34,057 nucleotides of DNA, taken from positions 1 to 34,057 of the forward strand of contig JANWVJ010000011.1 of the NCBI GenBank assembly GCA_025056895.1, given 5' to 3'. Positions 1 through 34,057 of this stretch are shown here, piece by piece. This DNA is from Thermoflexales bacterium (GTDB taxonomy: Bacteria > Chloroflexota > Anaerolineae > J036 > Brachytrichaceae). Under the pieces are notes generated by a model. The model was not told the origin of the DNA, did no database searches, and was given only the letters and a program-made list of their open reading frames with translations. Each line of letters starts with the position of its first letter. The stretch's first letter is position 1. Both the position numbers and the translations under genes were made by a program.

Positions 1-2
1 TG

Positions 3-521
3 CCGCAGATTTGCGCCGTGATCCAAGCAGAGTCGGGCAGAAAGATCGAGCGCCGCTATGCCGGGCCGCTGCTGCTGCGGCCAAATGAGAGCGTCGCTTT
101 CTCGGTCATCTTCGAGCCTCCGATGGCCAGCGAAGCGTTCAGCGTGGAATTCGCGGCTGCCAAACCGACAGCCCTCAACCGAGACACGTTGGCCGGCATG
201 GTGTATCGCGATTTCAACATCTCTACGAGCATCACGCCGGACAAATCCCGCCGGCAAGTTGACGTGCACGGGTTGCTCGAAAACAGCGGCGCATTGCCCG
301 CTGGGGACATCTTTGTAGCCATCGGCCTGTATGACGCGCAGGGCAACCTCATCGGCGTCGCCAAAGACAAGTTCAAGACCGGCGACATTTTAGCTCCTGG
401 CGAGACGTTGACCTTCACATTGCCCAGCAGCCAGTTAACCCGCATCCCGTCGGACATCAAAATGCGGGTGTTTGCCGAAGGCCAGATCGATCGCAACCCG
501 ATTGTAGGAGGCGGCAGTTAA
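3..521 (+). CDS. FxLYD-type surface protein, C-terminal part (cut by left edge)
   Basis: The reading frame is open to the left edge, so this is the end of a longer protein. A GTG at 18 lies inside the continuous frame and is probably not the real start. The visible part looks like two beta-rich repeats. The second (roughly the last 80 residues) has a stretch VDVHGLLENSG, then IGLYDAQGNLIG, then LAPGETLTFTL. This fits the FxLYD family of extracytoplasmic beta-sandwich domains, which carry an F/G-x-L-Y-D core followed by 'L.PGE...F'. The first visible repeat ends in a similar way (LRPNESVAFSVIFEPP). Such domains sit in secreted or lipid-anchored proteins; the binding partner is unknown. The gene converges on transketolase with about 50 bases between the stops and no clear terminator hairpin there. 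The domain call is from motif memory only. Confidence 0.6.
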   Translation, partial: PQICAVIQAESGRKIERRYAGPLLLRPNESVAFSVIFEPPMASEAFSVEFAAAKPTALNRDTLAGMVYRDFNISTSITPDKSRRQVDVHGLLENSGALPAGDIFVAIGLYDAQGNLIGVAKDKFKTGDILAPGETLTFTLPSSQLTRIPSDIKMRVFAEGQIDRNPIVGGGS

Positions 522-571
522 CCCTGTGCAGGCGCTGCTCAGGCAACCTGCCGCCCATAGGTCCATCCGAA

Positions 572-2569
572 TCAGTTGGACTCGCGCAACAAGGTTTCCA
601 CTTCGGCGACGACACGCTCGGTCGTGAAACCGTAGTGTTTGAAAATGTCCTTGTAAGGAGCCGAGGCGCCAAATCGCTCGTTGGTGACAAAGCGCGCCAC
701 CGGCCCGGCATATCGTTGCCAGCCTTGCTGCACGGCTGCTTCGATGACTACCTTCGGCGCATCAACAGGCAAAATGGCTTGCTTGTAGTCGTCGTCTTGA
801 CGATCAAACAACTCCCAAGACGGCATAGACACCACGCGCGCCAAGATCCCTTTATCGGCCAAGGCTTTTGCCGCGTCCAACGCTAACGAGACTTCCGAAC
901 CACTCGCCACCAGAATGACCGCTGGCTTGTCCACATCCTGGAGGATGTATGCCCCGCGCAACAGGCCATCGCTCGGAGGAAGAATCGGCACTGCTTGGCG
1001 GGTTAAGACCAGTGCAACCGGACCGCTTTCGCGGAGGGCGGCTTTCCAGGCTACAACAGTCTCGTTGGCGTCAGCCGGCCTGATGACGACCAGGCCGGGG
1101 ATGGCGCGCAACGCTGCCAAATGCTCGACCGGCTGATGCGTTGGGCCATCTTCGCCTACACCGATGCTGTCGTGTGTGAACACGTAGATCACATGTTCTC
1201 CGCTCAAGGCAGCCAAGCGAATCGATGGGCGCATGTAATCGCTGAACACGAGGAAGGTGCCGCCATACGGGATGACGCCGCCGTGCAGGGCCATGCCATT
1301 CATAGCCGCGCCCATACCATGCTCGCGCACCCCAAAGCGGATGTAGCGTCTGCCATACGCACCCTTGGCAATCGAATCGGCCCCTTTGGGCATGGTGTTG
1401 TTAGAAGGGGTGAGATCGGCCGAGCCGCCCAACAAGGCCGGCACCTGATCAATGATCGCGTTAATCACCGTTCCACTGGCAGCGCGCGTGGCAAGAGGTT
1501 TGTCGGCCGGATTGAAAGTCGGCAGCGCCAGCTCGCAGTCAGGCGGCAGCTCGCCGTTAATGCATCGTCGCAATTCGGCAGCGCCGGCCGGATCATCGGC
1601 GGCAAAACGAGCCATCAGGTCATCCCAGGCGACTCGGGCTTGTGCCGCGCGTTCCCCGATACTGCGCCAAACTGCCAGTGCATCGGACGGAATCTCGAAG
1701 AATTGATCAGGATCGAAGCCCAGGTTGATTTTAGCGGCGCGCACTTCATCTGGGCCGGGCGCGTCACTGTGCGCTTTGCTGGTGCCCTGACGATTGGGCA
1801 TCCCGCGCCCGATCACTGTTTTGCAACAGATCAAGCTGGGCTTGTCGGTCACTGCTTGGGCAGCGCGGATGGCTGCTTCCACCGCCGGCATGTTGTGCCC
1901 GTCCACCGTTTGCACATGCCAACCATACGCCTCGAATCGCTTGGGCACATCATCGCTGTAGGCGAGCGAGGTAGGGCCATCGATGCTGATGCCGTTATCG
2001 TCATACAACCAGATCAGCTTGCCCAGCCCCAGATGACCGGCCAGCGACGCCGCTTCGTGGCTGATGCCTTCTTGTAAATCGCCATCGCTGCAAATGACGT
2101 AGGTGTAGTGGTCGATCAGCGGGTAGCCCTCGCGATTGTAACGCGCGGCCAACCAAGCTTCGGCCAGCGCCATGCCGACCGAATTGCCGCAGCCTTGGCC
2201 CAACGGGCCGGTGGTCACTTCGATGCCGGGGGTGACATGATTCTCCGGGTGACCGGGCGTTTTACTGCCCCATTGGCGGAAGCGCTTCAACTCATCCAGA
2301 GAAAGGTCATAGCCGGTCAAATGCAGAATGGCATAGGGCAACATCGAGCCATGGCCGGCAGAAATAATCAGCCGGTCACGGTTAAACCAGTTCGGCATTT
2401 TGGGGTCAAAGCGCATGAAACGCGCATACAGCACGTAAGCGACATCGGCCATGCCGAGCGGCATACCCGGATGGCCGGAATTAGCCGTTTGAACCGCGTC
2501 GAGGGTGAGCGTGCGGATTAGGTTAGCGCATTTTTGATCCAGCGCACTGTAGGAGTACGTATCTGACAT
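572..2569 (-). CDS. tkt: Transketolase
   Basis: ThDP- and Mg-dependent enzyme of the non-oxidative pentose phosphate pathway. It moves two-carbon units from ketoses (xylulose 5-phosphate) to aldoses in the cytoplasm. At 665 residues it has the family's normal length and is complete. Visible motifs are [12 protein letters not shown] near residues 31-42, GPLGQG at 121-126, and the ThDP/Mg motif SDGDLQEG at 161-168 with its partner Asn in DDNGIS near 192. The pyrimidine-domain block is [17 protein letters not shown], and a typical C-terminal domain ends in LLRESN. The ATG at 2569 is preceded by AAGGAAG eight bases upstream. About 190 bases separate it from the HAD gene, and a TATAAT at 2695-2700 suggests its own promoter. 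No other pentose phosphate gene is adjacent. Confidence 0.96.
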
Positions 2570-2694
2570 GACGGTGTCTTCCTTCGCTGTATGTATAAAC
2601 GGAGCGCTTCAGGCAAACGCCCGGCGAGCAAATCTGCCGGTCGCAAGAGCAAACGAGAGCAAAACAGGCAACCAGCGACGCGCCCAAGGGCGAG

Positions 2695-2723
2695 ATTATA
2701 GCCGGCGCGCGGAAGATGGAGGA
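2695..2723 (-). promoter_or_regulatory. Candidate promoter of transketolase
   Basis: On the minus strand a perfect TATAAT lies at 2700-2695, about 125 bases before the tkt ATG. The -35 position (TCCTCC with 17-base spacing) is a poor match, so the call rests on the -10 box and on the roughly 190-base gap after the upstream gene. Confidence 0.4.
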
Positions 2724-2756
2724 CAGTCGCCGGCCAAGAGCGCCTGGCAGCATGAC

Positions 2757-3398
2757 TCACGCGACAGGGCGCATCAGGCCGGCCACAACCGTCTCCACCG
2801 CCAACACATCCGGCACGAAGAAATCGGCCTCCGGGCCGGGCGGGCAATCGACCAGGATTGTGGTTATCCCCAGCGCGCGGGCCGAGGCGGTATTAGCCGG
2901 CGTGTCCTCCACCAGGATCGACTCGGCAGCGCTGACGCCGGCCAAATCCAGCGCCAGTTGGTACGCGCGCGGGTCCGGCTTGTTGATCAAGCCCAGCGCC
3001 CGAATGTCAATCACCTGCTCAAAGCAATCCGCAATGTGCAGATGATCGAGCAGGCGATTGGCATGTTCACTGTTGGAATTGGTCAGAACGACGCGCCGCA
3101 GTGGAAGACGTAAGAGCATGGCGCGCAGTTCTGGGTCGGGCGTCACATGATCGAGTGGGATATCGTGCACATAGCGGAAGAAATCGTCCAGCTCAAAGGT
3201 ATATCCTTCTTCGAGCAATCCGCGCAGCGTGGTGCCATATCGATCGCGCCAACGCCGACGAGCAACGTTGGCCTGCTCAGGCGGCATACCGATCACACGA
3301 ATCATGTATTCGGTGATACGCGCGCCGATCATCTTCATCAGATGCGCGCTGCGCGGATACAGCGTATCGTCCAGGTCGAAGAAAATGACGCGAAACAT
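2757..3398 (-). CDS. HAD-superfamily hydrolase, pyrimidine 5'-nucleotidase-like
   Basis: Probable phosphatase of the haloacid dehalogenase superfamily. All four HAD motifs are visible: FFDLDDTLYP at the N-terminus (nucleophile and acid/base Asp), LTNSN (motif II), the Lys in INKPDP (motif III) and ILVEDTPAN (motif IV acidic pair). The DLDDTLYP opening and the 'NKPDPRAYQLAL' stretch resemble the SDT1/PhnX-like pyrimidine 5'-nucleotidase subgroup, but substrate cannot be read from sequence. An in-frame TTG at 3416 would add six residues. I prefer the ATG at 3398, because HAD motif I normally sits within a few residues of the start and MFRVIFFDLDDT is the usual opening. It follows the SDR-like gene by about 20 bases and is probably co-transcribed with it. 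Confidence 0.85.
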   Translation of the reverse strand: MFRVIFFDLDDTLYPRSAHLMKMIGARITEYMIRVIGMPPEQANVARRRWRDRYGTTLRGLLEEGYTFELDDFFRYVHDIPLDHVTPDPELRAMLLRLPLRRVVLTNSNSEHANRLLDHLHIADCFEQVIDIRALGLINKPDPRAYQLALDLAGVSAAESILVEDTPANTASARALGITTILVDCPPGPEADFFVPDVLAVETVVAGLMRPVA

Positions 3399-3417
3399 GC
3401 AGCCGGCGATGGACAAC

Positions 3418-4206
3418 CTACACGATTCGGCTCATGCCGCCATCGACCATGAGCGCAGCGCCGGTGATGTAACTGGCAGCCGGCGAGGCCAGAAACACGC
3501 AAGCTCGCCCAAATTCCAGTGGATCGGCCACACGGCCCAGCGGCACATTGGCGCCCACCTTGGCCAGCTCATCTTCAACCGTCGTGCCGTTGCGCGCCGC
3601 ATTCGCCTGCGCCAGCGACAGAATGCGATCGGTAGCCGTGTAGCCTGGACAGATTACATTAACGCGCACGTTATCCGGCCCGAACTCACGGGAGAGCGTC
3701 TTGGCCAAGCCAACCACGGCCAGCCGCAAACTATTGCTGAGCAGCAAGTTGTCCAACGTGTGTTTGACGCCGACCGAAGTGATAAACGTGATGCTGCCGC
3801 TCTTGCGCTCGCGCATCACGGCGTATGCCTCGCGCGCGGCGCGCACGGCACTCATCAAGGTCAGGTCAATTGCTGCCTGCCAGGCAGCATCGTCGAAATC
3901 GGTGAAGCGACCCGAGGGAGGTCCGCCGGCATTGACCACCAACGCATCAACGGTGCCAAATCTGGCACAGGCGGTTTGGATCAAATGAGCAATGTCTTCG
4001 GCGCGCGAGGAATCGGCTACCACAGGCAGCACGGTCGCGCCGGTGTCACGGGCGATGGAGTCAGCCGTATCGCGCAAAGCGTCTTGATGCCGCGCCGAGA
4101 TCACCACGCGCGCGCCTTCTTGGGCAAACACACGCGCCGTTGCTGCGCCTAGCCCCTTGCTTGCTGCCATCACAACAGCTACACGGTCGGTCAAGAACAA
4201 ATCCAT
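3418..4206 (-). CDS. SDR-family oxidoreductase-like protein with degenerate active site
   Basis: A 262-residue Rossmann-fold protein of the short-chain dehydrogenase/reductase family, closest in style to 3-oxoacyl-ACP reductases. Family marks are a glycine-rich turn near residues 14-20 (AASKGLG), VVNAGGP after strand 4, the FGPDNVRVNVICPGY block and a C-terminal YITGAALMVDGGMSRIV. Both hallmark sites deviate. The first Gly of TGxxxGIG is Ala. Counting 13 residues on from the catalytic Ser (in FITSVG), the YxxxK motif reads SNSLR, so Tyr is Ser and Lys is Arg. This matches what I recall of an atypical BKR-like SDR subgroup lacking the catalytic tetrad. It may bind a nucleotide without classical SDR catalysis. 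GAGG seven bases before the ATG at 4206 supports the start. Confidence 0.85.
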   Translation of the reverse strand: MDLFLTDRVAVVMAASKGLGAATARVFAQEGARVVISARHQDALRDTADSIARDTGATVLPVVADSSRAEDIAHLIQTACARFGTVDALVVNAGGPPSGRFTDFDDAAWQAAIDLTLMSAVRAAREAYAVMRERKSGSITFITSVGVKHTLDNLLLSNSLRLAVVGLAKTLSREFGPDNVRVNVICPGYTATDRILSLAQANAARNGTTVEDELAKVGANVPLGRVADPLEFGRACVFLASPAASYITGAALMVDGGMSRIV

Positions 4207-4217
4207 AGAGCATCCTC

Positions 4218-4264
4218 GTGAGTGAATGAGTGAGTGAGTGAATGAGTGAGTGGAATGAGCGAGC
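4218..4264. repeat. Degenerate TGAG/TGAA tetranucleotide repeat
   Basis: A run of 4-base units (gtgagtgaatgagtgagtga and onward) covers about 45 bases directly upstream of the SDR-like gene. On that gene's strand it reads as CTCA/CTCATT units just 5' of the ribosome binding site, so it lies in the leader or promoter. Unit variants (TGAA, a GGAA interruption) show it is an imperfect microsatellite. Confidence 0.8.
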
Positions 4265-4328
4265 TAAAGCGTGATGTTAAAGATTGACGATTGAACCCGC
4301 CGGCAATCAGACAGGTGATCGGAACCGG

Positions 4329-5312
4329 CTAGGACATGTTGGCGACGTGCCCCAACTCATCCAGCATATCGATGAATTCGTCGGTCGGCGCCAGTGTCAA
4401 GATATCTTCGTCGATCTCATAAGGGAGCACGGTGAAATAGCCGTTGCGCCACCAGTACAGGTATGGACTCAGGGAGCCAGGTCCTTCACGGTGGATGGAG
4501 ACAATCAATTCCAACATCGGTATAGCCGCCTCCATCACACCCATGTTGTGAATGTCGTGGACGATCAGCACATCGCGCCGGGGAATCGCCACCAGCGCAC
4601 CGTGCGGCAGATCGGAGGGCAGGTAGCGATCCAGAAATAGGGCGTGAGTGGCGGCGTAGAAATGATCTCCGCTGAAGACTTTAAGATGAGCGCCGCGATC
4701 GAGCGACAAAATGCCTTGGGTCAACGCGGACGACCGACGCAGATTCTCCCGCCCAAAATCCAGGGCCTCGGATACGCTCAGGCTCCATCCCTGCGTTTCA
4801 CTTTGGGACACGGTGCGAACGGTGGTAGGCAAATCGAGCACCAACGCTTCTATGGTTCCCTCTGGCCCTGGGCGATGCACGACATCGACGGCATGATTCA
4901 AAATGTCAACGGGATACAACCTTGCTCGAAGCAGATGCTTGATGTGTTCAAAATCGGAGGGGTCAATGTATAGCGCACTATCGTTGCCGCTTACTTGAAA
5001 AATGGAATCGAAATGAGCCGTGATCAGATCGCGCCACTGGTCGCGGTCGGCCTGCCGGCAGGCTTGAGCGATGTTTTGCAACCCCAGCGTGCCGTTGAAG
5101 GCAAGCGGGCCATTCTGGGTGCGGATCACTCCCTTGGTGTGATCGATGACGATGGCCATGTTGCGGTCACGAAAATAGTTCTCGACCAGCGAGACAAAGA
5201 TTCGATACCCTTGCCTGCCCAACTGATGCGCCCAATCCGGCAGCGAAAGGGCCTCGGATTCGCGTGAGCCGTTCATGTGTCCTAGTTTACTCATGTTTGC
5301 AGGGGCCGGCAT
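4329..5312 (-). CDS. Conserved-looking protein of unknown function
   Basis: I do not recognise this protein with confidence. It has no signal peptide or membrane segment and looks cytoplasmic. The C-terminal half has a strand-rich region with ALVAIPRRDVLIVHDI, then a helix (AIPMLELIVSIHREG), then LSPYLYWWRNGYFTVLPYEID. An 'IPxRDxL' strand followed by a segment near the C-terminus is vaguely like DUF1444/YtpQ proteins, but that is a weak resemblance. Three in-frame starts compete: 5312, 5294 and 5276. The last (MNGSRESEALSL) has AGGA only three bases upstream, and the first lies 20 bases after the SIS gene stop. The first is used here. Placement right behind the SIS isomerase suggests co-transcription and possibly linked function, which is inference. 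Confidence 0.6.
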   Translation of the reverse strand: MPAPANMSKLGHMNGSRESEALSLPDWAHQLGRQGYRIFVSLVENYFRDRNMAIVIDHTKGVIRTQNGPLAFNGTLGLQNIAQACRQADRDQWRDLITAHFDSIFQVSGNDSALYIDPSDFEHIKHLLRARLYPVDILNHAVDVVHRPGPEGTIEALVLDLPTTVRTVSQSETQGWSLSVSEALDFGRENLRRSSALTQGILSLDRGAHLKVFSGDHFYAATHALFLDRYLPSDLPHGALVAIPRRDVLIVHDIHNMGVMEAAIPMLELIVSIHREGPGSLSPYLYWWRNGYFTVLPYEIDEDILTLAPTDEFIDMLDELGHVANMS

Positions 5313-5331
5313 CGGGCACCCGTGCGCAACA

Positions 5332-6429
5332 TCACAGCGTGATGGTCACTTTGCTCAGACCACGCGACACATCGGGATCGTGTCCGCAGCGCACCGACCA
5401 GTGCAAGGCGAGTAACTGGCCGGCTGCGATGAACAAGAACGGACTCAAGCGGGAGTGCGCCGCACCCAACGACAAAACAGAAACGGCGCTCGTCGTGGGC
5501 AGATGAGCAGCCGCCTCAGCCGTAGCGAAAACGAGCACGTCTGCGCCGCGTCGTTGCAACAAATCGATCAAAGCCAGCGTGCTCCCGAGCGTTTCATCGT
5601 GATTGAGCAACACAATGACGGCATACCCTGGCTCGATGAGCGCCAGCGGGCCGTGCTGAAAATCGGCCGGCGAGTAAGGCTCGGCGGTGATGTAGCAGGT
5701 CTCCTTGAGCTTCAGAGCGATCTCTTGGGCCGCGCCGTAAGCGAATCCACGCCCTAACACTGCGACGCGGCTAACAGAACGCTCCACCCAGCGGCCGGCG
5801 GCTTGCACCATGCGTTCTTCGTGGTCTAGGAGTGCGCTCACCTGCGCCGGCAGGTCGGCCAACGCAGAGAGAGGCAGAAGCTTACCTGGCTTAGCCAAGC
5901 GAGCCGCCAGCATGGCATAGACCAAGCACTGCGCGGTCACGGTCTTCGTAGCGGCCAGCGCGCGCTCGAGGCCGGCCTCCAGCAAGACACTGTGCTCGGC
6001 CGTCTGCGCGAGCAGCGACCCGGCCACGTTGGTGATGCCGAGCGTGAGGGCGCCCTGCCGGCGAGCTTCAGCAAGCACACGCGATACGTCGGCTGCCGCG
6101 CCACTCTGCGAGACGCCGATCACGAGAGCGTGGTCCAGGCGCGGCGGCGTGTGATACAACGTGAACAAAGACGGCGCAGCAAGCACGGTGGGCAAGGCGG
6201 CCAGACTTTCCAACAGATACTTGCCATAGGTCGAGGCATTGTCGCTGCTGCCGCGCGCGGCCAACACGGCCAGCGCACACGATTGAGCGCGCGCAGCTAC
6301 TGCATCTAACGTCGGGCCGGCGGTCTGAAGCAAGCGTGTCAGCACAACGGGCTGTTCGAAGATCTCTCGTCGCATCAAACTGCCGGGGGCCTTGTCATCC
6401 CCGCCGGCTATGGTGTTGTTCTTGTCCAT
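5332..6429 (-). CDS. Double-SIS sugar-phosphate isomerase/deaminase (GlmS isomerase-domain type)
   Basis: A 365-residue protein corresponding to the isomerase half of glucosamine-6-phosphate synthase, without the N-terminal glutaminase domain. MRREIFEQP near residue 19 matches the GlmS isomerase opening. The first SIS domain (about 50-180) has ARGSSDNASTYGKYLLE and GVSQSGAAADV. The second (about 210-345) has LGRGFAYGAAQEIALKLKET, the sugar-phosphate His in DFQHGPLALI, and it ends GLSKVTITL. With no amide-hydrolysing domain, the likely reaction is deamination/isomerisation of glucosamine 6-phosphate (NagB-II type) or of a related sugar. Substrate is inference, and no nagA-like gene is adjacent. 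The start has a perfect GGAGG six bases before the ATG at 6429. It begins 80 bases after the preceding hydrolase gene. Confidence 0.88.
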   Translation of the reverse strand: MDKNNTIAGGDDKAPGSLMRREIFEQPVVLTRLLQTAGPTLDAVAARAQSCALAVLAARGSSDNASTYGKYLLESLAALPTVLAAPSLFTLYHTPPRLDHALVIGVSQSGAAADVSRVLAEARRQGALTLGITNVAGSLLAQTAEHSVLLEAGLERALAATKTVTAQCLVYAMLAARLAKPGKLLPLSALADLPAQVSALLDHEERMVQAAGRWVERSVSRVAVLGRGFAYGAAQEIALKLKETCYITAEPYSPADFQHGPLALIEPGYAVIVLLNHDETLGSTLALIDLLQRRGADVLVFATAEAAAHLPTTSAVSVLSLGAAHSRLSPFLFIAAGQLLALHWSVRCGHDPDVSRGLSKVTITL

Positions 6430-6508
6430 CTTGAGCCTCCGGCATGGCTGTCGTAATAATGATGTGCCTGTACGCTGTATGGCCAGTGCAAGAGAATCGG
6501 CACATCAG

Positions 6509-7366
6509 TCACCGATTCAGAAAGTCCGCGACAATCGTATTGAATTCCTCCGACCGCTCGCGTTGAGGCCAGTGGCCACACCCTTTCATCTCGCGCAGAA
6601 GCGCATGTGGGGTGCGACGGGCAGCTTCGCGCGCCCATGCCACAGGGACGAGGGCATCCTGATCGCCGTGCACAAATAAAGTTGGCGCGCGTAACTGGGC
6701 CAGACGAGTCAAGAAATTCGTGCGCAGACGGCCGAGCAGCACCTCCCGCCGTTGGAAATCCATGAACGCCTCACCGACACGTGGCTTGCTCAGCTCGGCA
6801 AACGCCTGATTTACAAGATCATTGGTGATACGAGAGGGATCAGCAAAGATGGGACGCAAACTGGCGCGCACCCATGTGCGGTTACGACGCAGAAGGACAT
6901 AAATCAGGCGGGACAGGAAGGGCATGCGCACGAAGAAATAGGACATGACATGTGCCGGCGCACGGCGCTGCAAGCCGTAGCTGGCCACTGGGATCAAACA
7001 CAGCACTTGCTCGGGATAATTCAGCCCAATATGGAGAGCGAGCGCGCCACCCATCGAAACACCGCAGAAGCCGGCCTGAGCGATTCCGATAGCGTCCAGG
7101 AAGTCCATCAGAAGTCGACCATAGGATTCAATGCTGTGCTCGAACTCGAATGGCCGGTCGCTGTCTCCATAGCCGGGTAGGTCTGGCACAAAGATACGAC
7201 GCGATCGCGCCAGTGCCGGCCAGGTTTGCGACCACGACAGAGATGCCGAGTCTAATCCACCTCCGTGCAACAAGACGAGCGGAGCGCCAGTTTCACCGGC
7301 TTGCACATAGTGCAGCCGCACGCCTCTGAGCGTGACGTAGGCATGTAATGCAAGAGTGTGACTCAT
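6509..7366 (-). CDS. Alpha/beta-fold hydrolase
   Basis: Cytoplasmic serine hydrolase of the alpha/beta superfamily, about 285 residues. The oxyanion region is LVLLHGGGLD, the nucleophile elbow is GVSMGG (Ser near 104), the acid is in HGDQDALVP and the catalytic His is in GCGHWPQRE. A middle helical lid is present. It most resembles meta-cleavage-product hydrolase or haloperoxidase-like members; the substrate is unknown. An alternative GTG start at 7381 overlaps the mrpG stop (GTGA), which would give translational coupling. The ATG at 7366 is used because MSHTLALHAYV is a more usual opening; neither has a clear ribosome binding site. It is the last gene of the long cation-transport transcript, and nothing in it suggests a role in transport. 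Confidence 0.85.
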   Translation of the reverse strand: MSHTLALHAYVTLRGVRLHYVQAGETGAPLVLLHGGGLDSASLSWSQTWPALARSRRIFVPDLPGYGDSDRPFEFEHSIESYGRLLMDFLDAIGIAQAGFCGVSMGGALALHIGLNYPEQVLCLIPVASYGLQRRAPAHVMSYFFVRMPFLSRLIYVLLRRNRTWVRASLRPIFADPSRITNDLVNQAFAELSKPRVGEAFMDFQRREVLLGRLRTNFLTRLAQLRAPTLFVHGDQDALVPVAWAREAARRTPHALLREMKGCGHWPQRERSEEFNTIVADFLNR

Positions 7367-7377
7367 CGGGCACGCGA

Positions 7378-7743
7378 TCACCGCACGGCGCGAGCAGAGT
7401 GCTGTTCATCGGTTACAAGCCGGTGCGCGGCCAAATCGTCGCGGCAAACACCCTTCATCGGCACGCCGGTACGCCAAGCCGCAGAGGCGATTGCATGCGC
7501 CACAACCGGTCCGGCCAGCAGCAGCAAGGCAATCAACAACAGTCCTCGGCTCCAGGCATAGGGCACGGCCAGGATGGCAGCGACCGTCAGTAACACGACG
7601 CCAAATGTGGACACCTTGCCGGCAGCATGTAGGCGCGCATACACATCAGGCAGGCGCAACAAGCCGATCATACCGATCATAGAGAAGACTGTGCCGACCA
7701 AAATCGCAAGCGCGGCAGCAGCGTACAAAAGTTCTTCGAGCAT
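7378..7743 (-). CDS. mrpG: Mrp antiporter subunit G (second set)
   Basis: Small membrane subunit of the Mrp/Mnh multisubunit Na+/H+ antiporter, 121 residues. It has three hydrophobic segments and the family signature RLPDVYARLHAAGKVSTFG, followed by a TAxxxGVPM-like element (SAAWRTGVPMKG). The frame can be extended upstream to 7842, but that would overlap most of the mrpF end. The ATG at 7743 gives the canonical N-terminus MLEELLYAAAALAILVG. It is the last Mrp subunit of the downstream complete set, with its stop touching the hydrolase gene. Confidence 0.92.
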   Translation of the reverse strand: MLEELLYAAAALAILVGTVFSMIGMIGLLRLPDVYARLHAAGKVSTFGVVLLTVAAILAVPYAWSRGLLLIALLLLAGPVVAHAIASAAWRTGVPMKGVCRDDLAAHRLVTDEQHSARAVR

Positions 7744-7759
7744 GCTAATTCTCCTGGCA

Positions 7760-8035
7760 CTAGAATATCTGCCGGCGGGCAATGTAGCGCGCCAGAGCAA
7801 TGGTGCTGATGAACGTGAGCGCTGCAAAACCCAGCGCCACATCGATGAATAGTTCGTTCTGACGGATCAACCCCATCAGCACAAACACGGCCAGCACCAG
7901 CGTGCCGATCACGTCGGCAGCCAGCAGGCGGTCGAGCACCGTTTCACCGCGCCAGACGCGCCAGACGGCCACCGAGATCAAACCGACATGAATGACCAGC
8001 GCAACAGCCAGGAGCACGCCGAACACTTCTTTCAT
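7760..8035 (-). CDS. mrpF: Mrp antiporter subunit F (second set)
   Basis: A 91-residue membrane protein with three hydrophobic segments. MrpF signatures are WRGETVLDRLLAADVIGTLV in the middle and FIDVALGFAALTFISTIAL near the end, with a basic C-terminus ARYIARRQIF. Its ATG overlaps the mrpE stop as ATGA, indicating translational coupling. The family also resembles cation/bile-acid transporter-like MnhF proteins, but context makes the assignment firm. Confidence 0.92.
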   Translation of the reverse strand: MKEVFGVLLAVALVIHVGLISVAVWRVWRGETVLDRLLAADVIGTLVLAVFVLMGLIRQNELFIDVALGFAALTFISTIALARYIARRQIF

Positions 8036-8514
8036 CGAAAAATGCCCTCCATCAAACGCCGGCGCGTGCGTTGGGCGGCTTCGGCGCTTTCAGCGCTGGC
8101 AACAACGTCCAGACAGTGGGTGTACAGGACGCCGTCCTCGCCGATTTCAACCACTTGCTCGCCGGGCGTGACGGTGATGGCATGGGCGTTGAGGGCGATG
8201 CCCAGCTCACTCTTCATCTCACTCTGGATGGCCAAAATGCCGGGGCGGATCGGCAACTTGGGATCAAGGACAATGCGCGCAACGCGAATGCCGTTGCGAA
8301 TAATGTCAACGGCCAGCCAGAGGGTATAGCGCGCCAGATTGAACAGCACCAGCGGCAAACGACGAATCGACAACAAATCGGGGGCTGGGCGCACGACCAA
8401 AGCGACCAGGACGCCGATGAGCAAGCCAAGCACAATGTTAGCCGGCTCGGCATTCTCGGTCAGCGCCAAAAACAACACCAGACAAATCAACACCAGGCGG
8501 AGATATGCCAACAT
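8032..8514 (-). CDS. mrpE: Mrp antiporter subunit E (only copy)
   Basis: A 160-residue MrpE/MnhE subunit. It has two N-terminal membrane segments, then the family block YTLWLAVDIIRNGIRVARIVL. This leads to the cytoplasmic domain with SELGIALNAHAITVTPGEQV and LYTHCLDV. GGAAGG lies shortly upstream of the ATG at 8514. It overlaps mrpF by four bases. This is the only mrpE in the window, since the upstream set has just 23 bases at the equivalent place. If both sets form complexes, either they share this subunit or one works without it. Confidence 0.93.
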   Translation of the reverse strand: MLAYLRLVLICLVLFLALTENAEPANIVLGLLIGVLVALVVRPAPDLLSIRRLPLVLFNLARYTLWLAVDIIRNGIRVARIVLDPKLPIRPGILAIQSEMKSELGIALNAHAITVTPGEQVVEIGEDGVLYTHCLDVVASAESAEAAQRTRRRLMEGIFR

Positions 8515-8562
8515 GTGCCTTCCTCCAACAGAATAAAAGAGCTAAATCAATGCGTTCAACGG

Positions 8563-10119
8563 TCACTTGAGTGTTGATTGCTCCGGCAGCAACACCGCAC
8601 GCGTGTAGTTAGCCGGCGCGCCGATCCATCCACTGACATGCTGCGACCAATCGGCCAGCGGCTGGGCCCACAAGCCGAGCACCAGACAGAGCAAGATCAA
8701 GCCGGCAGGGGCCAACAAGCTGTCGCCGCGTGGCTTGACCTTTTCCTCAGGCGATTTGGGCTGGAATGGCTCCCACCAGATCACCATCAGGGCACGGAAG
8801 ACGTATACGAATGTCAGGATGCTGGAGAAGCCGATCAGCGCCAACGGCAGCCATACGCCGAGCGAGGCGGCCATCTCGCCAGCTTGCACTGCCAGCACAC
8901 CGCTCTGAAACAGCATCAGTTTGCTGATGAAACCGTTAGTGGGCGGCATACCGGCCAGCGCCATGCCGCCCAGCAAGAACAACACGCCGCCAAGCGGCGC
9001 ATACTTGCCTACCCCTCGCACCACGCTGAAAGCAGCCGTCTTGATCGGGGCGCGGCTGGCCAAGTAGCCGCTCAGCATCAGCATGGCGCTTTTGATGAGC
9101 GCGTGGTTGAAGGTGAACAGCACAGCCGCTGCGATCGATAACGCCGCACCCCAGCCGATGCCGACGTAGATGAAACCGATTTGGGCCAGTGTGGAGTACG
9201 CGAACATGCGCTTGGCGTTGTGTGTGCCGATTGCGCCCAACCCACCGAAGACCACGCCGGCGATGCCGCTCACGATCAGCGCTCCGTTCAACCAGTCAAA
9301 TTGAGGGACGAGCAGCGTCGTCAGGCGCAGAAAGCCGTACACACCGATCTTGACAACGACCGAAGATAACATGGCCGAAACCGGCGTCGGCGAGGCCGTG
9401 TGAAAGTCGGGCTGCCAAAAATGGAAGGGCACAGCAGCACTTTTGATCATAAACGTGATGGCCAGAAAGACCACCGCAGCAGCCAACAACGGCCGGTTGG
9501 GATCGGCAGCGATGCGCTGGGCCAGATCGGCCATGTTGAGCGTGCCGTAGCTGACATACAGACTGCCGATGCCGAACAACAGGCAGAACGAGGCGAGGGT
9601 GCTGATTAGGAAGTACTTGAAAGCAGCTTCAGGGCCGTAGCGGTCATCGCTGATCGAGGTCAGAACTGCCCCCGAAATGACCACCAGCTCGATCATGACG
9701 AACAGATTGAAGATATCGCCGGTGAGCAAAGCGCCGCTCAGGCCGGCAGCCAGGGTCAGGAAAAGCGGGTAGAAGGTGTCATGATGAACGGCTTTGTCTT
9801 TTGCACCGAGAGCATACAGGAAACCGAACACGAATACCAACTGGGCCATAAAGGCGAAGGTGGACGATAGAGGATCGGCCACAAACGTGATGCCAAAAGG
9901 AGCAGGCCAAGCGCCGAGCTGAAGCACCAACGGCTGGCCAGCTTCGGCCACCTGCCACAACAGCCAGGCGCTGACCGCACACGCCGTCGCCATTGCGCCG
10001 AAAGCCCATGCAGCCTGCGCGTATGGATGGCGGCGCAAGAGCATAGCTACCGCCGCGCCGGTCAACGGAATGAGCGCCGGCAAGATGGCTAGGATCGAAT
10101 TGCTGGGTTGCTCGAACAT
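8563..10119 (-). CDS. mrpD: Mrp antiporter subunit D (second set)
   Basis: A 518-residue proton-translocating membrane subunit related to NuoL/M/N, with about 14 hydrophobic segments. The conserved TM5 glutamate is in FNLFVMIELVVISG (E144). The TM7 lysine is in FMIKSAAVPFHFWQPDFH (K226), followed by SAMLSSVVVKIGVYG. The N-terminal opening, SILAILPALIPLTGAAVAM, is typical. It is closely similar along its length to the MrpD of the upstream set (shared GTLNMADLA, FHFWQPDFHTA and NGFISKLMLFQSG blocks). It follows mrpC with a gap of about 36 bases. Confidence 0.95.
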   Translation of the reverse strand: MFEQPSNSILAILPALIPLTGAAVAMLLRRHPYAQAAWAFGAMATACAVSAWLLWQVAEAGQPLVLQLGAWPAPFGITFVADPLSSTFAFMAQLVFVFGFLYALGAKDKAVHHDTFYPLFLTLAAGLSGALLTGDIFNLFVMIELVVISGAVLTSISDDRYGPEAAFKYFLISTLASFCLLFGIGSLYVSYGTLNMADLAQRIAADPNRPLLAAAVVFLAITFMIKSAAVPFHFWQPDFHTASPTPVSAMLSSVVVKIGVYGFLRLTTLLVPQFDWLNGALIVSGIAGVVFGGLGAIGTHNAKRMFAYSTLAQIGFIYVGIGWGAALSIAAAVLFTFNHALIKSAMLMLSGYLASRAPIKTAAFSVVRGVGKYAPLGGVLFLLGGMALAGMPPTNGFISKLMLFQSGVLAVQAGEMAASLGVWLPLALIGFSSILTFVYVFRALMVIWWEPFQPKSPEEKVKPRGDSLLAPAGLILLCLVLGLWAQPLADWSQHVSGWIGAPANYTRAVLLPEQSTLK

Positions 10120-10155
10120 GACTTGTACCTGAATAGGGTGATATGGCGTCGGACG

Positions 10156-10488
10156 CTAATGGCTCAGACCGCGCACCTCATCACTGTCGCCGGTACGATA
10201 GCGCGAAGCGATCACGTATAGCAAGGCCAGCATCATCGAGAAGCCGCCCATGCTGATGACGATGGCCGTCAAAATCAAAGCTTGTGGCAACGCATCGCTC
10301 CGCTGGCCGACCGCTTTGGCATAGGCTTCAACCACGCCGTTGTATGCGCCAACCGACAAAAGGAACAGGTTGACCGCATTTGAAAGGATCACCAGGCCGA
10401 TGGCGATACGAATGACATTGCGGCGCAATAACTGGTACAGAGCGATGCCGAATAGCACGCCGATGGCTATAGCTCGCAGTAAGTCCAT
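10156..10488 (-). CDS. mrpC: Mrp antiporter subunit C (second set)
   Basis: A 110-residue NuoK-like subunit with three membrane segments. Marks are LYQLLRRNVIRIAIGLVILS, SNAVNLFLLSVGAYNG and SDALPQALILTAIVIS. The frame is open upstream to 10563, but only the ATG at 10488 gives the family N-terminus MDLLRAIAIGVLFG. It sits two bases after the mrpA stop (TAA-TC-ATG). The end, SDEVRGLSH, is nearly the same as in the other MrpC. Confidence 0.93.
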   Translation of the reverse strand: MDLLRAIAIGVLFGIALYQLLRRNVIRIAIGLVILSNAVNLFLLSVGAYNGVVEAYAKAVGQRSDALPQALILTAIVISMGGFSMMLALLYVIASRYRTGDSDEVRGLSH

Positions 10489-10490
10489 GA

Positions 10491-13400
10491 TTATTCTGCC
10501 TCTCCTTCTGGATGGCCCAACGCATCGATGATGAACAGGCTGGCGCCGAAAACCGCCAAGCAAATCGCCAGCTCGAACAGGAAAGACGTGCTGAAGTAAA
10601 CGCCCTCCGGCAACGGTAACCGCAACACAGCCCCAAAGTCAACCGGTGAGAAGAAAGCGCCGCCGAGCAGCATGGGGGCAGAGGCGCCGATCACGGCAAT
10701 CAACAAGCCCAGGCCGATTAATAAGCCGGGCCGTAAACCGCGCAAGCGGCGGCGCACACCGGCAAATCCAAACACGACATACCAAAAGCCAACGGCTAAG
10801 CTGAGTGTGACACCGGCGGTGAAGCCATCGCCCGGCTCGTGGTGGCCGTGGATGATCTGCACAGCAGCCAGCACAATCGCCAGCGGCATGGCCAGATAGG
10901 CCAGTGCATGAATAAAGGGCGAGGCGCGCTTGCCGTCAATGCCATACAAGGCGGGGGATACACGAAACAGTGCCTGCGAGGGCGCCGGCGCTTCTTCTTC
11001 GGGCTGGGCGCGCAAGGCCTCGCGGCGCGTCATGGCATAGCGCAACAGCGTAAACACACCCACGCCGGCCACGCTGAACACGCTGATCTCGATTAGCGTA
11101 TCGAAGCCGCGAAAATCGACCACCACCGCGCCGACGATGTCATCGGCGCCGGTGAGCGGCTTAGCGTTTTGCTCGAAGAAAGGCGTCACAACCGACTCAC
11201 GCGGACGAGACGCAAACGCATACAAACACAACGTGGTCACCACTGCGCCGCCGATCACCGCCAGAATCGTGTTGCGGAGCATACAGGCGCGATCGCGGTG
11301 ATTGAGCGCCTCGGCGCGCGCCAGTTGTGCAATGGGCAAATGGGACAGCGCCAGCACGAGGATCACAGTGGACAACAAGTCCACGACGACCTGCACCAGC
11401 GCCACATCCGGCGATGGCTCCAGAGCGATCAACACGGCCACGGCTAGGCCCGATGCGCTCAACGCCAAAATGGCCAGAAAATCTCGCCGGATGACAACAG
11501 ACACCAGCGCGGCAGCCACGGCCAAAATGAGACTGAAGGCGCGCAGGAAGCCCAGCGGATCGAGCAGATCGTCGAGCGGCGCAGCCGCTAAACGCGCGAA
11601 CGGCGGCGCACTCAAGAGTTGAGACAAGTTGCCGAACAGCGCCAGCAAGCCGAACAAAGCCATTAAGATGACTGTGAGATAGATGCGAATGCGTCCGCCC
11701 TGCGTGCGTGTGGCCCAACCGGCCAAGCGATCGATGGTATTCAACGTGCGCTCATAGAGGGCATTCATAGACAACGCCGGGCCGGCCACAGAGCGAATCG
11801 GGCTGCGCAGACGAAATACCACTACGCCCAGGCCGATCGCGAGGGCGCTTAGGAGAAGCGGTACATTCAGGCCGTGAAACAGGTCTAACGAGACTTTGAC
11901 CTTAACCCCATACGCCGCCGAAGCTGCAGAAGCCAACAAGTCGGTGAACACCTGGGGCTGAAAGACGGTGATCACTAGCGACAAGGCTGCCAACGCCGCC
12001 GGCGCGATCAGCATGCCCGCCGGCGGGTCCTGAGCAAGGAGCGTCTCCTTGAGGTGCGGACGGGCCGGCTTAGAGCGGTCAATGGTCTCAACATCTTCAG
12101 GGTCGTCACGGCCTTCGCCGGTGAGCGGCAAATCGACAACCGTTTTGAAAAAGCCGGCGCCGGGCGGGGTCACAAATGTGTCGAGCGCCAACGTGCCGGC
12201 CTGAGCGAGGATAAATGCCCCGCTCAGCACGGTGAGAGCGGGCAGGATCACCCGCATCATCGCCGGCAAGACCTCTTCGATCTCCGCTGCCAGTAAGGCT
12301 TCTTTGGCCAAAAAGCCGAACAGGGGCGGCAAGCCGGCCATCGATAACGCAGCGATACTGCACACGACAAACGTCAACGGCATGGCGCGCCAGATGCGAC
12401 CCAGCCGCCGCAAGTCGCGGGTGCCGGTTGTGTGATCGACAATCCCGACGATCATAAACAGCGCGCCTTTGTATAAGGCATGAGCCAGAACCCCGATGGT
12501 TAGAGCCTTAAAGGCCTCCGGCGCCTCTTCACCGATCAACATGACGAGCACGCCGAGCTGGCTGATAGTCGAATAGGCCAACACGGCTTTGAGATCAACT
12601 TGCCGCAAGCCGAGAATGGCGCCTGTCAACATGGTCGTCGCGCCGGCGACAGCCAACAGCCAGAACCACAATTCGGTATTGCCCAGCGCGGGATGCAGGC
12701 GGGCCAAAATGTACACGCCGGCCTTGACCATCGTCGCGGAGTGCAAATAGGCCGAAGCCGGAGTAGGTGCGCTCATTGCAGTGGGCAACCAAAAATGGAA
12801 AGGCGCCTGAGCGCTTTTGGTGAAGGCGCCGAATGCAATCAACGCCAACAACACCGGGTACCAAGGGCTGGCGCGCAACACATCGCGACTGCTTAGGATG
12901 GTCGCCCAGTCCGAGCCGCCGCCAATAGCTGCAACGAATAAGAGACCGGCCAGTAGGGCGATACCACCCGCGCCGGTGACAAACAATGCCTTGAACGCTC
13001 CTTTGCGCGCTTCTGCATCCTTGGTCTTGTAAGCGATCAACAGAAAGGATGTGACACTAGTGCCTTCCCAAAACACAAACAGCGTGATCACATCGCCGGC
13101 CAGCACCAGCCCCAGCATAGACGCCATGAACAACAGGATGTACAGGAAAAAGCGCGCATCCGAAGTTGTCGATCCCTGAGATGCGAGGGATGCATGGGCA
13201 TCGCCGGCAGCCGGCGCATGACTTAAAGCAGGGTCAAAATAATAGCCGGCATAGATCAACACCAGCGCGCCGATTCCGGTGACGATGAGACCGAATAGAA
13301 CGCTGAGGCCGTCGAGATAGAGGCTGGCATTCAAACCGAGCGCCGGCAGCCAGGCAAATTGCCACGTGATCACGTGGCCTTCAAACAGGTGGGGCAATTG

Positions 13401-13556
13401 AGCGGCGAGATAGATGAACGCAACCAACGGCGCACCGGACAACAACCAGCCCAACGCCCGGCTCGACAGCCTGGTGGTAGCAGGGAGCACTGTTGGCAAC
13501 ACAGCAGCCAGCGCGCCTACTGTACACGCAAGGAGCGGAAATGCCAGCGTAAGCAT
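10491..13556 (-). CDS. mrpA: Mrp antiporter subunit A fused to MrpB (second set)
   Basis: A giant membrane protein of about 1,020 residues. The N-terminal two thirds is the NuoL-like antiporter domain, with LYLDGLSVLFG, the TM5 glutamate in FVFWEGTSVTSF (about residue 164), the TM7 lysine in FGAFTKSAQAPFHFWLP (about 247) and another lysine in HSATMVKAGVY (about 278). A middle NuoJ-like/MrpA C-domain follows (VVDLLSTVILVLAL, then DFRGFDTLIEISVFSVAGVG). The last 150 residues are an MrpB domain (IHGHHEPGDGFTAGVTLS, then VYFSTSFLFELAI). No separate mrpB exists, so this is an A-B fusion. A TTG at 13565 directly after the mrpG stop could add three residues; the ATG at 13556 is used. Neither has a clear Shine-Dalgarno. 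Confidence 0.93.
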   Translation of the reverse strand: MLTLAFPLLACTVGALAAVLPTVLPATTRLSSRALGWLLSGAPLVAFIYLAAQLPHLFEGHVITWQFAWLPALGLNASLYLDGLSVLFGLIVTGIGALVLIYAGYYFDPALSHAPAAGDAHASLASQGSTTSDARFFLYILLFMASMLGLVLAGDVITLFVFWEGTSVTSFLLIAYKTKDAEARKGAFKALFVTGAGGIALLAGLLFVAAIGGGSDWATILSSRDVLRASPWYPVLLALIAFGAFTKSAQAPFHFWLPTAMSAPTPASAYLHSATMVKAGVYILARLHPALGNTELWFWLLAVAGATTMLTGAILGLRQVDLKAVLAYSTISQLGVLVMLIGEEAPEAFKALTIGVLAHALYKGALFMIVGIVDHTTGTRDLRRLGRIWRAMPLTFVVCSIAALSMAGLPPLFGFLAKEALLAAEIEEVLPAMMRVILPALTVLSGAFILAQAGTLALDTFVTPPGAGFFKTVVDLPLTGEGRDDPEDVETIDRSKPARPHLKETLLAQDPPAGMLIAPAALAALSLVITVFQPQVFTDLLASAASAAYGVKVKVSLDLFHGLNVPLLLSALAIGLGVVVFRLRSPIRSVAGPALSMNALYERTLNTIDRLAGWATRTQGGRIRIYLTVILMALFGLLALFGNLSQLLSAPPFARLAAAPLDDLLDPLGFLRAFSLILAVAAALVSVVIRRDFLAILALSASGLAVAVLIALEPSPDVALVQVVVDLLSTVILVLALSHLPIAQLARAEALNHRDRACMLRNTILAVIGGAVVTTLCLYAFASRPRESVVTPFFEQNAKPLTGADDIVGAVVVDFRGFDTLIEISVFSVAGVGVFTLLRYAMTRREALRAQPEEEAPAPSQALFRVSPALYGIDGKRASPFIHALAYLAMPLAIVLAAVQIIHGHHEPGDGFTAGVTLSLAVGFWYVVFGFAGVRRRLRGLRPGLLIGLGLLIAVIGASAPMLLGGAFFSPVDFGAVLRLPLPEGVYFSTSFLFELAICLAVFGASLFIIDALGHPEGEAE

Positions 13557-13565
13557 GAAGGCCAA

Positions 13566-13955
13566 CTATACAGGCAGGTCGGAAGAGGGATCAGAGGGTT
13601 GAGCAAATGGCAAAGATCGACCACGCCGGCGGGCCAGATCGTCGCGCATGGCATTTGTCATTGGTACGCCGGTGCGATAGGCCGCTGAAGCCAGCGCATG
13701 AGAGACCGCCGGGCCAGCAATCACCAACAGCGCAATCAACACCAGCGCCTTGCCCAAGCCCAATGAGCCAACCGCAACGGCGGCCAGAGCAAGGAGAGCT
13801 GCACCAAAGACACTCACCTTGCCGGCTGCGTGCAGGCGCGTATAAACATCCGGCAGGCGAACAAAGCCCAAGACGCCAATCAGAGAGAAGAAGCTGCCAA
13901 CCACAATGGCGAGGAGCGCAATGACTTGCAAGACAGGATCGAGCGTTGCTTCCAT
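13566..13955 (-). CDS. mrpG: Mrp antiporter subunit G (first set)
   Basis: A 129-residue MrpG with three hydrophobic segments and the signature FVRLPDVYTRLHAAGKVSVFG, followed by ASAAYRTGVPMTNAM. It lies directly upstream of the second mrpA, whose first possible start codon follows this stop without a gap. It is slightly longer at the C-terminus (SDPSSDLPV) than the second copy and clearly paralogous to it. Confidence 0.92.
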   Translation of the reverse strand: MEATLDPVLQVIALLAIVVGSFFSLIGVLGFVRLPDVYTRLHAAGKVSVFGAALLALAAVAVGSLGLGKALVLIALLVIAGPAVSHALASAAYRTGVPMTNAMRDDLARRRGRSLPFAQPSDPSSDLPV

Positions 13956-13965
13956 ATCACCATTC

Positions 13966-14241
13966 CTAAAACATGCGCTGGTCGGCCAGGTACTTTGCCA
14001 GCGCCAGCGTGCCGATAAAGCTTAAAGCGGCCACAATCAAGGCAACGTCCATGTAGATGTCTTGGCCGGTGAACATGGCAATCAGCACCAACACGCACAA
14101 AATCAGGACGCTAGCCAGCTCCACACCGAGCAAGCGATCAACCGGACTTTGGCCGCGCACAACGCGCCACAAAGGAATCAGGATCAAGAGCACATGCCCG
14201 ATCAGGGCAAGTGCGATTGCGTTGTTTAAGATATTTTCCAT
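13966..14241 (-). CDS. mrpF: Mrp antiporter subunit F (first set)
   Basis: A 91-residue MrpF, the same length as the second copy, with WRVVRGQSPVDRLLGVELAS and YMDVALIVAALSFIGTLALA, ending AKYLADQRMF. It follows mrpD with only 23 bases between stop and start, where an mrpE gene would normally lie. Spacing to mrpG is 10 bases. Confidence 0.92.
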   Translation of the reverse strand: MENILNNAIALALIGHVLLILIPLWRVVRGQSPVDRLLGVELASVLILCVLVLIAMFTGQDIYMDVALIVAALSFIGTLALAKYLADQRMF

Positions 14242-14264
14242 GGCTCACCCGCTTATACTCTTCG

Positions 14265-15755
14265 TCAGCCGCCCAACACAACGCGCACATACTGTTCCGG
14301 CACGCTGAGCCAGGCGACGGTGTCATACGCCAAGCGCAGCAACGGTTCGGCCCACAGACCCAGCGCCAGGCTAAGGGCAATCAAGATGGCCGGCGCAATT
14401 AATCGATCGCCATAGGGTTTGGTCTTGGCGCCGGCCGGCATGGGAACCCACCAGATGCGTTGAAAGGCGCGCATCACGTACACGAGAGTGACGATACCGG
14501 CCAGGCCGATCACCGCCAGCGGCAAGTAGGCTTGGGACTCAACACCGCTTTGAAACAACATCAACTTGCCGATGAAGCCGTTCAAGGGCGGAATGCCGGC
14601 CAACCCCATGCCGCCGAGCAAGAACAACACACCGGCCAGGGGCATCTTCTTGCCGACTCCGGTGATCACGTCAAAAGCGGCGGTCTTGACCGGAGCGCGG
14701 CTGGCAACGCTGCCGGCCAGCATGAGCATGGCAGCTTTCAACAGGCTGTGATTAAACGCATACACAATCGCGGCTGCCAGCGCCAAGGGTGTGCCCCAGC
14801 CGATGGCAACGAGAATGAAGCCGAGCTGGCCCAAGGTGGAATAGGCCAACATGCGTTTGGCATCATAGGTTCCCACGGCGCCCAACCCTCCGAACCACAC
14901 ACCCACCGCACCGGCAACCACAAGCACTGGGCGGATCAACTCGGCCTGTCCGGGAAAGAGCAACGTGGTCATACGGAAAAACCCATAAATGCCGAGCTTA
15001 ACCACAACCGAAGACAGCACGGCGTGAACGGGGGTTGGCGCAGCGGTGTGAAAATCAGGTTGCCAGAAGTGAAAGGGCATGACGGCGCCTTTGACCATGA
15101 AGAAGACCATCAAGAAGGCCATCGCCGGCAACACCAAGGGGGGAGACGGATCGGCTGCAATTCGGCGGGCTAGATCGGCCATGTTGAGTGTGCCGTAGGA
15201 GACATATAGGCTGCCACACGCCAGCAACAGCGCAATCGAAGCCACCAAGCTGATATAGAAATATTTGTAAGCAGCCTCGGCGCCAAAACGATCGTCAGAC
15301 ATGGCGGTGAGGGCTGCGCCGGCGAACACCAACAACTCGGCGAAGACGAACAGATTAAACAAGTCGCCGGTCAGCATCGCGCCGGTCAGTCCGGTTGCTA
15401 ACAAGAGGAAGAGCGGATAGAACATCGGATATTGTGCACACTGGTCGCGGCAACCCAGCGCATACAAGAACCCACCCGCCAGAACGAGCTGGCACATCAC
15501 CGCCATCAGCGCAGACAAGACATCGGCCACCAATGAGATGCCGAACGGCGCCGGCCAGCCACCCAACTGGAAAACAAGGGGCCTACCCTGCCCCCACACA
15601 TCAGCCAGTAGCAGAACGGCAAACACCAGCGAGGTGAGCATCGAGCCGAACGACCAGGCAGCCTGCACTTCATGGCGGCGACGCAGGGCAATAGCTATCA
15701 CCGCTGCGGTTAAGGGCACCAGGATCGGCAATACAACCAGGAACTCGTTTGTCAT
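14265..15755 (-). CDS. mrpD: Mrp antiporter subunit D (first set)
   Basis: A 496-residue NuoL/M/N-like subunit with about 14 membrane segments. The TM5 glutamate is E140 in LFNLFVFAELLVFAG and the TM7 lysine is K222 in FFMVKGAVMPFHFWQP, so both key ion-path residues are intact. The copy is not a dead duplicate by these tests. Its start follows the mrpC stop by two bases (TAA-CG-ATG). The C-terminus differs from the second copy (VPEQYVRVVLGG), as expected for an old duplication. Confidence 0.95.
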   Translation of the reverse strand: MTNEFLVVLPILVPLTAAVIAIALRRRHEVQAAWSFGSMLTSLVFAVLLLADVWGQGRPLVFQLGGWPAPFGISLVADVLSALMAVMCQLVLAGGFLYALGCRDQCAQYPMFYPLFLLLATGLTGAMLTGDLFNLFVFAELLVFAGAALTAMSDDRFGAEAAYKYFYISLVASIALLLACGSLYVSYGTLNMADLARRIAADPSPPLVLPAMAFLMVFFMVKGAVMPFHFWQPDFHTAAPTPVHAVLSSVVVKLGIYGFFRMTTLLFPGQAELIRPVLVVAGAVGVWFGGLGAVGTYDAKRMLAYSTLGQLGFILVAIGWGTPLALAAAIVYAFNHSLLKAAMLMLAGSVASRAPVKTAAFDVITGVGKKMPLAGVLFLLGGMGLAGIPPLNGFIGKLMLFQSGVESQAYLPLAVIGLAGIVTLVYVMRAFQRIWWVPMPAGAKTKPYGDRLIAPAILIALSLALGLWAEPLLRLAYDTVAWLSVPEQYVRVVLGG

Positions 15756-15757
15756 CG

Positions 15758-16105
15758 TTAGTGTCTCAGCCCCTTGACTTCATCGGAATCGCTGGTTTTA
15801 TAGCGAAGCGACAAGACATACACCAAAGCCAGAACAACGGCGAAAGCGCCCATGCCGATCACAATGGCTGTCAGGATCAACGCCTGGGGCAGCGCATCGC
15901 TGGGTTGGCGGGCCGTCTGGCCGGCCAGATTGGCATACGCGGCCACCTCACCGCGATAGGCGCCGCTGGCCAACAAAAACAAATTAATCGCGTTTGAGAC
16001 AATCGCTACACCCATGGCCGAGCGAATGAGATTGCGCCGCAATAACTGAAAGACACCGATGGCAAATAGCGCACTGATCGCCAGCGCGGTGAACAGTTCG
16101 ATCAT
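15758..16105 (-). CDS. mrpC: Mrp antiporter subunit C (first set)
   Basis: A 115-residue NuoK-like subunit with three membrane segments: VFQLLRRNLIRSAMGVAIVS, SNAINLFLLASGAYRGEV and SDALPQALILTAIVIG. The ATG overlaps the mrpA stop as ATGA, so the pair is translationally coupled. The C-terminus SDEVKGLRH matches the second copy's SDEVRGLSH. Confidence 0.93.
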   Translation of the reverse strand: MIELFTALAISALFAIGVFQLLRRNLIRSAMGVAIVSNAINLFLLASGAYRGEVAAYANLAGQTARQPSDALPQALILTAIVIGMGAFAVVLALVYVLSLRYKTSDSDEVKGLRH

Positions 16106-19095
16106 GTTTTGGTCTCCTCAGGCAAGGTGACTACGCCCTGTTCTCTCAGGGCGGCTATTTCGCTCATTTGTTGTTCGGTCTCGCGGTCGGTGTCACGCGG
16201 ATGGCCAAGCGTGTCGAGCATCAGCACTGCGCTGCCCACCACCGTCAGGGCAATTGCCAGCTCATACAGCGTGGCTGTGCTGAAATAGACGCCGGCCGGC
16301 AGCCAGCGACTAACGCCGATTAACTTGCCGAAATCAACCGGCGAGAAGAAAGTGCCGTTGATGAGGGCAGCAAGGGTGGCGGACAACAAGGCCAGACCCA
16401 GGCCGGCAGCGATCAAGGCAGCCGGGCGCAGCCAGGGCAAGCGACACTTAGTCTCCTCGTAACCATAGACGACATACCAGGTTGCCACAGCCAAGCTGAC
16501 GATCACGCCGGCTGTGAACCCGTCGCCGGGTCGATCATGGCCGAGCAAGATATGCGAGGCAGCCAGCACAAACGAGAACGGCAGAATCAATCGCGCGACC
16601 AAGCGCACCAGGGCCGACGAACGGGGGTTGCCGATCCCGCGAAAGGGGAGCATGGTTGGATCAGGCTGTGGCGCCGGCTCATCGCGGTCGCCTGCTTTGC
16701 GCGAGGCATAGCGCAACAAGGTGTAAACCGACAAGCCGGCGGCGGCGAAGACAGCAATTTCAACCAGTGTGTCGAAGCCACGAAAATCGATCACGATTGC
16801 GCCCACGATGTCATTTGCAGCGGTGAGGGGCTTGGCATTTTGTTCGAAGAAGGGCGTGATTTGGGACTCTCGCGGGCGCGAGAGAAGCGCCGTGGAGACG
16901 ATTGCAAACATGACCGCGCCGCTGCCCAACGCAATCAGCACATCACGCAGCAAGCCGGGGCGTGACTGGCGGTAGGTGAACTCGGCAGCGCGCGCGCGTT
17001 GCTCGCGCGGCAGGCGGGTGAGCACCAGCACCAGCACGACCAGAGTCAGTGTTTCCACTACCACTTGCACCAAGGCAATATCGGGGGCGGGTTCCAAAAT
17101 CATCAGCACGGCAATGCTCAGGCCGGAAACACCCAACGCAAGAATGGCGAACAGATCGCTGCGCAAGAAGACGCTAACCAGCGCAGCGAGGGTGACGACT
17201 ACCAAGGCAATAATCCGCAGTAGAGACTGAGCATCCGGCAGTAAGGTGACGGAAAGTGCCAAAGGCGGCAAGGCCAGCCGGCCTATGCCGATCAACATAG
17301 CGCCTAGGCTGATCAACATGATTGCCAGATACAATCGCAGGCGACCGCTTTGAACGCGCGTGACCAACCAGGCCATACCATCGATCAGCCGCAACGCTCC
17401 CTCGTAGAGCACACCGAGGCTGAGACGGCCGGCAATGTGATCGAGCGCAGGACGAACGCGCTGACGCACGGCCAACAAGGCGACGCCTAGACTGACGGCC
17501 ACGATACTCAGCAGCAGTGGGACATTGATGCCGGTCCACAATGCCAACGACACCTTGACTTTATCGCCCCAGGCGGCTGTGGCAGCAGCAGCGAGCAAGG
17601 TGGCCAGTCCCTCCGGTTCGGGCAACACGCCAACTGCCAACGAGGCCAAAGCCGGTATGGCCGGCGCGAGCCACATCGGCCAGGGGGCTTCATGCGGGTG
17701 AAGATCAGAGCGAGACTGGCCCAGAAAGCCATCGAGCACGACCAAGCCGGCCTGGGCCAAAACCAACGCGCCGGCAATCACCGCCGCAGCCGGGAAAATC
17801 ACTTCAACGATCGGCGGCACGGCAGGATGGGTCGCAGTAGCCAGCAACGTCTCTTTGGCCAAAAAGCCGAAGAGAGGGGGCAAACCGGCCATCGACAAGC
17901 CGGCTATCAGCGCAACGGCAAAGGTAAAGGGCATGGCGCGCCGTAATCCGCCTAGCTCGCGTAGGTCGCGCGTGCCGGCTTCGTGATCGATGATGCCGGT
18001 GACAAGAAAGAGCGCGCTTTTGTATAGGGCATGAGCCAGGATGCTCACCACCAAGGCCTTGAAAGCGATCTCGGTGTCTTGGCCGATCAACATCACCAAC
18101 ACGCCCAACTGGCTGACGGTGGAGTAGGCCAACAGCGCCTTGAGATCATGCTGCTTGAAGCCGACAAACGCCCCGATCAACATGGTCGCTCCGCCGATCA
18201 GGCTGAACAGCCAGAACCACAGATCGGTTTGACCGAGGGCAGGATTCACTCGGGCCAACAGATACACACCCGCTTTGACCATGGTGGCCGAGTGCAAATA
18301 CGCCGAAGCGGGGGCGGGAGCACTCATTGCGCCGGGCAACCAGAAGTGAGCCGGCGCCTGCGCACTCTTGGTCAGAGCGCCCAGCGCAATCAACGCCAGC
18401 ATGACGGGATACAGTTCACTGGCGCGCAGAAGGTCGCCGCTGCGCAGAATCACGTCAAACTGTGTGCTGCCGCTGAGAGCAGCCACGAAGACGAGACCGG
18501 CTAACAACGCTACACCACCTCCGCCGGTGATGAATAAGGCACGAAACGCGCCGCGTCGCGCTGCCTCGTCCTTGCTCTTGTAAGCCACCAGAAGAAAAGA
18601 GGTGATGCTGGTGCCTTCCCAGAAGACAAAGAGGGTGATGACATCGCCTGCCAGCACCAAGCCCAGCATCGACATCATGAACAGCAGGATGTAGAAGAAA
18701 AAGCGTGCGTCGGAATGGGCGGAGAAATCAGACGAGTCGCCTTGGGCAGGATGGGCCGAGTTGGCTTTGAAATAGTATCCGGCATAGGTCACCACTAGTA
18801 CGCCGATGCCGCTGACCAACAGCCCAAACAGCACGCTTAGTCCATCGAGACGCAGCGTGGCTTGCACCCCGAGCGTTGGCATCCAGTCGAGCGACCAGAT
18901 CAGGGTCTGGCCGGCCAGGACGTTTGGCGATTCGACCAACAGGAGAACAAAAGCGACCAAGGGCGCAATCGCCAACAACCAGCCAAGCAGGGGCGTGGAA
19001 ACGCGGCGACCAACCGGCAAGACCGTCAACAGGCCGGCAGCAAGCGCGCCAATGGCGCAGGCAATTAAGGGCAGAACGATTGATTGACTATACAT
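16102..19095 (-). CDS. mrpA: Mrp antiporter subunit A fused to MrpB (first set)
   Basis: About 997 residues, with the same layout as the second copy. The NuoL-like domain carries RLDGLSVLFG, the TM5 glutamate in FVFWEGTSITSF (about residue 160), the TM7 lysine in GALTKSAQAPAHFWLPG (about 243) and KAGVY (about 274). The MrpA C-domain follows with DFRGFDTLVEIAVFAAAG. The C-terminal MrpB domain carries LLGHDRPGDGFTAGVIVSLA and VYFSTATLYELAIAL. The frame opens at a TTG at 19122, but the ATG at 19095 has GGAG about seven bases upstream and is chosen. A long cytoplasmic tail ends in TLPEETKT. The 65-base gap to the preceding antiporter gene holds an imperfect hairpin (CCAGT...ACTGG). Confidence 0.94.
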   Translation of the reverse strand: MYSQSIVLPLIACAIGALAAGLLTVLPVGRRVSTPLLGWLLAIAPLVAFVLLLVESPNVLAGQTLIWSLDWMPTLGVQATLRLDGLSVLFGLLVSGIGVLVVTYAGYYFKANSAHPAQGDSSDFSAHSDARFFFYILLFMMSMLGLVLAGDVITLFVFWEGTSITSFLLVAYKSKDEAARRGAFRALFITGGGGVALLAGLVFVAALSGSTQFDVILRSGDLLRASELYPVMLALIALGALTKSAQAPAHFWLPGAMSAPAPASAYLHSATMVKAGVYLLARVNPALGQTDLWFWLFSLIGGATMLIGAFVGFKQHDLKALLAYSTVSQLGVLVMLIGQDTEIAFKALVVSILAHALYKSALFLVTGIIDHEAGTRDLRELGGLRRAMPFTFAVALIAGLSMAGLPPLFGFLAKETLLATATHPAVPPIVEVIFPAAAVIAGALVLAQAGLVVLDGFLGQSRSDLHPHEAPWPMWLAPAIPALASLAVGVLPEPEGLATLLAAAATAAWGDKVKVSLALWTGINVPLLLSIVAVSLGVALLAVRQRVRPALDHIAGRLSLGVLYEGALRLIDGMAWLVTRVQSGRLRLYLAIMLISLGAMLIGIGRLALPPLALSVTLLPDAQSLLRIIALVVVTLAALVSVFLRSDLFAILALGVSGLSIAVLMILEPAPDIALVQVVVETLTLVVLVLVLTRLPREQRARAAEFTYRQSRPGLLRDVLIALGSGAVMFAIVSTALLSRPRESQITPFFEQNAKPLTAANDIVGAIVIDFRGFDTLVEIAVFAAAGLSVYTLLRYASRKAGDRDEPAPQPDPTMLPFRGIGNPRSSALVRLVARLILPFSFVLAASHILLGHDRPGDGFTAGVIVSLAVATWYVVYGYEETKCRLPWLRPAALIAAGLGLALLSATLAALINGTFFSPVDFGKLIGVSRWLPAGVYFSTATLYELAIALTVVGSAVLMLDTLGHPRDTDRETEQQMSEIAALREQGVVTLPEETKT

Positions 19096-19160
19096 GCGAA
19101 CTCCAACCAGTTTGTTCAACAACGACTGGTCTGCTCCACGGCCTGGGGGAGAGAACTGAC

Positions 19161-20249
19161 CTATGCGCGTCGCAATGTGCGCAGATGTCTCAACACGGTC
19201 ACTGCTAGGGTCAGGGCAGTGAGCGGTAGCGCAAAGAATAGCATGGCGCTGCTGTACATGGGCAACAGCGCGTGCTCAGTTGCATCGAAAATCAAGTATA
19301 GCGTGTAGGCCACGTAATAGCTGAGAAAGACCAACCCTTCCCAGCGGGCAATCGTGTAGCCGGTGAAGAAGATCGGCAAACAAGCAAATGCAACAACTAA
19401 CATCACCGGCATATCAAACGCAAGCAGCGCAGGCTCAACCGAAACGCCATTCGGAGCAACGATTGCGGTTAAGCCAAGCACGGACAACAGGTTGAAGATG
19501 TTGCTGCCAACCACGTTTCCCACTGCGATGTCGCGCTCGCCGCGCACGCTGGCCATCACCGACGTTGCTACTTCCGGGAGCGACGTGCCTCCGGCGATGA
19601 TGGTGAGACCGATGACAACCTCATCCACGCCTAGCGCACGGGCGACCACTACCGCGCCATCCACCAGCCAGCGCGAGCCGATGACCAGCATCACCAAGCC
19701 CACTACAACAAAGACGAGATTGAGCGCAATGCCGCGCAAGCCACCGGCAGGAGGCCGGAATTCGTACTCGTATTCCTCGCGCACAGCAGCATTCGTCTCT
19801 TTACGGCTTTGAATGATCAAGAAGGTAGTGTAAGCAATCAGCCCGCCAAACAAGATCACGCCTTCAAGCCGGCTCACACTCTCATCCAGGGCAAACAAAA
19901 AGGTCAACACCGATACAGCTATCATCAATGGCACGTCCAGGCGCACCAACTGCTGAGAGACGATGAGCGGCGCGACAACCGCCGACAACCCCAGAATCAG
20001 TAGGACATTGAAGATGTTGCTGCCGACGACGTTGCCCATGGCGATGTCGGGCTGACCGGCAAGTGCGGAGAACACACTCACGGCCAGTTCTGGGCTGCTG
20101 GTGCCAAAGGCAACGACGGTCAGACCGATAACCAGAGGAGAAATACCGATAGCGGCTGCAAGGCGAGAAGCGCCACGCACCAGCGCCTCGGCGCCGGCGA
20201 TCAATCCAACCAAACCCAGCACAAACAAGAAGAGAGTCGTCCAGTCCAT
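19161..20249 (-). CDS. CaCA-family Na+/Ca2+-type (or Mn2+) antiporter, second of tandem pair
   Basis: A 362-residue inner-membrane cation antiporter of the CaCA superfamily (YrbG/NCX type). Both alpha repeats are clear. Alpha-1 has GTSSPELAVS (T50, S51, E54) and GNVVGSNIFN (S77, N81). Alpha-2 has GGTSLPEVATS (E226) and GNVVGSNIFN (N253). By position these match the ion-binding residues of the archaeal NCX_Mj structure, except that its fourth central residue, an Asp as I recall it, is Asn here. The central loop (RKETNAAVREEYEYEF) is acidic and cytoplasmic. The protein should use Na+ entry to expel a divalent cation. The Mn2+ riboswitch at the head of the transcript makes Mn2+ a serious candidate besides Ca2+. 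It starts 21 bases after its paralogue. Confidence 0.92.
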   Translation of the reverse strand: MDWTTLFLFVLGLVGLIAGAEALVRGASRLAAAIGISPLVIGLTVVAFGTSSPELAVSVFSALAGQPDIAMGNVVGSNIFNVLLILGLSAVVAPLIVSQQLVRLDVPLMIAVSVLTFLFALDESVSRLEGVILFGGLIAYTTFLIIQSRKETNAAVREEYEYEFRPPAGGLRGIALNLVFVVVGLVMLVIGSRWLVDGAVVVARALGVDEVVIGLTIIAGGTSLPEVATSVMASVRGERDIAVGNVVGSNIFNLLSVLGLTAIVAPNGVSVEPALLAFDMPVMLVVAFACLPIFFTGYTIARWEGLVFLSYYVAYTLYLIFDATEHALLPMYSSAMLFFALPLTALTLAVTVLRHLRTLRRA

Positions 20250-20270
20250 GTGTTTGCTCGATCGTTGTGT

Positions 20271-21461
20271 TCAACTATATGATTTATCTTGCTCAGCACT
20301 ACCGGACGGAGCTGGATGAGGCGTTGTCTGCGCCAATTGATCAGCCCCCTCAGCTCTGTCGGATACACTTCGGGTGTCGCGAATGGCGCGCCGCGCACTG
20401 CGCCAGGTCACTACCGCCAGCGTGATAACCGTTAAGGGAGCGGCGAAATACAAAATGACATCAGATAGCACACGCAACGAGTCACTGCGCATGGCATCCA
20501 AAATCAGATAGGCCGTGTAAGCGGCGTAGTATCCCAGAAACAGCGCGCCTTCCCAACGGGCGATGCGATAGCCGGTGAAAAAGATAGGTAGACACGCCAC
20601 CATCGTCACGACCATCACCGGCAAATCGAACTGCAGAACGGATTGAGGCACCGCGATGCCTTGCGGCGCAACGATGCCGGCTGCGCCGAGTACTGCCAAC
20701 AAGTTGAACAGGTTACTGCCGACGATATTGCCGACGGCAATGTCGCGCTCGCCGCGCAGGCCGGCAATCACCGTTGTGACAATTTCGGGCAGGGAAGTGC
20801 CGATTGAGACCACCGTTAAGCCGATAACCACTTTCCCGACATGTAGAGCGACAGCCAAATTCACCGCTGCCTCTACTAGCCAAGCCGAGCCGGCGGCGAG
20901 CGCAATCAGGCCGGCCACGATCAGTAATGTATTGACCAGAAGGCTGCGCCAGGTCAACCGACCACGTCCGGCGTACTCCTGAGCATATTCCGCTTCAACT
21001 TGGCGGCTTTCACGTCTGCTTTGGATGACGGCAACGACCACATAGCCAACAATGCCGGCAAACAACACGACACCCTCAAGTCGCATGATCAGACGATCCA
21101 TTGCAAACACACATACGACTAACCCAACAGCGATCATGAGCGGAACATCTACGCGCACCATCCGCTGCGCCACAACCAGCGGCGAAATGAGCGACGACAA
21201 ACCCAAAATAAGCAACACGTTAAGGATGCAACTACCGACCACGTTACCGAGTGCAATGTCTGCTTGACCGCTTAAGGCGGCCTCAACACTGACGGCCAGT
21301 TCTGGTGAACTGGTGCCGAAAGCCACCACAGTCAGACCGATCACCAGCGGCGATACACCCAGCACAGCAGCCAAACGTGAAGCGCCGCGAACCAGGGACT
21401 CTCCACCAGCGATCAACAGCGCCAGGCCGGCCGCAAACTGCACGAAGATCATCGGCCCCAT
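20271..21461 (-). CDS. CaCA-family Na+/Ca2+-type (or Mn2+) antiporter, first of tandem pair
   Basis: A 396-residue paralogue of the next gene, with identical spacing of the two alpha repeats: GTSSPELAVS (T50, S51, E54), GNVVGSCILN (S77, N81), GTSLPEIVTT (E226) and GNIVGSNLFN (N253). It differs from the sister protein in having Cys instead of Asn at 78 in alpha-1, next to the ion-binding Ser, and in a longer charged C-terminal tail (from about residue 360). It is the first gene behind the yybP-ykoY riboswitch, with AAGGAG eight bases before the ATG at 21461. Expected role: sodium-driven export of a divalent cation. The riboswitch argues for Mn2+; the transported ion itself cannot be read from sequence. 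Confidence 0.92.
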   Translation of the reverse strand: MGPMIFVQFAAGLALLIAGGESLVRGASRLAAVLGVSPLVIGLTVVAFGTSSPELAVSVEAALSGQADIALGNVVGSCILNVLLILGLSSLISPLVVAQRMVRVDVPLMIAVGLVVCVFAMDRLIMRLEGVVLFAGIVGYVVVAVIQSRRESRQVEAEYAQEYAGRGRLTWRSLLVNTLLIVAGLIALAAGSAWLVEAAVNLAVALHVGKVVIGLTVVSIGTSLPEIVTTVIAGLRGERDIAVGNIVGSNLFNLLAVLGAAGIVAPQGIAVPQSVLQFDLPVMVVTMVACLPIFFTGYRIARWEGALFLGYYAAYTAYLILDAMRSDSLRVLSDVILYFAAPLTVITLAVVTWRSARRAIRDTRSVSDRAEGADQLAQTTPHPAPSGSAEQDKSYS

Positions 21462-21534
21462 TTGAATTGCTCCTTACGCCGCAAACTCAGTGTGCCGCGG
21501 CGCTATCGCAACGATAGATCGCCGACCTGGGAGT

Positions 21535-21569
21535 AAAAAAAGACATCGCAAGCCAGGTGGCTTGCGATG
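21535..21569 (-). terminator. Riboswitch-controlled intrinsic terminator
   Basis: On the minus strand an 11-base-pair perfect stem, CATCGCAAGCC paired with GGCTTGCGATG around a four-base ACCT loop, is followed directly by TCTTTTTTT. It lies between the aptamer and the first antiporter gene. The left arm contains CGCAAGCC, which is also able to pair with the aptamer's 5' strand, so termination and aptamer closure compete. Confidence 0.93.
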
Positions 21570-21670
21570 GTCTTGCCGATCATTGCTGGTGTACCAACCG
21601 GACGCAGATTGCGCCGTACTGACGATTGGCAGCCCTGCAGTGCGCAGGCGGCTACTCCCCAACGCAAGCC
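21559..21670 (-). promoter_or_regulatory. yybP-ykoY (Mn2+) riboswitch aptamer
   Basis: The minus-strand leader of the antiporter gene carries the yybP-ykoY hallmark GGGGAGTAGC (21660-21651). It also has a CGTCAGTACGG segment typical of the middle of the motif and the closing GGCAAGACC (21577-21569). The outer helix P1 is visible as GGCTTGCG (21670-21663) pairing over eight bases with CGCAAGCC (21566-21559). That second strand is also the left arm of the terminator, so ligand-stabilised P1 should prevent termination, making an ON switch. The family (RF00080) is known to sense Mn2+ and to control metal exporters. The motif match is by eye, but the sequence and architecture agree well. Confidence 0.9.
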
Positions 21671-21671
21671 A

Positions 21672-21700
21672 TATATAACAAAACGGATTGCGGCTGTCAA
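21672..21700 (-). promoter_or_regulatory. Candidate promoter of the riboswitch-antiporter transcript
   Basis: TTGACA (21700-21695) and TATATA (21677-21672) with exactly 17 bases between them lie just upstream of the riboswitch. The -35 box is perfect. One tension remains: a start seven bases after the -10 box would fall inside the 5' strand of P1 (21670-21663) and shorten that helix. Either initiation is at the near end of the range, or P1 is shorter than the maximal pairing, or another promoter is used. Confidence 0.55.
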
Positions 21701-21740
21701 TGCTGTTGCATGAGAGCGCACTGAGCACAACGCGGGAATT

Positions 21741-22511
21741 TCATGAGGCACGTCTTTGGCGGGCGATCTCAAACAAGATCACGCCACAGGCGACCGCCAC
21801 ATTCAATGACTCCACTCGATTGGCCAGCGGTATTCGCACGGCGCCGCTGGCCATATCGCGCGCTTCAGAAGAGACCCCTTCCGCTTCACCGCCCAAGATG
21901 AGTGCGCTGGGCCGGCGCCAATCCATAGCATCGTAATCGTGCGCGCCGGCGGCATCGGCTGCCCACACAGGGCGACCAGCACACAGGGTACGCATGTCCG
22001 GCCAATCACACTGCCGGGCAAGGATGCGCGCATGAGCGCCCATCGCCCCACGCACCACTTTGGGGTTATACAAGTCTACACAACCGGGCGACAACAACAC
22101 GTGACGACAGTCGGCCCCGGCGGCGACCCGCAGACATGCGCCCAAATTGCCCGGTTCTTTGAGCGCATCTAGGATCAACAGGATAGGCGCTTGTTCAAAG
22201 AGATGCAGGGAGGGGGTCTTGGGAATGTGAAAGACGGCCAGGACGCCGGGAGGCGTCACTTCAGTGGAAAGACCGCGCATGGTGTGATCGGAAACCAGTA
22301 AGCGATCAACCTGGGGATATCTGTCACACCAAGCATGTGCCGTGGGTCTATCAGCTACGATGGCATACGCAATCTGCATGCCGGCGGCAGCCAGATCATC
22401 CACAAGTCGCGTGCCTTCGGCAACGAATAAGCCTTCCGCTTCGCGCGCGTCGCGGCGCTGTTGCAGGCGACGGGCTAGTTTCACACGTGGGTTTTGAGGC
22501 GATACGATCAC
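21741..22511 (-). CDS. SpoU/TrmH-family RNA 2'-O-methyltransferase
   Basis: A 256-residue SPOUT-class methyltransferase that transfers a methyl group from S-adenosylmethionine to a ribose 2'-OH in rRNA or tRNA. The N-terminal substrate-binding domain begins NPRVKLARRLQQRRDAREAE and has LFVAEGTRLVDD. The catalytic domain has the three SpoU motifs: LDALKEPGNLGACLR (N122, with the Arg at 128), ILGGEAEGVS near 205-214, and VRIPLANRVESLNVAVACG near 225-243. It resembles RlmB/TsnR-type 23S rRNA guanosine methyltransferases, but the target base is not readable. The start is a GTG at 22511, only about 45 bases past the rplT terminator; placement next to rplT is common for this family. Expression probably relies on terminator read-through. 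Confidence 0.9.
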   Translation of the reverse strand: MIVSPQNPRVKLARRLQQRRDAREAEGLFVAEGTRLVDDLAAAGMQIAYAIVADRPTAHAWCDRYPQVDRLLVSDHTMRGLSTEVTPPGVLAVFHIPKTPSLHLFEQAPILLILDALKEPGNLGACLRVAAGADCRHVLLSPGCVDLYNPKVVRGAMGAHARILARQCDWPDMRTLCAGRPVWAADAAGAHDYDAMDWRRPSALILGGEAEGVSSEARDMASGAVRIPLANRVESLNVAVACGVILFEIARQRRAS

Positions 22512-22541
22512 AATGCAACGATCCGGGTAGCAGGGACAGAA

Positions 22542-22567
22542 GAAAGCCCGCCTTGCGGCGGGCTTTC
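22542..22567 (-). terminator. Terminator of the infC-rpmI-rplT operon
   Basis: Perfect 11-base-pair inverted repeat (gaaagcccgcc / ggcgggctttc) around a TTGC loop, 30 bases after the rplT stop. On the minus strand it runs on into TTCT, so the U-rich tail is short and partly inside the stem. Termination may therefore be partial, which would let the methyltransferase gene be read. Confidence 0.85.
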
Positions 22568-22596
22568 AACTTGCAAGCCCTATCATGCCGACGCGC

Positions 22597-22947
22597 TCAG
22601 GAGGCACGAGCGGCGTCGATAACAGCCCTAAAAGCAGCCGGCTCGTGCACGGCCAAATCAGCCAGCACTTTGCGATCCAGCTCAATGTGAGCTGCTTTCA
22701 GGCTGTTGGTCAGCTTACTATAGGTGATGCCATTCAGCCGGGCAGCGGCGTTGATGCGGGTAATCCACAGCCGGCGCAAATCACGACGGCGATTGCGGCG
22801 GTCGCGATATGCATACCACAGGGCGTGTAAGCTGGCCTCTTTGGCGCGCCGGAAATGCTTGTGACGAGCGCCGAATTGTCCTTTGGTTAGAGCCAAAATT
22901 CGGTTGTGACGACGGCGGGCTTTAAAACCGCCTTTTACTCGGGTCAT
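22597..22947 (-). CDS. rplT: 50S ribosomal protein L20
   Basis: A 116-residue L20, which binds 23S rRNA early in large-subunit assembly. The sequence is highly basic and typical: [60 protein letters not shown] and [22 protein letters not shown] lies about six bases before the ATG at 22947. It is third in the classic order infC-rpmI-rplT and is followed by a hairpin terminator. I saw no recognisable L20-type leader in the 49-base gap to rpmI. Confidence 0.97.
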
Positions 22948-22996
22948 GGTCGTTCCTCAGCGATGCATATTACGTGTTGCGAGTACCCGTTGGACA

Positions 22997-23206
22997 CTAC
23001 TTTTGATCCAGGTACGGGGCTAGGGTTTTGATGCGCTTAACTTGAGAGTTCAAGCTGACCTCGTGCATTTCGGGCAACTGCGCTTTGACCCGCTTCGACT
23101 TCTTGCGCCGCAAGTGGCTCTTGCCGAGGCGGGTGCGCATCAGCTTGCCACTGCCGGTCAGTCTGAACCGCTTGGATGTTGATTTGTGAGTTTTGATCTT
23201 AGGCAT
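22997..23206 (-). CDS. rpmI: 50S ribosomal protein L35
   Basis: A 69-residue basic L35 with the family opening MPKIKTHKSTSKRFRLTGSG and then LRRKKSKRVKAQL. It lies between infC (44 bases upstream) and rplT, as in most bacteria. The upstream GGTGGATG is a weak ribosome binding site, consistent with coupling to infC translation. Confidence 0.97.
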   Translation of the reverse strand: MPKIKTHKSTSKRFRLTGSGKLMRTRLGKSHLRRKKSKRVKAQLPEMHEVSLNSQVKRIKTLAPYLDQK

Positions 23207-23250
23207 GACGTTTCATCCACCGATTGCGCCGCAGAACTTGGACGGACTGC

Positions 23251-24045
23251 TTAGGGCAACCCGTACTGCTCCATGCGACGCTCTTCATCTTTCTTCTTGC
23301 GATTTCTGGCTTTCTGGGCGGCGCGCTCCTCTTCAGGAGTCAATTTAGCCGGCACAGCAGCCTCGGCTGTACCCATCGCTGCTCCTGACTCGCCATCTTC
23401 GTCGCCCTCATCTTCGTCCTCGTCGTCCTCCTCCACGTAGCCCTTAGCTCTGTCTTCTTCCAGTTCCCGTTGGATACGAGCCTGCGTCGCTTTGGAGTGA
23501 GCAGCCGCCAAGGTGGCCGGGGTAGGCGCCAGAACGATCAACATGGTTTTGCCCTCCATGCTGGGTCCTTGCTCCAGCACTGCAATATCAGCGCAGTCTT
23601 GCACGATCTTTTCAAGCATACGCTGGGCCACATGCGGAATTTGATCTTCGCGGCCTTTGAACCGAATCATCACTCTAACTTTGTTGCCTTGCTCCAAAAA
23701 GCGGCGCGCAGCGCGCGTTTTGAAGTACAAGTGATGCTCGGTCGTTTTAGGTCGCAGCCGAACCCCCTTGACTTCGAAGACCTTCTGGCTTCGTTTGGCC
23801 TCGCGCTCTTTCTTCTCGCGCTCGTAAATGAACTTGCCGTAGTCAAAGATTCGGCAGACAGGTGGATCCGCATTCGGCGCCACCTCGATTAAATCGAGAT
23901 GTTGCGCACGAGCCATTTGCAAGGCTTCGCGGGTATCTACGATGCCTTTGTTCGTCCCGTCGGCAGCAATCAGCCGGACTTGCGGAATCCGAATCTGCTC
24001 GTTAATGCGAAACTGCTGCGTATATTGAGTTTTGGGCGGTGGTAT
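23251..24045 (-). CDS. infC: Translation initiation factor IF-3, AUA start, acidic C-terminal extension
   Basis: IF-3 binds the 30S subunit and proofreads start-codon selection. The conserved N-domain needs codons upstream of any ATG, GTG or TTG: FRINEQIRIPQVRLIAADGT and KGIVDTREALQMA lie before the first usual codon (TTG at 23922), and an in-frame stop lies at 24097-24099. The only start with a good Shine-Dalgarno is an ATA at 24045, seven bases after a perfect AGGAGG (24058-24053), giving 264 residues. A second in-frame ATA at 24051 is too close to the Shine-Dalgarno. Non-standard AUU/AUA/AUC starts are the known basis of IF-3 autoregulation. The C-domain ends near KTMLIVLAPTP (about 174). 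A tail of about 90 residues follows, with a long Asp/Glu run and then a Lys/Arg-rich helix ending MEQYGLP. Confidence 0.93.
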   Translation of the reverse strand: MPPPKTQYTQQFRINEQIRIPQVRLIAADGTNKGIVDTREALQMARAQHLDLIEVAPNADPPVCRIFDYGKFIYEREKKEREAKRSQKVFEVKGVRLRPKTTEHHLYFKTRAARRFLEQGNKVRVMIRFKGREDQIPHVAQRMLEKIVQDCADIAVLEQGPSMEGKTMLIVLAPTPATLAAAHSKATQARIQRELEEDRAKGYVEEDDEDEDEGDEDGESGAAMGTAEAAVPAKLTPEEERAAQKARNRKKKDEERRMEQYGLP

Positions 24046-24052
24046 ACCTATT

Positions 24053-24073
24053 CCTCCTCTGCGTAACGCAGAA
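24053..24073 (-). promoter_or_regulatory. Shine-Dalgarno of infC abutted by a small hairpin
   Basis: The leader reads TCTGCG-TTA-CGCAGA (24073-24059), a six-base-pair hairpin that overlaps the first base or two of the perfect AGGAGG (24058-24053). A stem stacked against the ribosome binding site, ahead of an AUA codon, could tune infC translation. This role is inference. Confidence 0.5.
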
Positions 24074-24108
24074 CTGAAATCGCCAACTCTCGAGAATTAA
24101 GCGGGTGG

Positions 24109-24137
24109 ATTATACCGAACCCAACCCATGCCGTCAA
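24109..24137 (-). promoter_or_regulatory. Promoter of infC-rpmI-rplT
   Basis: TTGACG (24137-24132) and a perfect TATAAT (24114-24109) are separated by exactly 17 bases on the minus strand. The predicted start near 24102 gives a leader of about 57 bases before the AUA codon. This is the strongest sigma-70-type promoter in the window, as expected for a translation operon. Confidence 0.88.
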
Positions 24138-24255
24138 ACCAAACGCCTGGGCGAAGACCGGCGTGTGTGAAAACAGCACAAATCAGCACAAGAAATAAAG
24201 GATTCTCAGACACAACTGTGTATTCACGAGTGGGCGCTACTGCGCTCTACCCCAC

Positions 24256-24261
24256 TATAAT
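24256..24261 (+). promoter_or_regulatory. -10 element of alaS, implying a leaderless transcript
   Basis: A perfect TATAAT ends only nine bases before the alaS ATG at 24271. Normal -10 geometry puts the transcription start at about 24268, so the mRNA would begin at or just before the start codon. No Shine-Dalgarno is present, and the -35 region at 17-base spacing (GGCGCT) is weak. Confidence 0.65.
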
Positions 24262-24270
24262 GGCCGCGCT

Positions 24271-27003
24271 ATGCTGAGCAACCAGATTCGCCGCCTCTTT
24301 ATCGATTACTTTGTGCGGAATGGGCACACCGAAGTGCCCTCGTCGTCGCTGATTCCGTATGGTGACAAGACGATCTTGTTCACCAATGCCGGCATGAATC
24401 AGTTCAAGAACGTGTTCCTCGGTTTGGAACAACGCCACTACACCCGCGCTGTCACAGCCCAAAAAGTGATGCGGGTGAGCGGTAAACACAACGATCTGGA
24501 AGAGGTCGGCCCCAGTCCGCGCCACCATACGTTCTTCGAGATGCTGGGCAATTTCTCGTTCGGCGACTACTTCAAGGCCGACGCGATGAAGTTCGCACTG
24601 GAATTGGTCACACAAGAATACGGGCTGGAGATGGACCGTCTATGGTTCACCATCTTCCGTGAGGACGATGAAGCAGAAGAGCTGTGGCACAAGGTAGGCG
24701 TCAGCCGGTCGCGCATCTTACGCTTTGGTGAGAAGGACAACTTCTGGCAGATGGGCGACACCGGCCCATGCGGGCCCAACTCCGAATTACACTACTTTAC
24801 CGGCGCTAGAAAAGAAGACAACACCGCCGATCGCGTCAACTCGGACAAAGACCAAACGACGGTCGAAATCTGGAATCTGGTGTTCATGCAGTTCAACCGT
24901 GACAGTAGCGGTAAGCTGACCCCTCTGCCCCGCACCGGCGTGGACACCGGCCTGGGCTTCGAACGGCTGGTGCGCATTTTGCAAGGCGGCGAGTCAAACT
25001 ATGACACTGACCTATTTCTGCCGATTATGGACACGATTCAACGCCTGGCCGGCCATACCGACGCCCAACGGCGTGAGCAATACGTGCCCTATCGCGTGAT
25101 CGCCGATCATACGCGGGCTGCCTCATTCTTGATTGCGGACGGCGTGCTGCCGGGCAACGAAGGGCGCAACTACGTGCTGCGCATGATCATCCGCCGCGCC
25201 CTGCGCTTCGGGCGCAAGCTGAATTTTCACGAACCGTTCCTCTATCAAGTCAGCCAGGCAGTGGTGGACAAGATGGGCGACCACTACCACGAACTGGTTG
25301 AACGGCGCGATCACATCCTGAACACCATCCATCAAGAGGAAGAACGCTTCGCGCGCACACTTGACATGGGCATCGACAAGCTCAACGAAGCGATTGCAGA
25401 GCTATCGGCGAAGGAGACTTCAGAAAGAGGAGATCACACAGTCATTCCGGGTGAGGTGGCGTTTAAGCTGTATGACACCTATGGGTTGCCGCTGGAAATC
25501 ACGCGCGATGAAGCCAAAGAGCGCGGCTTCACCGTGGACGAGGCCGGCTTCCAGGCAGCGCGTGAAGCGGCCCGCCAACGCAACCGCGCCGCCGCTCAGT
25601 TTGAAGCGGACTACGATCTGGTTGAAGCCTATCGGGAAGCTGCCGAGACGCTGAAAGCTGAAGGCAAATTGCCGCCCGCCGGCGTCCATCACAATCCATA
25701 CGGCGACTTAAACATCGAGACGCGTGTGGTCGCCATCTTGCGCGACGGCGAGATGACCGAGCACGCAGTGCCGGGCGAGCGCGTTGAGATTGTGCTGGCC
25801 GATACGCCGTTCTACGTCGAGAGCGGCGGCCAGGTAAGCGACACCGGCATGATCTGTGCAGCTACCGAAGATGAGGAGCAGCCAGAATGGTGTGTCGCCG
25901 TACGCGATGTGCGCCGCCCTGCACCAGGCTTCATTACGCATGTATGCGAAGTGGAATGGGGTCAACCACGCATCGGCGCGCGCTGCATGGCTCAGGTGGA
26001 CGAAGCGCGCCGCTGGGCCATTATGCGCAATCACACTGCCACCCACCTGTTGCACAAGTCACTGCGCACGGTGCTGGGGCCGCATGTAGAGCAACAAGGA
26101 TCGCTGGTTGCCCCCGACCGTTTGCGCTTTGACTTTTCGCATCAAGCTGCGTTGAGCGAAGAGGAATTGCAGCAAGTCAGCGATTTAATCAACGACGCCG
26201 TGCTGCGCAACTACCCGGTCACCGCGCGCGAGGAGCCATACCAAGAAGCGATCAAGCGCGGCGCCATGGCGCTGTTCAGTGAGAAGTACGGCGATATCGT
26301 GCGTGTGGTGCAGGTGGGTAACCCAGATGAAGCGCCGTTCAGCGTTGAACTGTGCGGCGGCACCCACGTTGACATGACCGGAGATATCGGCAGCGCCATC
26401 ATCGTAGGCGAGAGCGCCCTGGGCGCCGGCGTGCGGCGCATCGAAGTTGTGACCGGACGTGGCGCGTTGGAGTACACCCGCCGGCAGATACAACAGTTGA
26501 CGGCCACAGCTCAGGCTCTCGGCGCGCCTCCCGATCGCCTCGCAGAACACGCCTCTAAACTGGCTGCACAACTGGCCGAGACACAAAAAGCGCTGGAGAA
26601 AGCACAGCGCGAGCTGGCTCGCGCCCGTTTTAACAACATCCTGACCAACACATACGATGTTGCCGGTTCGGCTGTGCTGTGCGCACGGGTGGAATCTGAA
26701 AGCGCCGATTTACTGCGCGAGATGACCGACTGGTTCCGCGAGCGCTATGCCAGCGGCGTGTGTGTGCTGGGCGCGGTCATCGCCGAACGACCGGCGCTGG
26801 TGGCAGCCGTCACCGCCGATTTGACCAAACGGGGCTTGGATGCAGGCAAGCTGATCCGCGAGATCGCGCGCATTGTGGGCGGAGGCGGAGGCGGCCGCCC
26901 CACTCTGGCCCAAGCCGGCGGCAAAGACGCCGACAAACTCGATGAGGCGCTGGCAGCCGCCAAGCCACTGATCGAACATGCGCTGCACAAGCAGCCGGCC
27001 TAA
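24271..27003 (+). CDS. alaS: Alanyl-tRNA synthetase
   Basis: A 910-residue class II synthetase that charges tRNA-Ala and edits mischarged Ser/Gly. The aminoacylation domain starts MLSNQIRRLFIDYFVRNGHT and has LFTNAGMNQFKNVFLG and KHNDLEEVGPSPRHHTFFEM. The editing domain carries the zinc motif HTATH near residues 588-592 and CGGTHV near 695. The C-terminal oligomerisation/C-Ala domain has a coiled coil (about 760-790) and the glycine-rich GGGGGGRPTLAQAGG. Length is within the family range of about 870-960. It starts without a ribosome binding site directly behind a TATAAT box. It is divergent from infC, sharing a roughly 225-base intergenic region, and followed after nine bases by the next gene, so the two form an operon. 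Confidence 0.98.
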   Translation: MLSNQIRRLFIDYFVRNGHTEVPSSSLIPYGDKTILFTNAGMNQFKNVFLGLEQRHYTRAVTAQKVMRVSGKHNDLEEVGPSPRHHTFFEMLGNFSFGDYFKADAMKFALELVTQEYGLEMDRLWFTIFREDDEAEELWHKVGVSRSRILRFGEKDNFWQMGDTGPCGPNSELHYFTGARKEDNTADRVNSDKDQTTVEIWNLVFMQFNRDSSGKLTPLPRTGVDTGLGFERLVRILQGGESNYDTDLFLPIMDTIQRLAGHTDAQRREQYVPYRVIADHTRAASFLIADGVLPGNEGRNYVLRMIIRRALRFGRKLNFHEPFLYQVSQAVVDKMGDHYHELVERRDHILNTIHQEEERFARTLDMGIDKLNEAIAELSAKETSERGDHTVIPGEVAFKLYDTYGLPLEITRDEAKERGFTVDEAGFQAAREAARQRNRAAAQFEADYDLVEAYREAAETLKAEGKLPPAGVHHNPYGDLNIETRVVAILRDGEMTEHAVPGERVEIVLADTPFYVESGGQVSDTGMICAATEDEEQPEWCVAVRDVRRPAPGFITHVCEVEWGQPRIGARCMAQVDEARRWAIMRNHTATHLLHKSLRTVLGPHVEQQGSLVAPDRLRFDFSHQAALSEEELQQVSDLINDAVLRNYPVTAREEPYQEAIKRGAMALFSEKYGDIVRVVQVGNPDEAPFSVELCGGTHVDMTGDIGSAIIVGESALGAGVRRIEVVTGRGALEYTRRQIQQLTATAQALGAPPDRLAEHASKLAAQLAETQKALEKAQRELARARFNNILTNTYDVAGSAVLCARVESESADLLREMTDWFRERYASGVCVLGAVIAERPALVAAVTADLTKRGLDAGKLIREIARIVGGGGGGRPTLAQAGGKDADKLDEALAAAKPLIEHALHKQPA

Positions 27004-27012
27004 CCGCCGCCT

Positions 27013-28566
27013 ATGATCGGCAAGATCATTTACGTTTCACCTTACGACGACGCCGTTGGCATCCGTGACCGCATCGCTTGGGCATGCGCCGATCGAGCCG
27101 ACGCCATGCGCATAGCGCTGGTGATGGAGCCGGCGATCGAGGAGCATGACGCCGGCGCAGCGCCGACGCTTTACCTGCGCGAGCTGGACTATGCACTGAT
27201 CAAACGGGCCGGCGATCAACATGGCGTCGAAATTGCCGTCGTCCACCCGGACTATCGGCAACGCCAGATGGCCCGGCAAGTTGGATTGGTCGCGTTCAAG
27301 CATGTGCAAGACGCCACCCAGAAAGCATGGCTGCCGCCGGAAGAGGTTGAGCCGATCCGCCGACGTGTTCCCCCTCGGCGATTCGTTCCCGACTCGTTGC
27401 GGCGCTTCTTTCCGGCGCGCAACTGGCTGCTAATCGGCGTGCGTATCCTGCTTGCGCTACTTGCGCTGGGCATGGTCGGCGCATCCGTCGGGTTAATGGT
27501 CCCCAGCGCGCAGATCACATTGACCGCCTCCAGTCAACGCATTTCGACCATCGTGCCGGTGAGCTTGGATCGGCAAGCCAGCCGGCCGAACGCGGCGGCG
27601 CGTATTGTGCCGGCGCAGCGAATTGATGTGATCGTGGAGGATCGGTTCACCACGCCGGCCACCGGCGCAAAAGATGTGCCGCGCACCAAGGCGGTCGGCA
27701 CAGTCACTTTTTTTAATGTACTGGCGACGCCTTATCGGGTGCCCAAGAACACAGTGGTGCGCACCTCGTCGGCAAGCGTAGCCGTGCGCTTTGTGACCCT
27801 CCGCGACATAGAAGTACCCGGCGGGGGACGGGTCGACGCACCGATCGAGGCTCTGGAACCCGGCCCAGGGAGCAACGTGCCGGCCAACCAGATCAACCGC
27901 GTTGAAGGAATGCCGGCGCTGGCCGTGCGCGTCATCAACCGCGAACCAACGCGCGGCGGAGCAAACGAAACGGTGCGCGCCGTGACTGAAGCCGATTACC
28001 GACGGGCGCGCAACGCCTTGCGAGACAAGCTGGTGATGCAGGCGCTCGACAAAATGCGCCAAGACCCAGACGTGATCAACAACGGCCTGTTCGTGGTGCC
28101 GGACACGATCTTCATTGCCGATGTGCAAGACGAAACCTACGATCGCTTCATCACTGAACAGGCTGACCAGGTGACGCTCAACATGCGGTTGCAGATGGCC
28201 GGCCTGGCCGTCTCGCCGGCACATTTGGCAGAAGTAGCCCGCGAAGCATTAGCGACAAAGGTGCCGGCGGGATTCAGCTTGCTCAGCGTGGAAGTTGAGC
28301 GGGGGGATGTGGCCGAGGAAGGCACAGGCACAAACACGGTGTTTTTCATGGTAGCTAAGGGCATAGCCGGCGCAGAGATTGCCGAGAACGCCGTCAAGCG
28401 CGCAGTGCGCGGCAAGCCGATCGGCGAGGCACAATCCATCCTTCTCGAAACGTTCGCTTTGCGCAGCAACCCGGTCATTCAAATCGAACCAAGTTGGTGG
28501 CGTCAAAGCGTCGGCCGGCTGCCGTTTGTCACCTTGCGCATATCGGTGCAGGTACGGCGCGAATGA
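27013..28566 (+). CDS. Membrane-anchored baseplate-J-like protein
   Basis: A 517-residue protein. The N-terminal 125 residues (MIGKIIYVSPYDDAVGIRDR onward) look cytoplasmic and resemble a small alpha/beta domain. A basic linker and one membrane segment (about 139-163, NWLLIGVRILLALLALGMVG) follow. The large C-terminal part outside the membrane carries the block GTVTFFNVLATPYRVPKNTV, then 'PVEALEPGPGSNVPANQINR' style repeats and INREPTRGGANETVRAVTEADY. This is the pattern that databases label baseplate J/gp47-like in many Chloroflexota. It is not a sign of a phage here, since there are no other tail genes. The real role is unknown; an envelope function is inference. It lies nine bases behind alaS. 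Confidence 0.72.
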   Translation: MIGKIIYVSPYDDAVGIRDRIAWACADRADAMRIALVMEPAIEEHDAGAAPTLYLRELDYALIKRAGDQHGVEIAVVHPDYRQRQMARQVGLVAFKHVQDATQKAWLPPEEVEPIRRRVPPRRFVPDSLRRFFPARNWLLIGVRILLALLALGMVGASVGLMVPSAQITLTASSQRISTIVPVSLDRQASRPNAAARIVPAQRIDVIVEDRFTTPATGAKDVPRTKAVGTVTFFNVLATPYRVPKNTVVRTSSASVAVRFVTLRDIEVPGGGRVDAPIEALEPGPGSNVPANQINRVEGMPALAVRVINREPTRGGANETVRAVTEADYRRARNALRDKLVMQALDKMRQDPDVINNGLFVVPDTIFIADVQDETYDRFITEQADQVTLNMRLQMAGLAVSPAHLAEVAREALATKVPAGFSLLSVEVERGDVAEEGTGTNTVFFMVAKGIAGAEIAENAVKRAVRGKPIGEAQSILLETFALRSNPVIQIEPSWWRQSVGRLPFVTLRISVQVRRE

Positions 28567-28620
28567 CTCGGTGAGAATGACACGGCGTAACGCAAGTAGT
28601 GCAGCGCGAGTCAGACAGCC

Positions 28621-29448
28621 CTACTCGATCACGACCTTTGACAGATCTTCCTTCGGCGAAGGGTAACGCATCTCCAAACGCTCTAGCGCCCCGACAATCA
28701 CCTGGGCAATCACCAAATTGCGATACCACTTGACATCTGACGGCACAACATACCAAGGCGCCCAGTCGGTAGAAGTCAGACTCAGCACATCTTCGTAGGC
28801 GTGCATATAGTCGGCCCAGCGGGCGCGTTCTTTGAGATCACCCACGTTGAACTTCCAGCGTTTGGTGGGGTCATCCAAGCGAGCTTGCAGGCGTTTCTTT
28901 TGTTCTTCCTTGCTGATGTGCAAGAAGAACTTGAGGATGGTGGCGCCTTCATCGGCCAGCATGCGCTCAAAGGCGTTGATGTGATCGTAGCGCCGGCGCC
29001 AGACTGCCTCTGGAACCAGGCCATGCACGCGCACAATCAACACATCTTCATAGTGGCTGCGGTTGAAGATGACCATTTCGCCACGGCCAGGGGCGTGCGC
29101 ATGAACGCGCCATAGGTAATCGCGCGACAGTTCCAGCGGCGTAGGGGCCTTGAAATTGGCTACACGCACGCCCTGGGGATTCACACCCTCAAACACATGC
29201 CGGATTACGCCATCCTTGCCGCTGGTGTCCATGCCTTGCAAGACGATCAACAGCTTATGTTTGTTTTCTGCGTATAACAGCTCTTGCAAGACTTCGAGGC
29301 GATTGGCGAGTGTGTCTAGCTCTTGCTTTGCATCGTCTTTGCGGCCGGCGTAGAGGTGCGTATCGGCCGGGTCATAGCGCGAGAGATCGACCCGTGCGCG
29401 TGGTTGGATGCGATGGAACGTGTCCAATGCGCTTGCTGGGTGGGACAT
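28621..29448 (-). CDS. ppk2: Polyphosphate kinase 2 family, probable class III
   Basis: A 275-residue PPK2 that moves phosphate between polyphosphate and AMP/ADP (or GDP). Walker A is GMDTSGKDG near residues 72-80, and Walker B with the lid follows in MVIFNRSHYEDVLIVRV near 125-141. Next come LVPEAVWRRRYDHINAFERM, LKFFLHISKEEQKKRLQARL and DDPTKRWKFNVGDLKERARW. The end has APWYVVPSDVKWYRNLVIAQ. The single-domain length fits class I/III enzymes, and the SGKDG-HVFEGVNPQGV stretch is typical. An open frame reaches 29559, but the ATG at 29448 has AGGAG about seven bases upstream and gives the usual N-terminus. Polyphosphate-driven nucleotide recycling is the expected role. Confidence 0.93.
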   Translation of the reverse strand: MSHPASALDTFHRIQPRARVDLSRYDPADTHLYAGRKDDAKQELDTLANRLEVLQELLYAENKHKLLIVLQGMDTSGKDGVIRHVFEGVNPQGVRVANFKAPTPLELSRDYLWRVHAHAPGRGEMVIFNRSHYEDVLIVRVHGLVPEAVWRRRYDHINAFERMLADEGATILKFFLHISKEEQKKRLQARLDDPTKRWKFNVGDLKERARWADYMHAYEDVLSLTSTDWAPWYVVPSDVKWYRNLVIAQVIVGALERLEMRYPSPKEDLSKVVIE

Positions 29449-29473
29449 GGCTGCTCCTAGAACGGTAGCAGCC

Positions 29474-29501
29474 ATTGTAACCGGCTTGGTTGAAGAAACA
29501 A
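29474..29501 (-). promoter_or_regulatory. Candidate ppk2 promoter
   Basis: TTGTTT (29501-29496) and TACAAT (29479-29474) with a 16-base spacer end 25 bases before the ppk2 ATG, in the 110-base gap after the lipoprotein gene. The -10 box is a good match and the -35 box fair. Confidence 0.45.
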
Positions 29502-29559
29502 CAGTCGCCAATGTGGCCAACACATGGCCAACAACGACGTGGCGACGATCTGGGGGCAA

Positions 29560-30153
29560 CTATCGAAGGGAGAGCTCGCTGGCCGCCAGCAACGCATCGC
29601 CGCTCAGCAGGCGATAGCGCCAGTTGCGCCTCTGGAGCAAAACGCCAGACTCCATCACAACAAGGTGATAGGGAAGTGTAGCGGCTTCAATCTTAGGAAG
29701 GGTCGGGTCGTTTTCGAGGAGGGTCGCATCCACCACAATCTCCGCATCGACGATGGCAACGCGGTTGACCGTGATCGAGTGTCCACCATACGGCGTCGTC
29801 CTGGAGAAGACTGCGAGTAGCGCCTCGCGCTGAAAGTCCACATTTGCAAGGAGGGTGCGATGCTCAGGAGCGATCAGAGCACTCACCGCATTGTGGCCGG
29901 CTGCGTTCACAGCAACCAACAATGTGGGCTGCGACAGAGCGCCACCGAGTCGGAAGCCACGCACGAGCGTTCGGAAAGCAATGCCATTCTCGGCGATGTG
30001 TGAGGAGGTCGCAGTGACAGAAACCGGCCTACGGTCCGAGTTGGGCATCGGGGTCGAGGTTGTCGAAGCTTCAGTAATCGGCACGCAGCCGGCTACACCG
30101 GCTGCCAGGACGGTGCCCACGAGATAATCGATTAGAGCAATCCGCGGTCTCAT
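29560..30153 (-). CDS. Lipoprotein with PrcB-like C-terminal domain
   Basis: About 197 residues. The N-terminus MRPRIALIDYLVGTVLAAGV ends in a lipobox-like VAGC, so it is probably a lipid-anchored envelope protein. The C-terminal region (roughly the last 100 residues) shows the PrcB pattern: FQREALLAVFSRTTPYGGHS, ITVNRVAIVDAEIVVDATLL, then LPYHLVVMESG. PrcB was first described as a partner of the treponemal PrtP (dentilisin) protease, and no protease gene is adjacent here. The start at 30153 is chosen over upstream possibilities in the same frame (to 30237) because it gives a clean signal peptide, although the ribosome binding site is weak. It is divergent from the CAP protein gene. Confidence 0.72.
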   Translation of the reverse strand: MRPRIALIDYLVGTVLAAGVAGCVPITEASTTSTPMPNSDRRPVSVTATSSHIAENGIAFRTLVRGFRLGGALSQPTLLVAVNAAGHNAVSALIAPEHRTLLANVDFQREALLAVFSRTTPYGGHSITVNRVAIVDAEIVVDATLLENDPTLPKIEAATLPYHLVVMESGVLLQRRNWRYRLLSGDALLAASELSLR

Positions 30154-30317
30154 CTCAATCAGTGTGACACCGTAGTGGCATCGTAGCAAGGTCGTCGCAA
30201 TATGTTCTATAACCGGGCTATATACTATGCCAGACAAGGTAGCGTTCCACCAGACATATCGCGCGCCAAGACTGAAATGCCGGCCGGTTGGCGCGCCTAT
30301 CTGTGGGAGATAGCGTC

Positions 30318-32108
30318 ATGAAGACATCTTGTATACGAATCGCGTGGCGACTAGGTTGTTTTTGGATGGTTGTTCTGAGCGCATCGTCGGTACTGGCACA
30401 GGGCGGTTACGATCCGACGGTTCAAACTGAAGCGCTTCTACTCAATGAAGCACGCACAGTCTATTTAGGCAACCTGGCTCGCCGCAGCAATGGCGTCCCG
30501 CCTTTGCGCTGGAATCGTCAATTAACCCACGCGGCGCGCTGGTACTCGTGGGATTCGACCGAGAATCGGCCGGCAGGCTTCTGCGGGCACCAGGATACCA
30601 ATGGAAACTGGCCTGATTACCGCGCACGCGCCTTTGGTTATCTGGGCGGCGCGGGGGCAGAGAATGCCTTTTGTGGCTACGTCACTCCCGAAAGCGCAAT
30701 CCAAGGCTGGATGGATAGCCCTGGCCATCGGGCCAATCTGCTCGATCCCAACTCGCGCGAGATCGGCTTGGGCTACTATCGGCGCCCTGGCGACGGGCGC
30801 GGTTACGTCACTCAGGACTTTGGTCACGACACCGTGTATGCGCCGGTGATCATCGAAAACGAGGCCATCTCCACGACGGCTACCAACGTGAACTTGTATA
30901 TCTACGATCGCCAGAGAAGTGGGGGCTTTGCAGGACTGAACGCGGCAACACACATGATGGTCGGCAACGATATGTGCTTTGGAGGTGCAGCGTGGGAGAC
31001 ATTTACGGTCAACAAGTCCTGGACGCTCAACAGTGGTCAGGGATGGCGTTCGGTTTACGTCAAAACGCGCGACCTGTTCGGCCGCACTCTAACCGTCAGC
31101 GACACCATCTACCTCGGCGCGAATGTCCCTCTAAATGAGCTTGGCGTTGCACAGCTCAGCACAACCCAACCTCACGTGACGCTGTACAGCTTGAACGGGA
31201 ATGGATTGCCACAGGTGCAGTTCAGCTTGGGTTGGCTTGCCGATGACACCTTCGAGACATTCAATAAGTGGTGGGGCAATGGGGAGCGGGTGAGCGACGC
31301 CGCAGCCTGGGGCGGCACAGCCTATCGGCTCTATCCCGGCGGCGGAGAGTCGTTTGCCTGGGTATGGGATACAACGTTCATGAAGGATACACCGATGGTG
31401 GCGTACTTTAGACTTAAGGTGAACAACAACACATCGAACCATGAGGTGGCGCGCATCTCGGTAAAAGGCGGCGGCACAGAATACGGGCCGCTCAGCCTGC
31501 GAGGCATCGACTTTAGCGCCCCAAGTCAATACCAAGAGTTTCCCCTGAGCTTCACCTTCCACTCTAATCCCAACGATCCCTTTCTGATCTTCCAGTTCTG
31601 GCGTAGCGCTAGCGCCGACCTGTATATAGATGCAGTCTCAATCTTCAGCGCCCCGCAGCCGGTCACGTCATCGGTGACATGGTCGGCGCCGGGCGGCAAC
31701 TATCGTGGTCAAGGGGTGTGGGTTCGCTATACAAACGGCAGCCAGTTTTCGGCCATCACAGAAGGCACTACAATCCAGCCGGTGTTGCAGGTCTTCCCTA
31801 CAACGCTGACTTTTCTGGCAGTCCGAGGCGGCACCCCCCCTCCGACCTCCACGCTGAACGTTACATCAGACTGCGCGTCATTGAGTTGGCAAGCAAACAG
31901 CAACGCGCCTTGGTTGCAAACACACTTGAGCGGTGGAACAGTCAGAGTGGGAGTCAATCCAGCCGGCCTGAATAATGGCCTCTATTCAGGCACCGTGACG
32001 ATTTCGGCGATCGGTATCTCCGGTGTGCCGCCGGTTCACGCACACGTGCGTTTAATCGTGACCGACGAGTTGTCTGGAGCTTACCTACCCTTTGCACAGA
32101 GGAAATAG
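30318..32108 (+). CDS. Secreted CAP (SCP-like) domain protein with C-terminal BACON-like domain
   Basis: About 596 residues. A signal peptide (MKTSCIRIAWRLGCFWMVVL... cleaved after SVLA) is followed by a CAP/SCP domain at about 40-180. The CAP domain has LLLNEARTVYLGNLARRSNG, PLRWNRQLTHAARWYSWDST, ESAIQGWMDSPGHRANLLD and EIGLGYY, matching bacterial CAP proteins. A middle region of unknown fold follows, including a jelly-roll-like segment (about 310-450) that may bind carbohydrate. A BACON-like beta domain (about 490-575) comes next, with SLSWQANSNAPWLQTHLSGG and GLYSGTVTISA. The very end, AYLPFAQRK, resembles the short 'YLP..R' tail I associate with secreted Chloroflexota proteins. GGGAG lies eight bases before the ATG at 30318. 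Bacterial CAP proteins lack a uniform known function. Confidence 0.82.
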   Translation: MKTSCIRIAWRLGCFWMVVLSASSVLAQGGYDPTVQTEALLLNEARTVYLGNLARRSNGVPPLRWNRQLTHAARWYSWDSTENRPAGFCGHQDTNGNWPDYRARAFGYLGGAGAENAFCGYVTPESAIQGWMDSPGHRANLLDPNSREIGLGYYRRPGDGRGYVTQDFGHDTVYAPVIIENEAISTTATNVNLYIYDRQRSGGFAGLNAATHMMVGNDMCFGGAAWETFTVNKSWTLNSGQGWRSVYVKTRDLFGRTLTVSDTIYLGANVPLNELGVAQLSTTQPHVTLYSLNGNGLPQVQFSLGWLADDTFETFNKWWGNGERVSDAAAWGGTAYRLYPGGGESFAWVWDTTFMKDTPMVAYFRLKVNNNTSNHEVARISVKGGGTEYGPLSLRGIDFSAPSQYQEFPLSFTFHSNPNDPFLIFQFWRSASADLYIDAVSIFSAPQPVTSSVTWSAPGGNYRGQGVWVRYTNGSQFSAITEGTTIQPVLQVFPTTLTFLAVRGGTPPPTSTLNVTSDCASLSWQANSNAPWLQTHLSGGTVRVGVNPAGLNNGLYSGTVTISAIGISGVPPVHAHVRLIVTDELSGAYLPFAQRK

Positions 32109-32137
32109 TCGATAATTAATGACTCAGGCAGCGTCCC

Positions 32138-32269
32138 GTGCGTTACATCCACATCGCCACTGCCACCACCCGCACAATGGAGGTGCAGGCGCAAATTGAT
32201 CGGATATACCCACAGGTGAAAATCAACGTTGTAAGGCAGCTATGGCAATTCCCGACTATCAAACTTTGA
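32138..32269 (+). other. Short open frame overlapping the Mrr gene start
   Basis: A 43-codon frame with a GTG start reads VRYIHIATATTRTMEVQAQI and continues past the start of the Mrr-type gene in another frame, ending at 32269. Its amino-acid make-up is protein-like, but there is no ribosome binding site. It could be a remnant of an older gene whose 3' part was replaced, a short leader peptide, or chance. Confidence 0.2.
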
Positions 32270-33147
32270 TGCTTCCTTTGCTCAAGCTGGCAGGGGATGA
32301 GAAAGAGCACTCGTTGCAAGAGGCAGGCGAATCGTTAGCACAGTTGTTCAATCTGACCGAGGCTGAACTCGCAGAACGGATCCCCAGTGGACGCAAGACC
32401 AGATTCTATGACCGTGTTAGTTGGGCTGCGACATACCTGCGCAAAGCTGGGCTGCTCAACTCAGCTCGTCGGGGACGTTTCCAAATCACAGGGCGCGGCC
32501 TGGAAGTTCTCAAGCGCCGGCCAGAACGGATCAGCGTTGAATTTCTGGAACAGTTCGATGAGTTCATCGAGTTCAGGACACGCCGAGATAAGAACGGTGA
32601 AGCCGTAATCCCCCCCGAACTCGAATCCCAGACGCCAGAAGAAGCGATTGAAGCCGCCCATCAAAAGCTGCGCCAAACCCTGGCCGACGAAATCTTGCAG
32701 ACGATCAAAAGTTGTTCGCCTGCTTTCTTTGAGCGCTTGGTCGTGGATGTCTTAGTCAAGATGGGCTATGGCGGCACACGCAAGGAGGCCGGCAAGGCTA
32801 TCGGCAGAAGCGGGGATGACGGAATTGATGGGATCATCAACGAAGACCGGCTTGGCTTAGATGTCATCTACATCCAAGCCAAGAAATGGGATCAACCGGT
32901 CGGGCGGCCTGAAATACAGAAATTTGCAGGTGCATTACAGGGTCAGCGCGCCCGCAAAGGCATCTTGATCACCACATCCAGTTTCACCAAAGAAGCTTAC
33001 GAATTTGCTTCCCGAATTGACAGCAAGATCATTCTGATTGACGGACAAACTTTGAGCCAACTGATGATTGATTACAACGTGGGTGTTAACACCCTGGCCA
33101 TTTACGAATTGAAGCGACTGGACTCCGATTACTTCATTGAAGAGTGA
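32242..33147 (+). CDS. mrr: Mrr-type restriction endonuclease (modification-dependent)
   Basis: A 301-residue complete Mrr-family protein. The N-terminal winged-helix domain (about 5-95) has MLPLLKLAGDEKEHSLQEAG and WAATYLRKAGLLNSARRGRF. The C-terminal PD-(D/E)XK domain (about 155-280) has FFERLVVDVLVKMGYGG and GRSGDDGIDGIINEDRLGLD, with catalytic Asp residues near 193-196. IYIQAKKW supplies the Q-x-K catalytic lysine (K214). A third family block is ARKGILITTSSFTKEAYEFA. Mrr enzymes cut methylated DNA; the recognised base cannot be read here. No methyltransferase gene is adjacent, which fits a modification-dependent enzyme. The ATG at 32242 has AAGG seven bases upstream. It follows the CAP gene after 133 bases. 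Confidence 0.92.
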   Translation: MAIPDYQTLMLPLLKLAGDEKEHSLQEAGESLAQLFNLTEAELAERIPSGRKTRFYDRVSWAATYLRKAGLLNSARRGRFQITGRGLEVLKRRPERISVEFLEQFDEFIEFRTRRDKNGEAVIPPELESQTPEEAIEAAHQKLRQTLADEILQTIKSCSPAFFERLVVDVLVKMGYGGTRKEAGKAIGRSGDDGIDGIINEDRLGLDVIYIQAKKWDQPVGRPEIQKFAGALQGQRARKGILITTSSFTKEAYEFASRIDSKIILIDGQTLSQLMIDYNVGVNTLAIYELKRLDSDYFIEE

Positions 33148-33798
33148 TAGCAGCCGGAATACAAGCCCTCACGTAAAATGAACGTCTGCGCAAAAGCCCC
33201 AATCGCTGCTTCACTGCGCCCCAGCCCACCCCGTCCTTCCGAACATAGCCCATGCCCAGATCATGGCTAAACCGAGCGAGTTGCTCCGTTTTCGGCTTGT
33301 TAGCAGATTGAGACGGAGGCTGCTCAAAGCAGCATAGCAGCGCTCAGAAGCGACCCCAAAATGCCGTTCGCTCTATTGCTTTCAGCGGATGCAAGAGATA
33401 GAATGATGGCAGCTTCCTCAGAGTGCAACCGTTTCACACCGATTACAAGAAACACGCGCGAGGGTCGGCAACTGTGAGCGACAGCACGGTGGGATGAATC
33501 TCTACAGAAACTCGCTGAGCGGTGTGAAAACGCGGGCATAGCTCCTTCGGCGTAGGAGCAAATGGCTTGCAAGCGAGCAGCGCGCAAGCAGCTTGACAAA
33601 CCAAATACGTGCGTTTCATCGCGTCCGGCAAAGCCGACAGCAACTTCTGTCCTGTACCCCACGGATGTAGTCACACACCTATTGGCCGAAGGGGGAACCG
33701 TGGCCAAAGTTGTGATTGGCAGTCTGCCTGACTTCATGCCCCTCCTATATGGCAGAGCGTGCGGCGCACTGTGACGGCCCAGAGGAGGGATAGAGGCC
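33148..33798. other. About 650 bases without a recognisable gene
   Basis: I read this stretch in all frames. The longest open frames lack protein-like composition or simply run antisense to the next gene. The only structure I note is a small inverted repeat at 33541-33559 (GCTCCT, seven-base loop, AGGAGC) with no U tract. The last 100 bases presumably hold the promoter of the beta-helix gene, but no box pair stands out. Confidence 0.5.
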
Positions 33799-34057
33799 AT
33801 GAATATACAGGGAGGAACACAAGCCATGAGACGAGCAAACCAATGGTTAAAACTGCTGTTCAGTCTAGCCGTCGGTGTGGGTCTGAGCCTGGTTGTTCTC
33901 ATGTTAAGAATCGATCCAGACATCATTCGCACACAAGCCAACAGCATCGCCCAACAAGCCGAATTGCGCGTCTGTCCCATCGGTTGTGTGTACACGAATG
34001 TGCAAGCGGCCGTGGACGCGGCCAATCCCGGCGATGTGATCAAAGTTGCCGGCGGTG
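33799..34057 (+). CDS. Secreted parallel beta-helix protein, N-terminal part (cut by right edge)
   Basis: The frame runs from an ATG at 33799 (or, in the same frame, 33826 with GGAGG ten bases upstream) to the window edge. From 33826 the protein reads MRRANQWLKLLFSLAVGVGL, a clear signal peptide or membrane anchor, then a short linker. CPIGCVYTNVQAAVDAANPG and DVIKVAGG follow. 'C..GC.YT..QAAVDAANPGD.I.VA' is the standard entry to right-handed beta-helix (pectate-lyase-like) domains in secreted Chloroflexota proteins. Substrate and full length cannot be judged. AGGAGG at 33783-33788 lies about ten bases before the first ATG, so either start is possible. Confidence 0.8.
   Translation, partial: MNIQGGTQAMRRANQWLKLLFSLAVGVGLSLVVLMLRIDPDIIRTQANSIAQQAELRVCPIGCVYTNVQAAVDAANPGDVIKVAGG

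Follow-up and report, generated by a model that had tools for sequence, protein, structure and literature searches.

Riboswitches of the yybP-ykoY family (RF00080) are known in front of genes for TerC, P-type ATPases, MntP and GDT1. In Bordetella pertussis, a Mn2+-induced yybP-ykoY leader precedes BP3410, a CaCA-superfamily antiporter that exports Mn; the accessible part of that report describes a single CaCA gene and mentions no Mrp genes (PMC8546581). Among Mrp systems, the group 2 clusters (mrpA'CDEFG) of Pseudomonas and Vibrio have a fused A' layout, and Sinorhizobium and Staphylococcus have double Mrp clusters, with several Mrp sets per genome (PMC5703873, accessible sections). The Mrp of Thermomicrobium roseum has been linked to divalent cations; it belongs to group 1, and no riboswitch or CaCA link is reported for it in the same sections (PMC5703873).

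The locus described here lies in a stretch of 34,057 nucleotides from a Thermoflexales bacterium (the window). It has conserved aptamer elements and a terminator logic in common with known RF00080 riboswitches, from which it differs in the predicted length of the unit under the switch, about 15 kb with sodium/proton pumps included, and in that the leader scores below the Rfam threshold. Where B. pertussis has one CaCA gene, the window has two, together with two Mrp sets; BP3410 is likened to them by description, not by CaCA sequence. The window has the fused A' layout of Pseudomonas and Vibrio and, like Sinorhizobium and Staphylococcus, several Mrp sets; unlike all of these, as far as the accessible sections describe them (PMC5703873), its sets form a direct tandem, the first without mrpE, behind a predicted Mn riboswitch and CaCA genes. 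Each part is known, as is the riboswitch-CaCA combination alone (BP3410). In the literature searched, which was mostly open-access, we came across no account of riboswitch-CaCA-Mrp units, of how two classes assembled them independently, or of Mrp tandems in which the first set lacks mrpE.

All features lie on one strand, on which genes for IF-3, L20 and a SpoU-type methyltransferase are followed by a promoter-like site, the leader with its overlapping terminator, two CaCA genes, two Mrp sets and an alpha/beta hydrolase gene, separated by small gaps (Table 1). A sequence-only reading had proposed this compact minus-strand array, and its gene order, families and tight spacing were borne out by Pfam and NCBIfam: 3' of the leader, the largest gap between frames is 48 bases with the listed starts, and slightly more with later ones. 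The hydrolase gene stays beside the operon in several relatives.

Table 1. Positions of the leader elements and genes of the array in the window.
Feature	Position	Strand	Basis and remarks
Candidate promoter TTGACA-17-TATATA	21672..21700	-	Read directly, just upstream of leader; not reported by a strict consensus scan
yybP-ykoY-type riboswitch aptamer (predicted Mn2+)	21561..21670	-	Sub-threshold RF00080, clade model R1, covariation
Intrinsic terminator	21535..21574	-	11 pairs and U run; 5' arm contains aptamer 3' end; folds mutually exclusive
CaCA1, Na+/Ca2+-exchanger-type, predicted Mn2+ (or Ca2+) exporter	20271..21461	-	PF01699, TIGR00367; NCX_Mj homologue, ion-site residues present
CaCA2, second antiporter	19161..20249	-	PF01699, TIGR00367; copy conserved across family
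mrpA' set 1 (fused A-MbhD-MbhE-MnhB)	16102..19122	-	Pfam/NCBIfam
mrpC set 1	15758..16105	-	PF00420
mrpD set 1	14265..15755	-	Pfam/NCBIfam
mrpF set 1	13966..14241	-	PF04066; no mrpE before it
mrpG set 1	13566..13955	-	PF03334
mrpA' set 2	10491..13565	-	Pfam/NCBIfam
mrpC set 2	10156..10563	-	PF00420; true start probably near 10488, homology from residue 26
mrpD set 2	8563..10119	-	Pfam/NCBIfam
mrpE set 2	8032..8514	-	PF01899; sole mrpE found in genome
mrpF set 2	7760..8035	-	PF04066
mrpG set 2	7378..7842	-	PF03334; true start probably further inside
Alpha/beta hydrolase	6509..7381	-	PF00561; overlaps mrpG of set 2, end of array

The leader RNA and its overlapping terminator

The best RF00080 match in the genome covers 21521-21672 and scores 20.9 bits, against an Rfam gathering score of 45 (E 0.0033 in a 2-kb search and 0.0013 for the full genome). 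At the gathering score, neither the window nor 11 related loci gave any Rfam match; we therefore call the leader yybP-ykoY-type, and a clade model was built. The RF00080 cut-off is strict, given that in 14 control genomes the model gave a signal in nine and passed in two, and other leaders of the phylum, some of them before TerC, likewise fall under it. The aptamer elements can be placed as L1 UUGGGGAGUAGCC (21662-21650), L3 CGUCAGUACGG (21624-21614) and a conserved 3' end, GGCAAGACCA. The leader thus has the conserved GGGGAGUAG loop, the L3 GUCA element and the 3' GCRAGACC of the yybP-ykoY family, arranged P1-P2-P3(-P4), and the RF00080 alignment puts the same conserved elements at the same places. 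A leader also precedes the CaCA genes of ten relatives; the 11 aligned sequences share invariant UGGGGAGUAGCC, UCGUCARUACGG and GGCRAGACCA, and compensatory changes are seen at 14 of 30 pairs.

The clade model (R1), built from these 11 leaders, gives the window leader 82.1 bits, the window sequence being itself one of the model-building sequences. When it was run against 396 genomes of the class and 400 of the phylum, 79 and 70 of them, respectively, had leaders. Across 74 aligned leaders, 94% of cells pair (75% in shuffles) and the covariation score is 0.476, compared with 0.174 when shuffled and 0.06-0.13 with partners slid; since the model guided the alignment, these counts are tilted in favour of structure, but the margin is large. 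A chance origin of the leader was rejected because covariation exceeds both the shuffled and the slid controls, and by this measure the leader is confirmed as a structured RNA. TerC proteins and P-type ATPases are the usual genes of the Mn2+ riboswitch. Elsewhere in the phylum, these are the products of the genes found 3' of clade-model leaders, and a second leader copy in the window's genome (C33:17507-17616) stands before a P-type ATPase gene. The proposed yybP-ykoY Mn2+ riboswitch in front of the array is supported by the sub-threshold RF00080 match and the covariation on 74 leaders, with Mn2+ as the predicted ligand taken from precedent.

The predicted terminator has the stem AAGAC-C-AUCGCAAGCC / GGCUUGCGAU-GUCUU followed by a U run, and takes in the conserved 3' end of the aptamer. 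In the alternative pairing, the 5' leader strand GGCUUGCG would pair with CGCAAGCC of the terminator arm; this complement arises in 2 of 2000 shuffles. Relatives have the same overlap of terminator and aptamer with different sequences, and at the promoter position they carry TTGACA and then GATATAA. The candidate promoter of the window would set the start near 21665, leaving the outer part of an 8-pair helix perhaps untranscribed and its conserved inner part transcribed. The predicted overlap of aptamer and terminator is the layout of a Mn2+ on-switch, which supports the switching logic first proposed.

CaCA antiporters and Mrp sets

Both CaCA proteins pass the TIGR00367 cut-off of 179.65 (249.8 and 293.6 bits) and have two PF01699 domains with alpha-repeat GTSxPE and GSNxxN motifs. 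They also retain the NCX_Mj-type residues of the cation sites, which would agree with Na+ coupling. No Mn-versus-Ca residue signature at the ion sites separates the riboswitch-linked CaCA proteins from other CaCA proteins. Annotation and ion-site residues are in fact those of Na+/Ca2+ exchangers, as would be expected if CaCA moved Ca2+ only and the leader guarded against Ca2+ or a general divalent load. We regard this as improbable: the leader class is Mn-specific where tested, the genome's second leader copy precedes a P-type ATPase, and one genome of another class (G570, see below) pairs the locus with TerC. Moreover, BP3410 exports Mn, and its gene was not induced by Ca2+ in B. pertussis, according to the accessible part of that report (PMC8546581). 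No TerC, GDT1 or MntP was found in the window's MAG (about 87% complete), leaving the CaCA proteins and the P-type ATPase as its candidate Mn exporters.

The two Mrp complexes of the sequence-only reading are present as two sets, but they are not equivalent, set 1 having no mrpE. In both, MrpA is fused to MbhD, MbhE and MnhB domains, which is the group 2 layout (Pfam, NCBIfam), and MrpA and MrpD can be aligned to Mrp chains of solved structure, their conserved Glu and Lys segments being retained. The order is A'-C-D-F-G in set 1, where only 23 bases separate D and F, and A'-C-D-E-F-G in set 2; the full Mrp (CPA3) complement of A(B), C, D, E, F and G is found in set 2 only, and its MrpE is the single one in the whole MAG (about 87% complete). 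The lack of MrpE in set 1 stands out, since MrpE makes up most of the interface of the Mrp dimer (PMC7419157). In B. subtilis, MrpE is reported to be dispensable for transport (PMC5703873, accessible sections), and set 1, though without MrpE, may therefore still work like an Mrp pump.

One or both sets could instead move Ca2+ or Mn2+ against H+, which would make CaCA and Mrp parallel exporters. Thermomicrobium roseum is a member of the same phylum as the window. Its Mrp carries out Ca2+/H+ rather than Na+/H+ exchange (PMC5703873, accessible sections), but it is of group 1 while those of the window are of group 2, and Mn2+ transport by Mrp was not found in the literature searched; we hold such an activity here to be improbable.

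Recurrence of the locus in two classes

In several genera of the window's family the order is kept: leader, one or two CaCA genes, an Mrp set without E and an Mrp set with E. A search for riboswitch-CaCA-Mrp neighbourhoods, suggested by the earlier reading, found them in this family, in a family of another class and in one Chloroflexaceae MAG. Within the window's family, intact leader, CaCA and Mrp occur together in 11 genomes (G000, G001, G004, G008, G011, G013, G020, G021, G023, G025 and G027), of which G001, G008 and G025 have loci cut by contig ends and G011 has a single Mrp set. G002, of the same genus as the window, has CaCA-Mrp without a leader, apparently having lost CaCA1 together with it. 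The leaders of G017 and G026 are decayed and Mrp set 1 is absent, the leader loop of G016 is decayed, and in genus g2 and in G046, CaCA is accompanied by one complete Mrp set, with no leader at the site. Given these leaderless and decayed loci, riboswitch control is not universal, and Mn control is not essential to the pairing of CaCA with Mrp. The idea that high Mn2+ switches on an exporter together with a sodium pump is partly supported: the predicted riboswitch, its on-switch layout and the CaCA-Mrp synteny argue for it.

In family f71, which belongs to another class of the same phylum, leader-CaCA-Mrp was found in seven genomes (G703, G725, G612, G721, G406, G598 and G570), with MrpA and MrpB separate, the group 1 layout; the Chloroflexaceae MAG is named Prado088 (L187). 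G630 has leader-CaCA with no Mrp nearby. Altogether, Mrp lies directly 3' of 19 of the 20 riboswitch-CaCA units found, across two classes with different Mrp types. G598 and G570 carry two Mrp sets, the first without and the second with MrpE. In an MrpD tree, these pairs and the tandem pairs of the window's family fall in separate, strongly supported groups, by which the tandem duplication, as well as the absence of MrpE from the upstream copy, is judged to have arisen independently in the two families. The leader-CaCA-Mrp unit of G570 stands back-to-back with a TerC gene preceded by a leader of its own; TerC neighbours also occur in G598, G721, G605, G442 and G472, and in the last three the leader motif was found on the TerC side only.

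The CaCA genes of the two families fall mostly in separate clades. An exception is the window's CaCA1, which groups with the CaCA of G703 (97/85) and suggests that the gene moved or was exchanged between the two classes; the L187 gene falls among those of f71, which points to Chloroflexota as the phylum of these genomes. The separate MrpD groups and the mostly separate CaCA clades make one common origin of the entire locus the less favoured reading. Some seven to nine of 80 public CaCA loci have Mrp within 10 kb, a raw count without matched control in which some Mrp matches are short or near 30% identity. These neighbours occur in Polaromonas, Dechloromonas, an Acidimicrobiales MAG and others, with differing gene orders. 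A riboswitch precedes CaCA in one of the 80, L187, and in none from outside the phylum. The CaCA-Mrp link that had been proposed from the window gains support from the synteny that is conserved and repeatedly assembled in two classes.

The loci with CaCA-Mrp and no leader also bear on how far control by the switch extends. The persistence of such pairs would fit a riboswitch that governs the CaCA pair only, with Mrp a separately expressed neighbour and the tight spacing a matter of ordinary genome compaction, and gaps of up to 48 bases could hold weak internal promoters. A separate promoter with a strong terminator between the antiporters and mrpA would have spoken for this arrangement; however, no minus-strand sigma-70-like site inside the array passed the scan, terminator-like sites there are at chance level (30 found, 24.8 +/- 5.4 expected from shuffles), and the strongest such site of the scan is the leader terminator. 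Additionally, leader, CaCA and Mrp are found together again in a second class, where the Mrp type differs and the duplication was independent, and Mrp stands behind nearly all riboswitch-CaCA units. Control of CaCA alone therefore seems to us quite unlikely.

A possible circuit for Mn export

The explanation we favour, and consider probable to a modest degree, is a Mn-inducible operon in which Mn2+ relieves termination and co-induces a Na+-coupled CaCA Mn exporter with Mrp pumps that restore the Na+ gradient and cytoplasmic pH. It is built on RNA structure, terminator overlap, gene families and conserved, repeated synteny, all shown by sequence comparison; Mn2+ as the ligand and Mn2+ export by a riboswitch-controlled CaCA come from precedent, and we infer that transcription continues into the Mrp genes, which substrate and coupling ion are used here, and in which direction Mrp works. 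As long as Mn2+ is low, most transcripts would end at the leader terminator. The yybP-ykoY RNAs of E. coli are gated jointly by Mn2+ and alkaline pH (PMC9603457), and rising Mn2+, with a stronger effect at alkaline pH as in those RNAs, would bind the aptamer and stabilise its closing helix. The stabilised helix would occupy the 5' arm of the terminator, and polymerase would read into CaCA1-CaCA2 and then the Mrp genes. CaCA proteins would swap Mn2+ (perhaps Ca2+ too) out for Na+, and Mrp pumps would swap that Na+ out for H+, which would rebuild the Na+ gradient and bring the cytoplasmic pH down.

Alkaline pH is the condition in which Mrp pumps matter. The locus might be a Mn/alkaline-pH stress operon: Mn2+ together with high pH would act on the riboswitch, CaCA would clear Mn2+, and Mrp would take up H+ for the sake of cytoplasmic pH, any effect on the Na+ gradient being secondary. 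In E. coli, Mn stress makes the cytoplasm more alkaline, and at alkaline pH the mntP leader binds Mn2+ 17- to 22-fold more tightly (PMC9603457); Mrp is known above all for pH homeostasis under alkaline conditions (PMC5703873, accessible sections). Such an operon would not account for why CaCA, rather than TerC or a P-type ATPase, was repeatedly joined to Mrp, and CaCA-Mrp pairs also occur without a riboswitch; we rate it a serious but rather unlikely alternative.

A bolder version of the Mn-inducible, Na+-coupled operon, which we put forward as speculative and on balance doubtful, is that two classes independently built a Mn2+/pH riboswitch, a Na+-coupled Mn exporter and a tandem Mrp. The upstream copy would have lost MrpE and so would assemble with set 2 through a single shared MrpE, forming an asymmetric double pump that powers Mn export. 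The locus makes both the energy source of a Mn-exporting CaCA and the division of labour in a tandem Mrp directly testable. A predicted Mn sensor, an exporter and a pump that could power export are linked in one locus, and more than once, which suggests that Mn detoxification could be genome-encoded as a whole energy circuit of sensor, exporter and ion-gradient supply, not as a lone exporter.

Manganese-type leaders ahead of other genes

The genome of the window carries a second yybP-ykoY-type leader, which precedes a gene for a P-type ATPase (Table). In other genomes of the class (loci L128, L134, L135, L132, and L121), the same leader stands ahead of genes encoding membrane proteins, namely a neutral zinc metallopeptidase (PF04298) or an M50 peptidase with CBS domains, and in some cases a P-type ATPase gene comes next. 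To our knowledge, membrane proteins such as these peptidases are not usually linked to Mn. In G570, a family f71 genome from another class of the phylum, two such leaders are paired: TerC lies downstream of one, and the CaCA-Mrp genes lie downstream of its neighbour.

Additional genes in or beside the array

A UPF0114 protein gene (PF03350) lies within the CaCA-Mrp array of a Chloroflexaceae MAG, and f71 genomes have a CaCA-mrpA gap similar to the one that it fills. In many relatives, an alpha/beta hydrolase gene and a gene for a SIS-domain protein come after the Mrp genes.

Table. Positions of leaders and genes
Feature	Location	Context
Second Mn-type leader	L083, G000:C33:17507-17616	immediately 5′ of P-type ATPase gene
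Two Mn-type leaders	L285 (G570) 2303-3200	one intergenic region, back-to-back
UPF0114 gene	L187 2004-2507	between CaCA and mrpA
First CaCA gene	window 20271-21461	
Alpha/beta hydrolase gene	window 6509-7381	after Mrp genes
SIS-domain protein gene	window 5332-6429	after Mrp genes

Leader decay and apparent turnover of the first exporter

Riboswitch leaders have decayed in three genomes of the window's family (L005 in G026, L014 in G017, and L009 in G016), where the GGGGAGUAG loop is absent while the promoter and L3 fragments are retained; G026 and G017 also lack Mrp set 1. In G002, of the window's genus, CaCA2, Mrp set 1, and Mrp set 2 are present without CaCA1 or a leader (L008/L034). Its upstream sequence resembles the end of CaCA1, which suggests that a deletion fused the operon to a different promoter.

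In the CaCA tree, the first CaCA of the window's genus is not orthologous to that of genus g7 (L043, L047); its partner is a CaCA from another class. This grouping suggests that gain or replacement of the promoter-proximal exporter took place separately.

Follow-up and report, generated by a model that had tools for sequence, protein, structure and literature searches.

A putative Mn2+ riboswitch of the yybP-ykoY type ahead of a CaCA-Mrp operon in Chloroflexota

The locus and its aptamer

The minus strand of the window, that is, the whole stretch of 34,057 nucleotides that was analysed, carries at 21665-21535 a yybP-ykoY-type aptamer fused to an intrinsic terminator, which stands 5' of two CaCA antiporter genes and two Mrp clusters. 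The element is placed between an rRNA methyltransferase-like gene (end 21741) and the first CaCA gene (start 21461), is oriented towards the latter, and is separated from it by a stretch containing the sequence of a ribosome-binding site, AAGGAG (21470-21475). The two CaCA genes (20271-21461 and 19161-20249), which like all features described below lie on the minus strand, encode calcium/sodium-type antiporters scoring 249.8 and 293.6 bits, respectively, with TIGR00367 (cutoff 179.65), the first also matching PF01699. Gaps of about 40 nt at most separate the CaCA genes and Mrp cluster 1 (13566-19122; A 16102-19122, C 15758-16105, D 14265-15755, F 13966-14241, G 13566-13955). Mrp cluster 2 comes next (7378-13565; A 10491-13565, C with its stop at 10156, D 8563-10119, E 8032-8514, F 7760-8035, G within 7378-7842), and the spacing throughout this gene series is of a few tens of bases. 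The subunit set A to G is found in full, the MnhB domain lying inside the A protein and E occurring in cluster 2 only.

All the motifs and strings named in the original prediction are present on the minus strand: GGCTTGCG at 21670-21663, GGGGAGTAGC at 21660-21651, GGCAAGACC at 21577-21569, CGCAAGCC at 21566-21559, and a second copy of GGCTTGCG at 21554-21547 followed by seven U at 21541-21535. The aptamer that they delimit has the layout of its class. The 5' side of L1, GGGGAGTA, together with the GCC strand of P1.2 (21650-21660), and the facing GGC strand of P1.2 with the L1 3' side AAGACC (21569-21577), are almost invariant in 81 loci; this includes the L1 motif GGGGAGUAG at 21660-21652 and its AAGACC counterpart at 21574-21569. 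Between them lie the P2 hairpin CCTGC-GCACT-GCAGG (21634-21648), with double changes in all five pairs, and the P3 arm (21594-21629), in which P3.1 (CCAATC/GGTTGG) and the P3.2 hairpin show double changes in 4/6 and 4/4 pairs, respectively. The L3 sequence GTCAGTA occupies 21623-21617, its GTCA being found in 80 of the 81 loci, and A21620 is the presumed metal-binding residue, probably equivalent to A41/A48 of the crystal structures. A four-way junction of P1.2, P2, P3 and P4 can thus be drawn, in which P1.2, P2, P3.1 and P3.2 are backed by covariation; block analysis of the P4 region (21578-21593) found it weak in the window copy but a clear hairpin in most relatives. The GGGGAGUAG and AAGACC sides of L1, the GUCA of L3 and the four-way junction are the same as in the yybP-ykoY riboswitches (RF00080) of L. 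lactis and X. oryzae.

The check proposed with the original prediction, a significant RF00080 score, had a negative outcome at the Rfam cutoff. With relaxed limits, the element reached 20.9 bits (E 5e-4 in 311 bases), where the gathering cutoff is 45, and the search at gathering threshold gave no Rfam match in the window. Likewise, RF00080 had no match in the whole genome at its E-value limit, and none of the 298 genomes of the class contains a copy at or above its cutoff, even though many weaker copies were seen; these have in common the motifs GGGGAGTAGC, GTCANNA and GGC[AG]AGACC, with one hairpin between the first two and another between the last two, and a terminator after them. Since no genome of the class reaches the cutoff, the RF00080 score is too blunt a test for this group. 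RF00080 is nevertheless the only family matched among 4,227 with relaxed limits (E <= 10), and a Na+ or other metal riboswitch from Rfam was discarded for lack of any covariance-model match. A lineage covariance model, R1, built from 18 sequences of this group with the window copy among them, gives the window element 79 bits (E 5e-21). At the level of the class, 87/396 genomes have a match to this model, at that of the phylum 72/301, and the same fold occurs in dozens of genomes outside its 18 sequences. The library model RF00080 misses the lineage: the standard Rfam cutoff detects none of these riboswitches in a whole Chloroflexota class where they are common.

Covariation points in the same direction. 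In an alignment of 84 distinct sequences, which was fitted to model R1 and is hence biased towards the model structure, 96.0% of the paired cells pair, compared to 73.4% in shuffles, double changes are found in 426 cells compared to 117, and 18 of the 21 pairs show them. A MAFFT alignment predating the model gave the same outcome with smaller numbers (86.5% versus 70.0% of cells pairing, 70 versus 27 double-change cells), and sliding the partners by one column destroyed the signal in both alignments. Together with the 79 bits, this confirms an aptamer far beyond chance. It also contradicts the idea that the element is no more than an intrinsic terminator serving the upstream rRNA methyltransferase gene, with an accidental likeness to an aptamer. 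A strong terminator does lie at 21574-21535, 3' of the gene ending at 21741; however, a promoter separates the two, and about 100 nt of aptamer are kept with compensatory changes in many genera and ahead of many different genes, so that we give this explanation practically no weight.

Terminator, promoter and switch helix

The terminator (21535-21574) has the form AAGACCATCGCAAGCC-ACCT-GGCTTGCGATGTCTT followed by the seven U at 21541-21535, with a predicted stability of -22.5 kcal/mol. Its 5' arm takes the 3' strand of P1.1, CC-A-U-CGC (21564-21570), which, according to the pairing profile and to folding, is common to both structures; the other P1.1 strand is GCG-U-U-GG (21659-21665), seen in the folding of the short transcript and with co-varying -1 and GG/CC pairs. 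Alternative folds contain either the P1 helix or the terminator, never both, which bears out the earlier proposal of mutually exclusive helices competing for CGCAAGCC. The transcriptional ON-switch architecture that had been put forward is likewise upheld as a prediction: the terminator would take the 3' strand of the aptamer, and a terminator-like hairpin taking AGACC and followed by a U-run is found at 68/81 loci. For a transcript starting at 21665, and leaving aside ligand and tertiary contacts, the terminator state is computed at -58.0 and the P1.1 state at -45.2 kcal/mol. Termination (OFF) would thus be the default, and the ligand would have to tip the balance.

Where the transcript begins decides what the switch helix can be. 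A -35 box with the exact consensus TTGACA (21695-21700) lies 17 nt before a -10 box TATATA (21672-21677), a placement that is the same in many relatives. Indeed, a sigma-70 promoter match of at least 9/12 occurs at 52/81 loci (mean of 4.6 in shuffled sequence), and at 41/81 the best promoter has 10-12 nt between the end of its -10 box and GGGGAG. In the window this distance is 11 nt and the -10 box ends one base short of the GGCTTGCG strand; transcription is therefore expected to start near 21665, inside GGCTTGCG, of which only GCG would probably become RNA. By promoter geometry, the pairing profile and a chance test, the GGCTT part of this 'closing strand' (21663-21670) is probably untranscribed.

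The original prediction had drawn GGCTTGCG as the closing strand of the aptamer, repeated in the 3' arm of the terminator. The repeat exists, and both copies can pair with CGCAAGCC; the 8-bp helix GGCUUGCG/CGCAAGCC does not hold as drawn. If transcription started 5' of 21670, P1 would be the 11-pair helix GGCUUGCG-U-UGG, in which each of the eight bases has its partner in CGCAAGCC, and a transcript from 21670 does fold with it. We consider this longer helix improbable on several grounds. The -10 box, ending at 21672, is too close to 21670 for transcription to begin there. In the nearest relative, G001, GACCCGCG stands in place of GGCTTGCG, so that two of the eight pairs are lost, while the terminator arm of this relative is still GGCTTGCG; what it keeps is the GCG beside UUGG, common to the window and this relative. 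Across the phylum loci, pairing of the upstream and downstream strands is clearly above chance only from -1 to about -4 and fades past 4-5 nt (position -4/-5), although weak additional signals appear at -5 and -7 in a register with one bulged base. The five outermost bases, GGCTT (-6 to -10), pair with the downstream strand at 1/81 loci, the window itself, where 0.99 is expected when partners are dealt anew. Finally, the 11-pair helix is computed to be about 10 kcal/mol more stable; a helix of such strength would make a poor switch, tending to stay locked ON. Promoter position, nearest relative and chance test led us to reject the GGCTTGCG repeat as an evolved 8-bp helix: the eight-base repeat is real and probably for the most part a coincidence in promoter DNA.

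The functional switch helix is rather predicted to resemble that of L. lactis in being short and weak, and the promoter, welded to the aptamer, would set its length. RNA synthesis would begin a few bases ahead of GGGGAG, and the RNA would fold into the four-way junction of P1.2, P2, P3 and P4. In the presence of Mn2+, docking of L1 with L3 would hold the short P1.1, GCGUUGG with CCAUCGC, and so keep the strand AAGACCAUCGC from the terminator; the polymerase could then read into the CaCA antiporter genes and, if the whole cluster is co-transcribed, probably into the Mrp genes. When Mn2+ is absent, AAGACCAUCGC would go into the strong terminator hairpin as its 5' arm, and RNA synthesis would stop. 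This competition with a terminator has been demonstrated for the riboswitches of L. lactis (PMC11087558) and X. oryzae (PMC6754395), and P1.1 has been described as inherently weak (PMC6754395). The window element is like these two in setting a weak P1.1 against an intrinsic terminator, and would like them be ON with ligand. It is unlike them in scoring below the Rfam cutoff, in the promoter that abuts the aptamer, in its weak P4 and in the Mrp genes of its operon.

Gene partners and candidate ligand

The switch belongs to a well-studied riboswitch class and is of a known kind. Among the established partners of the yybP-ykoY class are P-type ATPases, TerC and MntP. The first gene 3' of the riboswitch encodes a P-type ATPase at 30 of 82 loci, TerC at 26, CaCA at 16, an M50 peptidase at three and other proteins at seven; UPF0016 (three loci) and MntP (one locus) were recognised downstream from their sequences. 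The association of the class with Mn2+ transport genes is thus found again here, through P-type ATPase, TerC and CaCA as well as UPF0016 and MntP, and control of UPF0016 by a yybP-ykoY riboswitch is documented (PMC7380456). The presence of relatives ahead of P-type ATPases, TerC, UPF0016 and MntP points to Mn2+. Moreover, the copies associated with CaCA do not differ in L1 and L3 from those ahead of the other gene groups counted, which makes Mn2+ the best guess for the ligand of the window element.

Since the CaCA genes of the window score as calcium/sodium antiporters, another metal would be possible from the sequence alone. An aptamer of this class responding in the CaCA-Mrp operon to Ca2+, Na+ or pH would fit the annotation of the operon genes for Na+, Ca2+ and H+, and in E. 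coli the mntP riboswitch, a member of the class, is reported to be switched on by alkalinisation (PMC9603457). Against this stand the L1 and L3 shared with copies ahead of TerC and of P-type ATPases, including a P-type ATPase copy in the genome of the window itself, and the fact that no Na+ riboswitch family was matched. The Na+-I (DUF1646) riboswitch, which controls Na+ transport genes, finds no counterpart in the window either by sequence or by structure. In B. pertussis, a Mn2+ riboswitch of the class was shown ahead of BP3410, a CaCA protein exporting Mn2+, and this gene was affected by Mn2+ and not by calcium (PMC8546581). We therefore hold a different ligand to be very unlikely. The assignment to the Mn2+ (yybP-ykoY) class made in the original prediction is supported by the lineage-model score, covariation, motifs and gene context, with Mn2+ itself as the probable ligand. 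As a whole, the element is best explained as a Mn2+-sensing yybP-ykoY-type riboswitch that would act as a transcriptional ON switch, a reading to which we assign a probability of about 0.9.

A second copy in the genome of the window lies ahead of a P-type ATPase gene (G000:C33:17508-17613; L080 5009-5114). It has no clear U-run terminator and may for this reason have a different mode of action. Some of the partners are unusual for the class, their names coming from reading of the sequences: the M50 (site-2-type) peptidase at L006, L082 and L090, DedA-like proteins at L099, L102 and L103, and an HtpX-like peptidase at L097. At L116, TerC and CaCA are each preceded by a riboswitch copy of their own, the two copies (1760-1868 and 2343-2456) being divergently oriented.

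The CaCA-Mrp operon

The order riboswitch, CaCA, MrpA on the same strand was found at 16/16 loci in two Chloroflexota families. These loci were picked solely for riboswitch plus CaCA and comprise the window, 11 others of its family (one of which, G016, has a weak riboswitch match of 26.5 bits) and four from another family, which does not belong to the class. Among 80 CaCA relatives from many phyla, a riboswitch stands next to CaCA in four only, all from Chloroflexota and all with Mrp next; L202, a weak match of 18.6 bits several kb away, was left out of this count. In the genome of the window, no CaCA genes or Mrp clusters were found beyond those of the operon, the other MrpA-like matches being distant and on other contigs. 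The congener G002 (L217, G002:C53) keeps the CaCA-Mrp genes with no riboswitch upstream, and in G017 the region 5' of CaCA (L218) has retained the 3' arm of the terminator with a broken GGGGAGTAG motif, and looks like a decayed riboswitch remnant. These two cases suggest that the switch is an attachable controller.

A class riboswitch directly 5' of a CaCA antiporter gene is shared by the window and by B. pertussis BP3410 (PMC8546581). According to that paper, BP3410 has weak CaCA Pfam matches (E 4e-13 and 2e-8); the window proteins, by contrast, match TIGR00367 strongly. Mrp genes, present in the window operon, receive no mention in the passages of that paper that were consulted, and among open papers we found none tying the yybP-ykoY class to Mrp. 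The riboswitch-CaCA-Mrp operon may be the new part of the finding.

The simplest reading of this operon would be that CaCA exports Mn2+ in exchange for Na+ and that Mrp restores the Na+ gradient. The broader proposal, that a Mn2+ riboswitch governs an entire sodium circuit in two Chloroflexota families, with CaCA as the Mn2+/Na+ exporter and Mrp pumping Na+ out, is put forward tentatively, and we would not yet bet on it. If it is true, Mn2+ turns on the exporter and its energy supply together. Alternatively, Mrp could serve pH balance under Mn2+ stress. The riboswitch would mark the CaCA proteins of these bacteria as likely Mn2+ exporters and would link Mrp antiporters to Mn2+ homeostasis. In the first conserved repeat, CaCA 1 (20271-21461) reads GSCILN instead of the GSNIFN of the other aligned proteins, and its ion choice may consequently differ from that of CaCA 2.
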